Part shown: one piece after another, positions 1-64,000 of the stretch
How the letters are laid out: each line of letters opens with the position of its first letter
Numbering within the stretch: position 1 is the first letter of the stretch
From: Sulfitobacter sp. DFL-14
GTDB lineage: Bacteria; Pseudomonadota; Alphaproteobacteria; Rhodobacterales; Rhodobacteraceae
Length of the DNA stretch: 64,000 bases
Direction: 5' to 3'
Assembly: GCF_003335585.1 (NCBI RefSeq)
Contig: NZ_QBFD01000046.1
Coordinates: 1,131,412 to 1,195,411 of the forward strand
Translations under genes and position numbers: made by a program
Notes under the pieces: generated by a model
The model's database searches: none
What the model was told of the DNA's origin: nothing
Seen by the model: only the letters and a program-made list of their open reading frames with translations

Positions 1-1208
1 TCATTGGTGACAGCGAACAGCTTGATCCCGGTGCCAGTTTCCGGCTCGATCTGGACGAGGCGGAAGGTGATGCAAGCCGGGTCAACCTGCCCCATCCCGA
101 GATTTTCCAGGCGCTTGAGCCGGGGGCGACCCTGCTGGTCAATGACGGAAAGATCAGGCTGAAGGTCAAGGACTGCGGCCCGGATTTTGCCAATTGCGAA
201 GTGGTGATCGGCGGCATCATTTCCAACCGCAAAGGGGTGAACGTGCCCGATGTCGTGCTGCCGCTGGCGGCGCTGTCGGACAAGGACCGCGCGGATCTGG
301 AATTTGTCTGCGGCCTGGGCGTGGACTGGCTGGCGCTGAGCTTTGTGCAGCGCCCCGAAGACGTGACCGAAGCGCGCGATCTGGCAAAGGGACGGGCCTC
401 CATCCTGTCCAAGATCGAAAAACCCTCGGCGGTGACACGGTTTGACGACATTCTGGCGGTCAGCGACGGTATCATGGTCGCACGCGGCGATCTGGGTGTC
501 GAACTGCCGGTGCAGAACGTCCCGCCGATCCAGAAACGCCTGGTGCGCAAATGCCGTATGGCGGGCAAACCGGTGATCGTCGCCACCCAGATGCTGGAAT
601 CGATGATCGAAAGCCCGGTGCCCACCCGGGCCGAGGTGTCGGACGTGGCCACCGCCATCTACGAGGGGGCCGATGCGGTCATGCTCTCGGCAGAATCCGC
701 AGCGGGCGCCTATCCGGTCGAGGCGGTGCAGACCATGAACAATGTCGCTTCCGAGGTGGAACTGGACCCGACCTATACCCAGATCATCGAATCCTCGCGC
801 ATCGCCGACCGTGAAACCGTGGCCGACGCCATTGTTGCCGCAGCCCGCGAGATTGCGGAAACCACCGAGATCAAGGCGATCTGCTGCTTTACCCAAAGCG
901 GGACCACCGCCGTGCTGACAGCCCGTGAGCGGCCCCGCGTGCCGATCATCGCGCTGACCCCCGATGTGCGCACCGCCCGGCGGCTTGCATTGAGCTGGGG
1001 CACGAACTGCGTGATCACACCGCCGCTGGACCGGTTCAAACTGGCAGTTGTCGCGGCCGTCAAGGCGGCGACCGCCGAGGGTTTCGCACAGGAGAAAGAC
1101 CTGATTGTCGTCACCGCCGGCGTGCCCTTCAACGTGCCGGGCACCACCAATATCCTGCGCGTTGCCCCCTGCGACGAACGTTTGATTTTTGCATCCGATC
1201 CGGAGTAG
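1..1208 (+). CDS. pyk: Pyruvate kinase, C-terminal part (5' end outside window)
   Basis: Cytoplasmic glycolytic enzyme converting phosphoenolpyruvate and ADP to pyruvate and ATP. The reading frame is already open at base 3 and runs about 400 codons to TAG; family members are about 480 residues, so roughly 80 N-terminal residues are missing. Visible signatures are DGIMVARGDLGVE (metal and substrate binding), ATQMLESM and the following PTRAEVSDVA helix, then the C-terminal alpha/beta domain starting near TIADAIVAAA-like sequence and ending in ASDPE. Two small genes follow on the same strand. Identification is secure; the start lies upstream of the window. Confidence 0.97.
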   Translation, partial: IGDSEQLDPGASFRLDLDEAEGDASRVNLPHPEIFQALEPGATLLVNDGKIRLKVKDCGPDFANCEVVIGGIISNRKGVNVPDVVLPLAALSDKDRADLEFVCGLGVDWLALSFVQRPEDVTEARDLAKGRASILSKIEKPSAVTRFDDILAVSDGIMVARGDLGVELPVQNVPPIQKRLVRKCRMAGKPVIVATQMLESMIESPVPTRAEVSDVATAIYEGADAVMLSAESAAGAYPVEAVQTMNNVASEVELDPTYTQIIESSRIADRETVADAIVAAAREIAETTEIKAICCFTQSGTTAVLTARERPRVPIIALTPDVRTARRLALSWGTNCVITPPLDRFKLAVVAAVKAATAEGFAQEKDLIVVTAGVPFNVPGTTNILRVAPCDERLIFASDPE

Positions 1209-1252
1209 CCTGTTCAGGTAGTTGATTTTTTCTCAATCAGGAGTGGTCGGTA

Positions 1253-1477
1253 ATGGACCCTGATCTGGCACTTGTCCTCGGCATCGTGATCGGGGCGCTC
1301 TCGATCCCGTCCATCCTGTCGGCCTTGTCTGACCGACGCGCGCCGCGCGCTTCGGCGCTGACAATCCTGATCGCGGGGGGGCTGGTCCTCTATGCCGCGC
1401 AGAACAAGCCGCAGGGCTATGCGCTGGAAGAGGTGCCCGATATTTTTGTGAACGTGGTGGCCAGGTACATGCCCTGA
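1253..1477 (+). CDS. Small two-helix membrane protein, hypothetical
   Basis: A 74-residue protein with one hydrophobic segment at about residues 5-22 and a second at about 35-48, separated by a short basic loop (DRRAPRAS). It therefore looks like a small inner-membrane protein with two helices and a soluble tail of about 25 residues. An AGGAG sequence lies about 10 bases upstream of the ATG. It sits 44 bases after pyk and 21 bases before the next small gene, so all three could share a transcript. I do not recognise a named family, and no function is proposed. Confidence 0.75.
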   Translation: MDPDLALVLGIVIGALSIPSILSALSDRRAPRASALTILIAGGLVLYAAQNKPQGYALEEVPDIFVNVVARYMP

Positions 1478-1498
1478 CTTGCTTGGCGGTTTGTCCTG

Positions 1499-1738
1499 AT
1501 GGCACATGAGAACAAGGTCATTCGTTCGGTCAATCTGGATGGTGAATACTTCTGCGTGGACGTATTCATGCGGCTCGACGGCACCTATGGCTACGACCAG
1601 TTTCGCCGCGATCCCGAAGATGGGCGTGGCTGGTACAGCATCGGACACAATGGCGATGCGGTCTTTTCAAGTTACGAGGCGGTACTGGCGGCTGCGCAAA
1701 AGGCGGTGCATTGGCTGTCCGATGCCCTGAGGCCGTAG
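1499..1738 (+). CDS. Small conserved-looking hypothetical protein
   Basis: A 79-residue soluble protein, MAHENKVIRSVNLDGEYFCV at the start, with an aromatic-rich centre (GTYGYDQFRRDPEDGRGWYS) and an amphipathic C-terminal helix ending in ALRP. The composition is balanced and it has no signal peptide or membrane segment. No strong ribosome binding site is visible, though the gene lies 21 bases after the preceding one and may be translationally coupled. The other plus-strand frame over the same bases gives an arginine/serine-rich product typical of a shadow. Function unknown. Confidence 0.7.
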   Translation: MAHENKVIRSVNLDGEYFCVDVFMRLDGTYGYDQFRRDPEDGRGWYSIGHNGDAVFSSYEAVLAAAQKAVHWLSDALRP

Positions 1739-1788
1739 CGGTCAGATCGCGGCGCCCGATGCCCCCGGTGCTTCACGCATCGCGGCAC

Positions 1789-1817
1789 TTGCCAAACCGG
1801 CACAACCCTCCTATACG
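1789..1817 (+). promoter_or_regulatory. Probable sigma-70 promoter for rpmI-rplT
   Basis: TTGCCA (1789-1794) and TATACG (1812-1817) are separated by 17 bases and lie about 80 bases before rpmI. This fits a housekeeping promoter for the ribosomal protein pair. I could not recognise an L20-binding leader in the short untranslated region. Confidence 0.6.
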
Positions 1818-1895
1818 CCCTCACTCAACCCGCGCGTCCGGCCAACGTGGCATGCCGAGTCGCGCGTCAACCGAACTCAATAGACGGAGACGGAA

Positions 1896-2096
1896 ATGCC
1901 CAAGATGAAGACGAAATCGAGCGCCAAAAAGCGCTTCAAGATCTCGGCGACCGGTAAGGTCATCGGGGGTCAGGCCGGCAAACGCCATGGCATGATCAAG
2001 CGGACCAAGAAATTCATCCGCGACGCACGCGGCACGACAGTTCTGTCAGAGCCCGATGCAAAGATCATCAAGGGCTATATGCCCTACGACCGCTGA
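1896..2096 (+). CDS. rpmI: 50S ribosomal protein L35
   Basis: A 66-residue, lysine/arginine-rich protein beginning [15 protein letters not shown], the conserved L35 start, and ending in GYMPYDR. It belongs to the large ribosomal subunit. A GGAGACGG sequence precedes the ATG at suitable distance. rplT follows after 15 bases, the usual rpmI-rplT pairing, though infC is not next to them here. Confidence 0.97.
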
Positions 2097-2111
2097 TAGA
2101 GGAGAACCGAG

Positions 2112-2477
2112 ATGTCCCGAGTTAAAGGTGGTACAGTCACCCACGCCCGTCACAAGAAGATCGTCAAGGCCGCCAAAGGTTACTACGGCCGCCGCAAGAA
2201 CGTCTTCAAAGTCGCCACACAGGCGGTCGACAAGGCCAACCAATACGCCACACGTGACCGCAAGAACCGCAAGCGGAACTTCCGCGCGCTGTGGATCCAG
2301 CGGATCAACGCCGCTGTGCGCTCCCACGACGAATCGCTGACATACAGCCGTTTCATCAACGGTCTGAACCTGGCCGGCATCGAAGTGGACCGTAAGGTTC
2401 TGGCCGACCTGGCCGTGCACGAGCCCGAAGCGTTCGGTGCGATCGTCAAGCAGGCACAGGCGTCTCTGGCCGCGTAA
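2112..2477 (+). CDS. rplT: 50S ribosomal protein L20
   Basis: A 121-residue protein with the L20 start [20 protein letters not shown], the basic helix [12 protein letters not shown] and the conserved [18 protein letters not shown] segment. L20 binds 23S rRNA early in large-subunit assembly. An AGGAGAACC ribosome binding site precedes the ATG. It is the second gene of the rpmI-rplT operon and is followed by a clear terminator, so pheS downstream is transcribed separately. Confidence 0.98.
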
Positions 2478-2500
2478 TCCGCGCCAGTCAGAAATTTCAA

Positions 2501-2535
2501 AAGGCCCCCGCAGCGATGCGGGGGCCTTTTTGTTT
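2501..2535 (+). terminator. Rho-independent terminator after rplT
   Basis: The stem GGCCCCCGC / GCGGGGGCC with a short CAGCGAT-type loop is followed by TTTTTGTTT. It lies 25 bases after the rplT stop codon and closes the rpmI-rplT operon. Confidence 0.9.
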
Positions 2536-2634
2536 GTGGCAGGTTCAGCATGGGCGGCACCGGCTGCGCTGCCGCCGGTTTCCGTGCCGCAGGGGGCAGG
2601 GCGCGTTATAGGGGCCGCGCACCAGCGTTGCGGC

Positions 2635-3222
2635 TCAGACCCCCGCCTTGCCCAATTGCCCCACATTCGCCAGCCAACCGTCAACCTGCCCGGCCCCGGG
2701 GCTGCTTGCGGCAGAGAAAAAGCTTACCCTGGTCGGTTTGATTCCGACAAAGCGCAGGATTTGCCCGCGCATCTGATGCACGATGGCATTGCGATAGATC
2801 AGCGACAGGAACCATCTGGGCGTGTCCGAGGTCAGGATCAACCGCGCCGAACGGCCCGAGAGCAATGGTTTGGGCATCTTGCCCCTGGGCACCCGGCTGT
2901 CAAAGGTCCGGCCCGGCAGGAACGCCCGGTCAATCGCGCCCTTCAACTTGGCCGGAATGCCGCCCCACCACATCGGCGCGGTCAAGACGACATGCTCTGC
3001 CCATTCGATGTCCGCCAGCAGCTTTTCCAGGGCGGGCTCCAGCGGTTTGGTTTTGCCAAAACCCGCAAATCCATGGTCGGGGTCGAAATCCATCGCTGCG
3101 ATATGGGACAGGCGCACCTCATGCCCCGCTGCCCGCGCCGCCCCGGCATAGGCTTCGGCCAGGGCGCGGTTCAGGGAGGTCTCCGCCGGGTGGCCATTCA
3201 GGATGTAGATGCGTTTCGACAT
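2635..3222 (-). CDS. NAD(P)H-dependent oxidoreductase, flavodoxin-like fold
   Basis: A 195-residue cytoplasmic flavoprotein of the NAD(P)H:quinone-oxidoreductase/flavodoxin_2 type. The FMN-binding start KRIYILNGHPAETSLNRAL and the PMWWGGIPAKLKGAIDRAFL motif (about residues 103-122) are characteristic. Such enzymes reduce quinones or related electrophiles by two electrons. The start is supported by AAGGAATCACC before ATG. It is divergent from a TetR-family gene, and the 105-base gap holds three near-identical palindromes, so I infer that the TetR protein controls this gene. The substrate cannot be deduced. Confidence 0.88.
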   Translation of the reverse strand: MSKRIYILNGHPAETSLNRALAEAYAGAARAAGHEVRLSHIAAMDFDPDHGFAGFGKTKPLEPALEKLLADIEWAEHVVLTAPMWWGGIPAKLKGAIDRAFLPGRTFDSRVPRGKMPKPLLSGRSARLILTSDTPRWFLSLIYRNAIVHQMRGQILRFVGIKPTRVSFFSAASSPGAGQVDGWLANVGQLGKAGV

Positions 3223-3238
3223 GGTGATTCCTTGTAAT

Positions 3239-3305
3239 TGACCGTGGTCATTAATTGCTAGCGGTCAAAATGACCGCGGTCAATAATCAAATTTGACCGC
3301 GGTCA
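3239..3305. promoter_or_regulatory. Array of three TGACCGyGGTCA palindromes, putative TetR operators
   Basis: Twelve-base palindromes TGACCGTGGTCA (3239-3250), TGACCGCGGTCA (3271-3282) and TGACCGCGGTCA (3294-3305) lie between the divergent oxidoreductase and TetR genes. A degenerate fourth site, TGCTAGCGGTCA, is at 3256-3267 (9 of 12 matches). The perfect symmetry and the placement between a regulator and its neighbour point to operator sites for the TetR protein. Confidence 0.82.
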
Positions 3306-3327
3306 GGGATCGTGCCACATCTGGACC

Positions 3328-3906
3328 ATGAAACAGGCTGTCCAGAAACGCACCCTCGAAACCCGCGCCCGGCTGGTGGCTGCGGCCAAGGGGCTGGTCG
3401 CGGCGCAGGGCTATGTCGCGCTGCGGGTCGAGGATGTCGTGGCAAAGGCGGGGGTGGCCAAGGGCACCTTCTTTGCCCATTTCCCCGACAAGGATGCGCT
3501 GATGGATCTGCTGATCGGGGCCGAGATCGACCGCCATCTTGACGCCATCGCAGATCTGCCCGCCCCGCGCGACGTAGATGAATTTGTCACGGTCCTGATG
3601 CCGCTGCTGCGTTTCATGACCTGCGAACGCTATGTCTTTGACGTGATCCTGCGCCACTCCGGCGCGGCGCTGGCAGAGGAGATCGGGCCGATTGCCACCA
3701 CCTTTGTACGCCAGGCCGAGGTTGTTGCCGCATGGCTGGACCAGGGCCCGTTTCGCCGCGATGTCACCCCGGATTTGCTGGCCGAAGGGGTGCAGGCATT
3801 TGCCACCCAGGCGATGGCGCTGCATTTCTGCGCCCTGCACAATGCCGTGCCGCTCGACCAGCGTCTGCGCCCCTATCTGTCAGCCTGGCTGCAACCGGGC
3901 ATCTGA
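3328..3906 (+). CDS. TetR/AcrR family transcriptional regulator
   Basis: A 192-residue protein with an N-terminal TetR helix-turn-helix: RARLVAAAKGLVAAQGYVAL, VEDVVAKAGVAKGTFFAHF and PDKDALMDLLI (about residues 10-62). The rest is an alpha-helical ligand-binding domain without a recognisable ligand signature. It is divergent from the flavodoxin-fold oxidoreductase, with palindromic operators in the gap, the first of which lies 23 bases before its own ATG. Autoregulation and repression of the oxidoreductase are inferred, probably relieved by an electrophile or quinone. Confidence 0.9.
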   Translation: MKQAVQKRTLETRARLVAAAKGLVAAQGYVALRVEDVVAKAGVAKGTFFAHFPDKDALMDLLIGAEIDRHLDAIADLPAPRDVDEFVTVLMPLLRFMTCERYVFDVILRHSGAALAEEIGPIATTFVRQAEVVAAWLDQGPFRRDVTPDLLAEGVQAFATQAMALHFCALHNAVPLDQRLRPYLSAWLQPGI

Positions 3907-3984
3907 AGCCGCTTCACGCCCCGCATGGCTTGTATTCAGCGGCCAGTCTGCTAGCACGACCCCGACAGTTGAAGGACGATTGCG

Positions 3985-5058
3985 ATGGACGATCTCAAGC
4001 AGAAATACCTTTCCCGGATTGCCGATGCGGCGGACGAGGCCTCCCTCGAAGACATCCGTGTCACCGCCGTGGGCAAGAAGGGTGAGATCGCGCTGAAAAT
4101 GCGCGAGCTGGGCAAGATGACCCCGGAAGAACGGCAAGTGGCCGGTCCCGCGCTGAATGCCCTGAAGGACGAGATCAACTCCGCCCTCGCGGCCAAGAAG
4201 GCGGCGCTGGGCGACGCGGCGCTGAACGAACGCCTGCGCAGCGAATGGCTGGATGTGACCTTGCCCACCCGCGCCCGGCGGCAGGGCACGATCCACCCGA
4301 TCAGCCAGGTGACCGAGGAACTGACGGCGATTTTTGCCGAGATGGGCTTCTCCGTCGCGGAAGGGCCGCGCATCGACACCGACTGGTACAATTTCGACGC
4401 GCTCAACATTCCCGGCCATCACCCGGCACGGGCCGAGATGGACACCTTCTATATGGCGCGCGCGGAAGGCGACAACCGCCCGCCACATGTGCTGCGCACC
4501 CATACCTCCCCGGTGCAGATCCGCACGATGGAAGCGCAGGGCGCGCCGCTGCGCATCATCTGCCCCGGCGGCGTCTATCGCGCGGATTACGACCAGACCC
4601 ATACGCCGATGTTCCACCAGGTCGAGGGGCTGGCGATTGACCGCGATATCTCCATGGCGAACCTCAAGTGGGTGCTTGAGGAATTCTTTGCCGCGTTTTT
4701 CGAGATCGACGGGATCAAGACCCGCTTTCGCGCGTCGCATTTCCCCTTCACCGAACCCTCGGCAGAGGTCGATATCCAGTGTTCCTGGGTCGATGGCCAG
4801 TTGCGCATCGGCGAGGGCGACGGCTGGCTGGAGGTGCTGGGCAGCGGCATGGTGCACCCGCATGTGCTGCGCTCTGGCGGGGTGGATCCGGATCAGTGGC
4901 AGGGCTTTGCCTTTGGCATGGGGATCGACCGCATCGCGATGTTGAAATACGGCGTGCCGGACCTGCGGGCCTTCTTTGATTCAGACCTGCGCTGGCTGCG
5001 GCACTATGGGTTCGCCTCGCTGGACCAGCCGAACCTGCACGGCGGGTTGAGCCGGTAA
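3985..5058 (+). CDS. pheS: Phenylalanine-tRNA ligase alpha subunit
   Basis: A 357-residue class II aminoacyl-tRNA synthetase subunit which, with PheT, forms the (alpha-beta)2 enzyme charging tRNA-Phe. It has the N-terminal coiled-coil arm (about residues 1-90), motif 2 region [21 protein letters not shown] and motif 3 [14 protein letters not shown] near the C terminus. GAAGGACG precedes the ATG. Length matches the family. pheT lies 476 bases downstream, separated by a small YrhK-domain gene rather than directly adjoining, which is common in this bacterial group. Confidence 0.97.
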
Positions 5059-5067
5059 GGAGGCCAT

Positions 5068-5355
5068 ATGAAGCTGTTTCACCGCGACAGGCGAAACGAC
5101 TCAGCGGCGCACCGCCGGATCTATGCCGGGTTCGAGATCGCCTATACCATGGTCGACTTCCTGGCGGCCCTGATGTTCATCATCGGCTCGGTGATGTTCT
5201 TTTCAGACGCCTGGGTGACAACTGGCACCTCGCTGTTCCTGATCGGGTCATTCTTTTTTGCCGCCAAGCCCACCCTGCGCCTGTGGCGCGAGGTGAAATT
5301 ATACCGCCTTGGCGATATGGAAGACCTGGCCCGGCGCGCAGGCGGCGAAGTCTGA
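5068..5355 (+). CDS. YrhK-domain small membrane protein
   Basis: A 95-residue protein with two predicted membrane segments: about residues 28-46 (DFLAALMFIIGSVMFF) and 50-66 (TGTSLFLIGSFFFAAKP), followed by a basic cytoplasmic tail LRLWREVKLYRLG. This matches the YrhK-like domain, whose function is unknown. It starts 9 bases after pheS behind AAGGAGG and so is almost certainly cotranscribed with it. Confidence 0.8.
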   Translation: MKLFHRDRRNDSAAHRRIYAGFEIAYTMVDFLAALMFIIGSVMFFSDAWVTTGTSLFLIGSFFFAAKPTLRLWREVKLYRLGDMEDLARRAGGEV

Positions 5356-5425
5356 CGCAACCCGGGACCGGGGGCGCGATCACCCTGAGGGGGCCGCGGG
5401 TGGCCGGCCGGGCTTTGGTGTATTT

Positions 5426-5478
5426 GAAGAACAATGAAAGCGGGGTGTCGCGCGCCAAAAGCGGGGCTTTTCATTGAA
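5426..5478. repeat. Imperfect hairpin in the pheS-yrhK to pheT gap
   Basis: AATGAAAGCG near 5432 is matched by GCTTTTCATT near 5466-5475, giving an imperfect stem across a GC-rich loop. It lies just after a TGTATTTGAAGAACAATGAA-type sequence. It may be a weak terminator or a small dispersed palindrome; there is no T-run. Confidence 0.35.
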
Positions 5479-5534
5479 ACCCCCGGCGTTTGCGGATACC
5501 GAACCCGTGAGACGCATGCACGAGGAACCGCGCG

Positions 5535-7934
5535 ATGAAATTCACCCTGTCCTGGCTGAAAGAGCATCTGGATACGACCGCTTCGGTCGATGAAATCACC
5601 TATGCCCTGACCGATCTGGGTCTGGAAGTCGAAGGGGTCGAGGACCGCGGCGCGAAACTGGCGGATTTTACCATCGGTTACGTGAAATCTGCGGAAAAGC
5701 ATCCCGATGCGGACCGCCTGAACGTCTGTCAGGTCGAAACCGACGAAGGTGTGACCCAGATCATCTGCGGCGCGCCCAATGCGCGTGCAGGCATCACCGT
5801 GGTGGTCGCCAAGCCCGGCGTCTATGTGCCCGGCATCGACACGACCATCGGCGTGGGCAAGATCCGCGGCATCGAGAGCTATGGCATGATGGCCTCCGAG
5901 CGCGAGATGGAGCTGAGCGAGGAACACGACGGCATCATCGAACTGCCCTCGGGCGAGGTGGGGCAGCGGTTTGTCGACTGGCTGGCCGAGAATGACCCGG
6001 CCAAGGTTGATCCGGTGATCGAGATCGCCATCACCCCCAACCGCCCCGATGCGCTGGGCGTGCGCGGCATCGCCCGCGATCTGGCGGCACGCGGTCTGGG
6101 CAAGCTGAAACCGCGCGACGTGGATGCGGTGGAGGGTGCCTTCCCCTGTCCGGTCACCGTCAGCATCGACGACGACACCCGCGATCAATGCCCGGTGTTT
6201 TACGGGCGCATGATCCGGGGCGTGACCAATGGTCCGTCACCTGCCTGGCTGCAGGACCGCCTGCGCGCCATCGGGTTGCGGCCGATCTCCTTCCTTGTGG
6301 ATGTCACGAACTTCTTTACCTATGACCGCAACCGCCCGCTGCACGTCTTTGACGTGGACAAGATTGCGGGCAATGCGCTGCGGGTGCATCGTGCCCTGGG
6401 CGGCGAGACGATAATGGCGCTCGACGACAAGGAATATACATTCGAAGCGGGCATGACCCTGATTTCCGACGCCGACGGCGTGGAAAGCATTGGCGGCGTC
6501 ATGGGCGGCGCCGGGTCGGGTTGCACGGCGGAGACCACCAATGTCTTCATCGAGGCGGCCTATTTCGACCCCGTCCGCACCGCCTATACGGGCCGCGCGC
6601 TCAAGATCAATTCCGATGCGCGTTACCGGTTCGAGCGCGGGATCGACCCGGCCTGGACGCCCTATGGCATCGAACATGCCACCCGGATGATCCTGGATCA
6701 CGCGGGCGGCGAGCCCTCCGAGGTTGTGGTGGCGGGGCAGATCCCGGACACGGCCCGCGCCTACAAGCTGGACGCGGCAAGGGTGCAGTCGCTGGTCGGC
6801 ATGACCATCCCCGAAAGCGATCAGCGCCAGACGCTGACATCGCTGGGCTTCCGGCTGGAAGGCAACATGGCCCATGTGCCGACATGGCGGCCCGATGTTC
6901 AGGGAGAGGCGGACCTGGTCGAAGAGGTGGCCCGTATCGCCTCGCTCACCAAGTTGGAGGGGCGGCCGCTGCCGCGCCTGACCGCAGGTGTGCCGCGCCC
7001 CGTGCTGTCTCCGACACAGCGCCGGATCGGGGCGGCGCGCCGCGCCACCGCCGCGCTGGGGTACAACGAATGCGTCTCCTACAGCTTCATTGACCAGGCC
7101 TCTGCCGCGCTTTTCGGGGGCGGTACGGATGCGACCCGGCTGGAAAATCCGATCTCTGCCGACATGAGCCACATGCGCCCGGCGCTGTTGCCGGGATTGC
7201 TGCAGGCGGCCGCGCGCAACCAGGCGCGGGGCTATGCGGATATGGCGCTGTTCGAGGTCGGCCCGGCCTTTCAGGGGGGCGAGCCGGGCGAACAGGCCGA
7301 GATGATCACCGGGCTGCTGATCGGGCGCACCGGACCCAAGGATGTGCATGGCGCGTCCCGGCCCGTGGATGTCTTTGACGTCAAGGCGGATGCGGAGGCG
7401 GTGCTGTCCGCAATGGGCGCCCCGGCGCGGGTGCAGATCCTGCGCGGCGCGCCGGATTACTGGCATCCGGGCCGGCATGGCATGATCTGCCTTGGCCCGA
7501 AAAAGATCCTGGGCATCTTCGGTGAAGTGCATCCGAAAATCCTGACCGCGATGGACGTGAAGGGGCCTGCCATGGCCTTTACCATCTGGCCTGATGAAAT
7601 CCCGCTGCCGCGCAAGGCCGGGGCCACCCGTGCCGCGCTTCAGATCAGCGATCTGCAGGCGGTTGAGCGTGACTTTGCCTTTGTGGTGGATGCCGGGGTC
7701 GAGGCGCTGACGCTGGTCAATGCGGCGCTGGGCGCGGACAAGTCGCTGATCGAGGATGTGCGCGTCTTCGACGAATTCATCGGCGGATCGCTGGGCGAGG
7801 GTAAAAAGTCGCTCGCGATCACGGTGCGGATGCAGCCCAGCGAAACCACATTGAAAGACGCGGATATCGAGGCGGTCGGGGCCAAGGTGATCGAAAAGGT
7901 CACCAAGGCCACGGGCGGCGTTCTGCGCGGCTAA
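5535..7934 (+). CDS. pheT: Phenylalanine-tRNA ligase beta subunit
   Basis: A 799-residue protein, normal length for the bacterial beta subunit. In order: N-terminal EMAP-like tRNA-binding domain (about residues 40-150), the B3/B4 editing region (about 205-395, with LKINSDARYRFERGIDP), B5 domain (about 400-470), the catalytic-like core and a C-terminal ferredoxin-fold anticodon-binding domain starting near SDLQAVERDFAFVVD (about 705-799). It hydrolyses mischarged Tyr-tRNA-Phe and binds tRNA. GAGGAACCGCGCG precedes ATG. A YtoQ gene follows after 10 bases and is probably cotranscribed. Confidence 0.97.
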   Translation: MKFTLSWLKEHLDTTASVDEITYALTDLGLEVEGVEDRGAKLADFTIGYVKSAEKHPDADRLNVCQVETDEGVTQIICGAPNARAGITVVVAKPGVYVPGIDTTIGVGKIRGIESYGMMASEREMELSEEHDGIIELPSGEVGQRFVDWLAENDPAKVDPVIEIAITPNRPDALGVRGIARDLAARGLGKLKPRDVDAVEGAFPCPVTVSIDDDTRDQCPVFYGRMIRGVTNGPSPAWLQDRLRAIGLRPISFLVDVTNFFTYDRNRPLHVFDVDKIAGNALRVHRALGGETIMALDDKEYTFEAGMTLISDADGVESIGGVMGGAGSGCTAETTNVFIEAAYFDPVRTAYTGRALKINSDARYRFERGIDPAWTPYGIEHATRMILDHAGGEPSEVVVAGQIPDTARAYKLDAARVQSLVGMTIPESDQRQTLTSLGFRLEGNMAHVPTWRPDVQGEADLVEEVARIASLTKLEGRPLPRLTAGVPRPVLSPTQRRIGAARRATAALGYNECVSYSFIDQASAALFGGGTDATRLENPISADMSHMRPALLPGLLQAAARNQARGYADMALFEVGPAFQGGEPGEQAEMITGLLIGRTGPKDVHGASRPVDVFDVKADAEAVLSAMGAPARVQILRGAPDYWHPGRHGMICLGPKKILGIFGEVHPKILTAMDVKGPAMAFTIWPDEIPLPRKAGATRAALQISDLQAVERDFAFVVDAGVEALTLVNAALGADKSLIEDVRVFDEFIGGSLGEGKKSLAITVRMQPSETTLKDADIEAVGAKVIEKVTKATGGVLRG

Positions 7935-7944
7935 GGGGGACTAC

Positions 7945-8391
7945 ATGCTCAGGGTTTATCTGTCCGGTGAAATCCACACCGACTGGCGCGAACAAATCGT
8001 TGAGGGGGCCAAGGGGCTGGATGTCACCTTTGGCGGTCCCGTCACCGACCACGCTGCCAGCGACGACTGCGGCGTGGCGATCCTGGGCGCAGAGGCGGAC
8101 AAGTTCTGGCACGACCGCAAGGGGGCGCAGATGAACGCCATCCGCACCCGCAAGGGGATTGCGGATGCGGATGTGGTGGTTGTGCGCTTTGGCGATCAAT
8201 ACAAGCAATGGAACGCCGCATTCGACGCGGGCTATGCCGCCGCCCTGGGCAAGTCGCTGATCATTCTGCACGGGCCTGACCATGCCCATGCGCTGAAGGA
8301 AGTGGACGCCGCTGCCCTGGCAGTTGCGTCGGAACCGGCGCAGGTGGTTCAGATCCTGCGCTATGTGCTGAACGGCAAGCTGCCGGATTAG
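7945..8391 (+). CDS. YtoQ family protein
   Basis: A 148-residue protein starting MLRVYLSGEIHTDWREQI, the typical YtoQ opening. The fold is related to nucleoside 2-deoxyribosyltransferases: an early YLSGE strand, then ADVVVVRFGDQYKQWNAAFDAGYAAALGK, where D and E-like acidic residues line the presumed pocket. No enzymatic activity has been assigned that I can name with confidence. It lies 10 bases after pheT with a good AAGGGGG ribosome binding site and is probably the last gene of that operon. Confidence 0.85.
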   Translation: MLRVYLSGEIHTDWREQIVEGAKGLDVTFGGPVTDHAASDDCGVAILGAEADKFWHDRKGAQMNAIRTRKGIADADVVVVRFGDQYKQWNAAFDAGYAAALGKSLIILHGPDHAHALKEVDAAALAVASEPAQVVQILRYVLNGKLPD

Positions 8392-8516
8392 GCCCCAGGT
8401 CCCATTCATTGATGCTACGTGTTCGGCGGCGCGTTTTCGACGCTTCCGCGTCGCAATCAGGCGCGTCGCGCGATGCGGCCTTTCTTACATCTCCCCCCAG
8501 CTTCTGGGAGGGCGTG

Positions 8517-9200
8517 ATGATGCAAACGATAGCGGCGGACCGGAAAGTCTGGGACCACCTTCTGGCCACGGCCCGCGCCACACACGAGGCGCATCCCGCC
8601 CTGCAGGCCTTCTGTCCGTTCCCCGACGATCTGCGCCCGCAGGATGTCGCGCCGTTCGAAGTGCCGGCAGCGGCCGTTATGGCGGCTGAAACCGGGCTGT
8701 ATGATGGCTGTAACGACGCCCTGCGCGATGCCTTTCTTGCCGCCGGTGGCCAAGCGCTCTGGCATGAAACCTACAAAGGTACGGATATCGGCCAGGATTT
8801 CATGGACCGGTTTGGCTGCTTTTGCCTGATCGGCGAGGGCGGCGCGTTTCACAGTGACCGGATGCGCGCGTGGATGGTCTATATGCCGCCGCACCTGCAC
8901 TACCGCTGGCACCACCACCCGGCCGAGGAAATGTACCTGACCGTGGCGGGGGATGCCCTGTTCATGCGCGCCGGGTGCGAACCCGAAATCCTGTACGCGG
9001 GCGACACCAGCACACATGCCAGCAACCAGCCCCACGCGATGGAAACCGGGGCGCACCCGATCATGGCCTATGTGATCTGGCGCAACGGCTTTGACATGCC
9101 GCCAATGCTGACCGACAGTTTGTCCGCCCTCCCGGAAACGGTGCCGGTCATTCCCGCGGGGGTGTCACCAGACCCTTCTGCACCGCCGGTCGGTCGGTGA
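8517..9200 (+). CDS. Cupin of the DMSP-lyase type (DddQ/DddL-like)
   Basis: A 227-residue single-domain cupin. The metal site is visible as HLHYRWHHHPAEEMY (residues 126-140, with H132-H134, E137, E138 and Y140) and a downstream histidine pair in THASNQPHAM (H167 and H173). This layout and the N-terminal helical half match the DMSP_lyase family, whose members cleave dimethylsulfoniopropionate to dimethyl sulfide and acrylate. ATG at 8517 is preceded by GGGAGG at 5 bases; the ATG at 8520 is an alternative. Its 3' end overlaps the convergent GST gene by 53 bases. Family assignment is good, but DMSP cleavage itself is inferred: some relatives act on other substrates. Confidence 0.72.
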   Translation: MMQTIAADRKVWDHLLATARATHEAHPALQAFCPFPDDLRPQDVAPFEVPAAAVMAAETGLYDGCNDALRDAFLAAGGQALWHETYKGTDIGQDFMDRFGCFCLIGEGGAFHSDRMRAWMVYMPPHLHYRWHHHPAEEMYLTVAGDALFMRAGCEPEILYAGDTSTHASNQPHAMETGAHPIMAYVIWRNGFDMPPMLTDSLSALPETVPVIPAGVSPDPSAPPVGR

Positions 9201-9846
9201 ACCGGTTCAGATAGTCCACGAGGTTGCTGTGGTCTTCCCAGCCCACGGACTCTTTCGCGCCGTAGAAATCAAGCGCCCGCAGCCAGGGCGCGATGGCGAT
9301 GTCGGCGATGGAATAGTCACCGGCAATCCAGTTCTTGCCCTCAAGCTCCAGGTTCAGCACGTTCAACAGGCGCTTTGCCTCGTTGATGTAGCGTTGCTGG
9401 GGGCGTTTGTCTTCCCACTCGGATCCGGCGAACTTGTAGAAAAAGCCGAGCTGGCCCAGCATCGGACCAAGGCCGCCCATCTGGAACATCAGCCACTGGA
9501 TGACATGTGCCTTTTCGGTCGCGGTGCTGCCGATCAGCTTGCCTGACTTTTCTGCCAGATAGATCAGGATCGCGCCGGATTCGAACAGGCCCACGGGTGT
9601 GCCGTCCGGCCCGTTCGGGTCAATGATCGCCGGGATCTTGTTGTTGGGGTTCAGCGACAGGAACTCCGGGCTTTTCACGTCGGCATCCGACAGGGTGACT
9701 TTGTGCGCCTCATAGGGAATGCCCATTTCCTCCAGCGCGATGGAGACCTTGACGCCGTTCGGGGTGGGAAAGGAATAAAGCTGCAAGACGCCCGGGTCTT
9801 TCGGCGGCCATTTGCGGGCGATGGGGAAGGAATCGAAAACTGACAT
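9148..9846 (-). CDS. Glutathione S-transferase, YghU/YfcG (Nu) type
   Basis: A 232-residue cytosolic thiol-disulfide enzyme. The N-terminal thioredoxin-like domain carries FPTPNGVKVSIALEE (about residues 26-40), the TPNGxKV signature of Nu-class GSTs that bind glutathione disulfide through a threonine and asparagine instead of a catalytic Cys/Ser/Tyr. The C-terminal helical domain contains QWLMFQMGGLGPMLGQLGFF and the folding motif YSIADIAIAPWL. I chose the ATG at 9846 because AAAGGAG lies 7 bases before it. The 3' end overlaps the DMSP-lyase-like gene tail to tail. Confidence 0.9.
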   Translation of the reverse strand: MSVFDSFPIARKWPPKDPGVLQLYSFPTPNGVKVSIALEEMGIPYEAHKVTLSDADVKSPEFLSLNPNNKIPAIIDPNGPDGTPVGLFESGAILIYLAEKSGKLIGSTATEKAHVIQWLMFQMGGLGPMLGQLGFFYKFAGSEWEDKRPQQRYINEAKRLLNVLNLELEGKNWIAGDYSIADIAIAPWLRALDFYGAKESVGWEDHSNLVDYLNRFTDRPAVQKGLVTPPRE

Positions 9847-9991
9847 GGAGGGCTCCTTTGGTTTCATGATGCAAGGTAGTTGCTTTTCCCCGCAGTAACA
9901 GCCTTCCACCTGTGCAAAGTTATGCTAACAAATGTGCATTGCTGAACGGACCGAAAGCCGTCCGGGCATCTACTGGAAAGAGGGACATGTT

Positions 9992-10426
9992 GTGATTAAC
10001 GAATTCAAGGACTTCATCGCCAAGGGCAACGTCATGGACATGGCCGTCGGTATCATCATCGGCGCGGCCTTTACCGCAATCGTGACATCGCTGGTCGGCG
10101 ATCTGATCAATCCGATCATCGGCCTGTTCTCGGGCGGGGTGGATTTTACCAATAACTACGCTGTGCTGGCCGGTGACGTGCCTGCCGGTGCCTCATTGGA
10201 AGCCGCGCGGGAGGCGGGTGCCTCTGTCTTTGCCTATGGCGCCTTCATCATGGCGGTCATCAATTTCCTGATCATCGCCTTTGTGGTCTTCATGCTGGTC
10301 AAGATGGTCAACCGCGTCAAATCTGCGGCCGAGAAGCCCGAAGAGATCGCACCCGAAGTCGATACAGGCCCGTCGGAGCTGGACGTTCTGCTGGAAATCC
10401 GAGACCAGCTTGCCAAAGGCAAGTGA
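9992..10426 (+). CDS. mscL: Large-conductance mechanosensitive channel
   Basis: A 144-residue inner-membrane channel that opens under turgor stress. Sequence begins (GTG)[19 protein letters not shown], the conserved MscL amphipathic helix, followed by TM1 with [16 protein letters not shown], a periplasmic loop, TM2 with [19 protein letters not shown] and a C-terminal helix ending [12 protein letters not shown]. The GTG at 9992 is favoured over upstream codons because AGAGGG sits 7 bases before it and the protein then aligns with known starts. A terminator follows directly. Confidence 0.94.
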
Positions 10427-10444
10427 TCTGCTCCACTTTCGATC

Positions 10445-10470
10445 AAAGGCCCGCTTTGGCGGGCCTTTTC
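10445..10470 (+). terminator. Rho-independent terminator after mscL
   Basis: AAAGGCCCGC-TTT-GCGGGCCTTTT forms a GC-rich stem with a 3' T-run, 18 bases after the mscL stop codon. Confidence 0.9.
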
Positions 10471-10803
10471 CGTTGCCGGCGCTTCAGTCGCCCGCCGCCG
10501 GAGGGGTTCCCGGCGGATGATCTTCGCCAGGATCGCGTCGTAACTGACGCGGGCGCGGGTCTGCGTTGGTGTTTTTCGGGGGTCTATCCGCACGTCCGTG
10601 GCCACCTCCGGAAGCGAGTAGAAGAATGTGAGCGATTGCTCATACTTATGAATTGCAGGCAGGGAAAATGGAATGACCGACGAAATGGACCGTTCTTGGC
10701 CCGCAGATTGTGACCACAGGTTTTGTCCGACAGCGGCCGTTCGTGACGCGTGCGACGAAAGTCGGGATCGAGCCCAACCTTTACTTCCAAAGTGACGACC
10801 TTT

Positions 10804-10881
10804 TGCCAAAGCAAAGCTTTGGCAGCGCCCGAACCGCCCCCACGGGGCGGGCGCTACTCGCCCACCCCTCGGTTCGGGCGC
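10804..10881. repeat. Paired hairpins: 9-bp and 12-bp perfect inverted repeats
   Basis: TGCCAAAGC (10804-10812) and GCTTTGGCA (10816-10824) form a perfect 9-bp stem with loop AAA. Immediately after, GCGCCCGAACCG (10825-10836) pairs perfectly with CGGTTCGGGCGC (10870-10881), and the loop itself contains CCGCCCC/GGGGCGG. This looks like a compound palindromic repeat element. Confidence 0.75.
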
Positions 10882-11107
10882 GACCTGTTTCGGGTGTTGC
10901 GCACGGCAGCAAAGTCCGCTCTGGGATCGCCGCGGCAAACCCCGGCACGGCGATGGAGGGCGCCCGACATGCAGGCCGATTATTTCGTGAGGGAGAGGCT
11001 TCGCAATACGGCGCTAATCTCAGAGCCGTACTGTCATCCCGGCACTTGAGAACGGGTTCCAGGCATTCCGGCACGCTGAGCAGGAAATGCGGCAAGACCA
11101 ATGACAG

Positions 11108-11151
11108 GGCAAGCTGCCGGCCTGACCTCAGGCAGGCGCGTGCAGCTTGCC
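11108..11151 (-). terminator. Nested hairpin downstream of ald
   Basis: GGCAAGCTGC (11108-11117) pairs perfectly with GCAGCTTGCC (11142-11151), and the loop contains a second stem, GCCTGA-CC-TCAGGC. It begins 11 bases beyond the ald stop codon in the direction of ald transcription. There is no T-run, so it may protect or terminate the transcript by another route. Confidence 0.5.
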
Positions 11152-11162
11152 GCTTTGCTGCG

Positions 11163-12281
11163 TTACGCCTTCAGAGCGAGCCGGGGTGACAACACGTCGA
11201 TCCCCAGCGCCTTGCCCACCGCATGATAGGTCAGTTTGCCCGCATGTACGTTCAACCCGTTCAGCAGATGCTCATCCTCTTCGCAGGCCTGACGCCAGCC
11301 CTTGTTGGCCAGCGCCAGCATGAAGGGCATGGTCGCATTGCCAAGCGCGATGGTCGAAGTGCGCGCAACGGCACCCGGCATGTTGGCCACGCAGTAATGC
11401 ATGATCCCGTCGACCTCATAGACCGGATCCTGGTGCGTGGTTGCCTTTGAAGTCTCGAAACAACCGCCCTGGTCAATCGCCACATCGACAAGCGCCGCAC
11501 CGGGTTTCAGCTCGGACAGCTGCGCGCGGGAAATCAGCTTGGGCGCCGCAGCACCGGGGATCAGCACCGCGCCGATGATCATGTCGGCCTGACGCGCCAG
11601 CTCCATGGTGTTCTGGGCAGAGGCATAGGCAGTCTTGAAGGTGCCGCCGAAGACATCGTCGAGATAGCGCATCCGGGGCAGGGACCGGTCCAGCACGGTC
11701 ACATCCGCGCCCATGCCCGCCGCGATCCGCGCGGCATGGGTGCCGACAACACCGCCGCCGATCACCATGACGCGGGCAGGATTCACACCGGGCACACCGC
11801 CCATCAGCACGCCGCGTCCGCCGTTGGCCTTTTGCAGGGTCCATGCGCCAACCTGCGGTGCCAGACGGCCCGCAACCTCGGACATTGGTGCCAGCAGGGG
11901 CAGGCCGCCCATGCGGTCGGTTACGGTTTCATAGGCGATGCAGGTCGCGCCGGAGGCCATCAGGTCGCGTGTCTGCTCGGGATCGGGGGCAAGGTGAAGA
12001 TAGGTGAACAGCACCTGGCCCTCGCGCAGCATCTTGCGCTCCACGGCCTGCGGCTCCTTGACCTTCACGATCATGTCGGCGGCGGCGAAAACCTCCTTCG
12101 CGGTCCCGATGATCTGCGCACCGGCGGCCTGGTAATCGCTGTCCTCGAAGCCCGCGCCGATGCCCGCGCCGGTCTCGATCAGGACCTCATGTCCCGCTGT
12201 TGTCGCCTCCAGCGCCGCCGAGGGGGTCAGCCCAACGCGGAATTCCTGCGGTTTGATCTCTTTCGGGCAGCCGATTTTCAT
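11163..12281 (-). CDS. ald: Alanine dehydrogenase
   Basis: A 372-residue NAD-dependent enzyme interconverting L-alanine and pyruvate plus ammonia. It begins [20 protein letters not shown], the conserved start, and has the Rossmann NAD motif [24 protein letters not shown] (about residues 168-192) plus a C-terminal segment with [22 protein letters not shown] at 12281 is preceded by AGGGGAC; longer starts would add an unrelated tail. It is divergent from an Lrp/AsnC gene, the usual arrangement in which that regulator activates ald in response to alanine. Confidence 0.96.
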
Positions 12282-12418
12282 GATGAGTCCCCTGTTGATT
12301 GATTGGCGGAAGCATGGGCAATTCTGCACGCAAAGGGACACGAATAAAGGTGGCGCGACCGGCATTAATCAGGATATCATTGCGCCATGATCAACATATA
12401 CGCGAAAGTCTTGCGCCG

Positions 12419-12877
12419 ATGAGTCTCGACGAGATTGATCGCCGTATCCTCAGGGCACTTCAACGCAACGGGCGGATGTCAAACGCCGAACTGTCCGACG
12501 ATGTCAATCTGTCCCCCTCCGCCTGCCACCGCAGGGTCCAGCGGATGGAGCGGACGGGCTATATCAGCGATTATGTCGCCCTGCTTAACCCCCGGAAACT
12601 CGGTGTGCCGACAACGGTCTTTGTGGAGATTACCCTGCAAGGCCAGGCCGATGAAACACTGGACGCATTCGAGAAATCCGTCGCGCGGATTCCCGACGTG
12701 CTGGAATGCCACCTGATGGCGGGCTCTGCCGATTACCTGTTGAAAGTGGTGGCCGAGAACACCGAAGATTTCGCGCGCATCCACCGCCAGCATCTCGCAC
12801 GGCTGCCGGGGGTGCAGACCATGCAGTCCAGCTTTGCCCTGCGCACCGTCTGCAAAACCACCGCGCTGCCTGTCTGA
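12419..12877 (+). CDS. Lrp/AsnC family transcriptional regulator
   Basis: A 152-residue protein: N-terminal winged helix with LDEIDRRILRALQRNGRMSN and LSPSACHRRVQRMERTGYI (about residues 3-55), then a RAM/AsnC ligand-binding domain with DVLECHLMAGSADYLLKVV (about 93-112). Such proteins form octamers that respond to amino acids. It is divergent from ald across 137 bases, so it is most likely the alanine-responsive regulator of ald. The following TSUP permease gene starts one base after its stop codon. Confidence 0.9.
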   Translation: MSLDEIDRRILRALQRNGRMSNAELSDDVNLSPSACHRRVQRMERTGYISDYVALLNPRKLGVPTTVFVEITLQGQADETLDAFEKSVARIPDVLECHLMAGSADYLLKVVAENTEDFARIHRQHLARLPGVQTMQSSFALRTVCKTTALPV

Positions 12878-13624
12878 ATGCAGATTGAACCCGAGATGGG
12901 CCTGCTGGTGGCCGCCGTGTTCCTGTTCGCCGGTACGATCAAGGGTGTGATCGGGCTGGGCCTGCCGACGGTCGCGATGGGGATCATGGGCCAGTTCCTG
13001 CCGCCCACCACTGCCCTGGCGATCATCGTGCTGCCGCTTCTGGTGTCGAATGTCTGGCAGGTGATCCGCGCCGGGGCGGGGCTGGGCACGCTGCGGCGCT
13101 ACTGGCTGTTGATGGCACTGCTGGGCGGATCGCTCTGGGTGACGACGTTCTTCACCGCGTCGGTCTCGCCCGAATTCCTGCTCGGCGCTATCGGGGCTGC
13201 CATCGTTGTCTTTGCCGTCTCGAACCTGCTGGGGACTCCGCCACCGGTCCCCGACCGCTGGGACCGGACAGCACAGGCGATCACGGGGATCAGCGCGGGC
13301 GTGCTGGGGGGCTTTACCGGCATCTGGTCACCGCCCTTTGTGACCTACCTCATCGCCCGGCGCACCGACGCGGATGAATTCGTGCGCGCCTCGGGCCTCT
13401 TTATCCTGATCGGGGGCGTGCCCCTTGCCATCGGCTTCTGGCAGTCGGGCATCCTGAACGGGACCACCGGGCCGCTTTCTGCGGCAATGATCGTGCCGAC
13501 GCTGGCGGGCTTTACCCTGGGTGAGGTGCTGCGCCGCCGGATGAGCGCCAGGGCCTTCCGCCGTGTGTTCCTGTGGCTTTTCCTGCTGATGGGGCTGAAC
13601 CTGCTGCGCCGCGCGCTGTTCTGA
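12878..13624 (+). CDS. TSUP family permease (TauE/SafE)
   Basis: A 248-residue inner-membrane protein with about seven to eight hydrophobic segments and the duplicated TSUP motif: FAGTIKGVIGLGLPTVAMGI near residue 15 and GVLGGFTGIWSPPFVTYLI near residue 145. Relatives export sulfite, sulfoacetate or other small organosulfur or carboxylic anions. The ATG directly follows the stop of the Lrp/AsnC gene, so the two are translationally coupled. The substrate is unknown; the context could suggest an amino-acid-derived anion, but that is speculative. Confidence 0.88.
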   Translation: MQIEPEMGLLVAAVFLFAGTIKGVIGLGLPTVAMGIMGQFLPPTTALAIIVLPLLVSNVWQVIRAGAGLGTLRRYWLLMALLGGSLWVTTFFTASVSPEFLLGAIGAAIVVFAVSNLLGTPPPVPDRWDRTAQAITGISAGVLGGFTGIWSPPFVTYLIARRTDADEFVRASGLFILIGGVPLAIGFWQSGILNGTTGPLSAAMIVPTLAGFTLGEVLRRRMSARAFRRVFLWLFLLMGLNLLRRALF

Positions 13625-13654
13625 CCGTCGCGGGTCCCGGACGGCAGGCCAAAG

Positions 13655-13687
13655 AAAACCCCCGCAGCGCGGGGCTGCGGGGGTTCT
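13655..13687. terminator. Bidirectional terminator between the TSUP gene and rpsU
   Basis: AACCCCCGCAG / CTGCGGGGGTT forms a strong stem with a GCGCGGGG-type loop, flanked by A-rich sequence on the left and T residues on the right. It serves the plus-strand TSUP gene and the minus-strand rpsU gene, which converge here. Confidence 0.85.
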
Positions 13688-13711
13688 GATTTCCGGCATC
13701 GCGGGAATGAT

Positions 13712-13918
13712 TTACATCATGCCTTCGCGTTGCGCTTTTTTGCGTGCCAGCTTGCGGGCACGGCGGATAGCTTCAGCTTTCTCGCGCGCTTTTTTCTCGG
13801 AGGGTTTCTCGAAATGTTGCTTGAGCTTCATTTCACGGAACACGCCTTCGCGCTGGAGCTTTTTCTTCAGAGCCCGGAGGGCCTGATCGACATTGTTGTC
13901 GCGAACACTAACCTGCAT
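13712..13918 (-). CDS. rpsU: 30S ribosomal protein S21
   Basis: A 68-residue highly basic protein starting [20 protein letters not shown], then [20 protein letters not shown] and a lysine/arginine-rich C-terminal helix. S21 helps mRNA selection at the small-subunit decoding region. AAAGGTGG lies ahead of the ATG. It has its own promoter and ends at a bidirectional terminator. Confidence 0.97.
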
Positions 13919-13971
13919 GTGGTTGTCACCACCTTTCTAGGAAAAAGTTGCAAGGATTTGCAGGAAATGGC

Positions 13972-14000
13972 CCTATATCAATCTTGAAACTGTTTGTCGA
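13972..14000 (-). promoter_or_regulatory. Probable rpsU promoter
   Basis: Read on the minus strand, TCGACA (14000-13995) and TATAGG (13977-13972) are 17 bases apart, about 55 bases before the rpsU ATG. The -35 box abuts the first unit of the tandem repeats ahead of the COQ9 gene. Confidence 0.55.
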
Positions 14001-14070
14001 GTCCGACAGGGCCGCAATTAGAAGGTATGTCCGACAGGACTGCAATTAGAGAGTACGTCCGACAGGACAG
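14001..14070 (+). repeat. Three tandem 28-bp repeats with a GTCCgacaGGAC core
   Basis: Units begin at 14001, 14029 and 14057, exactly 28 bases apart. Each starts GTCCGACAGG; units one and two continue with a GCAATTAGA block, and the third runs into the COQ9 ribosome binding site. Units two and three hold a 12-base palindrome, GTCCGACAGGAC. They occupy the divergent promoter region of rpsU and the COQ9 gene. Confidence 0.85.
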
Positions 14071-14087
14071 CAAAAAAGGAGCGCAAG

Positions 14088-14786
14088 ATGACCAAGGCAG
14101 CAACCGACCCCAGGCTGAAACTGCTGGATGCGGCGTTGCCGCATGTGCCCTTCGATGGCTGGTCGGAGGTGACCTTCAAGGCCGCCATCGACGAAAGCGA
14201 TGTGGACCCGACAGTGGCGCGCGCGGTCTGTCCGCGCGGCGCGGTCGATCTGGCGGTGGCCTATCACCGGCAGGGCGACGCCGCGATGCTGGCCGCGCTG
14301 AAATCCGAAAACCTTGAAGACCTGCGTTTCCGCGACCGGGTGGCACGGGCGGTCCGCCTGCGGCTGGAACAGGTGCAGGACAAGGAACTGGTCCGGCGGG
14401 GCACCACCCTGTTTGCCCTGCCGCAATATGCGCCCGATGGCGCGAAACTGATCTGGGAAACCTGCGATGCCATCTGGGACGCGCTGGGCGACACTTCCGA
14501 GGATGTGAACTGGTATACCAAACGGGCCACCCTGGGCGGTGTCTATTCCTCCACCGTCTTGTACTGGCTGGGCGACGACAGCGAGGGCCACATGCGCACC
14601 TGGGCCTTCCTGGACCGGCGCGTCGACAATGTGATGCAGATCGAAAAGCTCAAGGCGCAGGTGAACCAGAGCCCGACCCTGAGCAAGCTCATGGCAGGGC
14701 CGAACTGGCTGTTGAGCCACATCAAGGCCCCCAGCCGCTTTCCGAAGGGTGATCTGCCAGGGTTATGGACCGCGCCGCGGGATTGA
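14088..14786 (+). CDS. COQ9 family protein (ubiquinone biosynthesis)
   Basis: A 232-residue protein related to COQ9, a TetR-fold lipid-binding protein that presents ubiquinone precursors to COQ7 in mitochondria; COQ9 is typical of alphaproteobacteria and eukaryotes. The C-terminal half holds the conserved stretch YTKRATLGGVYSSTVLYWLGD and FLDRRVDNVMQIEK. AAAAAAGGAGCGCAAG precedes the ATG. It is divergent from rpsU, with tandem repeats between them. A role in ubiquinone synthesis or membrane docking is inferred from the family. Confidence 0.9.
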   Translation: MTKAATDPRLKLLDAALPHVPFDGWSEVTFKAAIDESDVDPTVARAVCPRGAVDLAVAYHRQGDAAMLAALKSENLEDLRFRDRVARAVRLRLEQVQDKELVRRGTTLFALPQYAPDGAKLIWETCDAIWDALGDTSEDVNWYTKRATLGGVYSSTVLYWLGDDSEGHMRTWAFLDRRVDNVMQIEKLKAQVNQSPTLSKLMAGPNWLLSHIKAPSRFPKGDLPGLWTAPRD

Positions 14787-14944
14787 TTACAGCGCCCCGC
14801 CTTTAACCTGATACAAGTTTAAGGCAGGGCACTTGCCTCAGGAACTCGGGCCAAAACGGGTGCAATCTGCCGCGGGTGCCTTTACACCCCGGCCAGACAT
14901 GCTAGGCGGTAGCGCCTTGATCCCAGCCGGAACAGACCCGCCTC

Positions 14945-15664
14945 ATGCCGCTGATAGATGCACAAAACATCACATATGCGCCGAATGGCGCGCCTGTGTT
15001 GTCCGATGTAACCCTGGTCAGCGACGCCCGCCGCATCGGCGTGGTGGGCCGCAACGGATCGGGCAAGACCTCCTTCGCCCGTGTGCTCGCAGGGCTGGTC
15101 GCGGCGGACAAGGGACAGGTCCGTATCGCCGGTGCCCGGGTGGCAAAGGACCGCAAGGCGGCACTGGGGGCCGTGGGCATCCTGTTCCAGAACCCCGACC
15201 ACCAGATCATCTTTCCCACCGTGGAAGAGGAAATCGCCTTTGGCCTCGCGCAGATGGGCCTTGCCCCTGCGGAGGTGGCGCAACAGGTGCAGGCGATCCT
15301 CGGGCAGTTCAACAAGGGTCATTGGGCGCGCGCCGCGATCCATCAGCTTTCGCAGGGCCAGCGGCAGCTGGTCTGCCTGATGTCGATCCTGGCGATGCGC
15401 CCGCAGGTGATCCTGCTGGACGAACCATTTGCCGGGCTCGATATTCCCACCGCCATGCATCTGTCCCGGGTATTGGAAGGGCTGGAGGCGACCTTGGTCC
15501 ATATCACCCATGACCCCGACATGGTGCGCAGCTATGATCATGTTCTCTGGCTGGAAGGCGGCGCGGTGATGCAGCAGGGCAGGCCACAGGACGTGCTGCA
15601 GGCCTTCGAGACACGTATGGTGGAACTGGGGACGGCTGATGATCTCTCTGACCTCGCCGGTTGA
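14945..15664 (+). CDS. bioM: Biotin ECF transporter ATPase BioM
   Basis: A 239-residue ABC ATPase of the energy-coupling-factor type that powers biotin uptake with BioN and BioY. Walker A is GRNGSGKTS (about residues 37-45), the Q-loop LFQNPDHQIIFPT is typical of ECF ATPases, the signature is QLSQGQRQLVCLMSILA, Walker B is VILLDEPFAGLD and the switch histidine is in HITHDPD. bioN overlaps its last 26 bases and bioY follows, giving the standard bioMNY order. Confidence 0.93.
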   Translation: MPLIDAQNITYAPNGAPVLSDVTLVSDARRIGVVGRNGSGKTSFARVLAGLVAADKGQVRIAGARVAKDRKAALGAVGILFQNPDHQIIFPTVEEEIAFGLAQMGLAPAEVAQQVQAILGQFNKGHWARAAIHQLSQGQRQLVCLMSILAMRPQVILLDEPFAGLDIPTAMHLSRVLEGLEATLVHITHDPDMVRSYDHVLWLEGGAVMQQGRPQDVLQAFETRMVELGTADDLSDLAG

Positions 15665-16235
15665 AACCCGTGCCCATGGCTGGCCCGCCGGGGCCAAGCT
15701 GGCGGCGCTCTGTGCTGCGACGGTGGTGTTGTTCGCCACCAATGCGCTGCTGTGGCACGGGGTCTTCCTGGCGCTGACCCTGGGGCTTTACGCCCTGCCG
15801 GGGGCGCTGTTCCTGCGCACCGGGATCGTCCGGCTCAGGCCGCTGTGGATCTTTGCGGCGGTGATCCTGCTGTGGCATCTGGTCACTGCGGATCTTCGGG
15901 CCGGGCTGGTGATCGTGATGCGCATGATGACTGCCGTGGCACTGGCCAACCTGGTCACCATGACCACGCGCCTCAGCGACATGATGGGGGTCGTGCGCTG
16001 GCTGCTCACCCCGTTTCGCGCCTTTGGCCTGCGCACCGATCTGGTGGAGCTGGCAATGGCGCTGGTGATCCGCTTCACCCCCGTCCTGGCCGACAAGGGC
16101 CGCATGCTGGCACTGGCCTGGCGCGCCCGTGCGGTCCGCCGCCTGGGCTGGCGCATCATCACGCCCTTCGCGGTACTTGCGATAGACGATGCGGAACATG
16201 TGGCCGACGCCCTGCGCGCGCGGGGCGGGTTGTAG
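15639..16235 (+). CDS. bioN: Biotin ECF transporter transmembrane protein BioN
   Basis: A 198-residue T-component with four to five membrane segments and the coupling region near VIRFTPVLADKGRMLALAWRARAVRR, corresponding to the A-R-G/A-R-A style motifs that contact the ATPase. It overlaps bioM by 26 bases, indicating coupled translation. Without BioM and BioN, BioY can act alone as a slower biotin transporter; the presence of all three suggests a complete ECF importer. Confidence 0.9.
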   Translation: MISLTSPVETRAHGWPAGAKLAALCAATVVLFATNALLWHGVFLALTLGLYALPGALFLRTGIVRLRPLWIFAAVILLWHLVTADLRAGLVIVMRMMTAVALANLVTMTTRLSDMMGVVRWLLTPFRAFGLRTDLVELAMALVIRFTPVLADKGRMLALAWRARAVRRLGWRIITPFAVLAIDDAEHVADALRARGGL

Positions 16236-16295
16236 CTTGACGGTTTCGCCCTCAGCCCCTACCGCTGCGGGGTCGGAATTCAAAGGACCTATGCC

Positions 16296-16841
16296 ATGGA
16301 ACGCTCACTGACCCTCATCGCCCTTTTTGCGGCCCTGATCGCAGCTCTTGGTCTGATCCCCAAGTTCACCCTGGGCTTCGGCGTGCCGATCACGGCGCAA
16401 ACGCTGGGCGTGATGCTCTGCGGTACGGTTCTGGGCGCACGGCGCGGCGGTCTTGCCGTGCTGTTGTTCATTGCCCTGGTGGCACTTGGCCTGCCCCTGC
16501 TGGCAGGTGGGCGCGGCGGCCTCGGCGTCTTTGCGACACCCAGCACAGGCTTTCTGATCGGCTGGCCGGTCGGTGCCTTTGTCTGTGGCCTGATCATGGA
16601 GCGGAGCCGCCGCTTGCCGGTGGCATGGGCCGCCGGTATCGCCTCGGTGCTGGGCGGAATCGTGGTGATCTATGTCTTTGGCGTCGCGGGACTGATGCGC
16701 GCGCTGGACAAGAGCGCGCTTGAGTCCCTGGGGCTGGTGACCGCCTTCATCCCGGGGGATCTGATCAAGGCCGTCCTCGCAGGGCTGATCACCGCCGGTC
16801 TGGCACGGGCGCGCCCCGCAAGCCTGCTGTCACGCGGATAA
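16296..16841 (+). CDS. bioY: Biotin-binding S component BioY
   Basis: A 181-residue membrane protein with six hydrophobic segments and the BioY signatures GVPITAQTLGVMLCGTVLGARRGG and GRGGLGVFATPSTGFLIGWP. It captures biotin and couples with BioMN. AAAGGACCTATGCC precedes the ATG, and the gap to bioN is 60 bases. Its 3' end overlaps the thiolase-like gene by 12 bases, tail to tail. Confidence 0.95.
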   Translation: MERSLTLIALFAALIAALGLIPKFTLGFGVPITAQTLGVMLCGTVLGARRGGLAVLLFIALVALGLPLLAGGRGGLGVFATPSTGFLIGWPVGAFVCGLIMERSRRLPVAWAAGIASVLGGIVVIYVFGVAGLMRALDKSALESLGLVTAFIPGDLIKAVLAGLITAGLARARPASLLSRG

Positions 16842-17930
16842 CAACAGGGCTGTCCCGAGGCCGCCCGCGGCGGCAATCGCGGCCAGCCCGGTCCCGCCCG
16901 TCCGGCGCAGCGTATGGAACAGCCGCACGGCGTTGATCGCGCCGGAGGCCCCCACGGGATGCCCGCGCGCCAGCGCCCCGCCGCCGGTGTTGACGATCTG
17001 CGGATCAATCCCCGCACCGCGCACACAGGCGATGGCCTGCACCGCATAGGCTTCCATCACCTCGGCGGCCTGCAGGTCGCGCGGGGTTCTGCCGGCTGTG
17101 GCCAGCACATGTTCAATCGCGGCAACCGGGGCAAGGCCGGGCATATCCGGGGTGCCGCCGCGCGTCGCTCCGCCCAGGATTTCCTGCACAGGCGCGCGCA
17201 GCTGCCGCGCGGCCCGTTCCGACACCACAATGACAAATCCCGCGCCATCTGCGGCCACGGCGGTATTGGCTGTGGTGATGTCTCCGGTCAGAACCTTGGC
17301 ACGCCGGCATAAGGCGGGCCGCAGATCACGGGTAAAGGCATCCGCCGTCAGCCCCGCAACGGGAATGATCTCTCCGGCCACCGCTGCATGGGCGCGCGCC
17401 TTGGCATGGCTGGCCATGGCCCAGGCATCCTGCGCCTCACGGCCGATCGCCAGCAGGGCACCAAGGGCCTGAGCGGCCTCGGCCATGTCGGGGTCGCGGT
17501 CGGGCCAGGGGGTAAACTCTGCCTGCTCATAAGCCTCTGGCGCGCGGCCATCCGCAAAGCGCCGCAGGCGCAGGGGGCGGCGCGAGTAGCTTTCGACGCC
17601 ACCGGCCACAACCACATCCGCAGCCCCCGCCAGCACCATCTGCCGCGCCAGAACCACCGCATCCAGACCGCCCGCGCATTGGCGGTCGATGCTCAGCCCC
17701 GCCACCCGTTCGGGCAGACCGGCCGCCAGCGCCAGCACCCGCGCCGGGTTTCCACCCGCCCCCAGGGCATTGCTGACAATCAGCTCGTCGACATCCTCGG
17801 CGGTCAGCCCCGCCTGCGCCAGAACGGCGTTGATCACCGGCGCACCCAGTTCGTGCAGCGACAGGGCCGAGAGCGCGCCGTCACGCGGGGCCACCGCGCT
17901 GCGGCAGGCCGCTGCCAGATAGGCGCTCAC
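16830..17930 (-). CDS. Thiolase-like protein lacking two catalytic residues
   Basis: A 366-residue thiolase-fold protein. The acyl-accepting cysteine is present in DRQCAGGLDAV (C85), and the GGGALARGHPVGASG histidine (H324) is present. The NEAF-type asparagine is replaced by methionine (VMEAY, M292), and the second cysteine, normally in a GLATLCIGGG-type motif, is alanine (GLAAIAAAGG, A353). Ordinary thiolysis or Claisen condensation needs that cysteine, so this is probably an acyl-binding or altered enzyme. It starts with GTG overlapping the ligase stop codon (GTGA), so both come from one operon. Its neighbour is bioY. A role in making or salvaging a biotin precursor is speculative. Confidence 0.82.
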   Translation of the reverse strand: MSAYLAAACRSAVAPRDGALSALSLHELGAPVINAVLAQAGLTAEDVDELIVSNALGAGGNPARVLALAAGLPERVAGLSIDRQCAGGLDAVVLARQMVLAGAADVVVAGGVESYSRRPLRLRRFADGRAPEAYEQAEFTPWPDRDPDMAEAAQALGALLAIGREAQDAWAMASHAKARAHAAVAGEIIPVAGLTADAFTRDLRPALCRRAKVLTGDITTANTAVAADGAGFVIVVSERAARQLRAPVQEILGGATRGGTPDMPGLAPVAAIEHVLATAGRTPRDLQAAEVMEAYAVQAIACVRGAGIDPQIVNTGGGALARGHPVGASGAINAVRLFHTLRRTGGTGLAAIAAAGGLGTALLLSA

Positions 17931-19162
17931 GATCCGCCCTCCAGCAGGCGGGCCAGTTCGGCATGATCGGTCTTGCCCGACACCAACCGGGGCAAGTCAT
18001 CGAGAAAATGAACGCGCCGCGGCGCGACAAGCGGGCCAAAGCGACGCCTGCAGGCGTCGGTAACCGCGGCGCTCAGGCGCGGGTCCCTTGCCCCTTCGAG
18101 ACAGGCCACAAGCCGATGGCCACGCAACGCATCGGGCAGGGGCAGAACGGCACAGGCGGCCACGCCGGGCAGCTCGGTGATGAAATTCTCGACTTCCTCG
18201 GGATAGACGTTCTGATCCGCAATCGTGATCATCCGCGTCCTGCGCCCCTTGAGCCAAAGCAGCCCTTTCCCGTCCAGACGGCCCATTTCGCCGACAAAGA
18301 CGAAACCATCCCGCCGATGCGCCTCCGCCCCCGGCGCGCCGAGATAACCGTCAAACAGATAGGGGCTGCGCACCCAGACCTCGCCCACGCCGCCGGTGAT
18401 CTGCCCGGCCTCGTCCAGTATCCTCAGTGTCACCCCCGGATAGGCGGCGCCGACCGCGCCATCCGGCGTATCCGCCCCGCCAAGAGTGACAAAACTGGTC
18501 TCGGCGGCGCCATAGAACACATGCAGGGCGGCATTGGGGGCAAGCGGCCTGACGGCGGCGCGGCCCGTCGCCTGCAGCGGCCCCCCGCCGCAGAGGATCA
18601 GCCGCAGCGCCGGCAGGCGCTGGCCTTTTGCGGCACGGGAAAGGCGCAGCAGCTGCGTCGGCGTCGCATAAAGGATCCGCACCCCATGGCGCAGGCAGTG
18701 GGCGATCTGCGCACGGGGCGAAAGACTGTCGAGCACATGCACATCCGCGCCCAGATGCAGCCCCTCCAGGACACCATAGAGGGCCAGCGAATGGCTGAGC
18801 CTGCCCAGAACCGCGATGCTGTCCCCGGGCGCGATGCCGAAGATTGCCGCGTTCTGCGCGAAACTGGCGGTCCAGGAGTTCTGACTGCGCAGGATCGCCT
18901 TGGGCTGGCCCGTCGTGCCGCCGGTCAGCGTGACGAAATGGGTTGCGGGCACCTCGGCCCCGGTCAGCGGCGCGCCATCGTTCACGCAAAAGCTGCCCCG
19001 CGCTGCGATCTGCGCTGTCAGCCGGGTCAGGCAGGCCTCGGTTGGATGTGCCGGAATGCACAGGTCCGAAGGCACAGCCGCCACAGCGGGCCGCGCGATT
19101 TCCGCAGACCCGGCAAAGAGCCGGGCATCGGCATGCCAGGTGAACCTGTCCTGATCCGTCAT
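17927..19162 (-). CDS. Short AMP-dependent acyl-CoA synthetase/ligase
   Basis: A 411-residue class I adenylate-forming enzyme. Visible motifs are the P-loop FVTLTGGTTGQPKAIL (about residues 91-106), the adenine motif FYGAAETSFVTLGG, the ribose aspartate region and the C-terminal hinge DGKGLLWLKGRRTRMI with ADQNVYPEEVEN. It is about 100 residues shorter than typical acyl-CoA ligases, mainly at the N terminus. ATG at 19162 was chosen because homology begins there. It is translationally coupled to the thiolase-like gene and faces bioMNY. Pimelate or a fatty acid is a possible substrate, by analogy to bioY-linked ligases elsewhere; this is inference. Confidence 0.82.
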   Translation of the reverse strand: MTDQDRFTWHADARLFAGSAEIARPAVAAVPSDLCIPAHPTEACLTRLTAQIAARGSFCVNDGAPLTGAEVPATHFVTLTGGTTGQPKAILRSQNSWTASFAQNAAIFGIAPGDSIAVLGRLSHSLALYGVLEGLHLGADVHVLDSLSPRAQIAHCLRHGVRILYATPTQLLRLSRAAKGQRLPALRLILCGGGPLQATGRAAVRPLAPNAALHVFYGAAETSFVTLGGADTPDGAVGAAYPGVTLRILDEAGQITGGVGEVWVRSPYLFDGYLGAPGAEAHRRDGFVFVGEMGRLDGKGLLWLKGRRTRMITIADQNVYPEEVENFITELPGVAACAVLPLPDALRGHRLVACLEGARDPRLSAAVTDACRRRFGPLVAPRRVHFLDDLPRLVSGKTDHAELARLLEGGS

Positions 19163-19269
19163 GCGGTGTCTCTTGCTCCGGTGTTCCTGACCCTTGCGCA
19201 GAGTTATCGGGGTCGACGCGGCGCGCGCAAGACCTATGCTGAAACGCAAGCGATGTGAAAGGAATTCCG

Positions 19270-20256
19270 ATGAGTGACACAATGACTGCGATGGAGATCA
19301 CCAAACCCGGTGGTCCGGAGGTCCTGCAACCGGCCATCCGCCCGGTGCCCTTGCCTGCCCATGGGCAGGTGGTGATCAAGGTGGCCTATGCGGGGGTGAA
19401 CCGCCCCGATGCCCTGCAACGGGCCGGGATGTATGCACCGCCCCCCACGGCCAGTGACCTCCCGGGGCTGGAGGCTTCGGGCGAAGTCGTGGCGCTGGGA
19501 GAGGGCGTCAGCGGCATCGACCTGGGCGATCAGGTCTGCGCCCTGCTGCCCGGCGGCGGCTATGCCGAATATGTGGCCACCCCGGCCGCACATTGCCTGC
19601 CGGTGCCCGATGGCATGGGGCTGAAGGAAGCCGCCTGCCTGCCGGAGACCTTTTTCACCGTCTGGTCCAATGTCTTCATGCGGGGCGGGTTGAAGGCGGG
19701 CGAACGCTTCCTGGTGCATGGCGGCTCCTCCGGGATCGGGACAACGGCAATCCAGCTTGCCCATGCCTTTGGCGCGCGGGTCTTTGCCACGGCCGGCACG
19801 GACAAGAAATGTGCCGCCTGCATGGACCTTGGCGCCGAGGCGGCGATCAACTACCGCGACATGGATTTTGTGGATGTGCTGGAGGCGGAAGGCGGCGCCG
19901 ACCTCATTCTCGACATGGTGGGCGGCGATTACATCCCCCGCAACCTCAAGGCCCTGGCCCCGGATGGCCGCCTGGTGCAGATCGCCTTCCTGCAGGGGCC
20001 GAAGGTCGAGGTGAACTTTGCCATGCTTATGACCAAGCGGCTGACCATGACCGGATCGACCCTGCGCCCGCAGAACGACCTTGCCAAGGCACGGATTGCG
20101 CAGGAACTGCGCGAGGCGGTCTGGCCGCTGTTGTCGGCGGGGTGCGTGGCTCCGGTGATGGACAGCAGCTATCCCCTGGCCGAGGCCGCCGCCGCCCATG
20201 CGCGGATGGAAGGCAGCGGGCACATCGGCAAAATCGTGCTGGAGGTTGCCCCCTGA
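19270..20256 (+). CDS. NAD(P)H quinone oxidoreductase, MDR superfamily (PIG3-like)
   Basis: A 328-residue zinc-independent medium-chain reductase. GroES-like N-terminal domain with VKVAYAGVNRPDALQRAGMY (about residues 36-57), then a Rossmann domain with GERFLVHGGSSGIGTTAIQLAHAFGARVFATAGT (about 147-180) that binds NADPH, and the LDMVGGDYIPRNLKAL strand. It reduces quinones or enones. AAAGGAATTCCG precedes ATG 19270. It is divergent from the acyl-CoA ligase across about 107 bases and is followed by a strong terminator. Confidence 0.92.
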   Translation: MSDTMTAMEITKPGGPEVLQPAIRPVPLPAHGQVVIKVAYAGVNRPDALQRAGMYAPPPTASDLPGLEASGEVVALGEGVSGIDLGDQVCALLPGGGYAEYVATPAAHCLPVPDGMGLKEAACLPETFFTVWSNVFMRGGLKAGERFLVHGGSSGIGTTAIQLAHAFGARVFATAGTDKKCAACMDLGAEAAINYRDMDFVDVLEAEGGADLILDMVGGDYIPRNLKALAPDGRLVQIAFLQGPKVEVNFAMLMTKRLTMTGSTLRPQNDLAKARIAQELREAVWPLLSAGCVAPVMDSSYPLAEAAAAHARMEGSGHIGKIVLEVAP

Positions 20257-20470
20257 CCCAAAGGACGCGCTGACGCGCGACGCGATGCCCGGTGTCCGTG
20301 GCGTGCCTGAGCCCACCGCCGGTGAGGGCTTTTGCAGTGCCACCGTCGCGCAGGGATATTTGCCTGCCAAAAAGAGAGGGTAAGGGAATCTTAACCCTCA
20401 TCGGGCAGGTTGGTTCTGCGGTACAGGCGGGGACGCCGATGACCGTGCCAGAAAGAGAGCGTGGCTTTCC

Positions 20471-20508
20471 GGAAGGGGGAGGGGGCATGACGTCCCCTTC
20501 CTCTTTTT
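20471..20508 (+). terminator. Rho-independent terminator after the quinone oxidoreductase
   Basis: GGAAGGGG (20471-20478) pairs with CCCCTTCC (20494-20501), followed by TCTTTTT. It lies between two convergent genes, the oxidoreductase and RNase T2. Confidence 0.82.
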
Positions 20509-20548
20509 GGCTATAAATATCCATCCGACGCTGGCGACAGGTGCAAGG

Positions 20549-21196
20549 TCAGGGAATATTGCGCATGTGCGTGAACAGGGCATCATTCATCCGGCAATCT
20601 TTCACCACATCCTGCCCGCAGGGCACCGGATCGAGGGTCTTGCTCAGGCAGATCCGCGCCTCCTGAATGTGGCCAGCGCGGCAGGTGATGGTGATCCCGT
20701 CGGGCTCCAGCCCCGGATTGGCCTTGAGGAATGCCGCCTCCACCACCGAGGCGGGCAGGCGCACGTCCCGGGACAGCTTCCGAAACACCTCGGGCCGGCG
20801 GATTGTGCCATAGGCCTGCCGGGACAGCGCGTAATAATCGGCGGCGGACAACCCGCTGCAGCTTCCGTGTTTCTTCCATTGGTGCCAGGCCAGCCCGCTG
20901 GTGCCCATGATGTCGGCCATCGCCGCCGTCATCCCGCGCGTGGGTGGGCGCTGTGCGGTCTGGCAGAAGGCGGGATAACCGCGGTGAAACTGCGGCCAGA
21001 GGCCATGCAGAATCCACCCGTGGCCGGTGTCCCGCGCGCATTGCGGCGAGCGCCGCGCATCGCCCTCCAGTGCGCACCAGTTAGGCGACCAGCTCAGCGC
21101 CAGCACGTAATAGTCGAATTCACCGGCGCGTTCGCCCCCGGCACGCAGGGCGTTTGCACTGAAGAGCAGGGCGAGGATCAGGGCAAGCGCGCGCAT
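20549..21196 (-). CDS. Ribonuclease T2 family protein, secreted
   Basis: A 215-residue protein with a signal peptide (MRALALILALLFSANALRA, cleavage near residue 19). The first catalytic block HGLWPQ (residues 64-69) is intact. The second, usually HEWxKHG, reads HQWKKHGSC (105-113), so the glutamate is glutamine (Q106) while both histidines remain. Several cysteines, probably disulfide-bonded, fit periplasmic location. Family members cut RNA to 2',3'-cyclic nucleotides. ATG 21196 is preceded by AAAGGAAAG. Activity may be reduced or altered by the substitution. It is divergent from trcR. Confidence 0.88.
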   Translation of the reverse strand: MRALALILALLFSANALRAGGERAGEFDYYVLALSWSPNWCALEGDARRSPQCARDTGHGWILHGLWPQFHRGYPAFCQTAQRPPTRGMTAAMADIMGTSGLAWHQWKKHGSCSGLSAADYYALSRQAYGTIRRPEVFRKLSRDVRLPASVVEAAFLKANPGLEPDGITITCRAGHIQEARICLSKTLDPVPCGQDVVKDCRMNDALFTHMRNIP

Positions 21197-21323
21197 TGGG
21201 TCTTTCCTTTGATGTGCGGGACCACTATAAGGCGCCCGAGTTCCCCGACAATGGAAACCGTCCCGGCCCGCCGGGAAAGCCCTTTCAGGCGACGGGAAAG
21301 TTGCGACGTTCAGGAGAGATAAA

Positions 21324-22091
21324 ATGGCAAAACCGATTATGGCCAAGGCCACCGCCGTATGGCTGGTGGACAATACGACGATCAGCTTCAAGCAGATCGC
21401 CGATTTCGTCGGCCTGCATGAACTGGAAGTCCAGGGCATCGCGGACGGTGACGTGGCGCAGGGCGTCAAGGGGTTCGACCCGATTGCGAACAACCAGCTG
21501 ACCCAGGAAGAGATCGACGCGGCGCAGGACAATCCGCTGCACAAGATTCAGCTCAAGTTCAACGCCGCCGCCCAGGGCGAGGAAAAGCGTCGCGGCCCGC
21601 GGTACACCCCGCTCAGCAAACGTCAGGACCGTCCCGCCTCCATCCTGTGGCTGGTGAAATTCCACCCCGAGCTCAGCGATGGCCAGATCAGCAAGCTGGT
21701 GGGCACGACCAAACCCACAATCCAGGCGATCCGCGAGCGGACCCATTGGAACATCTCCAATATCCAGCCGATCGACCCGGTGGCACTGGGCCTGTGCAAA
21801 CAATCCGAACTGGACATGGCCGTTCAGAAGGCCGCAGCCAAGAAGGCCGCAGCCGGCGAAGTGATGAGCGATGACGAGCGCCGCAAGCTGGTCAGCACCG
21901 AACAGAGCCTCGGGATGGAAGCGGAGCCGAAGATTCCGACCGCGATCGAAGGGCTGGAAACCTTCACGCTCGGCGGTGACAACGACGACGAGGAAGAAGC
22001 AGACAGCAAGAGCGATTATTCCGACGCCGACAGCTTCTTCTCCCTGCCCGAAAGCGACGACGAGGACGAGGACGACACCTCGCGGTCCTGA
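21324..22091 (+). CDS. trcR: DUF1013 protein, cell-cycle transcriptional regulator TrcR
   Basis: A 255-residue protein of the DUF1013 family, found across alphaproteobacteria and studied as TrcR, a RNA-polymerase-associated cell-cycle factor. It starts MAKPIMAKATAVWLVDNTTI and contains a helix-turn-helix-like segment LSDGQISKLVGTTKPTIQAIRERTHWN (about residues 114-140). The last 45 residues are strongly acidic (DNDDEEEADSKSDYSDADS and following). A CAGGAGAGATAAA ribosome binding site precedes the ATG. It stands alone, divergent from the RNase gene. Confidence 0.9.
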   Translation: MAKPIMAKATAVWLVDNTTISFKQIADFVGLHELEVQGIADGDVAQGVKGFDPIANNQLTQEEIDAAQDNPLHKIQLKFNAAAQGEEKRRGPRYTPLSKRQDRPASILWLVKFHPELSDGQISKLVGTTKPTIQAIRERTHWNISNIQPIDPVALGLCKQSELDMAVQKAAAKKAAAGEVMSDDERRKLVSTEQSLGMEAEPKIPTAIEGLETFTLGGDNDDEEEADSKSDYSDADSFFSLPESDDEDEDDTSRS

Positions 22092-22176
22092 GCCTTCGCG
22101 CGGTGGCGGAACCCCGCAGGGGCTTTCCGAGTTGATCACACTAGGGGGTCGTCCCCGCGATTGACCGGGGGTGTTG

Positions 22177-23289
22177 ATGGGCTGGGTGAATATTGCGATT
22201 GATGGCGTGATCTGGGTCACTGCCGCCCTGCTGTTGATCGCAACCCTGCTGCCGCTCAGCAAACTGCCGCATGGCATTGTACGCGGGGGCGAGTTTCCCC
22301 GCGAACAGATTTTCGTTCTGGCGGTGGTCCTGGCCGCCGTCATGGCCACCACCCAGAGATATCATCTGGGCAGTGTGGCAGCGGCCGTGCTGGTACTGAT
22401 CGCGATTGTCCAGCTGGCCTTCATCCTGAAATTCACCCCGATCTGGCCGCGCCAGTCCGCAGCGGCGGACCCGGAGTTGCGGCAGGACGCCGACTGCCAG
22501 ATCAGCCTGCTGACCGCCAACGTCAAGAAATCGAACCGCGATTACGGGCGGCTGATCGACCTGACCCTGCAGCGAGCGCCCGACGTCATGATGGCAATCG
22601 AGGTCGACGCCGAATGGATCGCCGCGCTCAGACAGGGGCTGGGCGCGCAATATCCCCATTGGATCGAAGCCCCCCGCGACAACGGCTATGGCATGTGCCT
22701 GATGTCGAAACTGAAGCTGAGCCGTTCTGAAGTGCGCGATCTGATCGTCGATGACGTGCCGTCGATCCGCACCATCGTCACCCTGCGCAACGGCATGTCC
22801 TGCCGGGTCTATGTCGTGCATCCCGAACCACCGGTCATCGACCATGACACCAAGGGGCGCGACAGCGAAATCGCTTTGGTCGGGCTGGAGGCGGAGCAGG
22901 ACGAGCTGCCCGCGATTGTCGCCGGCGATCTGAACGATGTGGCCTGGTCCACCACCACCCGGCGGTTTCAGCGGCTCTCGGGCCTGCTGGACCCGCGTGT
23001 CGGGCGCGGCTTTTACAACACCTTCAGCGCGACCATGCCCTGGATGCGCTGGCCGCTGGATCACCTGTTTCACGACCCCCAATTCCGGCTGGTCGACATG
23101 GCACGCCTGGGCAAGATCGGCTCGGACCATTTTCCCATGTGGTTTGTCCTGGCCCTGACAGGGCAGGACGCCTGCGACAGCGATCCTGGCGATTGCGAAG
23201 AGGATGAGGTCGAAGAGGCCGAGGACATGATCGAGGCAGAGAAGCGGCACGAACGTGAGGCGATCGGCAGCGATTGGGAGGACGAATAG
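22177..23289 (+). CDS. Endonuclease/exonuclease/phosphatase (EEP) family membrane protein
   Basis: A 370-residue protein with three N-terminal membrane segments (about residues 3-20, 43-58 and 62-85) and a periplasmic or cytoplasmic EEP domain. EEP elements visible are LLTANVKKSNRDY, MAIEVDAEW (metal glutamate), IVAGDLNDVAWS (metal aspartate and asparagine) and GSDHFPMW (catalytic aspartate and histidine). The family cleaves phosphodiesters in nucleic acids or lipids. The C-terminal 35 residues are strongly acidic. The ATG at 22177 was preferred to the GTG two codons earlier. It sits 85 bases after trcR. Confidence 0.85.
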   Translation: MGWVNIAIDGVIWVTAALLLIATLLPLSKLPHGIVRGGEFPREQIFVLAVVLAAVMATTQRYHLGSVAAAVLVLIAIVQLAFILKFTPIWPRQSAAADPELRQDADCQISLLTANVKKSNRDYGRLIDLTLQRAPDVMMAIEVDAEWIAALRQGLGAQYPHWIEAPRDNGYGMCLMSKLKLSRSEVRDLIVDDVPSIRTIVTLRNGMSCRVYVVHPEPPVIDHDTKGRDSEIALVGLEAEQDELPAIVAGDLNDVAWSTTTRRFQRLSGLLDPRVGRGFYNTFSATMPWMRWPLDHLFHDPQFRLVDMARLGKIGSDHFPMWFVLALTGQDACDSDPGDCEEDEVEEAEDMIEAEKRHEREAIGSDWEDE

Positions 23290-23538
23290 AGCCCGTCCAG
23301 ACCCCCCGAAAGTGATGCGGTTTGGTGACAGGAAGCCGCGCCGGGGCAGCTTTTTCAAAACGACTGATTTTTCACTTGTACGAATCTGAAAAGGGCCTAA
23401 ATGGCGGAATACAGACGCCAACGCACGCGCCTCTGGCCGGTCAGATCAACACTGACTGACCCGCGTTTATGTAGCGACGGTAACGTCTCTTGAAACGACT
23501 TCTGGGGGAATGCCCCCACCTGCTCTTTGGAGATGACC
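23290..23538 (+). promoter_or_regulatory. Structured leader ahead of the decarboxylase gene
   Basis: A 249-base untranslated stretch with at least two hairpins: GGTCAG/CTGACC at 23439-23461 and TGGGGG-AATG-CCCCCA at 23503-23518, the second only 20 bases before the start codon. A leader RNA called the speF motif is known upstream of alphaproteobacterial ornithine decarboxylase genes. I cannot confirm a match from sequence alone, but position and gene type fit. Confidence 0.45.
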
Positions 23539-24711
23539 ATGAACGCTACAGTACCCGGCGCCCTGCGCGCTGCAACCTCCGTATATGCCGATCCCGCTGC
23601 GGCCTACATTGCCGCAAACGAATTTGACCGCCCCACGCTGGTGATCAGCCGCGACCGTGTCGCGGCGCAGTACGATGCGTTGCGCGCGGGCCTGGGTCAG
23701 GCGCATATCCACTACGCGGTCAAGGCAAACCCGGCAGCGCAGATCATCCGCCTGCTGGTCAAGAAAGGCGCGGGCTTTGACGCCGCCTCCCGGCAGGAAA
23801 TCGAACTCTGCCTGGCCCAGGGCGCGAAGCCGCAGAACATCTCTTTCGGCAATACCATCAAACGCGCCTCCGACATCGCATTTGCCCATTCCGCCGGTGT
23901 GACCCTCTTCGCAGCCGATTCCGACGCGGAGCTGGAAAAGATCGCGGCCCATGCGCCGGGCGCAAGGGTCTACATCCGCCTGATCGTGGAAAACTCCATG
24001 GCCGACTGGCCGCTGAGCCGCAAGTTCGGCTGTGCGCCCGCCTCCCTGCCGGGCCTGCTGGATTACGCCAAGGCCCTGGGGCTGATCCCCTATGGCCTGT
24101 CCTTCCACGTTGGCTCGCAGACCCGCAAGGCGGAATACTGGAACCCGGTCCTGGACCAGGTGTCGACGCTGTGGCACGCGGCACAGGCCGACGGCCACGA
24201 TCTGCAATTGCTCAACCTCGGCGGCGGCTTTCCGGCCTTTTACGGCGAAAGCATCGAAGCGCCGCGCGCCTATGCCGCTGCGGTGATGAGCGCTGTCGAG
24301 GCACGTTTCGGCGCGGTGCCGCAGGTGATGGCAGAACCGGGCCGCGGCCTGGTGGCCGAAGCCGGGCATATCGCGGCGGAAGTCATGCTGGTGTCGCGCA
24401 AGTCCGCCGATGACCTGCACCGCTGGGTCTATCTGGATATCGGCCGGTTCTCCGGCCTGGCGGAAACCGAGGGCGAGGCGATCCGCTATCAGATTGCGAC
24501 ACCGCATGACGGTGGCGAAACCGGCCCCTGTGTGCTGGCTGGACCTTCCTGCGATTCTGCGGATATCCTGTACGAGAAACGCCCGATTCACTTGCCAATT
24601 GCCCTTAAATCAGGCGATAAGGTGATGATCCGATGCTGTGGGGCCTATACCAGCTCTTACAGTTCTGTCGGGTTCAACGGGTTTCCGCCGCTTGATGTGG
24701 TCGTTCTCTGA
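23539..24711 (+). CDS. Ornithine/lysine decarboxylase, PLP fold type III
   Basis: A 390-residue eukaryotic-type (alanine-racemase fold) decarboxylase making putrescine or cadaverine for polyamine synthesis. The PLP lysine is in IHYAVKANP, with HVGSQ, GGGFPAFYGE and AEPGRGLVAEAG phosphate-binding motifs, and the C-terminal catalytic cysteine in GPSCDSADILYEK, the signature of ornithine and lysine decarboxylases. I chose ATG 23539 because GGAG lies 6 bases before it; ATG 23533 is the alternative. A structured leader precedes it, suggesting feedback control by polyamines. Confidence 0.92.
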   Translation: MNATVPGALRAATSVYADPAAAYIAANEFDRPTLVISRDRVAAQYDALRAGLGQAHIHYAVKANPAAQIIRLLVKKGAGFDAASRQEIELCLAQGAKPQNISFGNTIKRASDIAFAHSAGVTLFAADSDAELEKIAAHAPGARVYIRLIVENSMADWPLSRKFGCAPASLPGLLDYAKALGLIPYGLSFHVGSQTRKAEYWNPVLDQVSTLWHAAQADGHDLQLLNLGGGFPAFYGESIEAPRAYAAAVMSAVEARFGAVPQVMAEPGRGLVAEAGHIAAEVMLVSRKSADDLHRWVYLDIGRFSGLAETEGEAIRYQIATPHDGGETGPCVLAGPSCDSADILYEKRPIHLPIALKSGDKVMIRCCGAYTSSYSSVGFNGFPPLDVVVL

Positions 24712-24790
24712 GAGGACGTGAGATCGCGACGGACGGGCCGTCTGCTTTGGGAGGAGCAGGCGGCCTGCGTTGTTTATCGGCAGGGCCGTC

Positions 24791-24839
24791 CGGGTCGGAG
24801 TTTTCAAAAACTCCGACCCGTTTTCTTCAAAGAAAACGG
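24791..24839. repeat. Double-palindrome repeat, copy A, between odc and recR
   Basis: Two back-to-back palindromes share a CCG: CGGGTCGGAGTTTT-CA-AAAACTCCGACCCG (24791-24820) with 14-bp arms, and CCGTTTTCTT-CA-AAGAAAACGG (24818-24839) with 10-bp arms. Related elements are at 39226-39269 and 40879-40907. It ends one base before the recR stop codon and lies between convergent genes, so it probably ends transcription on both sides. Confidence 0.88.
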
Positions 24840-25433
24840 CTATAGCGCCTTGCGCGCCCGCATCGCCGCCGTGATCGTTCCGTCATCGAGATAATCCAGC
24901 TCGCCGCCAATCGGCACACCCTGCGCCAGCGATGTCAGGCGCACCTGGCCCTCCAGCCGGTCGGCGATGTAATGGGCCGTGGTCTGCCCGTCGATGGTGG
25001 CATTCAGCGCCAGGATCACCTCTGATATCCCCTCGCTGGTGACCCTGTCGATCAGCCGGGGGATGCGCAACTCCTGCGGACCGATGGCATCCAGCGCCGA
25101 AAGCGTGCCGCCCAGCACATGATAGCGCCCCTTGAAGACACCCGAGCGTTCCATCGCCCAGAGGTCTGCCACGTCTTCGACCACGCAGATCTCGCCATTG
25201 GCGCGTTTTTCCGATGTGCAGATATCGCAGACATCGGCCGTGCCCACATTGCCGCAGTTCAGGCATTCGCGCGCCGTCGCGGCAACGGTCTGCATCAGGT
25301 CGGCCAGCGGGGTCAGCTGCAGCGCGCGCTTGCGGATCAGATGCAGCACCGCGCGCCGGGCCGACCGGGGGCCAAGCCCGGGCAGTTTCGCCATCATCTC
25401 GATCAGGGCGTCGATGTCGCGGGTTGAACTCAC
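24840..25433 (-). CDS. recR: Recombination protein RecR
   Basis: A 197-residue protein acting with RecF and RecO to load RecA at gaps. It has the helix-hairpin-helix [17 protein letters not shown] (about residues 16-32), the zinc cluster [16 protein letters not shown] (57-72) and a Toprim domain beginning [17 protein letters not shown] (about 81-97). It starts with GTG preceded by GGGAG. It is the last gene of dnaX-ybaB-recR, a widely conserved cluster. Confidence 0.96.
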
Positions 25434-25496
25434 ACACGGGCTCCCGGCGGCGGCTGTTGCTTTGAGGTATTCAGCGCATAACGAAGGGGGCTGGGC

Positions 25497-25841
25497 TCAG
25501 AACGGCAGTTTCATGCCCGCAGGCAGGCCCAGCCCTTCGGTCAGCTTGGACATTTCCTCCTGCGCGCGTTCGCTGGCCTTGGCCTGTGCGTCCTTGATCG
25601 CGGCAAGGATCAGGTCCTCGACCACTTCCTTGTCGTCGCCATTGAAGATCGAGGGGTCGATGTCCAGCGTCTTCAGCTCACCCTTGGCGGTGCAGCTTGC
25701 CTTCACCAGCCCCGCGCCGCTTTCGCCGGTGACCATGATATTGTGCATCTCGTCCTGAAGCTGGGCCATCTTGCCCTGCATTTCCTGGGCTTTCTTCATC
25801 ATCCCGGCCATATCGCCAAGCCCGCCTAATCCTTTGAACAT
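25497..25841 (-). CDS. YbaB/EbfC family nucleoid-associated protein
   Basis: A 114-residue protein starting MFKGLGGLGDMAGMMKKAQE, with the DNA-binding tweezers-like fold typical of YbaB. The central TCKGELKTLDIDPSIF region is conserved. CAGGAGAGAACAG precedes the ATG. Its place between dnaX and recR is the normal one. It probably binds DNA as a dimer; its exact role is unknown. Confidence 0.95.
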   Translation of the reverse strand: MFKGLGGLGDMAGMMKKAQEMQGKMAQLQDEMHNIMVTGESGAGLVKASCTAKGELKTLDIDPSIFNGDDKEVVEDLILAAIKDAQAKASERAQEEMSKLTEGLGLPAGMKLPF

Positions 25842-25894
25842 CTGTTCTCTCCTGTATCTGGTTGTCTGCTATATGAGCACCGCAGCGGTCGGGA

Positions 25895-27631
25895 TCAACT
25901 GTCCTCGAAGGGGTCCCATTCGTCCTCGACCTCCGGCAGCGCCTCGGTTTCGGCCAGGGCCGCGACCTGTTCGGGGGTGCGGATCGCGGTGATCCGGGCC
26001 TTGGGAAAGGTTGCCAGGACCGCCTGCATCAGCGGATGCGCCTGGGCATCGGCGCGCAGGGCGTTTTCCTTGGCGTCGCGCAGCTCCGCAATCGTTTTTG
26101 CCTCGGCCCCGTTCACCACGCTGACCGCCCAGCGGTTGCCGGTCCACAGCTGCAACCTGGCCCCGATGCGCTGGGCAAGGTCGCGCGGCGCGCTGTCGGT
26201 CGGGGTGAATTCGATGCGGCCCGGCTGGTAGGCCGCAAGGCGCAGGCTGGTTTCCACCTCCACCAGCAGCTTGACATCACGGTTCGCGCGGATCAGTTCG
26301 ACCACATGTTCAAAGCTGGGAAAGCGCGCCAGCGCCGCATCCGCCTGCGGGGCCAGCGCCGTCGCGGCGCCAGAGGATTGGGCCGTGGGCGTCATGCGCG
26401 CCTGCCGGGCCGGTCCGCCGGATGCGCCGCCACCCTGGGGCATGTTGCCCCCGCCGGGCGCCGGGGGCGGCGTGGCGTTCTGCAGCCTGCGCACCAGTTC
26501 CTCGGGACTGGGCAGGTCGGCCACATGGGTCAGCCGGATGATCGCCATCTCGGCGGCCATCATCGCATTGGGCGCGCTTGCCACCTCGTCCAGCGCCTTG
26601 AGCAGCATCTGCCACAGGCGCGTCAGGACCCGCATCGGCAGGGTTTCCGCCATCTGCGTGCCGCGGTTGCGTTCCTCGGGCGAGACGGTGGGGTCTTCGG
26701 CCGCTTCCGGCGTGATCTTGACCACCGAGACCCAATGCGTGATCTCCGCCAGGTCCCGCAGCACCGCCATCGGGTCGGCCCCGTCGGCGTATTGACCGGA
26801 AAGCTCGGTCAGCGCGCCGGCCGCATCGCCGCGCAGGATCATGTCGAAGAGGTCCAGCACACGGCCCCGGTCCGCCAACCCCAGCATCGCACGCACCTGC
26901 ACTGCCGTCGTCTCGCCCGCGCCGTGGCTGATCGCCTGATCCAGCAGCGAGGTCGCATCGCGTGCCGACCCTTCCGCCGCGCGGGTGATCAGCGCCAGCG
27001 CATCCTCCGCAATCTCTGCCCCTTCGGCACCGGCGATCTTGCGCAGCAGGGCGATCATCACCTCCGGCTCGATCCGGCGCAGATCAAACCGCTGGCAGCG
27101 CGACAGCACCGTCACCGGCACCTTGCGGATCTCGGTGGTGGCAAAGATGAACTTCACATGCTCGGGCGGCTCCTCCAGCGTCTTCAGCAGCGCGTTGAAC
27201 GCGCCGGTCGACAGCATGTGCACCTCGTCGATGATATAGACCTTGTAGCGCGCCGAAGCCGCCCGGTAATGCACCGAGTCAATGATCTCGCGGATGTTCG
27301 CCACCCCGGTGTTGGAGGCCGCGTCCATCTCCATCACATCCACATGACGGCCTTCCATGATCGCCACGCAATGTTCGCAGACCCCGCAGGGCTCCGTCGT
27401 CGGCCCGCCCGTGCCATCCGGCCCGATGCAGTTCATCCCCTTGGCGATGATCCGCGCAGTGGTGGTTTTCCCGGTCCCCCTGATGCCGGTCATGACAAAG
27501 GCCTGCGCGATGCGGTCGGCCTCGAAGGCGTTTTTCAACGTCCGGACCATCGCGTCCTGGCCAACCAGATCGGCAAAGGTCTCGGGGCGGTACTTGCGCG
27601 CAAGAACGCGGTAGGCGGTGCTGTCGGTCAT
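25895..27631 (-). CDS. dnaX: DNA polymerase III subunits gamma and tau
   Basis: A 578-residue clamp-loader ATPase. It has YRVLARKYRPETFADLVGQD (residues 7-26), Walker A GIRGTGKTTTAR, a zinc-binding module with CGVCEHC, DEVHML as Walker B and the arginine-finger SRC motif in VTVLSRCQRFDLRR. After about residue 370 comes a glycine/proline-rich linker (PPPAPGGGNMPQGGGASGGP) and the tau-specific C-terminal domain. AAGGACGCCC precedes the ATG. I saw no obvious slippery sequence for a frameshifted gamma product. Confidence 0.96.
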   Translation of the reverse strand: MTDSTAYRVLARKYRPETFADLVGQDAMVRTLKNAFEADRIAQAFVMTGIRGTGKTTTARIIAKGMNCIGPDGTGGPTTEPCGVCEHCVAIMEGRHVDVMEMDAASNTGVANIREIIDSVHYRAASARYKVYIIDEVHMLSTGAFNALLKTLEEPPEHVKFIFATTEIRKVPVTVLSRCQRFDLRRIEPEVMIALLRKIAGAEGAEIAEDALALITRAAEGSARDATSLLDQAISHGAGETTAVQVRAMLGLADRGRVLDLFDMILRGDAAGALTELSGQYADGADPMAVLRDLAEITHWVSVVKITPEAAEDPTVSPEERNRGTQMAETLPMRVLTRLWQMLLKALDEVASAPNAMMAAEMAIIRLTHVADLPSPEELVRRLQNATPPPAPGGGNMPQGGGASGGPARQARMTPTAQSSGAATALAPQADAALARFPSFEHVVELIRANRDVKLLVEVETSLRLAAYQPGRIEFTPTDSAPRDLAQRIGARLQLWTGNRWAVSVVNGAEAKTIAELRDAKENALRADAQAHPLMQAVLATFPKARITAIRTPEQVAALAETEALPEVEDEWDPFEDS

Positions 27632-27841
27632 GGGCGTCCTTCGGATTCGGTCCGGTGGCCAAGTTAGGCCGTCGGGAGGGGCGCGTCCACCACCGTCACC
27701 GTGCCCGAACCACCCCGCGCGCCGCGCGCATCGGCCAGGTTCCCGCGATCCCCGGCCAATTCAGTGCCATCGTTCATTGAACCATTGTGCGGCGACGGCG
27801 TTTGACTGACAATATCCGGTGACACAGCAAGGAAAACAATC

Positions 27842-28693
27842 ATGCGGCTACGTGGCATCCGACGCAGCAGGAATGTCGAGGTCCGGCGCGGTGGCGGCGC
27901 AGGGCGCGGCGGTGCAAGGGCAGGCGGGCTTGGCCTTGTGGGCGTTCTGTTTGTTCTGGGTATCGGTTATTTCACCGGCATCGACGTGACCCCGCTGCTG
28001 ACCGGCAGCGGCGGCAGCGCCCCCAGCCAGCAAACTACGCCGGTCTCGGCAGAGGATGACGCGGCCACGCAATTCACTGCACAGGTGCTGGCCACCACCG
28101 AAGACGTCTGGAGCAAGGTGTTTCAGGAACAACTGGGCCGCACCTACGAACCGCCGCGCCTCGTGGTCTTTTCCGGCGTGACCCAAAGCCCCTGCGGCGG
28201 GGCTTCCGGCGCGACCGGGCCGTTCTACTGCCCGGTGGATGAAAAGGCCTATCTCGACACCGGTTTCTTTACCATGCTCAGCCAGCGCATGGGCGCCGGG
28301 GGCGATTTCGCCGCCGCCTATGTGATTGCCCATGAGGTTGCGCATCATGTGCAGAACCAGCTTGGCATCCTGCCCAAGGTCAACGCCGCCCGCCAGCAAG
28401 CCTCTCAGGTCGAGGCCAATGCGCTCACTGTGCGGCTGGAACTGATGGCCGATTGCCTGTCAGGTGTCTGGGCGATGAACGTGCGGGGGCTGATGGAACG
28501 AGGCGATCTGGACGAGGCGCTGAACGCCGCGCGCAAGATCGGCGATGATTACCTGCAAAAGCAGGCGGGCCGGGTCCCGCAGCCGCATACCTTCACCCAT
28601 GGCACCTCCGAACAACGCGCGCGCTGGTTCGACCGGGGCTATGACAGCGGGCAGGTGGGGGATTGCGATACGTTTGCGGCGGATCGGCTGTGA
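27842..28693 (+). CDS. Neutral zinc metallopeptidase, YpfJ family
   Basis: A 283-residue protein with a basic N-terminus (MRLRGIRRSRNVEVRRGGG), a membrane anchor at about residues 30-47 and a periplasmic zinc peptidase domain. The zinc motif is VIAHEVAHHVQNQLG (HExxH, about residues 161-175), and the third ligand is likely in the RLELMADCLSGVWA segment (E/D). CPVDEKAYLDTGFF upstream is a family marker. AAGGAAAACAATC precedes the ATG. Substrate unknown. Confidence 0.9.
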   Translation: MRLRGIRRSRNVEVRRGGGAGRGGARAGGLGLVGVLFVLGIGYFTGIDVTPLLTGSGGSAPSQQTTPVSAEDDAATQFTAQVLATTEDVWSKVFQEQLGRTYEPPRLVVFSGVTQSPCGGASGATGPFYCPVDEKAYLDTGFFTMLSQRMGAGGDFAAAYVIAHEVAHHVQNQLGILPKVNAARQQASQVEANALTVRLELMADCLSGVWAMNVRGLMERGDLDEALNAARKIGDDYLQKQAGRVPQPHTFTHGTSEQRARWFDRGYDSGQVGDCDTFAADRL

Positions 28694-28935
28694 CGGGTTA
28701 ATAAATTATTTCCATTAACTAACAGTTGGTTAATTTCCTCGCGGGGAACCCTGAAGTTGCGCCGGGGACGCCAGGCCCGGACAAGGCACTTTGGGGCGTG
28801 GGGCGACGCGCTTTTGCTTTGCAAAAATTGGGGAAGACAGGTTTCTGTCCAGTGTTGGAACCTTGCCCTCTCGGGAGCATCCTGCGGATGCCCTGTCGGG
28901 CATACGCTCGTCTTGCTGCGCAAGCCAAGCTGTGG
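28694..28935. other. Intergenic region between metallopeptidase and SRP RNA
   Basis: No convincing gene. It contains AT-rich TTAAC/GGTTAA repeats at about 28696-28735 and short stems such as GCATCC/GGATGC near 28875-28890, which lie downstream of the minus-strand SRP RNA and could help end it. Confidence 0.5.
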
Positions 28936-29030
28936 TGAGAGATTGATAACGACCCAAGCGGGACTCGTTACGGCTGCTTCCTTCCGGATCTGACCGGGTT
29001 GGCGAGGCGCCTGCCCGCACCAACCTCTCA
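28936..29030 (-). ncRNA. ffs: Bacterial small signal recognition particle RNA (4.5S type)
   Basis: About 95 nucleotides. Read on the minus strand it has the conserved Ffh-binding core GGTCAGATCCGGAAGGAAGC followed by AGCCGTAACGAG, the hallmark of 4.5S/SRP RNA with its GGAA tetraloop and asymmetric loop. The ends TGAGAGGTTG and CAATCTCTCA pair to close the hairpin. This RNA directs nascent membrane proteins to FtsY with Ffh. End positions are estimated from the closing helix. Confidence 0.95.
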
Positions 29031-29037
29031 TTTCCGG

Positions 29038-29065
29038 ATATAATGGCGCGGTTTTCGGAACGCAA
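29038..29065 (-). promoter_or_regulatory. Probable promoter of ffs
   Basis: On the minus strand, TTGCGT (29065-29060) and TTATAT (29043-29038) are 16 bases apart, and the -10 box ends 7 bases before the predicted RNA 5' end at 29030. Confidence 0.6.
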
Positions 29066-29172
29066 GGGGCGCGGCGGCGGGCCCGGGGGCGGATGCCATT
29101 GCCCTCCCCCCTGCCATGGTGCAAACCCCTGATGCAGGCCGCAAAGGGGCCGGCAGGGATAAGGACGGCAAG

Positions 29173-30141
29173 ATGCGACATGCGGAAACGGTGACTTTCG
29201 GGGGATCGGCGCTGGACCGGGCCGGGGAAATACGCAACAACCCCGAGGCCATCCGCGCGGCGCTCAAGGACCCCGATGCGCGGGCGATCCTGTTCTGGCG
29301 CGGCAAGCCGCTGATCGCCACGGCCCGTCCCGCCCATCTTGCCCGCCTGCCGCTGGACCATCCCGTGCTCGCCGACGCGGGCGACGACATCATCCTGCTG
29401 GGGCGCGAGGACGGGGCAGCGCTTTTTGCCTATGACCTCTCCTCCTGGCAGCCCGCGGACCTGGACGAGGCGGCGCTGGGCGGTTTCCTGGATCCCAGCG
29501 AACAACGCCACCCGGCGCTGGGCGAGGAGATGGCCTTTGCCGAGCTGCGCCGGGTGATGACCTGGCTCAGCCCGCGCGACGCGGAACTTGCGGCAACCGG
29601 GCGGGCGATGTTCAGCTGGCACCGCAGCCATGGTTTCTGCGCGGCCTGCGGCCACAGGTCCGACATGGCACAGGCGGGCTGGCAACGGGTCTGCCCGGCC
29701 TGCAAGGCCGCGCATTTTCCGCGCACCGACCCGGTTGTGATCATGCTGATCACGCAGGGCAATTCGGTGCTGATGGGCCGGTCCCCGGGCTGGCCCGCGG
29801 GCATGTATTCGCTGCTGGCCGGCTTTGTCGAACCGGGCGAGACCCTGGAGGCCGCGGTGCGCCGCGAAGTCTTTGAGGAGGCGGGTGTCAGGGTCGGGCA
29901 GGTGTCCTATCTGTCGAGCCAGCCCTGGCCCTTTCCGGCCTCTCTCATGTTCGGCTGCGCGGGCGAGGCGCTGAGCCGTGACATCAGCATCGACCCGGTC
30001 GAGATCGAGGATGCGCTCTGGGTGTCGCGGGAAGATATGATGGAGATTTTCGCGGGCAACCATGCTAGCATATTGCCAGCCCGCAAGGGGGCCATCGCAC
30101 ATTTCCTGCTTGAGAACTGGCTTGCGGACAGGCTCGATTGA
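29173..30141 (+). CDS. nudC: NAD(+) diphosphatase / RNA decapping hydrolase, Nudix family
   Basis: A 322-residue protein of the NudC type, cleaving NAD(H) to NMN(H) and AMP and removing NAD caps from RNA. Order: N-terminal domain, zinc ribbon CAACGHRSDMAQAG...CPACK (about residues 156-177), then Nudix box GFVEPGETLEAAVRREVFEEAGV (about 216-238) and the SQPWPFPASLMFG motif specific to NADH pyrophosphatases. ATG 29173 (MRHAETVTFGG) is supported by AAGGA ahead of it. Confidence 0.94.
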   Translation: MRHAETVTFGGSALDRAGEIRNNPEAIRAALKDPDARAILFWRGKPLIATARPAHLARLPLDHPVLADAGDDIILLGREDGAALFAYDLSSWQPADLDEAALGGFLDPSEQRHPALGEEMAFAELRRVMTWLSPRDAELAATGRAMFSWHRSHGFCAACGHRSDMAQAGWQRVCPACKAAHFPRTDPVVIMLITQGNSVLMGRSPGWPAGMYSLLAGFVEPGETLEAAVRREVFEEAGVRVGQVSYLSSQPWPFPASLMFGCAGEALSRDISIDPVEIEDALWVSREDMMEIFAGNHASILPARKGAIAHFLLENWLADRLD

Positions 30142-30227
30142 GGCAAAAGTGAAGAGCAAGAAGAATAATAGGTCGGCAGGACAATGCTGACCGTGGTATT
30201 TGAGGCAGTGGAGTTCGAGGCGGATTT

Positions 30228-30695
30228 ATGAAGTTTTCGACCAAGGAAGATGTTGAAGCGCCGATCGACGCCGTTTTCACGATGCTCTGCGATTTCGAGA
30301 GTTTTGAACGCTCGGCAATGCGGCGCGGTGCCGAGGTCCAGCGGGTGGATCAGATGAATGTGCCCGGCCCGGGCATGACCTGGCGCGTGGCCTTCGATCT
30401 GCGCGGCAAGCGGCGCGAGCTGGAGCTGGAGATGGTGACCTTTGACAAGCCCAACGAGATGGTGCTGGAAAGCACCTCGCCGGGGTTGCTGGGGCAGATG
30501 CGTTTCGAGCTGTTGCCCCTGTCGCGCAGCCGCACGCGGATTCTGGTGGAGCTTGAAATCAAGCCGCTGAACCTGAGCGCACGTCTTCTGGTGCAATCGC
30601 TCAAGCTGGCCAAGAACACGCTCACCCGCAAATACAAACTGCGGGTGGCCGAACAGGCCAAGGCGATGGAAGAACGCTATTCCCGGTCGGCCTGA
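30228..30695 (+). CDS. SRPBCC (START-like) family protein
   Basis: A 155-residue protein with the START/SRPBCC helix-grip fold: MKFSTKEDVEAPIDAVFTML opening, beta-strands RVDQMNVPGPGMTWRVAFDL and ELEMVTFDKPNEMVLESTS and a long C-terminal helix. Such proteins bind hydrophobic ligands or act on polyketide-like substrates; nothing here tells the ligand. It is preceded by GAGGCGG and followed after 23 bases by a hexapeptide transferase gene, so they may be cotranscribed. Confidence 0.8.
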   Translation: MKFSTKEDVEAPIDAVFTMLCDFESFERSAMRRGAEVQRVDQMNVPGPGMTWRVAFDLRGKRRELELEMVTFDKPNEMVLESTSPGLLGQMRFELLPLSRSRTRILVELEIKPLNLSARLLVQSLKLAKNTLTRKYKLRVAEQAKAMEERYSRSA

Positions 30696-30718
30696 ACGGG
30701 GCCGGAGGGCGCGCGCAA

Positions 30719-31504
30719 ATGGATATGCAGACCGAACGGAACAAGCGCGTCGCGCAGGTTGCAGCGCTGGCCGAAGACTGCAACTTTCCCTTTGACCTCG
30801 ACCCGGCGGACTATGGCACCGCCACAGCGCATGAGCAGGTGGTACCTGGAAAGCTGGCTTGCCGGGTCGATGACGGATCGTCCGTCTTCATGGCGCCTGA
30901 CGTGGCGCTGCTTGACCAAAATGTCATCGACGTCAAAGGAAAGGGAAATACCGTCCTGATCGGGCGCGGTGCGAGACTGCACAAGAGCGTCATCAAGGTG
31001 AATGGTTCCAACTGCCTGGTGTTTGTGGGTGCAGGCTGTCGGATCGGTAAGATTACTAAGCTGAATGCCTCCGGAGACGGGAGCCGTCTGGTGCTGGGCC
31101 CCGGCACGACAATCGAATCCGGCGTCTTGCTCGCGGGGGAGGGAGAAGCGCTCTTTTTTGGCAAGGACTGTATGATTTCAAACAGCTTCATGGCACGGAC
31201 ACATGATGGTCACAGCATTTGGGATATGAAAAGCAGAGCACGCATCGGGCTGCCCGCTTCCGTCACTGTGGGACACCACGTCTGGCTGGGAAACAGCAGC
31301 CGTATCTCCAAGGGCGCAACAGTCGGACAAGGGGCGATTGTCGGGCAGCAGGCACTTGTGACAGGAGATATTGAGCCGCACAGCTTGAATGTCGGTAGTC
31401 CGACAAAGCAGATTAGAGCCAATGTCGGTTGGTCCCGTTCGACCGACTTCGACGACATTCCCGATTTTATCAAAGACGCGTTTTCGTCGCAGGAAGACAA
31501 GTAG
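30719..31504 (+). CDS. Hexapeptide-repeat (left-handed beta-helix) acyltransferase-like protein
   Basis: A 261-residue protein with repeated hexapeptide strands from about residue 60 (VALLDQNVIDVKGKGNTVLIG) through about 210 (VGQGAIVGQQALVTGDIEP). The active-site-like HDGHSIWD and the NVGSPTKQIR loop resemble O-acetyltransferases of surface polysaccharide clusters. GGAGGGCGCGCGCAA precedes ATG. No other glycan genes are adjacent. Base composition is somewhat lower in GC than neighbours, which may hint at transfer. Confidence 0.8.
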   Translation: MDMQTERNKRVAQVAALAEDCNFPFDLDPADYGTATAHEQVVPGKLACRVDDGSSVFMAPDVALLDQNVIDVKGKGNTVLIGRGARLHKSVIKVNGSNCLVFVGAGCRIGKITKLNASGDGSRLVLGPGTTIESGVLLAGEGEALFFGKDCMISNSFMARTHDGHSIWDMKSRARIGLPASVTVGHHVWLGNSSRISKGATVGQGAIVGQQALVTGDIEPHSLNVGSPTKQIRANVGWSRSTDFDDIPDFIKDAFSSQEDK

Positions 31505-31918
31505 GATCTGGCCAGGCGCTGCCAATTAATTCGGCGCTGGGCCGGAGGCACTCTGATCCGTCACCGTAACCCGTGCCAATATCTCTTGGGCGGACGAAAA
31601 TCACTTCGGTTGGTGTCACCCAAACCCCCCACCCGGCGCAGGACGGGCATCGCCCGACCTCCCGTCGCACCAAAGGTGCGCTGTAAAGAATCTCACCAAA
31701 GGTGCGCCGACTAGAGTAGGCACGCCTTTGGCGTGACGGATGGCGATTTTGCACCCTCTGCCAAGCCATGACCGGCCAGCGGGCTGAGACGTTTCCCGCC
31801 ACACATGGATTAGGAACGCCCTCCAGGTCGGGCAATACCCGGCCTGCGCCCCAAGTCACACCGGGGTCTCTCCTGACTGTTGTTGCGGCCGCGCCAATCG
31901 CGCCTGACGCATCCCGCG
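31505..31918. other. Gene-free region with dispersed repeat and mini-palindromes
   Basis: No credible gene in 414 bases. It holds two CACCAAAGGTGCG repeats (31668-31680, 31694-31706), a CACGCCTTTGGCGTG palindrome (31721-31735) and a 37-base segment at 31741-31777 that recurs at 50106-50142. Confidence 0.65.
31741..31777 (+). repeat. Dispersed repeat, copy 1
   Basis: This 37-base segment matches 50106-50142 at 31 of 37 positions, sharing TTGCAC, CTCTGCCA and CATGACCGGCC. Both copies are preceded by a GCCCGACCTCCCG block, at 31653-31665 here. Confidence 0.7.
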
Positions 31919-32407
31919 CTAATCCTTTTCAAAGGTGGCCAGGTAAGTCCGGAGCAGCGCGTTCAGATTGCCGCGCTCATCCCCGGAAAGGCCCGCAACA
32001 AGTTTCTTCTGCGTTTCGACATGGTCCGTCACCGCCGCATCAATGATCTTTTGCCCCTTACCGGTCAGTTGAACCAGCACGCTGCGCTTGTCGTCGGGGT
32101 TCCTCACCCGGATGACAAGATCATCCTTTTCAAGCTGGTCAATGCGGTTGGTCATGGTCCCTGAGGTGACCATCATTGTCTCAAGCAACTGGTTCGGAGA
32201 CAGCGCATGCGGCGGCCCGGACCGCAGCAGCGTGGCAAGCATGTCAAAGCTCGGGCCGTTCAACCCGTGGCGGGCAAAAGTCTTGCCCATTTCTTCGGAC
32301 AGATGGGCAGAGAGCCGCGTCATCCGTCCGATGAGGGCCATCGGCTCCGTGTCGAGGTCGGGCCGCTGTCTGGCCCATTGCGCCTTGATCTTGTCGATAT
32401 CGTACAT
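31919..32407 (-). CDS. MarR family transcriptional regulator
   Basis: A 162-residue winged-helix regulator. It begins MYDIDKIKAQWARQRPDLD, a common start in this subfamily, with the recognition region SPNQLLETMMVTSGTMTNRIDQLEKDDLVIRVRNPDDKRS (about residues 67-106) covering the helix-turn-helix and wing. An upstream ATG at 32455 is possible but would place the first operator inside the coding region. No clear ribosome binding site is seen for either. It is divergent from an EamA exporter, with two palindromic operators between them, so it probably represses the exporter. Confidence 0.9.
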   Translation of the reverse strand: MYDIDKIKAQWARQRPDLDTEPMALIGRMTRLSAHLSEEMGKTFARHGLNGPSFDMLATLLRSGPPHALSPNQLLETMMVTSGTMTNRIDQLEKDDLVIRVRNPDDKRSVLVQLTGKGQKIIDAAVTDHVETQKKLVAGLSGDERGNLNALLRTYLATFEKD

Positions 32408-32429
32408 GAAGGAACCACAGTGTATATTT

Positions 32430-32471
32430 ATCTTGACGTCAAGTGATTCATTCATATCTTGAGGTCAAGAT
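32430..32471. promoter_or_regulatory. Two palindromic operators, putative MarR sites
   Basis: CTTGACGTCAAG (32432-32443) and ATCTTGAGGTCAAGAT (32456-32471) lie in the gap between the divergent MarR and EamA genes, with cores 26 bases apart. Both have the CTTGA-N2-TCAAG form typical of MarR operators; the second overlaps the presumed EamA promoter, 16 bases before its ATG. Confidence 0.85.
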
Positions 32472-32486
32472 AAAAAGGATTCCATC

Positions 32487-33356
32487 ATGTCACGCAGCTT
32501 CGATATTGCATTGACGGCGGTTGCTCCGGTGATCTGGGGCAGCAGCTATATCGTCACGACGCAATTCCTCCCGAACCTTGACCCGCTGACGATCTCGCTG
32601 CTGCGGGCCCTTCCTGCCGGGCTGCTCCTGCTGTGTCTGGTCCGGCAATTGCCCAGTGGGGGCTGGATCCCCAGGATGTTTGTCCTGGGCGCGCTGAACT
32701 TCTCGATCTTCTGGTCGCTTCTGTTCTTTGCGGCCTACCGGCTGCCCGGAGGGGTGGCCGCGATCATGGGGGCGCTGCAGCCTTTGGTAGTCATTTTCGC
32801 TGCCCGCGCCTTGCTGGGCTCTCCGATCCGAAAGCTGTCGCTGGTCGCCATCGCGGCGGGGGGTGTCGGGGTTGCGCTGCTGGTCCTGACGCCGGCGGCG
32901 GGGCTGGATGCCCTTGGTGTCATCGCCGGGATCGCCGGCTCTGCCAGCATGGCGCTGGGCACGGTGCTGAGCCGGAAATGGCAACCGCCGGTCTCTGCCC
33001 TGACCTTCACGGCATGGCAGCTGACGGCGGGCGGCATGTTGCTCTTGCCATTTGCGCTTGTGGCGCCGACGCAATGGGCGACGATTTCAGGGACCAATAT
33101 CCTGGGCCTGATGTATCTGGGGCTGATCGGCGCGGGTCTGACCTATGTCATCTGGCTGCGCGGGATCAAGCTGCTGCAACCCTCCGCGGTTTCCGTCCTT
33201 GGCTTCCTCAGCCCGATGAGTGCGGCCCTTCTGGGCTGGCTGGTCCTGAACGAAACCCTGACCGCGCCACAGGCATTTGGCATGGCGCTGGTGCTGGGCA
33301 GCGTGTTCCTGGGTCAATATGCGCTGAGACCGGGACGGGCCCGGGCGGCGGCGTGA
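32487..33356 (+). CDS. DMT superfamily exporter (EamA)
   Basis: A 289-residue inner-membrane protein with ten predicted helices in two EamA repeats (first about residues 1-140, second 150-285, with SVLGFLSPMSAALLGWLVLNE as the usual repeat end). These export amino acids, metabolites or drugs. AAAAAGGATTCCATC precedes ATG. The divergent MarR protein and its operators suggest that it is induced by a small molecule; its cargo is not known. Confidence 0.9.
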   Translation: MSRSFDIALTAVAPVIWGSSYIVTTQFLPNLDPLTISLLRALPAGLLLLCLVRQLPSGGWIPRMFVLGALNFSIFWSLLFFAAYRLPGGVAAIMGALQPLVVIFAARALLGSPIRKLSLVAIAAGGVGVALLVLTPAAGLDALGVIAGIAGSASMALGTVLSRKWQPPVSALTFTAWQLTAGGMLLLPFALVAPTQWATISGTNILGLMYLGLIGAGLTYVIWLRGIKLLQPSAVSVLGFLSPMSAALLGWLVLNETLTAPQAFGMALVLGSVFLGQYALRPGRARAAA

Positions 33357-33377
33357 CAGGCCGTCGCGCCAGGGCTC

Positions 33378-34217
33378 TCAGCCCCGGTCGGGATGGGCGG
33401 GGTAAACCCCCAGAACATTCAGCATATTGGTGAAATAGGCCAGCTCATCCAGCGCCCGTTTGACGGCTGGATCCTCCGGGTGCCCTTCGATATCCGCATA
33501 GAACTGCGTCGCGGTGAAGGAGCCGCCGACCATGTAGCTTTCCAGCTTGGTCATGTTGACGCCATTGGTCGCAAAACCGCCCATGGCCTTGTAAAGCGCG
33601 GCGGGGATGTTGCGGACCTCGAAGACAAAGGTGGTGAGCATCTTGTCGCCGCGCCGGGAGGTATCGATCTGCGGCGACATCAGCAGGAAGCGGGTTGTGT
33701 TGTGGTCCATGTCCTCGATGTCGCGGGCCAGCACCTCCAGCCCGTGAATGTCGGCGGCGACCTCGCTGGCCAGCACGCCGTCGCGGCTGCCTGCGGTCTC
33801 GGCCAGATCGGCGGCGGCACCGGCACTATCGGCGGCCGCCTCGGAGGTCATGCCATGCGCCTCAAGAAAGCTGCGGGCCTGCGGCAAAAGCACCATATGG
33901 GCGCGCACATGTCTGACCTGGTCCAGCGTCACGCCGGGACGGGCCATCAGCGCGATGCGTACCCGCACAAATGCCTCGGCCACGATCTTGAGCCCGCTTT
34001 CCGGCAGGAGGCGGTGAATATCCGCGACCCGGCCATAGGTGGTATTCTCGACCGGCAGCATCGCCAGATCCGCGCGTCCCTCGCGGACGGCGCGGATGAC
34101 CCCTTCGAAGGTGGTGCAGGGCACGGGAATCATGCCCGGGACAGCCTGGAGACAGGCCTCGTGGGAATAGGCACCCAAAGCGCCCTGAAAGGCGATGCGC
34201 GGCGGCGTTTCTGCCAT
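33378..34217 (-). CDS. pheA: Prephenate dehydratase
   Basis: A 279-residue monofunctional enzyme converting prephenate to phenylpyruvate in phenylalanine synthesis. The catalytic domain begins RIAFQGALGAYSHEACL and includes PVENTTYGRV and NTTRFLLMSP; a C-terminal ACT domain (about residues 194-272, with NIPAALYKAMGGFATNGVNMTKLESYM) binds phenylalanine for feedback control. No chorismate mutase domain is present. ATG 34217 fits better than 34229, whose SD would touch the start codon. Confidence 0.95.
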   Translation of the reverse strand: MAETPPRIAFQGALGAYSHEACLQAVPGMIPVPCTTFEGVIRAVREGRADLAMLPVENTTYGRVADIHRLLPESGLKIVAEAFVRVRIALMARPGVTLDQVRHVRAHMVLLPQARSFLEAHGMTSEAAADSAGAAADLAETAGSRDGVLASEVAADIHGLEVLARDIEDMDHNTTRFLLMSPQIDTSRRGDKMLTTFVFEVRNIPAALYKAMGGFATNGVNMTKLESYMVGGSFTATQFYADIEGHPEDPAVKRALDELAYFTNMLNVLGVYPAHPDRG

Positions 34218-34345
34218 CTTTCTGAACATCCTTCGACAAATTGCGCCAGCAGGGGCGTTTGGTCGCGGTAACTACACCTTGCCCCGCAAGAGGGAAAGCA
34301 ATAGATACCCGCCCAAGATAGCCACAGAAGTAATGGACCATGCCC

Positions 34346-34846
34346 ATGTTCGATACGATGACAATCACAAAAATTGCCGGCGGCCTGTTTGGTGCATGGC
34401 TGATCCTGCTGCTGGGCAAATGGGCCGGCGAAGAGATCTATCACGCCGAGGCGCATGGCGATCAATCCTATGTCATCGAAGTTGCGAGCGCCGATTCCGG
34501 TGAACCCGCCGAAGAAATCGATATGGCGGCCCTGATGGAAGCGGCTGATGCCGGCAAGGGCGAGGGGATTTTCCGCAAGTGTTCGGCCTGTCACAAGGTC
34601 GATGGCACCGATGCGGTTGGCCCGCACCTGAACGGTGTGGTCGGGCGTGACATCGCTTCGGTTGGCGGTTTCAGCTATTCCGGTGGCCTGTCCGGCAAGG
34701 AAGGCGCCTGGGATCCCGAGAAGCTGAGCGCGTTCCTGACCAGCCCCAAAGGCTGGGCGCCGGGCACCACAATGGGCTTTGCAGGGCTGAAAAAGCCCGA
34801 AGATCGCGCCAATGTGATCGCCTATCTGCAGAGCCTGGGTGGCTGA
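34346..34846 (+). CDS. Membrane-anchored class I cytochrome c (cytochrome cy / c552 type)
   Basis: A 166-residue electron carrier with an uncleaved N-terminal anchor (MFDTMTITKIAGGLFGAWLILLLG), an acidic flexible linker and a heme domain with KCSACHK (C79, C82, H83) and the methionine ligand in TTMGFAGL. Such proteins connect the bc1 complex to cytochrome oxidases in Rhodobacteraceae. The start at 34346 aligns with known members; ATG 34340 is two codons earlier. A terminator follows. Confidence 0.9.
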   Translation: MFDTMTITKIAGGLFGAWLILLLGKWAGEEIYHAEAHGDQSYVIEVASADSGEPAEEIDMAALMEAADAGKGEGIFRKCSACHKVDGTDAVGPHLNGVVGRDIASVGGFSYSGGLSGKEGAWDPEKLSAFLTSPKGWAPGTTMGFAGLKKPEDRANVIAYLQSLGG

Positions 34847-34861
34847 AAAACAACGCGATTG

Positions 34862-34896
34862 ATGCAAGGGCCGTCCGATTTGGGCGGCCTTTTGCA
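34862..34896 (+). terminator. Terminator after the cytochrome c gene
   Basis: AAGGGCCGTCC / GGGCGGCCTTTT forms a stem with a T-run, 16 bases past the stop codon. Confidence 0.8.
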
Positions 34897-35012
34897 TGTC
34901 TGCGCAGGCTCGGCCCCAAGATTACATATTCGCAACTTGTATCTTGGCGGCGTTGGCCTTTAGCTTACATCTGGTTTGAACAGACGATTTGAGACCCTCA
35001 AAGGAGAGCCTG

Positions 35013-36947
35013 ATGATCCGATCCCAGTCCCGCGCCGCCGAACTGCCCCCTGCGAACCGGCTTTGGACAGCCTGGAACGCGCTGTTGGTGATCGGTCTGG
35101 CACTTGGGCTTGCCACTGCCGCAGCCGCCCAGGACGAAAAGATCATCAAGAGCCACGGGTATTCCTTTTACGGCGATCTGAAATATCCGGCGGATTACAC
35201 CCACTTCGACTATGTGAATCCCGATGCGCCCAAGGGGGGCGAGATTTCCTTTTCCCAGCTGGGTACGTTTGATTCAATGAATCCCTACAGCCGCAAGGGG
35301 CGCGGCGGGGCGCTGTCCTATATGATGTACGAAAGCCTTCTGGGCGAAGGCACGGGGAACGAGGCCGCCCCGGCCGATGTTTACGGCGAACAATACTGCC
35401 TGCTGTGCGAGAGCCTTGAATACCCCGAGGACAAATCCTGGGTGATCTTCCACATGCGCAAGGATGCGACGTTTTCCACCGGCGATCCTGTGACTGCACA
35501 TGACATCGAATTCAGCCACAACCTGCTGCTGGATCAGGGTCTGCAATCTTATGCCGATGCGGTGCGCAAGCGTATCCCCAAGGTCGAGGTGATCGACGAC
35601 TACACCATCAAGTTCTACTTCACCGACGGCATCTCGAGGCGCAGTCTGATCGACCAGGTGGGTGGCGTGCCGGCGTGGTCCAAGAAATGGTACGACGACA
35701 CCGGCGCGCGGCTGGACGAAAGCCGTCTGACGGCATCGCCCGGGTCCGGCCCCTACATGATCGACAGCATAGATGTGAACCGCCGCATCGTTTACAAGCG
35801 CAACCCCGACTACTGGGGCAAGGACCTGCCGTTCAACGTGGGCCGCAACAACTTCGACACGATCCGCGTGGAATATTTCGGCGACGACACTGCCGCATTC
35901 GAAAGCTTCAAGGCGGGTGAATACACCTTCCGGGTCGAAGGCGATTCCAAGGTATGGGCAACGGGCTACGAGTTTCCAAAGGTCCAGCAGGGTCAAGTCA
36001 TCAAGGAAGAGATCCCCGACGGTGCGCCGCCGACGGCGAGCGGGATCGTGTTCAACCTTGCCTCGGAACCCTTCCAGGACAAGCGCGTCCGCGAGGCAGT
36101 GGCACTTGGCTTCAACTTCGAATGGACCAACGAGTCGCTGCAATACGGCCTGTTTGCGCCCCGCGCGTCGTTCAGCCAGGACACGCCCTTGATGGCCAGT
36201 GGCAAGCCCGAAGGGGCGGAGCTGGCGTTCCTGCAGGACCTCGGCGATCTGGTCCCGGCGGAGGTGTTCGAGGAAGACGCGGTCGTGCCGCATACCTCGG
36301 ACGCCTCGCGTCTGCTGGACCGGGGCAACCTGCGCCGGGCCATGCGGCTGCTGGACGAGGCGGGATATACGGTTGGCGGCGACGGCAAGCGGATCGGGCC
36401 GGACGGCCAACCGCTGACGCTGACGTTCCTGCTCAACTCGTCGGGTTCGCCCACGCTGCGGGCGGTGGTGGAAAACTTCATGTCCAACCTCGACGCCATG
36501 GGCATCAACGCCGTGCTGGAGAACGTGGACAGCGCGCAATACACCTCGCGCGAGCGGGACCGCGATTATGACATGGTGTTCGACGCCTATCCGTCGCTTC
36601 TGGGCACCGGCACCGGTCTTGCGCAGCGTTTCGGGTCCGAGGCCGCAACCTATTCGCTGTTCAACCCCGCCGGGCTTGCCAGTCCGCTGGTGGATGCGAT
36701 CATCGAAAAGTCGCTGGCCGCCGAAACGCAGGAAGAAGAGGATGCCTCGATCACCGCGCTCGACCGGGTGCTGCGGCACGAATTTTTCATGATCCCGGTG
36801 TGGTACAAACCGACCTACTGGGTGGCGTATTACGATCAATACGGGCATCCGGCAGAGCAACCCGCCTATGCCTTGGGTTACCTCGATTTCTGGTGGTACG
36901 ACGCGGACAAGGCGCAGGCATTGCGCGATGCTGGCGCACTGAGGTAA
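35013..36947 (+). CDS. yejA: ABC transporter substrate-binding protein, YejA type
   Basis: A 644-residue periplasmic solute-binding protein of family 5 with a signal segment (LLVIGLALGLATAAAAQD). It starts the mature chain with KIIKSHGYSFYGDLKYPADYTHFDYVNPDAPKGGE, typical of YejA, which delivers oligopeptides, including microcin C-like peptides, to YejBEF. AAAGGAGAGCC precedes ATG 35013; a longer start is less likely. yejB follows after 9 bases, giving the yejABEF order. Confidence 0.93.
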   Translation: MIRSQSRAAELPPANRLWTAWNALLVIGLALGLATAAAAQDEKIIKSHGYSFYGDLKYPADYTHFDYVNPDAPKGGEISFSQLGTFDSMNPYSRKGRGGALSYMMYESLLGEGTGNEAAPADVYGEQYCLLCESLEYPEDKSWVIFHMRKDATFSTGDPVTAHDIEFSHNLLLDQGLQSYADAVRKRIPKVEVIDDYTIKFYFTDGISRRSLIDQVGGVPAWSKKWYDDTGARLDESRLTASPGSGPYMIDSIDVNRRIVYKRNPDYWGKDLPFNVGRNNFDTIRVEYFGDDTAAFESFKAGEYTFRVEGDSKVWATGYEFPKVQQGQVIKEEIPDGAPPTASGIVFNLASEPFQDKRVREAVALGFNFEWTNESLQYGLFAPRASFSQDTPLMASGKPEGAELAFLQDLGDLVPAEVFEEDAVVPHTSDASRLLDRGNLRRAMRLLDEAGYTVGGDGKRIGPDGQPLTLTFLLNSSGSPTLRAVVENFMSNLDAMGINAVLENVDSAQYTSRERDRDYDMVFDAYPSLLGTGTGLAQRFGSEAATYSLFNPAGLASPLVDAIIEKSLAAETQEEEDASITALDRVLRHEFFMIPVWYKPTYWVAYYDQYGHPAEQPAYALGYLDFWWYDADKAQALRDAGALR

Positions 36948-36956
36948 GCCGCAAGC

Positions 36957-38036
36957 ATGGGCGCCTATATCCTCAGACGATTGTTGCTGATCATTCCGAC
37001 GCTGATCGGGATCATGGTGATCAACTTCGTCCTCGTGCAGTTCGTCCCCGGTGGCCCGGTGGAGCAGGCCATCGCCCGCATCCAGGGCGGCGGCGACGTC
37101 TTTGCGGGCTTCGCGGGCGGCGAAGAGGGCGGGAACGCGGCGCTGTCGAACGAGAACTACGTGGGCTCGCGCGGGTTGCCGCCCGAATTCATTGCGGAAC
37201 TCGAGCGGGAGTACGGCTTTGACAAACCCCCGGTCGAACGGTTCTTCAACATGCTCTGGAATTATGCCCGGTTCGATTTCGGCGACAGCTATTTCCGGTC
37301 GATTTCGGTGATCGAGCTGATCAAGGAAAAGCTGCCGGTGTCGATCACCCTGGGGCTTTGGTCGACGCTGATTGCCTATATCGTATCGATCCCGCTGGGC
37401 ATCCGCAAGGCGATCAAGGATGGCAGCCGCTTCGATACCTGGACATCGGGTGCGATCATCGCGGCCTATGCGATACCGGGGTTCCTGTTTGCGATCCTGC
37501 TGCTGGTGCTGTTTGCCGGCGGATCCTATTGGCAGATATTCCCGCTGCGGGGGCTGACCAGCGACAACTGGCACAGCCTGTCGCCGATGGGCAAGGTCGT
37601 GGATTACTTCTGGCACATCACCCTGCCTGTCCTGGCCTCGACCATCAGCGCCTTTGCCACGCTGACCCTGCTGACCAAGAACAGCTTTCTGGACGAGATC
37701 AAGAAACACTATGTCATGACCGCGCGGGCCAAGGGCCTGTCGGAGCGGCGCGTGCTGTACGGGCATGTCTTCCGCAACGCCATGCTGATCGTGATCGCGG
37801 GCTTTCCGGCGGTGTTCATCGGTGTCTTCTTTGGCGGCTCGCTGATCATCGAGACGATCTTTTCGCTGGACGGGCTTGGGCGGCTCGGCTTTGAGGCTGC
37901 GGTGGCGCGGGATTATCCCATCGTCTTCGGCACCCTGTTCATCTTTGGCCTGATCGGGCTGATTGTCGGCATCCTGTCGGACCTGATGTATGTGCTGGTG
38001 GATCCGCGTATTGATTTCGAGCGGCGGGAAGGCTGA
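36957..38036 (+). CDS. yejB: ABC transporter permease YejB
   Basis: A 359-residue permease with six membrane segments and the EAA motif region [25 protein letters not shown] that contacts the ATPase. It begins [34 protein letters not shown]. It overlaps yejE by one base (TGATG), so translation is coupled. It forms the peptide channel with YejE. Confidence 0.94.
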
Positions 38037-39217
38037 TGTCACAGGTTGATCTGATCCCCGAACGCGCCCCCGGTCAGGATGCGCCCCCGCCCGTGCCCCA
38101 GGCCCCGCGCGGCTGGCTGTCGCCGCTGAACAAGCGGCGCTGGCGCAATTTCAGCCGCAACCGCAGGGCCTTTTGGAGCCTGTGGATCTTTGTCATCCTG
38201 TTCGGCATCTCGCTGTTTGCCGAATTCGTCGCCAACGACAAACCGATCCTCGTGAACTACCGCGGCGAATACTACATGCCGATCTTCAGCTTCTATCCCG
38301 AAACGGCCTTTGGCGGTGATTTCCAGACCGAGGCGGTCTATCGCGACCCGGAGGTGAAATGCCTGATCGCGACCGGCGGGCTGGAGCAGTGTTTCGACGA
38401 CCCCGGGGCGCTGATTGCGGATGCGCAGGACGGCATGGTCGCAGGCGAGGCGATCGAGAAGGGCTGGAGCATCTGGCCGCCGATCCCCTATTCCTTCAAC
38501 ACCGCGGTGGACCGGCCCGGTGCCGCACCGCTGCCGCCCAATGGCCAGAACCTGCTGGGCACCGATGGCACCAAGCGCGATGTGCTGGCGCGGGTGATCT
38601 ATGGCTTCCGCCTGTCGATCATCTTTACCCTGATCGTCACCGGACTTGCCTCGCTCATCGGCATCTTTGCCGGGGCGGTACAGGGGTTCTTTGGCGGCTG
38701 GCTCGACCTGATCTTTCAGCGGATCATCGAGATCTGGTCATCGACCCCGTCGCTTTATGTCATCATCATCATGTTCGCGATCCTGGGGCGCAGTTTCTGG
38801 CTGCTGGTGATCCTGCTGACGCTGTTTTCCTGGACCGCGCTGGTGGGTGTGGTGCGCGCCGAATTCCTGCGCGCCCGGAACCTGGAATATGTCCGCGCCG
38901 CCCGCGCGCTGGGCGTGGGCAATGCCACCATCATGTTCCGCCATATGCTGCCCAATGCCATGGTGGCGACGCTGACCATGCTGCCTTTCATCATCACCGG
39001 CACAATCAGCACGCTGGCGATCCTCGATTTCCTGGGCTTCGGCCTGCCGTCCTCTGCCCCCTCGCTGGGAGAGCTGACCCTGCAGGCGAAGCAGAACCTG
39101 CAGGCCCCCTGGCTGACCTTCACCGCGTTTTGCACCTTTGCGATCATGCTGTCGCTACTGGTGTTCATCTTTGAGGGTATCCGCGACGCCTTTGACCCAA
39201 GAAAGACCTTCACATGA
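38036..39217 (+). CDS. yejE: ABC transporter permease YejE
   Basis: A 393-residue permease with a long N-terminal cytoplasmic part, six membrane segments and the motif EYVRAARALGVGNATIMFRHMLPNA. It has the extended periplasmic insert typical of YejE (about residues 65-185). It starts in overlap with yejB. A double-palindrome repeat separates it from yejF by 67 bases, so the operon is interrupted by a hairpin. Confidence 0.94.
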   Translation: MSQVDLIPERAPGQDAPPPVPQAPRGWLSPLNKRRWRNFSRNRRAFWSLWIFVILFGISLFAEFVANDKPILVNYRGEYYMPIFSFYPETAFGGDFQTEAVYRDPEVKCLIATGGLEQCFDDPGALIADAQDGMVAGEAIEKGWSIWPPIPYSFNTAVDRPGAAPLPPNGQNLLGTDGTKRDVLARVIYGFRLSIIFTLIVTGLASLIGIFAGAVQGFFGGWLDLIFQRIIEIWSSTPSLYVIIIMFAILGRSFWLLVILLTLFSWTALVGVVRAEFLRARNLEYVRAARALGVGNATIMFRHMLPNAMVATLTMLPFIITGTISTLAILDFLGFGLPSSAPSLGELTLQAKQNLQAPWLTFTAFCTFAIMLSLLVFIFEGIRDAFDPRKTFT

Positions 39218-39225
39218 CGCAGGAT

Positions 39226-39269
39226 CGGAATTTTCGAAAATTCCGGACCGATTTCTTCGAAGAAATCGG
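39226..39269. repeat. Double-palindrome repeat, copy B, inside the yej operon
   Basis: CGGAATTTTCGAAAATTCCG (39226-39245), a perfect 20-bp palindrome, is followed after two bases by a perfect 22-bp palindrome at 39248-39269 with CCGATTTCTT arm sequence. It begins 8 bases after yejE and ends 15 bases before the yejF ATG. Confidence 0.93.
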
Positions 39270-39284
39270 GCAGGGGGTGCGCGG

Positions 39285-40868
39285 ATGACCACACCGCTTC
39301 TGGATGTCCGCAACCTGAACGTCTCGTTCCGGCAGGACGGCGCGCTGACCCATGCGGTGCGTGGTGTGTCCTTTTCCGTGGAACGGGGGGAGACCGTGGC
39401 ACTGGTGGGCGAAAGTGGCTCGGGCAAATCCGTTTCGGCACTGTCGACCGTGTCGCTTCTGGGTGACAGTGCCGAAGTGTCGGGCTCCGTCACCTATGAC
39501 GGCCAGCAGATGATCGGTGCGGATGCGGCATTGCTGCGCAAGGTGCGCGGCAATGACATCAGCTTTATCTTCCAGGAGCCGATGACATCGCTGAACCCGC
39601 TGCACACCATCGAAAAGCAGCTGGGCGAAAGCATCGCGCTGCATCAGGGTCTGACCGGCGCGCAGGCGCGTGCGCGGATTCTCGAACTGCTGGAAAAGGT
39701 GGGGATCACCGATGCGCAGAGCCGCCTGGGCGCCTATCCGCACCAATTGTCCGGCGGGCAGCGCCAGCGGGTGATGATCGCCATGGCGCTGGCCAACAAG
39801 CCCGATGTTCTGATCGCGGATGAGCCGACCACGGCGCTGGATGTCACGATCCAGGCGCAGATCCTCGACCTGCTGAAGGACCTCAAGGACAGCGAAGGCA
39901 TGGGGCTGCTGTTCATCACCCATGACCTCGGCATTGTCCGCCGCATCGCCGACCGCGTCTGCGTGATGCAGCATGGCGAGATCGTGGAGCAGGGGCCGAC
40001 GCGGGAAATTTTCGACAACCCGCAGCACCCCTATACGCTGAAACTGCTCAGCGCTGAACCCACGGGCAGCCCCGCGCCCGCCCCCGCGGAAGCGCCCGAG
40101 ATTGTATCGACAGAGAACCTCAAGGTCTGGTTCCCGATCCAGCGCGGCCTGCTGCGGCGCACCGTGGGCCATGTGAAGGCGGTCAACGACATGTCGCTGA
40201 CGCTGCACGCGGGGGAAACCCTGGGCATCGTGGGGGAAAGCGGATCGGGCAAGACGACAATGGCGCTTGCCATCATGCGGCTGATCCAGTCGGACGGGCG
40301 GATCACCTTCATGGGGCAGGACGTGCGGCAATGGTCCACCCGGCAGTTGCGGCGGCTGCGGGCGGATATGCAGATCGTCTTCCAGGACCCGTTCGGCTCG
40401 CTCAGCCCGCGCATGACATGTTTCCAGATCATCGCCGAGGGCCTTGGGATTCACGGGGTCGGCAAGGGCCAGGATCAGCGGATTCTGGTGCATGAGGTGA
40501 TGATGGAAGTGGGGCTCGACCCGGCCACGATGGACCGCTATCCGCACGAGTTTTCCGGCGGTCAGCGGCAGCGCATCGCGATTGCCCGCGCCATGGTGCT
40601 GCGCCCCCGTCTGCTGGTGCTGGACGAGCCGACATCGGCGCTGGACATGACGGTGCAGGTCCAGATCGTCGAACTGCTCCGCGACCTGCAAAGGAAATAC
40701 GGGCTGGCCTATCTTTTCATCAGCCACGACCTGCGGGTGGTGCGTGCCATGTCGCATAAGGTCATGGTGATGAAACGGGGCGATGTGATCGAATACGGGC
40801 CGGTGGATGATCTGTATGACAATCCGCAGACCGACTATACCCGCGCCCTGCTGCAGGCCACGACCTGA
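39285..40868 (+). CDS. yejF: ABC transporter ATP-binding protein YejF (double ATPase)
   Basis: A 527-residue protein with two ABC ATPase domains: first Walker [13 protein letters not shown] (about residues 42-53) with Walker [13 protein letters not shown], second [12 protein letters not shown] (about 315-326) with [12 protein letters not shown]. Each domain carries the signature LSGGQRQR or [11 protein letters not shown] 39285 ([17 protein letters not shown]) is preceded by AGGGGG. It powers peptide import by YejABE. Confidence 0.94.
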
Positions 40869-40878
40869 GCGGCGGGAG

Positions 40879-40907
40879 CGGAATTTTCGAAAATTCCGGG
40901 CCGTTTT
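40879..40907. repeat. Double-palindrome repeat, copy C (split)
   Basis: CGGAATTTTCGAAAATTCCG (40879-40898) is identical to copy B. The second palindrome is broken: its left half CCGTTTT is at 40901-40907, and a matching right half AAAACGG is found 108 bases later at 41016-41022, as though sequence had been inserted in it. Confidence 0.8.
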
Positions 40908-41022
40908 ATTTGAATACAGTGTTTCGGGATAAACCTGAAACATCCCACATCACTTTTCGCGTTCGACCGAAGGGAGAGGCAGCGAATAAGTGATTCAAAT
41001 ATATCCCGAAACGTCAAAACGG
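40901..41022. repeat. Nested inverted-repeat element of about 120 bp
   Basis: Three nested perfect or near-perfect stems: CCGTTTT/AAAACGG (40901-40907, 41016-41022), GTTTCGGGATA/TATCCCGAAAC (40921-40931, 41002-41012) and ATCACTTTTCGC/GCGAATAAGTGAT (40949-40960, 40982-40994). A further pair ATTTGAAT/ATTCAAAT (40908-40915, 40993-41000) crosses them. It could be a small mobile palindrome or structured RNA. Confidence 0.75.
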
Positions 41023-41136
41023 CGCAGGACGCCGGGGCCACGGCAGCCTGAATTGGCGCTTGCGCTGCCTGCGGTTGAAAGCGGCCGGGCCGGTGTCTGA
41101 GCGGCCCCGCGCCTGCTTTCCCCGTAGTCACAGCCG

Positions 41137-41283
41137 TTACAGGCGGCTCAGGTCGATGCAGCTGGTCTTGGCGCGCTGCCACCAGCGCAGGCGCGATGTC
41201 TTTGCGCCGGGCAGAATGCTGCGGACAGAGAGGCAGTTGGTCCGGGTCGCGGTTTGCATGGCGGATGCGTATATACTTAACAT
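41137..41283 (-). CDS. 48-residue small protein, DUF1127-like start
   Basis: A short reading frame on the minus strand, 48 codons plus TAA, with AAGGAG placed 8 bases before its ATG, one of the best ribosome binding sites in the region. It begins MLSIYASAMQTATRTN and ends RLRWWQRAKTSCIDLSRL, basic and with an aromatic pair. The start resembles small DUF1127-type proteins often found beside LysR genes in this group, though the usual arginine-rich C-terminal motif is not seen. It is divergent from the LysR gene, 100 bases away. Family assignment is tentative. Confidence 0.5.
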   Translation of the reverse strand: MLSIYASAMQTATRTNCLSVRSILPGAKTSRLRWWQRAKTSCIDLSRL

Positions 41284-41348
41284 GTCGGGCTCTCCTTGTG
41301 CTGCGTTTCACCCTTTCAATACTGGGCATTTCCCGGCAAAATGCGACT

Positions 41349-41367
41349 CATGTATCGTTTCTACATG
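41349..41367. promoter_or_regulatory. CATGTA-N7-TACATG palindrome before the LysR gene
   Basis: A perfect 6-bp inverted repeat with a 7-base spacer, 17 bases before the LysR ATG and 66 bases from the start of the divergent 48-aa ORF. It is a plausible LysR binding site. Confidence 0.55.
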
Positions 41368-41383
41368 TAAGTCAGGTTTTCAT

Positions 41384-42286
41384 ATGGATTGGAAGCAACT
41401 GCCCCCGATGGCCGCGCTGCGGGCCTTTTCCGCCTTTGCCCAAAGCGGCAATGTGCAGGCGGCGGGTGATGCGCTGGGGGTCAGCCACGCGGCGATCAGC
41501 CAGCAATTGCGGGTGCTTGAGAAACATCTGGACGTGGCGCTGCTGGATCGGTCGGGCCGGTCGATGCGCCTGACCCCGGCGGGCGAGGTGCTGGCCAAGG
41601 CGCTGCACGCGGGTTTCGCCGCGATGATCGAGGCGGCGCAGGAAATCACCGGAACGCGGGACGAGCGGCCTTTGCATATCTCCTGCACGCCGACCTTTGC
41701 CGCCTCCTGGCTGATGCCGCGCCTGCCGTCGTTTCGCGCCCAGCATCCGGAGGCGAATCTGCGGCTTGATCCCACGCCGGTGCTTGCGCCGCTCTCGCCG
41801 GACGGCATTGACATCGCGATCCGCTACGGCGTCGGCCCCTGGCCGGGGCTGGAGACGGAGCTGCTGCTGGAATCCCCCATGGTGGTGGTTGCGGCGCCCT
41901 CGCTGGTGGGGGAGGGGCCCTTGCCGCCGATTGACGCCCTGTCAGGCTACCCCTGGCTGGAGGAGGCGAGCACCTCGGAAAGCACCGATTGGCTGCGCCG
42001 TTTCGGCAATGGTGCGCTGGCTCCGAAGGCGCTGATGCAGGTCCCGGGCAATCTGCTGCTTGACGGGGCCCGGAACGGGCAGGGGGTGGCGGTGACGGTG
42101 CTTTTGTTCGTGGCACGCGACATTGCCGCCGGACGGTTGCGGGAATTGCACCGGACGGAAAGACCCGGATCGGGCTATAACATCGTTACGCGGCCCGGCG
42201 TGATGCGGCCCGCGCTGAAGGATTTCGTGCGTTGGATTCGCCGTGAGGCGGCGCAGGATCAGGCGGTCAGCCGGGCCCGATCATGA
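41384..42286 (+). CDS. LysR family transcriptional regulator (GcvA-like)
   Basis: A 300-residue regulator with an N-terminal winged helix: LPPMAALRAFSAFAQSGNVQAAGDALGVSHAAISQQLRVLEKHLDVALLDRSGRSMRLTPAG (about residues 5-66), then an effector-binding domain. The start MDWKQLPPMAALRAF is typical of GcvA-like LysR proteins. No strong ribosome binding site precedes ATG 41384. Its 3' end overlaps the D,D-carboxypeptidase by 20 bases, tail to tail. Likely targets are itself and the divergent small ORF. Confidence 0.88.
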   Translation: MDWKQLPPMAALRAFSAFAQSGNVQAAGDALGVSHAAISQQLRVLEKHLDVALLDRSGRSMRLTPAGEVLAKALHAGFAAMIEAAQEITGTRDERPLHISCTPTFAASWLMPRLPSFRAQHPEANLRLDPTPVLAPLSPDGIDIAIRYGVGPWPGLETELLLESPMVVVAAPSLVGEGPLPPIDALSGYPWLEEASTSESTDWLRRFGNGALAPKALMQVPGNLLLDGARNGQGVAVTVLLFVARDIAAGRLRELHRTERPGSGYNIVTRPGVMRPALKDFVRWIRREAAQDQAVSRARS

Positions 42287-43733
42287 AGCAGCTGACATTG
42301 CGCGCGGCCAGCCTGCGGCAGGCCAGGTCGGCGCTGTCGCGGGTCATGCCGAGGAAATTGGCATCAAACCCCTGCGGGCGCTGCACCACCTTGCGCAGGC
42401 TGCCGTCCAGGGTTGCCATTTCTGCCAGTGCGGTCTTGAGCAGCACCTTTTCGGCGGCATAGCGGCTGGGATAGCGGCCCACGTTGACACCCCATTGGCG
42501 TCCGCCGGATGTCGACAGCCGGGTGACCACTTCCTGCTCCACGGGGGCTGCCGCTGCGGCTGCGGGGGCGTCTGAGACCCTGGGCCGCAGGGTCGGGCGC
42601 ACGGAAGCCTGCGCCGCAGAAGCGAGGGTGACCACGGCGTCGCTTTCGGCGGGTTTCGCCGGTGTCGGGGCCGGAGTCTGCACGGCTTCCTTGAGGGCTG
42701 CGGTGATGTCTGCATTTGTCACGACAGATTCCGCAGAGGCTACCATGACAGGCGCGTCGCTGCCGGGGCGCAATTGCGGCCGCTTGGAACTTTTGACCGC
42801 GCCGACCAGGCGAATCGTCTTGCCGGCGCCACCCGGTACGGCACCTGCGCTGTCGTCCTCGACATCGGCGTAAACCGTTTCACGCTGGGGCTTGCGCAAC
42901 GGGGCATTCGACGGCGCACGGCGGAACCCGAGATCCATCAGCTCGGCCACCTTGGCGTTGCGCGATGCCGTGGACTGACCGCCGAAAACGGTCACGATGA
43001 TACGCTCGTTGCCACGTTCGGCAGAGGCGGTCAGGTTGAAACCCGCCGCCCTTGTATAGCCGGTCTTGATCCCGTCGGCGCCTTTGTAGGAGCTCAGGAA
43101 GCGCCGGTTGGTGTGGCTGACCTTCTTGACCCCGGCATCGGCCTCGATGCGCGAGAACAGGTTGTAGTATTGCGGGTAATCATACAGCAGGTGCCGCCCC
43201 ATCAGCGTCATGTCATGGGCGGTGGAGAGATGGCCCGCCTCGGTCAGCCCGTGCATGTTCTTGAAGGTCGTCCGCGTCATCCCCAGAGATTTGGCGGTCC
43301 GGTTCATCCGGCGGGCGAATTTGGCTTCGGACCCTTCGATTGCCTCGCCGATGGCGGTGGCGGCGTCGTTGGCGGATTTCACGGCGGCGGCGCGGATCAG
43401 GTAGCGCAGCGCGATCTTCTGACCCGGACGCAGACCCAGCTTGCTGGGCGGCTCGGACGCGGCATTCTGCGAGACCGTCACTTTGGTATCGAGCGAAATT
43501 TCACCACGTTCGATCGCCTCGAAGGCGATATAAAGCGTCATCATCTTGGTCAGGGAAGCAGGGTGCAGCCGGGTATCGGCGTTCTGCGCATGCAGGACCT
43601 TTCCGGTCCTGGCGTCGATCACATAAGCAGCATAGGGGGCGGCGATGGCGCTGAGCGGCAGAATGACCAGAAGCCATAGTGCTGCGAGGAAAAATAGCCC
43701 GAAACGGGCCGGCTGAATGCGCCGCGCCTTCAT
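42267..43733 (-). CDS. D-alanyl-D-alanine carboxypeptidase with C-terminal SPOR domain
   Basis: A 488-residue penicillin-binding protein of the DacA/DacC class trimming peptidoglycan pentapeptides. After a signal segment (about residues 12-32) come the active-site motifs SLTK (S60-K63), SAN (120-122) and KTG (223-225). A proline/alanine/valine-rich linker (about 300-400) leads to a C-terminal SPOR domain (about 405-488, with GGRQWGVNVGRYPSRYAAEKVLLKTAL) that binds denuded septal glycan. ATG 43733 was chosen because the signal peptide begins there. Confidence 0.92.
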   Translation of the reverse strand: MKARRIQPARFGLFFLAALWLLVILPLSAIAAPYAAYVIDARTGKVLHAQNADTRLHPASLTKMMTLYIAFEAIERGEISLDTKVTVSQNAASEPPSKLGLRPGQKIALRYLIRAAAVKSANDAATAIGEAIEGSEAKFARRMNRTAKSLGMTRTTFKNMHGLTEAGHLSTAHDMTLMGRHLLYDYPQYYNLFSRIEADAGVKKVSHTNRRFLSSYKGADGIKTGYTRAAGFNLTASAERGNERIIVTVFGGQSTASRNAKVAELMDLGFRRAPSNAPLRKPQRETVYADVEDDSAGAVPGGAGKTIRLVGAVKSSKRPQLRPGSDAPVMVASAESVVTNADITAALKEAVQTPAPTPAKPAESDAVVTLASAAQASVRPTLRPRVSDAPAAAAAAPVEQEVVTRLSTSGGRQWGVNVGRYPSRYAAEKVLLKTALAEMATLDGSLRKVVQRPQGFDANFLGMTRDSADLACRRLAARNVSCFMIGPG

Positions 43734-43894
43734 TGGAAACCTGCCTTTTACTGCCTCTGGACCGCCGATTTTTCGACTGGCCACAATTTGATTACAGTTA
43801 AGGTAACACAGGAACCGATTTCGGGAAAGGCATAACGTACTGGTAAATCAGCGAAAATGAGGCCGGGTGACCTCCACATCTAGGGGGAGGAAAA

Positions 43895-43936
43895 TCTGAT
43901 GCCACAATAGGGGCGATTAAGGCAAGATTGTGGCAG
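43895..43936 (-). terminator. Hairpin downstream of the HAD gene
   Basis: TGCCACAAT (43900-43908) and ATTGTGGCA (43927-43935) are perfect 9-bp arms; on the minus strand the stem is followed by ATTTTCC. It begins about 50 bases past the HAD stop codon and may end that transcript. Confidence 0.5.
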
Positions 43937-43983
43937 CAGTTTGGCGGTCGCGCCATTATTGAATTTGGGGCGCGCCTGACCGT

Positions 43984-44706
43984 TCAGCCGGTTGATTTGC
44001 ACCGCGCGACCAGCGCCGGCAGATGCGCCAGATCGGGGATCTCAGCGAACCTGGGGTGATCTTCCGGTGCTTTGGCATGTTCCAGCGCCCAGGTCAGCCC
44101 ATGGGGGATCAGAACTCCCCATCCGCCTGCCTCCAGCATCGGCAGAACGTCCGAGGACATGGAGTTGCCTGCCATCAGCCCCTGGTCGGCGCCGGTGCCA
44201 TGCCGCCGGAAGATCTCGGTATATTCGGCGGGGGTCTTGTGGGACACGATCTCGATGGCGTCGAAATGCTCGCGCAGCCCGGATTGTTCCACCTTGCGCA
44301 TCTGGTCGAGCAGGTCACCCTTGGTGATCAGAAGCAGCTTGTGATCGGGCCGGAGTGCTGCCAGCGTGTCCTGCACGCCCGGCAGCAGTTCGACCGGGTG
44401 GGACAGCATATCGCGCCCGGCATCCAGGATTTCGCCGATCACGGTGGCGGGCACCTTGCCTTGCGTGATCTCGATTGCGGTTTCGATCATCGACAGGGTA
44501 AAGCCCTTGATCCCGAATCCGTAGTGCGAAAGGTTGCGCCGTTCCGCCTGCATCAGCCGCGCCATCAGGTCGGGCTTGTCCGCGTGATCGGCCAGCAGAT
44601 CGGCAAAACGGTCCTGGGTCATGGCAAAAAACTGTTCGTTTTGCCAAAGCGTATCGTCCGCATCAAAGCCGATTGTGGTTAGGGCCTGTGGACGTTCATC
44701 TTCCAT
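43984..44706 (-). CDS. HAD family hydrolase (YjjG-like phosphatase)
   Basis: A 240-residue phosphatase with the nucleophile motif FDADDTLW (D15, D17), a cap domain, LLLITKGDL (motif II) and MAGNSMSSDVLPMLEAGG (motif IV). Such enzymes hydrolyse nucleotides or sugar phosphates. The N-terminal MEDERPQA stretch is unusual: other members begin close to the LTTIGFDADDTLW strand, and this stretch is duplicated in inverted orientation 240 bases away. The true start may be one of several codons here. An 83-bp nested palindrome lies just upstream. Confidence 0.88.
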   Translation of the reverse strand: MEDERPQALTTIGFDADDTLWQNEQFFAMTQDRFADLLADHADKPDLMARLMQAERRNLSHYGFGIKGFTLSMIETAIEITQGKVPATVIGEILDAGRDMLSHPVELLPGVQDTLAALRPDHKLLLITKGDLLDQMRKVEQSGLREHFDAIEIVSHKTPAEYTEIFRRHGTGADQGLMAGNSMSSDVLPMLEAGGWGVLIPHGLTWALEHAKAPEDHPRFAEIPDLAHLPALVARCKSTG

Positions 44707-44719
44707 CACATGTTTCAGT

Positions 44720-44802
44720 CCAAAATTGCTCAGTTCCAGGCAAGAGAGCGCGGAATAGCCAGCTATTTCAAGCTCTCTTAACGCAGAAATGGGCAATTTT
44801 GG
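44720..44802. repeat. 83-bp nested palindrome before the HAD gene
   Basis: Outer arms CCAAAATTGC (44720-44729) and GCAATTTTGG (44793-44802), middle arms AAGAGAGC (44742-44749) and GCTCTCTT (44772-44779) and an inner AATAGCCAGCTATT (44754-44767) nest symmetrically. All arms are perfect. It lies 13 bases upstream of the HAD start. Confidence 0.88.
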
Positions 44803-44917
44803 CGAAACCCCTTCGGGGCGCGGCGGATTTTGCCTCTGCCCTCCCGGATGTTCGCTTCCAATGATCACATTGCTGCGCTCACATCAGGGCACCAGCGGCA
44901 AAATCCGTCTCGCGCAG

Positions 44918-44946
44918 GTGGTCGAAGATGAACGCCCACAGGCCCT
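44918..44946 (+). repeat. Inverted duplicate of the HAD gene 5' end
   Basis: These 29 bases match the minus strand of 44681-44709, the start of the HAD gene, at 26 of 29 positions (shared GAAGATGAACG and CCACAGGCCCT). They are not part of a gene I can support. The 265-bp interval between the outer ends includes the nested palindrome. Confidence 0.8.
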
Positions 44947-45048
44947 GATGCAAGTGCCATTTCCAAGCTGCCTCTTTTCTCAATACAGGAACAGGTTATA
45001 TAGACGCTCATACGACTCACCAACGCACAGCAACCTGTCGGAGCAGCA

Positions 45049-45390
45049 ATGCGCCTTGAAGAACACATGATGGCGGACAAGTCGGACGATGACGATCAGA
45101 CCGATCTGCTGACCAAGACCAAGCCCAAGACAAAGCGGCCCCCGCTCTACAAGGTGTTGCTGCTGAATGACGACTTTACCCCGATGGAGTTTGTCGTGCA
45201 TGTGCTGGAGCGGTTCTTTGGTCTGAACCATGCCCAGGCCTTCGAGATCATGCTGACGGTTCACAAGAAGGGCCTGGCCGTGGTGGGTGTGTTCAGCCAC
45301 GAGATTGCAGAGACCAAGGTTGCGCAGGTGATGGATTTTGCCCGCAGGCATCAGCATCCGCTGCAATGCACCATGGAAAAAGAAGAATAG
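45049..45390 (+). CDS. clpS: ATP-dependent Clp protease adaptor ClpS
   Basis: A 113-residue adaptor that delivers N-degron substrates to ClpAP. The core is [26 protein letters not shown] (about residues 35-60), with the DD pair binding the N-terminal amine, then [21 protein letters not shown]. The first 30 residues are acidic and flexible. GGAGCAGCA precedes ATG 45049; ATGs at 45067 and 45070 are alternatives. A pair ACAGGTT/AACCTGT flanks the upstream 40 bases. Confidence 0.95.
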
Positions 45391-45393
45391 CGT

Positions 45394-46383
45394 GTGATTG
45401 ATGCACGACTGGATCTGGCGCTGCAAGGCGGGCTCGACCTGCCTGAGCAAGGGCTGATCGCCGTATTCCACCCCAATGCAGAGGCGCGGCTGCCGGGTCT
45501 CGATCCTGACCGTTGCCATATCGTTCAGGACTTCAAGCCGCTTTACGACAGCTGGGAGGCGCGCGGTTACAAGGCGATTCACATGATCGGCGACCGCTAT
45601 GCCGCCGCGATTGTCTGTCTGCCCCGCGCCAAGGCCGAGGCGCGCGCGCTGATCGCCCGGGCCTGCGAGGCCTGCGACGGGATCGTGGTGATCGACGGTC
45701 AAAAGACCGATGGCATCGATTCCATTTTTCGCGAGATGAAAAAACGCGTCACCGTGAATGGTCCGATTTCCAAGGCGCATGGCAAATTGTTCTGGATCGA
45801 CCCTGCCGCCAAGGATTTCTTTGCCGACTGGATGCAACTGCCCGCGCAGACGGCAGAGGGGTTCTGGACAGCGCCGGGCGTGTTCTCTGCCGATGCGGTC
45901 GATTTGGCATCGGCGCTTCTGGTTGATGCATTGCCCGAGAAACTGGGTGCCGAAGTGGCCGATCTGGGGGCAGGCTGGGGGTTTCTGGCGGCCCATGTCC
46001 TGACAAGGGAGAGCGTCCAGACCATGCATCTGGTGGAGGCCGGGCACAGCGCGCTGGAATGCGCGCGCCACAACGTGACCGACGAGCGCGCCAAGTTCCA
46101 TTGGGAAGACGCGACAAAATGGGCGCCGCCGCACCGGATGGACACAATCGTGATGAACCCGCCGTTCCATCAGGGCCGCGCCGCCGAGCCGCAGATCGGC
46201 CAGGCCTTTGTCGCGGCGGCGTCAAGACTGTTGCAACCCAATGGCAATCTGTGGATGGTTGCCAACCGTCACCTGCCTTATGAGGCCGAGTTGAAGAAGA
46301 ACTTTGCCCATGTCGATGAACTGGGAGGCGATGCAAGGTTCAAGCTGTTCCATGCAGCCAAACCGACGCGCCAGCGGCGCTGA
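45394..46383 (+). CDS. Class I SAM-dependent methyltransferase, RsmC-like
   Basis: A 329-residue protein with the duplicated methyltransferase layout of RsmC/RlmG enzymes. The N-terminal half (about residues 1-160) is a degenerate MTase domain; the C-terminal half has VADLGAGWGFL (motif I, 188-198) and MNPPFHQG (motif IV, 254-261), the N-P-P-F tetrad of guanine-N2 methyltransferases. It likely modifies 16S rRNA G1207 or a related guanine. It starts with GTG three bases after clpS and so is cotranscribed. Confidence 0.88.
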   Translation: MIDARLDLALQGGLDLPEQGLIAVFHPNAEARLPGLDPDRCHIVQDFKPLYDSWEARGYKAIHMIGDRYAAAIVCLPRAKAEARALIARACEACDGIVVIDGQKTDGIDSIFREMKKRVTVNGPISKAHGKLFWIDPAAKDFFADWMQLPAQTAEGFWTAPGVFSADAVDLASALLVDALPEKLGAEVADLGAGWGFLAAHVLTRESVQTMHLVEAGHSALECARHNVTDERAKFHWEDATKWAPPHRMDTIVMNPPFHQGRAAEPQIGQAFVAAASRLLQPNGNLWMVANRHLPYEAELKKNFAHVDELGGDARFKLFHAAKPTRQRR

Positions 46384-46405
46384 GCATATCTGAGAAGGGA
46401 TAGCG

Positions 46406-47206
46406 ATGTCTTTTTCGATTTCCGGCAAGACCGCGATTGTCACCGGCGCGGCCAATGGCATCGGCCTGTCGATTGCGCGGCATCTGGCGAATGCGGGTGC
46501 CAATGTCATGTGCGCCGATGCGGATGAAAAGATGCTAATGGATGAACTGGGCGATGAGCAGGACGAAGGCAACATCCGTACCTTTGCCGGCGACCTGCGC
46601 CAGCGCCTGACCATTGCAAACCTGATTTCCGCAACCATAGATGCCTTTGACCAGGTGGATATTCTGGTCAATGCCTCGCGCCAGGTGATGACCACCGACG
46701 CGCTGGATGTGGAGGACACCTCTGTCGAAACCCTGCTGGATCAGAACCTGATGACGGCCCTGCACCTGACGCAGGCCGTGTCGCGGCGGATGATCAAACA
46801 GGCGGACCCTGAATCCAAGGCGCAGGTCGGTTCGATCATCAACCTCAGCTCCACCGCCTGCAAGCAGACCCGGCCGGAACTGATGGGCTATGCCATCGCC
46901 GCCTCTGCGGTGCAGCAGATGACCCGCTCGATGGCGCTGTCGCTGGCCCAGCACCGGATCAGGGTCAACGCGATTTCCTTTGGCAGCGTGATGAGCGCTT
47001 CGCTGCGCGCCGCCGTGGCCGAAAACCGCGAATGGCGCGACAACATCCGCAACAACACGCCGCTGGGGCGCATCGCGTCACCGAACGAACTCTGTGAGGC
47101 GGTGCAGTTCCTGGCGGCGGAGAGTTCCGGTTTCATGACCGGAGAGATCATGGTGATCGACGGCGGGCGCACCCTGCTGGACGCGGTATCCGCCCCGGCG
47201 CATTGA
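46406..47206 (+). CDS. SDR-family protein lacking the catalytic lysine
   Basis: A 266-residue Rossmann-fold protein with the nucleotide motif VTGAANGIG (residues 12-20) and the serine region IINLSSTAC. The YxxxK motif reads Y162-A-I-A-A166: the tyrosine is there but the lysine is alanine. The usual NNAG is VNAS. It probably binds NAD(P) but may not catalyse ordinary carbonyl reduction. It follows the methyltransferase by 22 bases. Substrate unknown. Confidence 0.85.
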   Translation: MSFSISGKTAIVTGAANGIGLSIARHLANAGANVMCADADEKMLMDELGDEQDEGNIRTFAGDLRQRLTIANLISATIDAFDQVDILVNASRQVMTTDALDVEDTSVETLLDQNLMTALHLTQAVSRRMIKQADPESKAQVGSIINLSSTACKQTRPELMGYAIAASAVQQMTRSMALSLAQHRIRVNAISFGSVMSASLRAAVAENREWRDNIRNNTPLGRIASPNELCEAVQFLAAESSGFMTGEIMVIDGGRTLLDAVSAPAH

Positions 47207-47219
47207 TCCGCTCGTCAGG

Positions 47220-47609
47220 TCACGACCGGGAAGACGGGCCTTGCTTCCTTGAGAGCACCAGCAACGCCAGGGCGATGCTCGCGGGTACAAATTGCGGAAG
47301 GCCGGATTTCACCGCAACAGTCACCGCGGCCCCGACACCTGCAAGGGCAACGAAGGTCAGGAAACAGGCGGCAATTCTGAACTGCCATTTCTCTTCTTTG
47401 ATCAGCAGAGACCAGACCAGCCCGGCCGCGAGAAAGGCGTTATAGAAGCCCTGGTTGGCGGCCATCTTGATGGTCGGTTCAAAAAGCTCGGGCGGCATCG
47501 AGGTAAACACTTTCGGGCCGCGCGACGTCCAGGCGAAGATTTCAAACCAGGCGATATAGAAGTGGAGCGCAGCGATGAGGCCCACGAGAACAAGTGCAAT
47601 TTTCTTCAT
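47220..47609 (-). CDS. DUF1304 family membrane protein
   Basis: A 129-residue protein with four hydrophobic segments. It starts MKKIALVLVGLIAALHFYIAWFEIFAW and contains NQGFYNAFLAAGLVWSLL, both characteristic of DUF1304. No function is established. Its 3' end is 14 bases from the end of the SDR-like gene, tail to tail. Confidence 0.85.
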   Translation of the reverse strand: MKKIALVLVGLIAALHFYIAWFEIFAWTSRGPKVFTSMPPELFEPTIKMAANQGFYNAFLAAGLVWSLLIKEEKWQFRIAACFLTFVALAGVGAAVTVAVKSGLPQFVPASIALALLVLSRKQGPSSRS

Positions 47610-47873
47610 CTTCGTAACTCATCTGTTGCGGTGCTTGGGCCCGGGGCCGGAAAGCAGGTTGGTTGATTGAGGCCGTCTGTAGCGTCTGACGAAATACCTG
47701 AAGCCGCTGCATCGCGTAACACGCTGAAATCTCTGACTTCAGGCAGCGTTGCGTGATTCTGGTTTTCCGCATGGCGCTTTAGCACAGCCCCAGGTGGAAA
47801 GGGAGCCGTTTCAGCGCAGCGCCTGCCGGGGCTGACAACCGACATTCAAGATAGCGTCCGGATCCGAGCGGCT

Positions 47874-48809
47874 CTACCAACCGGCCTCTGCCAGCGCGCG
47901 ACCATAGTTGGGCGAGATGCGCATGCGGTCCCCGATACCGGCATCGCAAAGCGCGCGGTGCAGGTCGGGCAGGCGCCAGCAGGGGACATGCATGATCATG
48001 TGATGTTCCAGATGGTAATTGACCCAATAGGGCGCGAGCAGCGCACGGGCGATGGGGCCCGCGCGGGTGGTGCGGACATTGCGCAGCGGGTCCTCCGACT
48101 GTTCCGTCGCGCCATGTTCCGCGATGTTGCGGATGCGCAGGACCAGCTGAAACCAGGTGAGATAGGGCAGCAGCCAAAAGGCCAGACCGTACCACCATTG
48201 TCCGAGGGTGCTCATCAACAGGGCAACGCCCAGAAAGACCAGCAGAGATTTCCACAGGTCCCGCGCCTTGAACGCCAGCGCCGCATCCTCAGTTGCCGCC
48301 GCGATTGCGTCGTCATCCCCTGCCAGCCGGAAGGACATGACAATCTGACCGACAACCTGCCGAAGCCCGGTTTGCCCGGTCAGGTCGCGGATGAATTTGC
48401 GCCGCAGGCTGGCGTGGCTTGTCGGGAACTTGGCGGACAGGACCAGATCGGGGTCCTTTTCGGTCTGAGTATAGCGGTGGTGGGTCAGGTGATAATGGCG
48501 ATAGCTCGAAAGCTCCGCCAGGATCGGGCGCCCGCAGAGCCATTCGCCCGCGAATTCGTTGATCCTGCGGTTATTGAACAAGGCGTTATGCGCGGCGTCA
48601 TGCATCAGGATGGCAAGGCCCAGCTGACGCGAGCCGATAAGCACGACCGCCAGCAGGAAGGTCAGCGGATTGGGCCAGAGGGCGAACAGGGCGACAGCGC
48701 CAAAGATCACGCCCCAGCAATGGAACACCAGCCAGGCGCCCATGGCGTCGGATCGGCCTGCCAGCCTGTGGATGGCGTCAGCATCCAGATATGCTTTGCC
48801 GGGTGTCAT
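47874..48809 (-). CDS. Fatty acid desaturase family protein
   Basis: A 311-residue membrane enzyme with several hydrophobic segments and three histidine boxes: MHDAAH (H70-H74), HYHLTHH (H105-H111) and NYHLEHH near residue 265. These bind the diiron centre that introduces a double bond or hydroxyl into an acyl chain or related lipid. ATG 48809 (MTPGKAYLDADAIHRL) fits better than 48872, which adds an unrelated 21 residues next to the terminator of the fasciclin gene. A TTGACC-17-CAGCAT promoter-like sequence precedes it. Confidence 0.88.
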   Translation of the reverse strand: MTPGKAYLDADAIHRLAGRSDAMGAWLVFHCWGVIFGAVALFALWPNPLTFLLAVVLIGSRQLGLAILMHDAAHNALFNNRRINEFAGEWLCGRPILAELSSYRHYHLTHHRYTQTEKDPDLVLSAKFPTSHASLRRKFIRDLTGQTGLRQVVGQIVMSFRLAGDDDAIAAATEDAALAFKARDLWKSLLVFLGVALLMSTLGQWWYGLAFWLLPYLTWFQLVLRIRNIAEHGATEQSEDPLRNVRTTRAGPIARALLAPYWVNYHLEHHMIMHVPCWRLPDLHRALCDAGIGDRMRISPNYGRALAEAGW

Positions 48810-48875
48810 GAACCCATGCTGTGCCAGAGGCGTCGGCAGGTCAAGCGTGCAAAATGCACCGGCATTTCCCATGGC

Positions 48876-48904
48876 AAAACCCCCGGGATTTGCACCCCGG
48901 GGGT
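48876..48904 (-). terminator. Terminator after the fasciclin gene
   Basis: ACCCCCGGG (48879-48887) pairs with CCCGGGGGT (48896-48904); on the minus strand the stem is followed by TTTTG. It separates fasciclin from the desaturase gene. Confidence 0.8.
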
Positions 48905-48932
48905 CAGGTATTCAGCCGGTCAGTTCAGTGGC

Positions 48933-49490
48933 TTACTGCTTGGGCAGCATCACGCCGTCAATCACGTGGATCACGCCGTTCGACTGGTTCACATCCGCGA
49001 TGGTCACGAAGGCGCCGTTCTGGTTTTCATCGGTGAGCAGCACACGCCCATCATCTGCGATTGACGCGGTCAGCATGCAGCCGCCGACGGTGGGGACCAT
49101 ATGCTTGCCGCCATCTGCCGCGATCATACCGGTCAGCGCTTCGGCTGTGACCTTGCCGGCAACAACGTGGCAGGTCAGTGTTTTTGTCAGCAGATCACGG
49201 TTGGCCGGTTCCAGCAAAGTGGTGACGGCACCGTCTTCAAGGCGTTCGAAGCCTTCGTTGGTGGGTGCAAAGACGGTAAAGGGGCCTTCGCCCGCCAGCG
49301 TCTCAACCAGGCCTGCCGCCTTCACCGCGGCAACAAGGGTTGTGTGATCCGCCGAATTCACGGCGTTTTCGACGATGTTCTTGTCGGCGAACATTTCCGC
49401 GCCACCAACCATGGGGTTTTCTGCAGCAAAAGCGGCGGTTGTCCCCAGGGCAATGGCAGAAGCGGCGAGTGTCATTTTCAGCGTATTCAT
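48933..49490 (-). CDS. Fasciclin (FAS1) domain protein, exported
   Basis: A 185-residue protein with a signal peptide (MNTLKMTLAASAIALGTTAAFA) and one FAS1 domain (about residues 40-180) with GPFTVFAPTNEGFERL (H1 motif) and SNGVIHVIDGVMLPK (H2 motif). Such domains mediate adhesion or surface association. GGGAGACAAA precedes the ATG. A TTTCAAAA-N10-TTTTGAAA palindrome lies about 65 bases upstream. Confidence 0.93.
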   Translation of the reverse strand: MNTLKMTLAASAIALGTTAAFAAENPMVGGAEMFADKNIVENAVNSADHTTLVAAVKAAGLVETLAGEGPFTVFAPTNEGFERLEDGAVTTLLEPANRDLLTKTLTCHVVAGKVTAEALTGMIAADGGKHMVPTVGGCMLTASIADDGRVLLTDENQNGAFVTIADVNQSNGVIHVIDGVMLPKQ

Positions 49491-49803
49491 TTTGTCTCCC
49501 AACATAAAAATCTGTTTCGTATGGAGGAGCAACGAAGGCCTAATGGCATTAGTTTCAAAAGTTTGGAAAGTTTTGAAATATTCCGTCAGAAAGTTGCGCT
49601 CAGGGGCCGCCGGGCTGATTTTTCTGGCACCATCAGCCGGGCAAAGCCATAGGGATAGGGGCAATATCGGGCCAGATTGGGGCAGCGCCGGAGCAATTGA
49701 ATGAGCTTTGTACCGGCCCGGCGCGCTGCGGCCCGGTTCGGGACAAAACAAGTTGGTTTTATGCTTGACGGGCGCGGTGGGCTGGCATAGTCCACGCGCT
49801 CAT
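49491..49803. other. Gap between fasciclin gene and tRNA
   Basis: No gene seen in 313 bases. It holds the fasciclin upstream region with the palindrome TTTCAAAA-N10-TTTTGAAA (49553-49578), then GC-rich sequence leading to the tRNA, with a possible TTGACG-like promoter element at about 49774. Confidence 0.55.
49553..49578. promoter_or_regulatory. Palindrome upstream of the fasciclin gene
   Basis: TTTCAAAA (49553-49560) and TTTTGAAA (49571-49578) are perfect inverted repeats 10 bases apart, about 63-88 bases before the fasciclin ATG. Possibly a regulator binding site. Confidence 0.5.
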
Positions 49804-49880
<77 letters not shown>

Positions 49881-50105
49881 TATCCCCCTTTGTGCAGGCC
49901 GCCATAGTGCGGCAGTCACGGGGTTTGACCCGGCGCGGTGGATTTTCTGAAATCCCGTCAGCGGGTGCTGCCATGCGATACTGGCCCGAGGGGCAAACAT
50001 TTCTGATCCAGACCGGACATTGGTCGTGCGATGGCCGCCTTTGCGGAATTTGCCGTCCCGTTGCTGCGAGGTCTGGCCAACGCCCCGCCCGACCTCCCGC
50101 CAGGA

Positions 50106-50142
50106 GCGCGATCTTGCACTCTCTGCCACGTCATGACCGGCC
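50106..50142 (+). repeat. Dispersed repeat, copy 2
   Basis: Matches 31741-31777 at 31 of 37 positions. As with copy 1, a GCCCGACCTCCCG block lies just upstream (50087-50099), but without the mini-palindromes seen in copy 1. Confidence 0.7.
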
Positions 50143-50260
50143 TGCTCCTCGTGCCCATCGGTTATTTCGGGTCGGCCTGTGAAATGAGGGTCAAAGCCCT
50201 TTGCCTTCCGGCACCCGTTTCCCTCGATCCACAGCGGCCTGTCAGGAACTATAATGCCTA

Positions 50261-50285
50261 AATCGCCGCGCAATTGGCGATTTTG
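50261..50285 (+). terminator. Hairpin with T-run ahead of dctP
   Basis: AATCGCC (50261-50267) and GGCGATT (50276-50282) with a short T-run. It is positioned before dctP and may insulate it from the upstream tRNA. Confidence 0.45.
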
Positions 50286-50417
50286 CTGAATTGGCCGGAT
50301 TGGAGCCAAGCCTTTGTTGACGCCGATACGCTGGTATTGTCTGATCCAGTTGCATTCACAAAAGGCTATCGTCCGGTGATAAGGGCGAGGTCGGGAATCT
50401 TAAAGGGAGAAGACCAC

Positions 50418-51449
50418 ATGATGTTTCGCAGAACGCTTCTGGGGGCAGCGGGTGCCGCACTGGCAACCGCGCTCACAGCAACCACCGCCATGGCGCAGGA
50501 TGTCACCCTGCGCATGCACCAGTTCCTGCCGCCGCAGGCCAACGTGCCCAAGCTGGTTCTCGATGTCTGGGCCGACAAGGTCGAAGAGGACAGCGCAGGC
50601 CGCATCAAGGTCGAGCGTTATCCGTCGATGCAACTGGGCGGCACCCCGCCCGAGCTGATGGACCAGGCCATCGACGGGGTTGCAGACATTGTCTGGACCG
50701 TGGTTGGCTATACGCCCGGCCGCTATCCGTCGACCGAAGTCTTTGAACTGCCCTTCATGGTCGACGATGCGCGCGCGGCGTCCTCTGCCTATTGGCAGAT
50801 GTTCGAAAAGCACATGAAGGACGGCGAATTCAAGGATGTGCACATCCTGGGCACTTGGGTCCACGGCCCCGGTCTGATCCATGCCAACAAGGAAGTGCGC
50901 ACACCCGCCGACATGGAAGGCATGAAGATCCGCGGCGGCTCGCGTCTGGTGAACCGTCTGCTGGAAATCACCGGTGCGACCCCGGTCGGCATGCCGGTCC
51001 CGGCGATCCCCGAAGGTCTGTCCAAGGGTGTCATCGACGGCACCACGATCCCCTGGGAAGTCACTGCGGCTCTGAAGGTGCCGGAGCTGGTCAAGAACCA
51101 CACCGAATTCGACGGTGCGCTTTACACGCTGACCTTCGTGCTGGCGATGAACAAGGACCGCTATGAAAGCCTGCCCGATGACCTGAAAAAGGTGATCGAC
51201 GACAACTCCGGGCTGGAGTTCTCGATCTTCGCGGGCGGCACCCAGGCGGATGCCGATGGCCCCGCCCGTCAGCTTGCCGTTGATCTGGGCAACAACATCG
51301 TCACGCTGAACGATGCGGAGACCCAGGTCTGGCGCGATGCGGCCCAGCCCATCTATGAGGAATGGGTTGCGGACATGCAAGGCAAGGGCATCGACGGTCA
51401 GGCTCTGATCGACGAGGCGAAGTCGCTGATGGACGCCTACCAGCAGTAA
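50418..51449 (+). CDS. dctP: TRAP transporter substrate-binding protein, DctP family
   Basis: A 343-residue periplasmic binding protein with a signal peptide (FRRTLLGAAGAALATALTATTAMA) and the DctP fold. The conserved arginine that binds the ligand carboxylate is in GMKIRGGSRLVNRLLEITGA, followed by GMPVPAIPEGLSKGVIDGT. Its position at the head of an aromatic-acid cluster suggests benzoate or a cinnamate-like acid as the ligand; that is inference. GGGAG precedes ATG 50418. A strong terminator follows it inside the operon. Confidence 0.92.
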   Translation: MMFRRTLLGAAGAALATALTATTAMAQDVTLRMHQFLPPQANVPKLVLDVWADKVEEDSAGRIKVERYPSMQLGGTPPELMDQAIDGVADIVWTVVGYTPGRYPSTEVFELPFMVDDARAASSAYWQMFEKHMKDGEFKDVHILGTWVHGPGLIHANKEVRTPADMEGMKIRGGSRLVNRLLEITGATPVGMPVPAIPEGLSKGVIDGTTIPWEVTAALKVPELVKNHTEFDGALYTLTFVLAMNKDRYESLPDDLKKVIDDNSGLEFSIFAGGTQADADGPARQLAVDLGNNIVTLNDAETQVWRDAAQPIYEEWVADMQGKGIDGQALIDEAKSLMDAYQQ

Positions 51450-51465
51450 AACGCCCGGCGTTTGA

Positions 51466-51501
51466 CCGACCCGCAGCCTGCATGCTGCGGGTCGGTTTTT
51501 T
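51466..51501 (+). terminator. Intra-operon terminator between dctP and dctQ
   Basis: CCGACCCGCAGC (51466-51477) pairs perfectly with GCTGCGGGTCGG (51484-51495), followed by TTTTTT. It lies 17 bases after dctP and 30 before dctQ, so most transcripts probably stop here and the binding protein is made in excess. Confidence 0.9.
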
Positions 51502-51530
51502 GGCACTATTTTACCGAAAGGTTGTCGCGG

Positions 51531-52112
51531 ATGCGCAATATTGTCCACGCCCTTGCACGCGTTACGGCGCTTTTGGGAGGCTTCGTTCTCTTGGCGCTGA
51601 TTCTGCTGACCACGCTGTCGATCATCGGACGCTCGGTGAACAAGTTCCTGCATGCGGATTTCTTCGACAGGATGCTGACCGGGGTTTCGCAATTTCTGCT
51701 CGACCTCGGGATCGGAGAGATCAACGGCAGCTATGAGCTGCTGGAAGCCGGGGTCGCCTTTGCAATTTTTTCCTTTTTGCCGATCTGCCAGCTACACGGT
51801 TCACATGCCACCGTCGACATTTTCACCGCGGCCCTGCCGGATGCCTTCAACCGCTGGCTGGCCGCGATCTGGGAGATCGTGCTGACAGCGGTCGTGATCC
51901 TGCTGATCTGGCGGCTTTTCGGCGGGTTGGAACGCTACTATGGCAACGGCGAGACAACGCTGTTCCTGCAATTCCCGGTCTGGTGGGCCTATGCCTGCAG
52001 TTTTGCCGCCGGGGTGGTCGCCTGTATCGTCGCGATCTATTGCGCCGCCCTGCGCCTGGCGGGGGCGTTTACCGGACGCGACCTGCTGCCAAACCAAATG
52101 GAAGGGCACTGA
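51531..52112 (+). CDS. dctQ: TRAP transporter small permease, DctQ family
   Basis: A 193-residue protein with four membrane segments, the normal DctQ pattern, including LLGGFVLLALILLTTLSIIGRSVNKF and the SHATVDIF motif. It pairs with DctM. It starts at ATG 51531 with a weak AAAGG upstream and is followed one base after its stop codon by dctM. Confidence 0.9.
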   Translation: MRNIVHALARVTALLGGFVLLALILLTTLSIIGRSVNKFLHADFFDRMLTGVSQFLLDLGIGEINGSYELLEAGVAFAIFSFLPICQLHGSHATVDIFTAALPDAFNRWLAAIWEIVLTAVVILLIWRLFGGLERYYGNGETTLFLQFPVWWAYACSFAAGVVACIVAIYCAALRLAGAFTGRDLLPNQMEGH

Positions 52113-52113
52113 C

Positions 52114-53430
52114 ATGAGCGGTCTTGAGCTGGGCTTCTGGTCCTTTCCCGTTCTGCTGATCATGGTCTTCCTGCGCGCGCCCATCGGGCTTGCCATGATG
52201 CTCTGCGGCTTTGGCGGCTGGTATTTCTTCATGGGGGGCAACCCGACACCGCTTCTGGCCAAGCTGAAGTCCGAAACCTACACGACCTTTTCCAGCTATT
52301 CGCTGAGCATCATCCCGATGTTCCTGCTGATGGGCCAGTTCGCCACCCTGTCGGGCATGTCGAGCGCGCTGTTCAAGGCGGCGGAATCCTTCCTCGGCCA
52401 CCGCCGGGGCGGGGTTGCCATGGCGGCGGTCGGGGCCTGTGCGGGCTTTGGCGCGATCTGCGGCTCTTCCCTGGCCACGGCGGCGACCATGTCCAAGGTC
52501 GCCCTGCCGGAGCTGCGGCGATACGGCTATTCCGGCGGTTTCTCCACCGCGACGCTTGCGGCGGGTGGGACGCTGGGCATCCTGATCCCGCCATCGGTGA
52601 TCCTGGTGATCTATGCGATCCTGACCGAACAGAACATTGCCAAGCTGTTCCTGGCCGCCTTCGTTCCCGGCATCCTTGCCGCCATCGGCTATATCATCAC
52701 CATCTCGATCTATGTGCGCCTGAACCCCAGGGCGGCAGGCACGCGCCCCGCTGTTCCAATGGCCGAAAGGTTCCGGGCGCTGGCCGATACCTGGCCGGTG
52801 CTGGTGATCTTCTTCATCGTGGTCGGCGGCATCTACCTGGGCTGGTTCACCCCGACCGAAGGTTCTGCCATCGGCGCCGCAGGGACCGGGCTGGTCGCGC
52901 TGCTGTCGGGCAGCCTGAACTGGGCGGTGCTGCGCGACAGCCTGCTGGGTACGGCAAAAACCACCGCGATGATCTTTTTCATCGTGCTGGGGGCAGGGTT
53001 CTACAACGGGTTCCTGGCCCTCTCCGGCGTGCCGCAGTTCATGGCCGACTGGGTGGTGAACCAGGGGTTCAGCCCGCTTCTGGTGCTCTGCATCATCCTG
53101 CTGTTCTACCTGATCTTCGGCTGCCTGATGGACAGCCTGTCGATGATCCTGCTGACCGTGCCGATCTTTTTCCCGGTGGTCTCTGCCATGGATTTCGGGA
53201 TGAGCCCGGAACATGTGGCGATCTGGTTCGGCATCCTGGTGCTGATCGTGGTGGAGGTGGGGCTGATCACGCCGCCGGTGGGGATGAACCTGTTCATCAT
53301 CAACACGATGGACCGCGAAACACCAATGACGGAAACCTACAAGGCGGTGATGTATTTTGTTGGCTCCGACATCCTGCGCGTGATCATCCTTGTTGCTTTC
53401 CCCGGCATCACCCTTTTCCTGTTGTCCTAG
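52114..53430 (+). CDS. dctM: TRAP transporter large permease, DctM family
   Basis: A 438-residue permease with about twelve membrane segments and the repeated DctM motifs GLAMMLCGFGGWYF and GAICGSSLATAATMSKVALPELRRYGYSGGFSTATLAAGGTLGILIPPSVILVIY, and GLITPPVGMNLFII. It uses the sodium gradient to import the DctP-bound acid. Feruloyl-CoA synthase follows after 16 bases. Confidence 0.94.
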   Translation: MSGLELGFWSFPVLLIMVFLRAPIGLAMMLCGFGGWYFFMGGNPTPLLAKLKSETYTTFSSYSLSIIPMFLLMGQFATLSGMSSALFKAAESFLGHRRGGVAMAAVGACAGFGAICGSSLATAATMSKVALPELRRYGYSGGFSTATLAAGGTLGILIPPSVILVIYAILTEQNIAKLFLAAFVPGILAAIGYIITISIYVRLNPRAAGTRPAVPMAERFRALADTWPVLVIFFIVVGGIYLGWFTPTEGSAIGAAGTGLVALLSGSLNWAVLRDSLLGTAKTTAMIFFIVLGAGFYNGFLALSGVPQFMADWVVNQGFSPLLVLCIILLFYLIFGCLMDSLSMILLTVPIFFPVVSAMDFGMSPEHVAIWFGILVLIVVEVGLITPPVGMNLFIINTMDRETPMTETYKAVMYFVGSDILRVIILVAFPGITLFLLS

Positions 53431-53446
53431 GGGAGGTCTCCTTGCC

Positions 53447-55264
53447 ATGACGTCGCATCTGAACCTGAAACCGCATGATGTCACCTTGCAGGAGCGGGCG
53501 GATGGCAGTTTCCTGATGCGGTCGAACCTGCCGCTGGGGCCGGTCGCGCGGCGGACCGGTGACTGGCTGGATCATTGGGCGGTAAAAACACCCGATGCGG
53601 TGTTCCTTGCGGAACGCCAGGGGCAGGGCTGGCGCGAGGTGACCTATGCGCAGGGGCTGACCTGGGTCCGCGCCATCGCCAGCCATCTGGTGAAGCGCGA
53701 TCTGGGCCCGGGCAGGCCGATCATGATCCTGTCCGGCAATGGTGTGGATCACGGGTTGCTGACACTGGCGGCGCAATATGTGGGCATCCCCACGATCCCG
53801 GTGGCTGAACAATACAGCCTGATCCCGGCGGCCCACCCGCGCCTGTCCCATGCCGTGGCGCTGGCGCGGCCCGGTCTGGTCTTTGCCGCCGACGCCACGC
53901 AATACGCGGCCGCGCTCGCGCTGGACGACTTTGCCGGGGTCGAAGCGCTTTCCGCTGCGCCGGGTGACAGTGGTGCCACGGACCTTGCCGATCTGCTGGT
54001 GCCCTCAGGGGCCGACATCACCGCCGCCGCCGCAGCGGTGGGGCCGGAAACGCTGGCCAAGATCCTGCTGACCTCCGGTTCCACCTCGGAACCGAAAGGC
54101 GTGTTGACCACACATGGGATGCTGACCACCAATCAGGCACAGATTGCGGCCTGCCTGCCGTTCCTTTCTGCCCGCGCGCCGCGGATCGTGGACTGGTTGC
54201 CGTGGAACCATACCTTTGGCGGCTCCTATAATTTCAACCTCATGCTAGCCAATGGCGGCAGTCTTTATGTGGATGATGGCAAGCCCGCGCCGGGGCTGTT
54301 CGACCGCACGGTTGAAAACCTCGGGCTGATCCCGGGCACGATCAGCTTCAACGTGCCTGTGGGTTTTGCGCAACTGGTGCGCGCCCTGGAGCAGGACGCG
54401 GCCCTGCGCGATACCTATTTTGCCGATCTCGACATGATCTTTTATGCCGGGGCCTCGCTGCCGCAGGACACCTGGGCGGCGCTGGAGCGTCTGGCGCTGG
54501 CGGCGGGCGGGAAGCTGCCGCTGATCACCACCTCCTGGGGCCTGACCGAAACCGCGCCCGGCTGCCTGATCAGCCATGAGCCTGCGAAGGGGGCCGGTAT
54601 CGTTGGGGTCCCGATGCCCGGGATCGAGGTCAAGCTGGTGCCGGTTGCCGATATGCGCTGCGACGTGCGTGTCCGGGGCGGCAGCATCACCCGCGGCTAT
54701 CTGGACAACCCTGAAAAGACGGTCGAAGCCTTTGACGACGAGGGGTTCTTTATCACCGGCGATGCGATGCGGCTGGTGGACCCTGCGGATGCGAACCGGG
54801 GCCTGCGGTTTGACGGACGCCTGTCGGAAGATTTCAAGCTGACGTCCGGCACCTGGGTGCGCGCGGCGAACCTGCGGCTGGATCTGCTGTCGGCCCTTGC
54901 CCCTTTTGCGCAGGATGTGGTGATTGCCGGCGAGGGGCGTGACGACGTGCGCGCCATGATCCTGCCGAACCGTGCGGCAATCGCCGCGCGGGGCTGGGAG
55001 GTTACAGAAACGGCAGGCGTGCTCAAGTGCGCCGCATTGGAGGCCGAACTGGCACAGCGACTGACCGCGCTTGCTGCCACAGCGGCGGGCAGCGCCGGGC
55101 GGGTCTGTGCCGCCATCGTCCTGGCAGAGCCCGCATCGATGGCGGAGGGCGAGGCAACGGCGAAAGGCAACCTGAACTTCCCCCGCTTTTTGTCCCGCAG
55201 GGCCGCGCTGGTGGCGCGTCTGTTTGGCCCGGAAACCCCGGATGTGATCCGTATTTTGCACTAA
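53447..55264 (+). CDS. fcs: Feruloyl-CoA synthase
   Basis: A 605-residue AMP-forming ligase. The P-loop is ILLTSGSTSEPKGV, the adenine motif TTSWGLTETAPG, and the C-terminal segment DGRLSEDFKLTSGTWV is the distinctive feruloyl-CoA synthase version of the hinge, where FKLSSGTWV-type sequence replaces the usual DRxKD. It activates hydroxycinnamates such as ferulate, coumarate and caffeate. It stands between the transporter and benzoate-CoA ligase; no enoyl-CoA hydratase/aldolase for side-chain shortening is in the window. GGGGAGG precedes the ATG. Confidence 0.88.
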   Translation: MTSHLNLKPHDVTLQERADGSFLMRSNLPLGPVARRTGDWLDHWAVKTPDAVFLAERQGQGWREVTYAQGLTWVRAIASHLVKRDLGPGRPIMILSGNGVDHGLLTLAAQYVGIPTIPVAEQYSLIPAAHPRLSHAVALARPGLVFAADATQYAAALALDDFAGVEALSAAPGDSGATDLADLLVPSGADITAAAAAVGPETLAKILLTSGSTSEPKGVLTTHGMLTTNQAQIAACLPFLSARAPRIVDWLPWNHTFGGSYNFNLMLANGGSLYVDDGKPAPGLFDRTVENLGLIPGTISFNVPVGFAQLVRALEQDAALRDTYFADLDMIFYAGASLPQDTWAALERLALAAGGKLPLITTSWGLTETAPGCLISHEPAKGAGIVGVPMPGIEVKLVPVADMRCDVRVRGGSITRGYLDNPEKTVEAFDDEGFFITGDAMRLVDPADANRGLRFDGRLSEDFKLTSGTWVRAANLRLDLLSALAPFAQDVVIAGEGRDDVRAMILPNRAAIAARGWEVTETAGVLKCAALEAELAQRLTALAATAAGSAGRVCAAIVLAEPASMAEGEATAKGNLNFPRFLSRRAALVARLFGPETPDVIRILH

Positions 55265-55311
55265 AGTGCAATTCTTCTCCGCACCGCTTGCGGCTGCGGC
55301 ACTCAAGTGCA
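55257..55311 (+). promoter_or_regulatory. Two BoxR-type operator candidates before benzoate-CoA ligase
   Basis: TGCA-CTAAAG-TGCA (55257-55270) and GGCA-CTCAAG-TGCA (55298-55311) are 41 bases apart, share CACTnAAGTG, and both fit TGCA-N6-TGCA (the second with one mismatch). The first overlaps the end of fcs. TGCA half-sites are known for BzdR/BoxR-type regulators. Confidence 0.75.
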
Positions 55312-55337
55312 CACTGCCTCTACCGTGGGAGGAAGAG

Positions 55338-56876
55338 ATGCAGTCAACACAAGCGAATGCCGTTACCTATTTCGTGGACCGCCATATCGACGAGGGGCGG
55401 GGGGAGAAGATTGCCTATACCGAGGCTGAATCCGGGCGCAAACTGAGCTATGCACAGATGGCAACTGGGGCGGCCAAGGTCGCCGGGGCGCTGACCCATG
55501 CGGGCATCCGCCCCGAGGAACGCGCAGCGATGCTGGTGCTGGACCAGATCGAATTCCCGCAGATTTTCTGGGGCGCGATCAAGGCGGGTGTGGTGCCTGT
55601 CCCGCTCAACACCCTGCTGGCGACCCCTGTCTATGACGCGATCCTGCGCGATTCGCGTGCCGCAATCCTTTTCGTCTCCGCCCCCCTCTGGGAGGTGGTG
55701 GCCCCCGCCATCGCCGATAACCCCTGGCTGCGCCAGGTGGTGGTGATCGGCGATGCGCCCGAAGGCACGCAGGATTTAGCCGCTTTCACGGCGGATGCGC
55801 CGCCGCAGGAAACCCTGCCGGTCAGCAGCGACGAGGTTGCATTCTGGCTTTATTCCTCAGGCTCCACCGGTCAGCCAAAGGGCGTGGCCCATGTCCATTC
55901 CGCCCTGCGTGCCACCGCCGACACCTATGGCGCCGAGGTGCTGGGCATCCGCGAGGATGACGTGGTGCTCTCGGCGGCCAAGTTCTTTTTCGCCTATGGG
56001 CTGGGCAACGCCATGACCTTTCCACTGTCGGTGGGGGCCAGCACGATCCTTTACACCGGCAGGCCCACACCCCCGGGCATGCTGGAGACAATCGGGACCC
56101 ACAAACCCACGATCTTTTGCGGGGTTCCGACCCTCTATGCGGCAATGGTTGCCCAGATGAACCGCGACGGCGCGCCAAAGGCCCCGCTGCGGGTCTGCAT
56201 CTCGGCGGGCGAGGCGCTGCCGGAGGATGTTGGCATCCGCTGGGAAAAACACACCGCGGTCGGCATTCTGGATGGGGTCGGCTCCACCGAAATGCTGCAT
56301 ATCTTCCTGTCCAACGCACCGGGCGACATCGTCTATGGCACCTCGGGCCGGGCGGTGCCGGGCTATGCCCTGCGGCTGGTCGACGAGAATGGCGAGGAGG
56401 TCGCGGCGGGCGGCATCGGCGAATTGCTGGTCAACGGCGCTTCGGCGGCCAATGGTTACTGGAACCAGCGCGACAAGTCGCGCAGCACCTTCGAGGGGGT
56501 CTGGACCCGGACCGGCGACAAATACGAGAAACGCGCCGACGGGCGGCTGGTCTACTGCGGGCGCACCGATGACATGTTCAAGGTCTCGGGCATCTGGCTG
56601 TCCCCCTTCGAGGTTGAGGGCGCGCTGATCAGCCACCCGGCTGTGCTGGAGGCCGCAGTGGTGGCCAAACGCGACGCGGAAGGGCTGGAGAAACCGCTAG
56701 CCTTTGTCGTCTTGCAGGCGGGCGAAGGCCCGGATGCGCTCCGCGAGGTGCTGAAGGACCATGTGAAAGAGAAAATCGGAAAGTGGAAATATCCGCGCTG
56801 GATCGAGGTGGTCGAAGAGCTACCTAAAACGGCGACGGGCAAGATCCAGCGTTTCAAGCTGAGAGAGGACTGTTGA
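55338..56876 (+). CDS. bclA: Benzoate-CoA ligase
   Basis: A 512-residue AMP-forming ligase that turns benzoate into benzoyl-CoA, the entry step of the box pathway. Visible motifs are FWLYSSGSTGQPKGVAHVH (P-loop), the aromatic-pocket region KFFFAYGLGNAMTFPLSVGAS, LDGVGSTEMLHIFLSN and VYCGRTDDMFKVSGIWLSPFEVE, all of the benzoate-CoA ligase type. GGGAGGAAGAG precedes ATG 55338. Two BoxR-type sites lie just upstream. The next gene overlaps it by one base. Confidence 0.93.
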   Translation: MQSTQANAVTYFVDRHIDEGRGEKIAYTEAESGRKLSYAQMATGAAKVAGALTHAGIRPEERAAMLVLDQIEFPQIFWGAIKAGVVPVPLNTLLATPVYDAILRDSRAAILFVSAPLWEVVAPAIADNPWLRQVVVIGDAPEGTQDLAAFTADAPPQETLPVSSDEVAFWLYSSGSTGQPKGVAHVHSALRATADTYGAEVLGIREDDVVLSAAKFFFAYGLGNAMTFPLSVGASTILYTGRPTPPGMLETIGTHKPTIFCGVPTLYAAMVAQMNRDGAPKAPLRVCISAGEALPEDVGIRWEKHTAVGILDGVGSTEMLHIFLSNAPGDIVYGTSGRAVPGYALRLVDENGEEVAAGGIGELLVNGASAANGYWNQRDKSRSTFEGVWTRTGDKYEKRADGRLVYCGRTDDMFKVSGIWLSPFEVEGALISHPAVLEAAVVAKRDAEGLEKPLAFVVLQAGEGPDALREVLKDHVKEKIGKWKYPRWIEVVEELPKTATGKIQRFKLREDC

Positions 56877-57700
56877 TGGCAATCGAATGGAGCGAGAAAC
56901 CGGCCGACCGGATCACACTGGGGGGCACTGCGCTGGAATACGGCTGCTGGGGTCCTGCGCCGGATCAGGCACCTACGCTGGTCATGCTGCACGAAGGCCT
57001 TGGGTCCATCGCGCAATGGCGCGACCTGCCCGCCCGTCTGGCGGCGGCAACGGGATTTGGTGTGCTGGCCTATGCGCGGGCGGGCTATGGCGGCTCCGAC
57101 CCCGCGACGCTGCCGCGCCCGCTGAACTACATGACGCTGGAAGCGGAGAATGTGCTGGGCCCGCTGCTGGATGCCGCCGGGATTGCCCAGGCGGTGCTGC
57201 TGGGCCATTCGGACGGTGCCACCATTGCCGCCATCTATGGCGGCTCCGTCTCTGACATGCGGGTGCGGGGGTTGGTGCTGATCGCGCCGCATTTCTTTGC
57301 CGAAGCCGAGGGGCTGACGGCCATCCGCGCGGCGGGCAAGGCGTACCGCGAGGGTCCCCTGCGCAATCGCCTGTCAAAGTATCACCGCGATGTGGATACC
57401 GCCTTCAACGGCTGGCACGACGCCTGGACGGACCCGGCTTTCGAGAGCTGGAATGTGGCCGATTGCATCGACCATCTGCGCATTCCGGTGCTGGCGATCC
57501 AGGGCCGGGAGGACCCTTACGGCACCCTCGCCCAGATCAGCGAGATCGAAGCGCGCATCTATTCCCCGCTGGAAACGCTGATCCTGGAGGGGTGTGGCCA
57601 CGCGCCCCATCTTGAGTATCCCGAGCAGACAGAGGCGGCGATCGTCGAGTTCTGCGCAAGGCTGCACCGGCTGGAGCGGGAAGAGGTCCGTATTGCCTGA
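56876..57700 (+). CDS. Alpha/beta hydrolase in the box cluster
   Basis: A 274-residue alpha/beta hydrolase with oxyanion region LHEGLGSIAQW (about residues 35-45), the nucleophile elbow GHSDGAT and the C-terminal histidine in GCGHAPHLEYP. Relatives in box clusters are thought to hydrolyse pathway intermediates or side products, but no reaction is established. It starts in overlap with the ligase stop codon (TGATG), so it is in the same operon, and the DUF309 gene overlaps its end. Confidence 0.85.
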   Translation: MAIEWSEKPADRITLGGTALEYGCWGPAPDQAPTLVMLHEGLGSIAQWRDLPARLAAATGFGVLAYARAGYGGSDPATLPRPLNYMTLEAENVLGPLLDAAGIAQAVLLGHSDGATIAAIYGGSVSDMRVRGLVLIAPHFFAEAEGLTAIRAAGKAYREGPLRNRLSKYHRDVDTAFNGWHDAWTDPAFESWNVADCIDHLRIPVLAIQGREDPYGTLAQISEIEARIYSPLETLILEGCGHAPHLEYPEQTEAAIVEFCARLHRLEREEVRIA

Positions 57701-58142
57701 CGCGCCGGATGGTCCCGAACTGCCACCGCACGTCTATGTCCCCGGCGTGACGCGCCGCCACCCGGAAGGGTGGTTCGACAGGATAAAGGCCAGCGTGACC
57801 GATGCGGTCGCGGTCACCGACCTGCACCACACGGCGGCCTGGCAGGCGGGGCGGGCCTATTTCGATGCGGGCTATTACTGGGAGTGTCACGAGGTGCTGG
57901 AGGCGGTCTGGATGCGCACGCCGGAAGGGTCGCAGGAGCGCGACATGACCCAGGCGCTGATCCAGCTGGCCAATGCCCGGCTCAAGATCACAATGCAACG
58001 GCCCCGCGCGGCCTGGCGGCTGTGCAACATGGTGGAGGGGCATCTGGCCCGCTGCGACGCAACAGCCAGGATTCTGGGGCTGGAGGTCGCAGAGGTCCGG
58101 CATTGGGTGGTGCAGACGCGAATGACGCTGGAAACCACGTAG
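57693..58142 (+). CDS. DUF309 family protein in the box cluster
   Basis: A 149-residue all-helical protein with the DUF309 signature AGRAYFDAGYYWECHEVLEAVWM (about residues 51-73) and the metal-like LIQLANARLKI helix. No ATG is available in the conserved region; TTG 57693 is the likely start because AAGAGG lies 6 bases before it and it overlaps the hydrolase end, which couples translation. Function is unknown, but DUF309 genes recur near box genes. A promoter and operator follow it. Confidence 0.75.
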   Translation: MPDAPDGPELPPHVYVPGVTRRHPEGWFDRIKASVTDAVAVTDLHHTAAWQAGRAYFDAGYYWECHEVLEAVWMRTPEGSQERDMTQALIQLANARLKITMQRPRAAWRLCNMVEGHLARCDATARILGLEVAEVRHWVVQTRMTLETT

Positions 58143-58145
58143 ATA

Positions 58146-58159
58146 TGCATAATACTGCA
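58146..58159. promoter_or_regulatory. TGCA-N6-TGCA operator before boxC
   Basis: TGCATAATACTGCA is an exact TGCA-N6-TGCA match, lying about 55 bases ahead of the boxC -10 box. It is a BoxR/BzdR-type operator candidate. Confidence 0.75.
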
Positions 58160-58191
58160 AAAATAGCGGCAAATTCTGGCAAGTTCACTGG

Positions 58192-58219
58192 TTTACCCGC
58201 AAGGGAATGGAATTATAAT
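58192..58219 (+). promoter_or_regulatory. Probable promoter of boxC
   Basis: TTTACC (58192-58197) and a consensus TATAAT (58214-58219) are 16 bases apart, 38 bases before the boxC ATG. This is the best -10 hexamer in the cluster and marks a separate boxCBA transcript. Confidence 0.75.
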
Positions 58220-58257
58220 ACACCAACAGGTCCAGGCAGGCTGTGAAAGGATTACCC

Positions 58258-59916
58258 ATGACCAAGATCATCGACTTTCAGACGGACCCGTCGAAATACC
58301 GGCACTGGAAAGTGACCTATGACGGCCCGGTGGCCCATCTGTTCATGGATGTGGATGAAAAGGGCGGGCTGTTCGACGGCTACGAGCTGAAGCTGAACAG
58401 CTACGATCTGGGCGTGGATATCGAACTGGCCGATGTGGTGCAGCGGATGCGGTTCGAACACCCGGAGGTCAAGGTGGTGATGATGCAATCGGCCAAGGAC
58501 AAGGTGTTCTGTGCCGGGGCCAACATCCGCATGCTGGGCGGTGCCGCGCACAGCCACAAGGTCAACTTCTGCAAATTCACCAATGAGACGCGCAACACCT
58601 ATGAGGCGGCGCTGGCCGACAGCGGGCAGAATTACATCTGCGCGGTGAAAGGGGCCTGCGCGGGCGGCGGCTATGAACTGGCGCTGGCCTGCAACCACAT
58701 CATGCTGACCGATGACAGCACGTCATCGGTCGCCCTGCCAGAAGTCCCGCTGCTGGCGGTGCTGCCCGGCACCGGCGGGCTGACCCGGGTGACCGACAAG
58801 CGCAAGGTGCGCCGGGATCTTGCGGATGTCTTCTGCTCCATCGAGGAAGGGGTGAAGGGCAAGCGCGCGGTTGAATGGCGTCTGGTGGACGAGGTCTTTC
58901 CGAACTCCAGATTCGACGAGGCGGTGCTGGAACGCGCCCGCGAACTGGCCGCCGCTTCCGACAAGGCGGATGTGGCCGAGGGTATCGCGCTGACCCCGAT
59001 CAGCCGCAGCTTTGCCGAGGATGGCGTCACCTATTCCACCGTCGAGGTTGCCCTGAACCGCAAGGGCGCGCGCGCCACGATAACCATCAAGGGCCCGGAT
59101 GCGGATGCGCCCGCCGATATGGCAGCTTTTACCGCCGAGGGGGCGGAAACCTGGCTGCTGCGCTGCGCGCGCGAGCTGGACGACGCGATCCTGCATCTGC
59201 GCAACAATGAAAAGGAACTGGGCCTGATCGAATTCCAGACCCAGGGAGACCCCGAAAAGGTCATGGCCCATGAGGCGCTGCTGCTGGGCAACAAGGAGCA
59301 CTGGCTCGCCAACGAGGTGCTGCAATACTGGAAACGCGTGCTCAAGCGGATCGACATGACCTCGCGGTCGCTGGTGGCGATCGTGGAACATGGGTCCTGC
59401 TTTGCCGGGCCGTTGGCCGAACTGCTCTGGGCGGTGGACCGCAGCTATATGATGCTTGAGGAATTCGACGGCGACAATCGCCACATGGCAGCCATCACCC
59501 TGTCCGAAGGCAACTTCGGCACCTATCCGATGGGCAATGACCTGACGCGGCTGCAAACGCGGTTCCTGGGCGCGCCGGAACAGGTGGAAAAGCTGAAAAG
59601 CTCTGTCGGTGAGGCGCTGGAGGCGGACGACGCCGAGGAGCTGGGCCTTGTCACCTATGCCTATGACGACATCGACTGGGAGGACGAGGTGCGCCTGTTC
59701 ATGGAAGAACGCGCCTCCTTCAGCCCCGATGCGATGACAGGGATGGAGGCGAACCTGCGCTTTGCCGGGCCGGAAACGATGGAAACCCGCATCTTTGGCC
59801 GGCTGACGGCCTGGCAGAACTGGATTTTCCAGCGCCCCAACGCGGTGGGCAAGGAAGGCGCGCTGCAACGCTATGGCACCGGCCAGCGCGGCGAATACGA
59901 CATGGAACGTGTGTGA
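58258..59916 (+). CDS. boxC: 2,3-Epoxybenzoyl-CoA dihydrolase
   Basis: A 552-residue crotonase-fold enzyme, double the length of simple enoyl-CoA hydratases, that opens 2,3-epoxybenzoyl-CoA to 3,4-dehydroadipyl-CoA semialdehyde and formate. The N-terminal crotonase domain has DKVFCAGANIRMLGG and GACAGGGYELALACNHIML with the oxyanion-forming glycines and TGGLTRVTDKRKVRR. The C-terminal half is BoxC-specific. AAAGGATTACCC precedes ATG 58258. Confidence 0.95.
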   Translation: MTKIIDFQTDPSKYRHWKVTYDGPVAHLFMDVDEKGGLFDGYELKLNSYDLGVDIELADVVQRMRFEHPEVKVVMMQSAKDKVFCAGANIRMLGGAAHSHKVNFCKFTNETRNTYEAALADSGQNYICAVKGACAGGGYELALACNHIMLTDDSTSSVALPEVPLLAVLPGTGGLTRVTDKRKVRRDLADVFCSIEEGVKGKRAVEWRLVDEVFPNSRFDEAVLERARELAAASDKADVAEGIALTPISRSFAEDGVTYSTVEVALNRKGARATITIKGPDADAPADMAAFTAEGAETWLLRCARELDDAILHLRNNEKELGLIEFQTQGDPEKVMAHEALLLGNKEHWLANEVLQYWKRVLKRIDMTSRSLVAIVEHGSCFAGPLAELLWAVDRSYMMLEEFDGDNRHMAAITLSEGNFGTYPMGNDLTRLQTRFLGAPEQVEKLKSSVGEALEADDAEELGLVTYAYDDIDWEDEVRLFMEERASFSPDAMTGMEANLRFAGPETMETRIFGRLTAWQNWIFQRPNAVGKEGALQRYGTGQRGEYDMERV

Positions 59917-59948
59917 CCCGCGCAGGACGCGGCATCGGATGAAACCAC

Positions 59949-60007
59949 GGTGCGTGCAAAGCACGCACCCTACCGGCAACCCGTAGGGTGCGTGCTTTGC
60001 ACGCACC
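59949..60007. repeat. Perfect 25-bp inverted repeat between boxC and boxB
   Basis: The arms 59949-59973 (GGTGCGTGCAAAGC ...) and 59983-60007 are perfectly complementary over 25 bases with a 9-base loop. Each arm is itself nearly palindromic (GGTGCGTGC-AAA-GCACGCACC). It ends 5 bases before the boxB ribosome binding site. Confidence 0.95.
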
Positions 60008-60024
60008 GAGCAAGGAGAGACAAA

Positions 60025-61476
60025 ATGCTCGACCTGATCAACGTCAGCTACGACACCCAGATCCCGAACAACGTCGGCCTGAGTGAGGACAAGAAGGTGC
60101 TCAAGGCGCTGGAAAAATGGCACCCCGGTTACATCAACTGGTGGAATGACCTGATCCCGCAGAACTTTCAGGAATCCATGGTCTACCTGCGCACCGCCGT
60201 CAGCGTGGACCCGAAAGGCTGGGCCAAGTTCGACTACGTCAAGATGCCCGAATACCGCTGGGGCGTGTTGCTGGCCCCCGCAGTCGAGGACCGCAAGATC
60301 CCCATGGGCGAACACTACGGCGAACCGGCATGGCAGGAAGTGCCCGGCGAATACCGCAACATGCTCAAACGCCTGATCGTGATCCAGGGCGACACGGAGC
60401 CGGGTTCGGTCGAACAGCAGCGCTTCCTCGGCCTGACTGCGCCGTCGCTTTACGACATGCGCAACCTCTTTCAGGTCAACGTGGAGGAGGGCCGTCACCT
60501 CTGGGCGATGGTCTATCTGCTGCAGAAATACTTTGGCCGCGATGGCCGCGAAGAGGCGGACGATCTGCTGGTCCGCTCCTCAGGCTCCGACGACAGCCCG
60601 CGCATGCTGGGGGCCTTCAACGAGGAAACGCCGGATTGGCTGTCCTTCTTCATGTTCACCTATTTCACCGACCGTGACGGCAAGATGCAGCTGGAAAGCC
60701 TCGCGCAATCGGGGTTCGACCCGCTGTCGCGCACCTGCCGCTTCATGCTGACCGAGGAAGCGCACCACATGTTCGTGGGCGAAACCGGCGTGGGCCGCAC
60801 CATTCAGGCGACGCTGGAGGCGATGGCGAAACACGGCATCACCGACCCCACCGACGTGGGCAAGATCCGCGATCTGGGTGTCATCGACCTGCCCACGATC
60901 CAGAAAAAGCTGAACCTGCATTACACCTTGTCGCTGGACCTGTTCGGGCAGGAGGTGTCGACCAACGCCGCCAATGCCTTCAACTCCGGCATCAAGGGGC
61001 GGTACATGGAGCAGCGGATCGACGACGATCACAAGCTGACCGGTGACACCTATCCCGTGACCTCCATCAAGGACGGCAAGATCGTGACGGAAGACGCCCC
61101 GGCGCTGACCGCCATCAACATGCGCCTGCGTGACGATTATGTGCGCGATGCGGCAGGGGGTGTGGGCCGCTGGAACAAGCAGATCCAGAAGGCCGGGGTG
61201 GATTTCGAACTGAAGCTGCCGCATGAGGGCTTTCACCGCCAGATCGGCGTGTTCAGCACCGTGGCCGTGGACCCCGATGGCCAGATCATCTCGGCCGAGG
61301 AATGGCACAAGCGCCGCGATGAATGGTTGCCGACCAAGGCAGACGGTGATTTCATCCAGTCGCTGATGGTGCCTTGCTACGAACCGGGCAAATACGCCTC
61401 CTGGATCGCCGCACCCAAGGTCGGGATCGACAACAAGCCGGGCGATTTCGAATATGTGAAGTTGCACATGGCCTGA
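60025..61476 (+). CDS. boxB: Benzoyl-CoA 2,3-epoxidase, oxygenase subunit BoxB
   Basis: A 483-residue diiron oxygenase that converts benzoyl-CoA to the 2,3-epoxide with electrons from BoxA. Diiron ligands lie in VNVEEGRHLWAMVYL and LTEEAHHMFVGETGVGR, the two EExxH-type helices. AAGGAGAGACAAA precedes ATG 60025. It lies between two hairpin-bearing gaps, with boxC before and boxA after. Confidence 0.96.
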   Translation: MLDLINVSYDTQIPNNVGLSEDKKVLKALEKWHPGYINWWNDLIPQNFQESMVYLRTAVSVDPKGWAKFDYVKMPEYRWGVLLAPAVEDRKIPMGEHYGEPAWQEVPGEYRNMLKRLIVIQGDTEPGSVEQQRFLGLTAPSLYDMRNLFQVNVEEGRHLWAMVYLLQKYFGRDGREEADDLLVRSSGSDDSPRMLGAFNEETPDWLSFFMFTYFTDRDGKMQLESLAQSGFDPLSRTCRFMLTEEAHHMFVGETGVGRTIQATLEAMAKHGITDPTDVGKIRDLGVIDLPTIQKKLNLHYTLSLDLFGQEVSTNAANAFNSGIKGRYMEQRIDDDHKLTGDTYPVTSIKDGKIVTEDAPALTAINMRLRDDYVRDAAGGVGRWNKQIQKAGVDFELKLPHEGFHRQIGVFSTVAVDPDGQIISAEEWHKRRDEWLPTKADGDFIQSLMVPCYEPGKYASWIAAPKVGIDNKPGDFEYVKLHMA

Positions 61477-61485
61477 TCGGCAGGG

Positions 61486-61545
61486 TGGGTTTCAAACCCA
61501 GCTTGCGGCAAGATCGAAAGGTGCGTGCCGGTCACGCGCCTTTCG
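61486..61545 (+). repeat. Two hairpins between boxB and boxA
   Basis: TGGGTTT-C-AAACCCA (61486-61500) and a 13-bp near-perfect stem with arms CGAAAGGTGCGTG (61515-61527) and CACGCGCCTTTCG (61533-61545, one mismatch). The second has the GGTGCGTG core seen in the boxC-boxB repeat. Confidence 0.75.
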
Positions 61546-61594
61546 CACAGGAAGGACATGCCGCCCGACCAGCGGGCCGGAGGGGAGAGCGCAT

Positions 61595-62773
61595 ATGAAC
61601 AAACCGGTCAAGCAACACCTGATTGATCCGGAAATCTGCATCCGCTGCTACACCTGCGAGATGACCTGCCCGATCAATGCGATCACCCATGACGACAACA
61701 ACGTCGTGGTCAACGCCGACATCTGCAACTTCTGCATGGATTGCATCCCGGTCTGCCCCACGGGTTCCATCGACGAATGGCGTGTGGTGCAGACGCCCTA
61801 TACTCTGGAACAGCAGTTCGAATTCGAAGAACTGCCCGAGCAGGAAGACATCGAAGCCGCCCCCGCCAGCGGTGACGAGGAAGCGGTCGATCCGATTGCC
61901 GCCCTGCTGGCAGAAGCGCACAAGGGCGCGGGCGGCAAGGCCAAGGCCCCGCTCAGCGCGGGCAAGCCCACGGTCAACATGTACACGCTGGGCAAACCGG
62001 CGCGGATGAAGGTGCAGGGCAATTACCCGCTGACGCGGGACCCCGACCATGATGTGCGTCACATCATCCTGGACCCCGGCGCGCTGCCCTTTCCGGTGCT
62101 GGAGGGGCAATCGGTCGGCATCATCCCCCCCGGCACGGATGCAGAGGGCAAGCCGCATCTGCCCCGGCTTTATTCCATCTCCTCGCCCCGCGACGGCGAG
62201 CGGGCGGGCTATCACAACATCTCGCTCACGGTGAAGCGCGAGGACAAGGGCCTTGCCTCCAACTACCTCTGCGATCTGGAGCAGGGTGCGGAAGTCGAGG
62301 TTACCGGCCCCTTTGGTGCCACCTTCCTGATGCCCTCCACGGCGGAATCGCATCTGCTGCTGATCTGCACCGGCACCGGTTCCGCCCCGATGCGTGCCTT
62401 TACCATGCAGCGCCAGCGCAGCGGTGCGACGGGGGGCATGACCATGTTCTTTGGCGCGCGCACGCCCGACAGCCTGCCCTATTTCGGCCCGCTCAAGAAG
62501 GTGCCGGAAACCCTGTTGAAGCAACACCTTGTGTTCTCGCGCCAGCCGGATCAGGACAAGGAATATGTGCAGGACCGCATCCTGGCCGAGCAGGACAGGG
62601 TGGCGGAACTGCTTGAGGATGGCCGCACGCATATCTACATCTGCGGGTTGCGCGGCATGGAGGAAGGGGTCGAACTGGCCCTGACCTCCATCGCGGAAAG
62701 CCTGGGCCAGCAATGGACCGCCCTGCGCGATGCCATGCGTGAGGACGGGCGTTACCACGTGGAGACCTATTGA
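61595..62773 (+). CDS. boxA: Benzoyl-CoA 2,3-epoxidase, reductase subunit BoxA
   Basis: A 392-residue reductase that carries electrons from NADPH to BoxB. N-terminal double [4Fe-4S] ferredoxin: CIRCYTCEMTC (C15, C18, C21, C25) and CNFCMDCIPVC (C44, C47, C50, C54). A flexible acidic linker (about residues 75-120) leads to an FAD/NADPH-binding FNR domain with RLYSISSPRDG and CTGTGSAPMRAF. The thioesterase gene overlaps its stop codon. An AGGGGAGAG sequence precedes the ATG. Confidence 0.96.
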   Translation: MNKPVKQHLIDPEICIRCYTCEMTCPINAITHDDNNVVVNADICNFCMDCIPVCPTGSIDEWRVVQTPYTLEQQFEFEELPEQEDIEAAPASGDEEAVDPIAALLAEAHKGAGGKAKAPLSAGKPTVNMYTLGKPARMKVQGNYPLTRDPDHDVRHIILDPGALPFPVLEGQSVGIIPPGTDAEGKPHLPRLYSISSPRDGERAGYHNISLTVKREDKGLASNYLCDLEQGAEVEVTGPFGATFLMPSTAESHLLLICTGTGSAPMRAFTMQRQRSGATGGMTMFFGARTPDSLPYFGPLKKVPETLLKQHLVFSRQPDQDKEYVQDRILAEQDRVAELLEDGRTHIYICGLRGMEEGVELALTSIAESLGQQWTALRDAMREDGRYHVETY

Positions 62774-63195
62774 TGGCCGATCCCTTTATCCATCCTGTCA
62801 ACGTCACCTGGGGTGACTGCGACCCGGCGCGCATCGCCTATACCGCCCGTCTGCCCTATTTCGCGCTGGATGCGATCAACGCCTGGTGGGAGGCGCATCT
62901 GGGCGGTGACGGCTGGTTCCAGATGGAGATCGACCGCAACGTCGGCACGCCTTTTGTCAGCCTGGCGATGGAGTTCCGCAGCCCGGTCACCCCGCGTCAT
63001 ACGCTGATGTGCGACACTTTCCCGACCCGGCTGGGCGATAAATCCATCAGTTTCGCGGTGAACGGATCCCAGGACGGCAAGCTGTGTTTCGAGGGGCGGT
63101 TCACCTGTGTATTCACCATCGCGGACCAGTTCAGGAGCCAGCCGGTGCCACCGGACCTTCGGGCCATCGTTGAGCCGCACATTCGTGCGAAATAA
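62773..63195 (+). CDS. Acyl-CoA thioesterase, 4-hydroxybenzoyl-CoA type
   Basis: A 140-residue hotdog-fold thioesterase. It starts MADPFIHPVNVTWGDCDPARIAYTARLPYFALDAIN, where WGDCDPARI is the 4HBT active-site motif with the nucleophile/base aspartate. It probably hydrolyses excess benzoyl-CoA or similar dead-end thioesters and so frees CoA. Start ATG overlaps the boxA TGA. A BoxR-type site overlaps its stop codon. Confidence 0.9.
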   Translation: MADPFIHPVNVTWGDCDPARIAYTARLPYFALDAINAWWEAHLGGDGWFQMEIDRNVGTPFVSLAMEFRSPVTPRHTLMCDTFPTRLGDKSISFAVNGSQDGKLCFEGRFTCVFTIADQFRSQPVPPDLRAIVEPHIRAK

Positions 63196-63250
63196 TGCAG
63201 AATGCCCTGGCTGAGCCCTTGCCGGGGTGATCGACTTGCGGAATAATGCA
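63186..63250 (+). promoter_or_regulatory. Two TGCG-N6-TGCA sites before boxR
   Basis: TGCGAAATAATGCA (63186-63199) and TGCGGAATAATGCA (63237-63250) differ at one base and are 51 bases apart, in the gap before boxR. They are a variant of the TGCA-N6-TGCA sites and suggest autoregulation. Confidence 0.7.
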
Positions 63251-63272
63251 TTAATGTCTTTGATTGCGCCCC

Positions 63273-64000
63273 ATGGCTGATACGCAGGATGCCCCGGACC
63301 CCGGTGCCGCGCTGATCGCGCGCATGGCCGAACGGGTCGCCGCCGCCCGCAAGAAGCGGGGCCTGCCGCGCCGGGTGCTGTCGGACCTGTCGGGTGTCTC
63401 GCCCCGCTACCTCGCACAGCTTGAATCGGGCGAGGGCAACATTTCCATTCTGCTGCTGTCGCGCGTCGCGGCGGCGCTCGATCTCAAGGTCGAGGCGCTT
63501 TTGGCAGATGAAATCCCGATGGACCACGACGCACAGCGCTTTGCGACCCTCTATCGCAATGCCCCGGCCGAGGTGCAGCACAAGGTCAGCGCCCTGCTGG
63601 CCCCGCGCGACCCCGGTCTGATGCGCGCCGGGCGGATCAGTCTGATCGGGTTGCGCGGCGCGGGCAAATCCACCCTTGGCCGCCTTGCAGGTGAAGCGCT
63701 GAAGATCCCCTTTGTCGAATTGAACGAGGATATCGAGAACGCGGCCGACATGCCCCTGGCAGAGGTTATGGCGTTCTACGGCGAGGACGGGTATCGCCGG
63801 TTGGAGGCGGAGGCGCTGGACCGCATTTCCACCGTACATGACCGCGTCATTATGGCTGTTGCGGGCGGCATCGTCGCGCAGAAAAACACCTATGACCGGC
63901 TGCGCGAACGGTTCCACACCGTCTGGATACGCACCAGCCCGCCCGAGCACATGCAGCGCGTGCGCGCCCAGGGCGATGTGCGCCCGATGCAGGGCAATCC
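63273..64000 (+). CDS. boxR: BoxR/BzdR-type regulator: HTH plus shikimate-kinase-like domain (partial)
   Basis: The first 242 codons of a regulator that senses benzoyl-CoA. An N-terminal Xre-type helix-turn-helix (about residues 17-78, with VLSDLSGVSPRYLAQLESGEGNISI) is followed by a domain like shikimate kinase with Walker A GLRGAGKST (126-134). The 3' end lies beyond the window; BzdR/BoxR proteins are about 300 residues. It binds TGCA-type operators, which are seen upstream of three genes here. No good ribosome binding site precedes ATG 63273. Confidence 0.93.
   Translation, partial: MADTQDAPDPGAALIARMAERVAAARKKRGLPRRVLSDLSGVSPRYLAQLESGEGNISILLLSRVAAALDLKVEALLADEIPMDHDAQRFATLYRNAPAEVQHKVSALLAPRDPGLMRAGRISLIGLRGAGKSTLGRLAGEALKIPFVELNEDIENAADMPLAEVMAFYGEDGYRRLEAEALDRISTVHDRVIMAVAGGIVAQKNTYDRLRERFHTVWIRTSPPEHMQRVRAQGDVRPMQGN

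Follow-up and report, generated by a model that had tools for sequence, protein, structure and literature searches.

The closest described relatives of the genes treated here are yhfU-yhfT-yhfS of Bacillus and the BirA-controlled bioY and yhfS-yhfT of Staphylococcus aureus. The available part of the account of the Bacillus and Staphylococcus biotin regulon names yhfT and yhfS as specifying a putative ligase and a putative acetyltransferase, and there states no function for them. In the portion at hand of a study of S. aureus, reporters show biotin-dependent repression of the yhfS-yhfT promoter by BirA, and gel shifts show that BirA binds it (PMC6391492). The pair is then on when biotin is scarce, which fits the making or saving of biotin and not its degradation. 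Another thiolase-superfamily enzyme, BioZ, performs one two-carbon extension for biotin, in a pathway where the pimeloyl precursor comes from glutaryl-CoA. A thiolase fold is also present, with other chemistry, in the steroid aldolases Sal and Ltp2, which are described, in the section available, as having MaoC/DUF35 partners and acting on bulky-ring CoA esters (PMC12329534). For the canonical acetyl-CoA acyltransferases (Zoogloea ramigera type, TIGR01930), the excerpt at hand assigns Cys378 the role of base in the Claisen reaction with acetyl-CoA (PMC3406046).

The window, by which we mean the whole 64,000-nucleotide stretch of Sulfitobacter DNA analysed, has the same three adjacent protein families as the Bacillus and S. 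aureus systems, with the difference that the ligase-thiolase pair converges with a complete bioMNY. The latter spans 14945-16841 on the plus strand and comprises bioM for the ECF ATPase (14945..15664; PF00005, and TIGR04520 at 167 bits, below the cut-off of 315), the overlapping bioN for the T component of the CbiQ family (15639..16235; PF02361, E 5.6e-7) and bioY for the biotin-binding S component (16296..16841; PF02632, E 8.9e-35). All three components of the predicted importer are thus together at the locus, and there is no notable difference from the BioMNY ECF biotin transporter. On the minus strand are genes for an AMP-forming, YhfT-like acyl-CoA ligase of 411 amino acids (17927..19162, ATG start; PF00501 and PF13193), whose ATP-binding loop, read off the sequence as TGGTTGQPKA, is encoded at 18896..18925, and for a YhfS-like thiolase of 366 amino acids (16830..17930, GTG start; PF00108 and PF02803). 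The thiolase start overlaps the ligase stop by 4 bp and the 3′ ends of thiolase and bioY share 12 bp, so that the tail-to-tail arrangement described in the initial annotation is borne out by the gene coordinates; the start and stop codons of the pair and of the bioMNY genes were verified. The stretch at 19163..19269, which separates the ligase from a divergent quinone oxidoreductase gene, is likely the promoter region of the pair. No nitroreductase gene, such as adjoins bioY in 8 of 23 loci of the bacterium's own family, was seen at the window locus, and a search of 12000-22000 with Rfam at gathering thresholds gave no match.

The best NCBIfam match of the ligase is PRK07638 (YhfT) at 205 bits, 53 bits above the next family at 152, though it misses the curated cut-off of 518; the match opens at profile position 145 of 487, which indicates a shortened N-terminal region, a difference from the Bacillus and S. 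aureus systems. The thiolase scores 221.5 bits with the YhfS family PRK06690, under its curated cut-off of 498, and six other thiolases of the same genome outscore it. Because PRK06690 is non-specific in this genome, orthologues were traced by their linkage to bioY, by gaps in score and by a tree. The first tree, of 95 rows, required two changes in each group and placed O_L011 on a very long branch. After O_L011 and R_L056 had been removed and the Bacillota set cut from 50 rows to 22, a 65-row tree put the thiolases lacking Cys378 on one side of a branch with support 98/98, and grouped the window thiolase with YhfS of the presumed Bacillus order, apart from the ordinary thiolases, for which outgroups were few. 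The window thiolase has the set of traits that marks YhfS: loss of Cys378, a ligase next door and bioY nearby.

It also passes the TIGR01930 cut-off (256.7 bits against 240.55), and shares with the canonical enzymes both N- and C-terminal thiolase domains and, by residue alignment, the nucleophile Cys89 (Cys85 here, codon 17676..17678, minus strand) and the His348 of the GHP motif (His324, codon 16959..16961, minus). The initial annotation had taken it as an ordinary thiolase, a description that does not hold since it lacks two of the four residues of classical thiolase catalysis: Met292 (codon 17055..17057, minus) is at the place of Asn316, the NEAF motif reading MEAY, and Ala353 (codon 16872..16874, minus) is at that of the base Cys378; the VMG motif reads MPG. 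In a residue table that leaves out L055, whose thiolase is frameshifted, the Cys89 position is C in 22/22 own-family, 50/50 Bacillota and 22/22 ordinary thiolase rows, and the His348 position is H in all 94 rows of the three groups together. Cys378, kept in 22/22 ordinary thiolases, is replaced in every one of the 22 own-family rows (A in 19, P in 3, C in none) and in Bacillota reads G in 49 and C in 1 of 50. That the linked thiolases keep Cys89 and His348 and lose the base is a new result, and the Cys378 loss is common to the window thiolase and its Bacillus-group relatives (L187, L188 and L282). Loss of Asn316 as well sets the window apart from these known systems, the position being M in 22/22 own-family rows and N in 49/50 Bacillota rows. 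The likeness to Sal is that a thiolase fold has been turned to other chemistry in both; the difference is that Sal has Gly for the nucleophilic cysteine, whereas the window family keeps the nucleophile and has lost the other cysteine.

With Cys378 lost, and in 22/22 own-family rows Asn316 also, condensation itself is in doubt. The residues kept and lost would suit a biotin-linked acyl transfer or trapping, in which biotinyl-CoA or some other acyl-CoA formed by the ligase would load Cys85 of the thiolase, and the bound acyl group would be handed on or set free, with no C-C chemistry. The presence at the window locus of ligase and thiolase alone of the module genes, MaoC, SDR and FabK-like partners not being seen there, would also be accommodated, as would the 23/48 Bacillus-order loci with neither MaoC nor SDR nearby. 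Such transfer is nonetheless unlikely, as it leaves the MaoC, SDR and FabK-like genes of other operons of the family unexplained, and as biotin protein ligase already activates biotin, what would be gained is unclear.

The thiolase (E<=1e-60) is present in 23 of 149 own-family genomes, the window's own included, and a ligase match directly adjoins it in all 23. Its distance from bioY is 5 kb or less in 20 of these, with bioY convergent within 1.5 kb in 17, upstream and divergent in one, and upstream and co-directional in two; in the other three (G026, G059 and G125) BioY is on another contig. Simple arithmetic puts the chance of two genes being within 5 kb in a 4-Mb genome at ~0.3% per genome. 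The distance check proposed in the initial annotation thus gives a linkage in the family far above chance. Co-directional bioY-ligase-thiolase loci occur in alphaproteobacteria too, on Paracoccus yeei plasmid pYEE4 and at L351 and L352. In 7 of 11 further regions no bioY was seen within 5 kb, one of these (L344) having ECF genes. BioY itself is in 127/149 own-family genomes, so most genomes with BioY are without the pair, and a strong BirA box marks 120 stretches, 37 of them with bioY and just one of the 37, from Listeria grayi, with ligase and thiolase as well. On both counts a fixed association of bioY with the pair is ruled out.

Bacillota have the same trio: the cluster there includes bioY in 49 of 50 loci, the order is bioY-ligase-thiolase in 46, and a BirA-box-like site (two mismatches at most) is upstream in 48, compared with 9/500 single-base shuffles. 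The biotin link of the pair is real in two phyla. In the window no BirA-like site was found near the genes: the best candidates differ from the box at 6 positions upstream of the ligase and at 5 upstream of bioM, the same as shuffles. A palindrome like TTATCTATAA, which we take to be the BioR consensus, was absent at one mismatch or fewer before the ligase (23 loci), bioM (21) and bioY (20). Control by BioR or BirA in the window was rejected for this lack of sites.

MaoC-like genes are present in 17 and 18, and SDR genes in 17, of the 50 Bacillota loci, the families having been assigned on one locus. Near-full gene sets occur at two loci, both in bioB-lacking genomes. L344 (genome G376) has ligase, thiolase, two MaoC genes, SDR, ECF A-A-T genes and a FabK-like gene (TIGR03151, 278 bits), with no bioY; L284, of L. 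grayi, has a BirA box followed by bioY, ligase, thiolase, a MaoC-like gene under the Pfam cut-off, SDR and a FabK-like gene (162 bits), and its thiolase retains Cys378. Neither FabK-like gene reaches the 453 bits that TIGR03151 requires, and both match nitronate monooxygenase PF03060. Beta-oxidation likewise employs a ligase, a hydratase, a dehydrogenase and a thiolase, so that breakdown of the biotin side chain under biotin excess has to be considered. It is most improbable: the BirA-box-like sites and reported repression by biotin have the wrong sign for it, and the FabK-like gene and lost Cys378 speak against it. The resemblance of the FabG-, HadAB- and FabK-like genes to fatty-acid enzymes brings up a response to biotin shortage, in which starvation of the biotin-dependent acetyl-CoA carboxylase would be met by the module activating and extending outside fatty acids. 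This would sit well with the biotin control reported for S. aureus yhfST, the presence of the thiolase in both bioB-containing and bioB-lacking genomes, and the many bioY loci without the pair. We regard it as distinctly unlikely, in that condensation with acetyl-CoA (the carboxylase-free donor) is least expected of an enzyme without Cys378, and there would be no need for the constant presence of the biotin S component BioY.

The initial annotation favoured activation of pimelate or a fatty-acid precursor for biotin synthesis. Neither bioB (at E<=1e-60) nor a bioF that passes the curated cut-off is present in the own genome, which is 99.99% complete (weaker bioF-like matches, in 25/27 genomes, presumably reflect different enzymes sharing the fold), and conversion of pimelate to biotin by the known route is accordingly impossible here, which rules out that proposal for this organism. 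BioZ offers a parallel, a single extension by two carbons on the way to biotin by a member of the thiolase superfamily, but it works in de novo synthesis, where bioF, A, D and B are required. The gene bioB is likewise missing from 21 of the 23 pair-bearing own-family genomes, the present one among them, and from 7/7 further alphaproteobacterial carriers. The making or activation of pimelate or another precursor for synthesis gains something from BioZ, which makes a pimeloyl precursor in other alphaproteobacteria, and from the Bacillus order, where bioB accompanies the thiolase in 38/48 genomes against 89/151 of the rest (p 0.015); with so many carriers lacking bioB, including L. grayi and G376, it is very unlikely. 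The pair is no speciality of auxotrophs either, as it goes with bioB in the Bacillus order, and the own family shows no association (bioB in 2/23 with the pair, 18/126 without, p 0.74); auxotroph-only salvage is therefore not borne out statistically.

Bisnorbiotin is the first beta-oxidation product of biotin. Our preferred reading, held tentatively, is that the pair is the alphaproteobacterial form of BioY-linked YhfT-YhfS and serves to lengthen reductively, by two carbons, a shortened biotin that has been imported, for example bisnorbiotin. We infer its substrate, carbon donor and direction, and the suppliers of the missing steps in the own genome, as follows. BioMNY would import a biotin-like acid, the ligase would convert it to a CoA thioester, and the thiolase-fold enzyme would take the acyl group on Cys85 before two carbons are added, more probably from malonyl-CoA by decarboxylation than from acetyl-CoA because the base Cys378 is missing. 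Reduction of the keto group, dehydration and a second reduction would follow. In some Bacillota operons MaoC, SDR and FabK-like enzymes would be dedicated to these steps, and in the present bacterium enzymes encoded at other loci would carry them out, a single round giving biotin from bisnorbiotin. FabG-like and FabK-like enzymes point to the reductive direction; the missing Cys378 is a real difficulty for extension. Possible, and put forward more hesitantly, is the wider proposal that a one-round FAS-like salvage rebuilds BioY-imported bisnorbiotin in Bacillota and Alphaproteobacteria, biotin auxotrophs included. As part of the same joint proposal, and with the same hesitation, the set may comprise the ligase, a decarboxylating condensing thiolase without Cys378, a FabG-like SDR, a MaoC pair and a FabK-like or nitroreductase-like enoyl reductase. 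Literature searches gave no vitamin salvage route that rebuilds bisnorbiotin, and the titles listed in them no pointer to bacterial growth on it, which counts against the reading. If correct, this would be a new vitamin salvage pathway, of relevance to the Rhodobacterales of marine habitats, a group whose members, according to the part of the source available, are reported mostly to be without biotin synthesis genes (PMC9561691). The question of what yhfTS do is narrowed by the pair's occurrence in bioB-lacking genomes, by the loss of the base cysteine and by relatives with most of an elongation cycle.

In a further residue reading, 6 of 59 loci were without a readable thiolase, and five of the 12 rows lacking Cys378 (L286, L287, L289, L315 and L320) duplicate loci already counted. 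The thiolase of L319, of the same family as that of the window, has N at the Asn316 position.

In the window, bioM, bioN and bioY (14945–16841, plus strand; from the sequence and profile matches) face two minus-strand genes, an acyl-CoA ligase gene (17927–19162, ATG start) preceding a thiolase-like gene (16830–17930, GTG start). The ligase and thiolase genes overlap by 4 bp, and the thiolase and bioY genes share 12 bp at their 3′ ends; coordinates and strands thus confirm the initial annotation, which had the pair converging on bioMNY. The ligase has the ATP loop TGGTTGQPKA and a C-terminal AMP-binding domain, with a short N-terminus (its PRK07638 match begins at position 145 of 487). A COQ9-family gene (TIGR02396; 14088–14786) is just upstream of bioM, as it is in a genome of the same genus (L035).

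The thiolase was detected (E ≤ 1e-60) in 23 of 149 Rhodobacteraceae genomes, that holding the window included. A ligase match directly adjoins it in all 23 loci and bioY is within 5 kb in 20, so that the linkage initially proposed holds when distances are tabulated across the family. bioY is convergent within 1.5 kb in 17 of these 20, upstream and divergent in one, and upstream and co-directional in two; in the other three genomes (G026, G059 and G125) BioY is on a separate contig. BioY is present in 23/23 genomes with the pair and in 104/126 without it, so most BioY genomes manage without the pair. In eight of the 23 loci bioY is separated from the pair by a gene belonging to a single cluster, identified as a nitroreductase in the locus tested (L038, PF00881); no such gene was seen at the window locus. 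In G131 (L055, 8675–10789), which has ligase, nitroreductase and bioMNY, the thiolase gene carries a frameshift, possibly from decay or assembly error. Further common neighbours (clusters c12, c13, c15 and c23) surround the pair in L042, L045 and L049, a possible conserved chromosomal block.

The trio of bioY, ligase and thiolase, noted initially as Bacillus-like, does extend beyond alphaproteobacteria. A PRK06690 search of 199 genomes of the Bacillus halotolerans order gave 48 scoring 400 bits or more, and these, with G156 (Aneurinibacillus) and Listeria grayi, are the 50 Bacillota regions read. bioY is within the cluster in 49 (the exception is L251) and the order is bioY–ligase–thiolase in 46, the ligase being divergent in L253 and L254 and downstream in L283. 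Upstream is a BirA-box-like site (at most two mismatches) in 48/50 loci versus 9/500 single-base shuffles, three of the 50 genomes (G149, G150 and G156) having entered via a BirA-box pattern scan of genome contigs. That scan gave at least 120 stretches; among the 120 listed, 37 have a bioY match and one (L078, L. grayi) has ligase and thiolase besides. In S. aureus the yhfS–yhfT promoter is reported to be repressed by BirA in a biotin-dependent manner in E. coli reporter assays, and to be bound in gel shifts (PMC6391492). Together with the BirA-box-like sites, this makes the Bacillota module look like a member of the biotin regulon. Ligase–thiolase may be under biotin control even by itself, because in L251 (genome G301), whose locus lacks bioY, such a site stands where the pair begins. 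Neither BirA-like nor BioR-like sites were found at the window genes or in relatives' loci. BirA-box-like sites also adjoin bioY on two archaeal contigs (Methanohalophilus, Methanosarcinaceae; L093, 4385–4415, and L109, 2975–3005).

In thiolases the nucleophile is Cys89, the base is Cys378, and the oxyanion hole is made up of Asn316 and His348 (PMC3406046, PMC4595758). Residues were counted on one alignment of 22 family, 50 Bacillota and 22 ordinary thiolase rows, picked by sequence score and not by neighbours, L. grayi excepted. Cys89 is Cys in 22/22, 50/50 and 22/22 respectively, and His348 is retained in 94/94. Cys378, present in 22/22 ordinary thiolases, is replaced by Ala (19/22) or Pro (3/22) in the family and by Gly in 49/50 Bacillota, L. 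grayi having Cys. At position 316 all 22 family rows have Met, Bacillota have Asn (49/50) or Ile (1/50), and ordinary thiolases Asn (22/22). Changes also affect the VMG motif, which lies close to the acyl pocket. The window family thus shares Cys89 and His348 with canonical thiolases, whereas Cys378 and Asn316 are lost from its rows, and judged by these residues the window enzyme is not an ordinary thiolase. Two phylum-wide searches yielded 53 further readable thiolases. All 12 without Cys378 (five being loci already counted) have a ligase match in their 4-kb locus; the 41 with it have no bioY match in theirs, and weak ligase matches in five. Loss of Asn316 is not general, as three new alphaproteobacterial rows (L317, L318 and L319, the last from Rhodobacteraceae) keep it and have Gly at 378. 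In a 65-row tree the Cys378-less family and Bacillota rows are on one side of a branch with support 98/98, and L. grayi is on the other; given a root among ordinary thiolases, the simple reading is a single origin, although long branches call for caution.

Activation of a pimelate or fatty-acid precursor of biotin, as initially suggested, does not suit the Sulfitobacter genome. bioB was not found in 21 of the 23 genomes with the pair, this one included, and bioF was above cut-off in 0/27 genomes tested; with both results, pimelate activation for biotin synthesis there is ruled out. Two bioB-positive genomes are among the 27, so the bioF cut-off may be strict. bioB is also missing from seven further alphaproteobacterial carriers, L. 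grayi and G376, and is present in G530, G563, G527 and G156. The pair as a marker of biotin auxotrophs was rejected on association tests in two groups: bioB is in 20/149 family genomes, 2/23 with the pair versus 18/126 without (p 0.74), and in the Bacillus order in 38/48 with the thiolase versus 89/151 without (p 0.015).

Beside the trio, Bacillota loci have MaoC-like genes, of a FAS1_DH-like (17/50) and a MaoC-like (18/50) kind, and a FabG-kind SDR (17/50), the MaoC-like and SDR families being named from one locus, L240. Two sets look nearly complete. L344 (G376) has ligase, thiolase, MaoC, MaoC, SDR, two ECF ATPases, ECF T and a FabK-like gene (TIGR03151, 278 bits); in L284 (L. grayi) a BirA box is followed by bioY, ligase and thiolase, then a short gene, a MaoC-like gene (sub-threshold Pfam match, E 1.2e-4), an SDR gene and a FabK-like gene (162 bits). 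Neither FabK-like gene reaches the TIGR03151 cut-off (453 bits), and both also match nitronate monooxygenase PF03060, so their enoyl reduction is a guess. By gene content, each set is the putative cast of one reductive acyl-CoA elongation, beside ECF uptake genes and in genomes lacking biotin synthase. The BirA box of L. grayi directly follows the end of an ABC importer and of a gene that by eye resembles a ModD/NadC-type enzyme (L284, 119–1560; L078, 1350–4559).

Tentatively, and with rather more doubt than confidence, we propose that BioMNY would take up a biotin-like acid, the ligase would form its CoA ester, the thiolase-fold enzyme would add two carbons, and reduction, dehydration and reduction would follow. 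The natural candidate would be bisnorbiotin, two carbons shorter than biotin and formed from it by β-oxidation, with one round giving biotin. Repression by biotin and the FabG/FabK-like partners favour the building direction. Loss of Cys378 disfavours acetyl-CoA as donor; the donor might be malonyl-CoA, decarboxylated as in ketoacyl synthase condensations, or else there may be no condensation at all. Of the enzymes in this pathway the window locus has only the ligase and thiolase, so the remaining steps would have to come from elsewhere in the genome. The Bacillus trio and its biotin control are already known (PMC11089781, PMC6391492); in the literature searched, mostly outside subscription journals, no report was found of Cys378 loss in YhfS-type proteins, the MaoC–SDR–FabK extension or shortened-biotin salvage by trio genes. 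A testable hypothesis is now offered for pair genes of previously open function.

The thiolase is also in 23 plasmid records (E ≤ 1e-60). Gene order was read in four: plasmids of Alloyangia pacifica, Marivivens sp. and Thioclava sp. have ligase–thiolase convergent with nitroreductase and bioYNM, and Paracoccus yeei pYEE4 has bioY–ligase–thiolase co-directional. Among 398 Pseudomonadota genomes, 10 matches reached at least 431 bits, all in Alphaproteobacteria and seven in Rhodobacteraceae, with a gap to the next at 375. Wider regions were also read around eleven more loci, of which seven are alphaproteobacterial. L351 (bioMNY–ligase–thiolase) and L352 (bioN–bioY–ligase–thiolase) are each co-directional, L345 and L346 have bioY–thiolase–ligase, L344 has ECF genes and no bioY, and the 5-kb surroundings of the other six showed no bioY and no ECF set. 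In L353 and L354 (about 2000–5900; two genomes of genus g157) the pair comes after non-bioY genes, by eye a Fur-type regulator and a zinc ABC importer with a His-rich tail.
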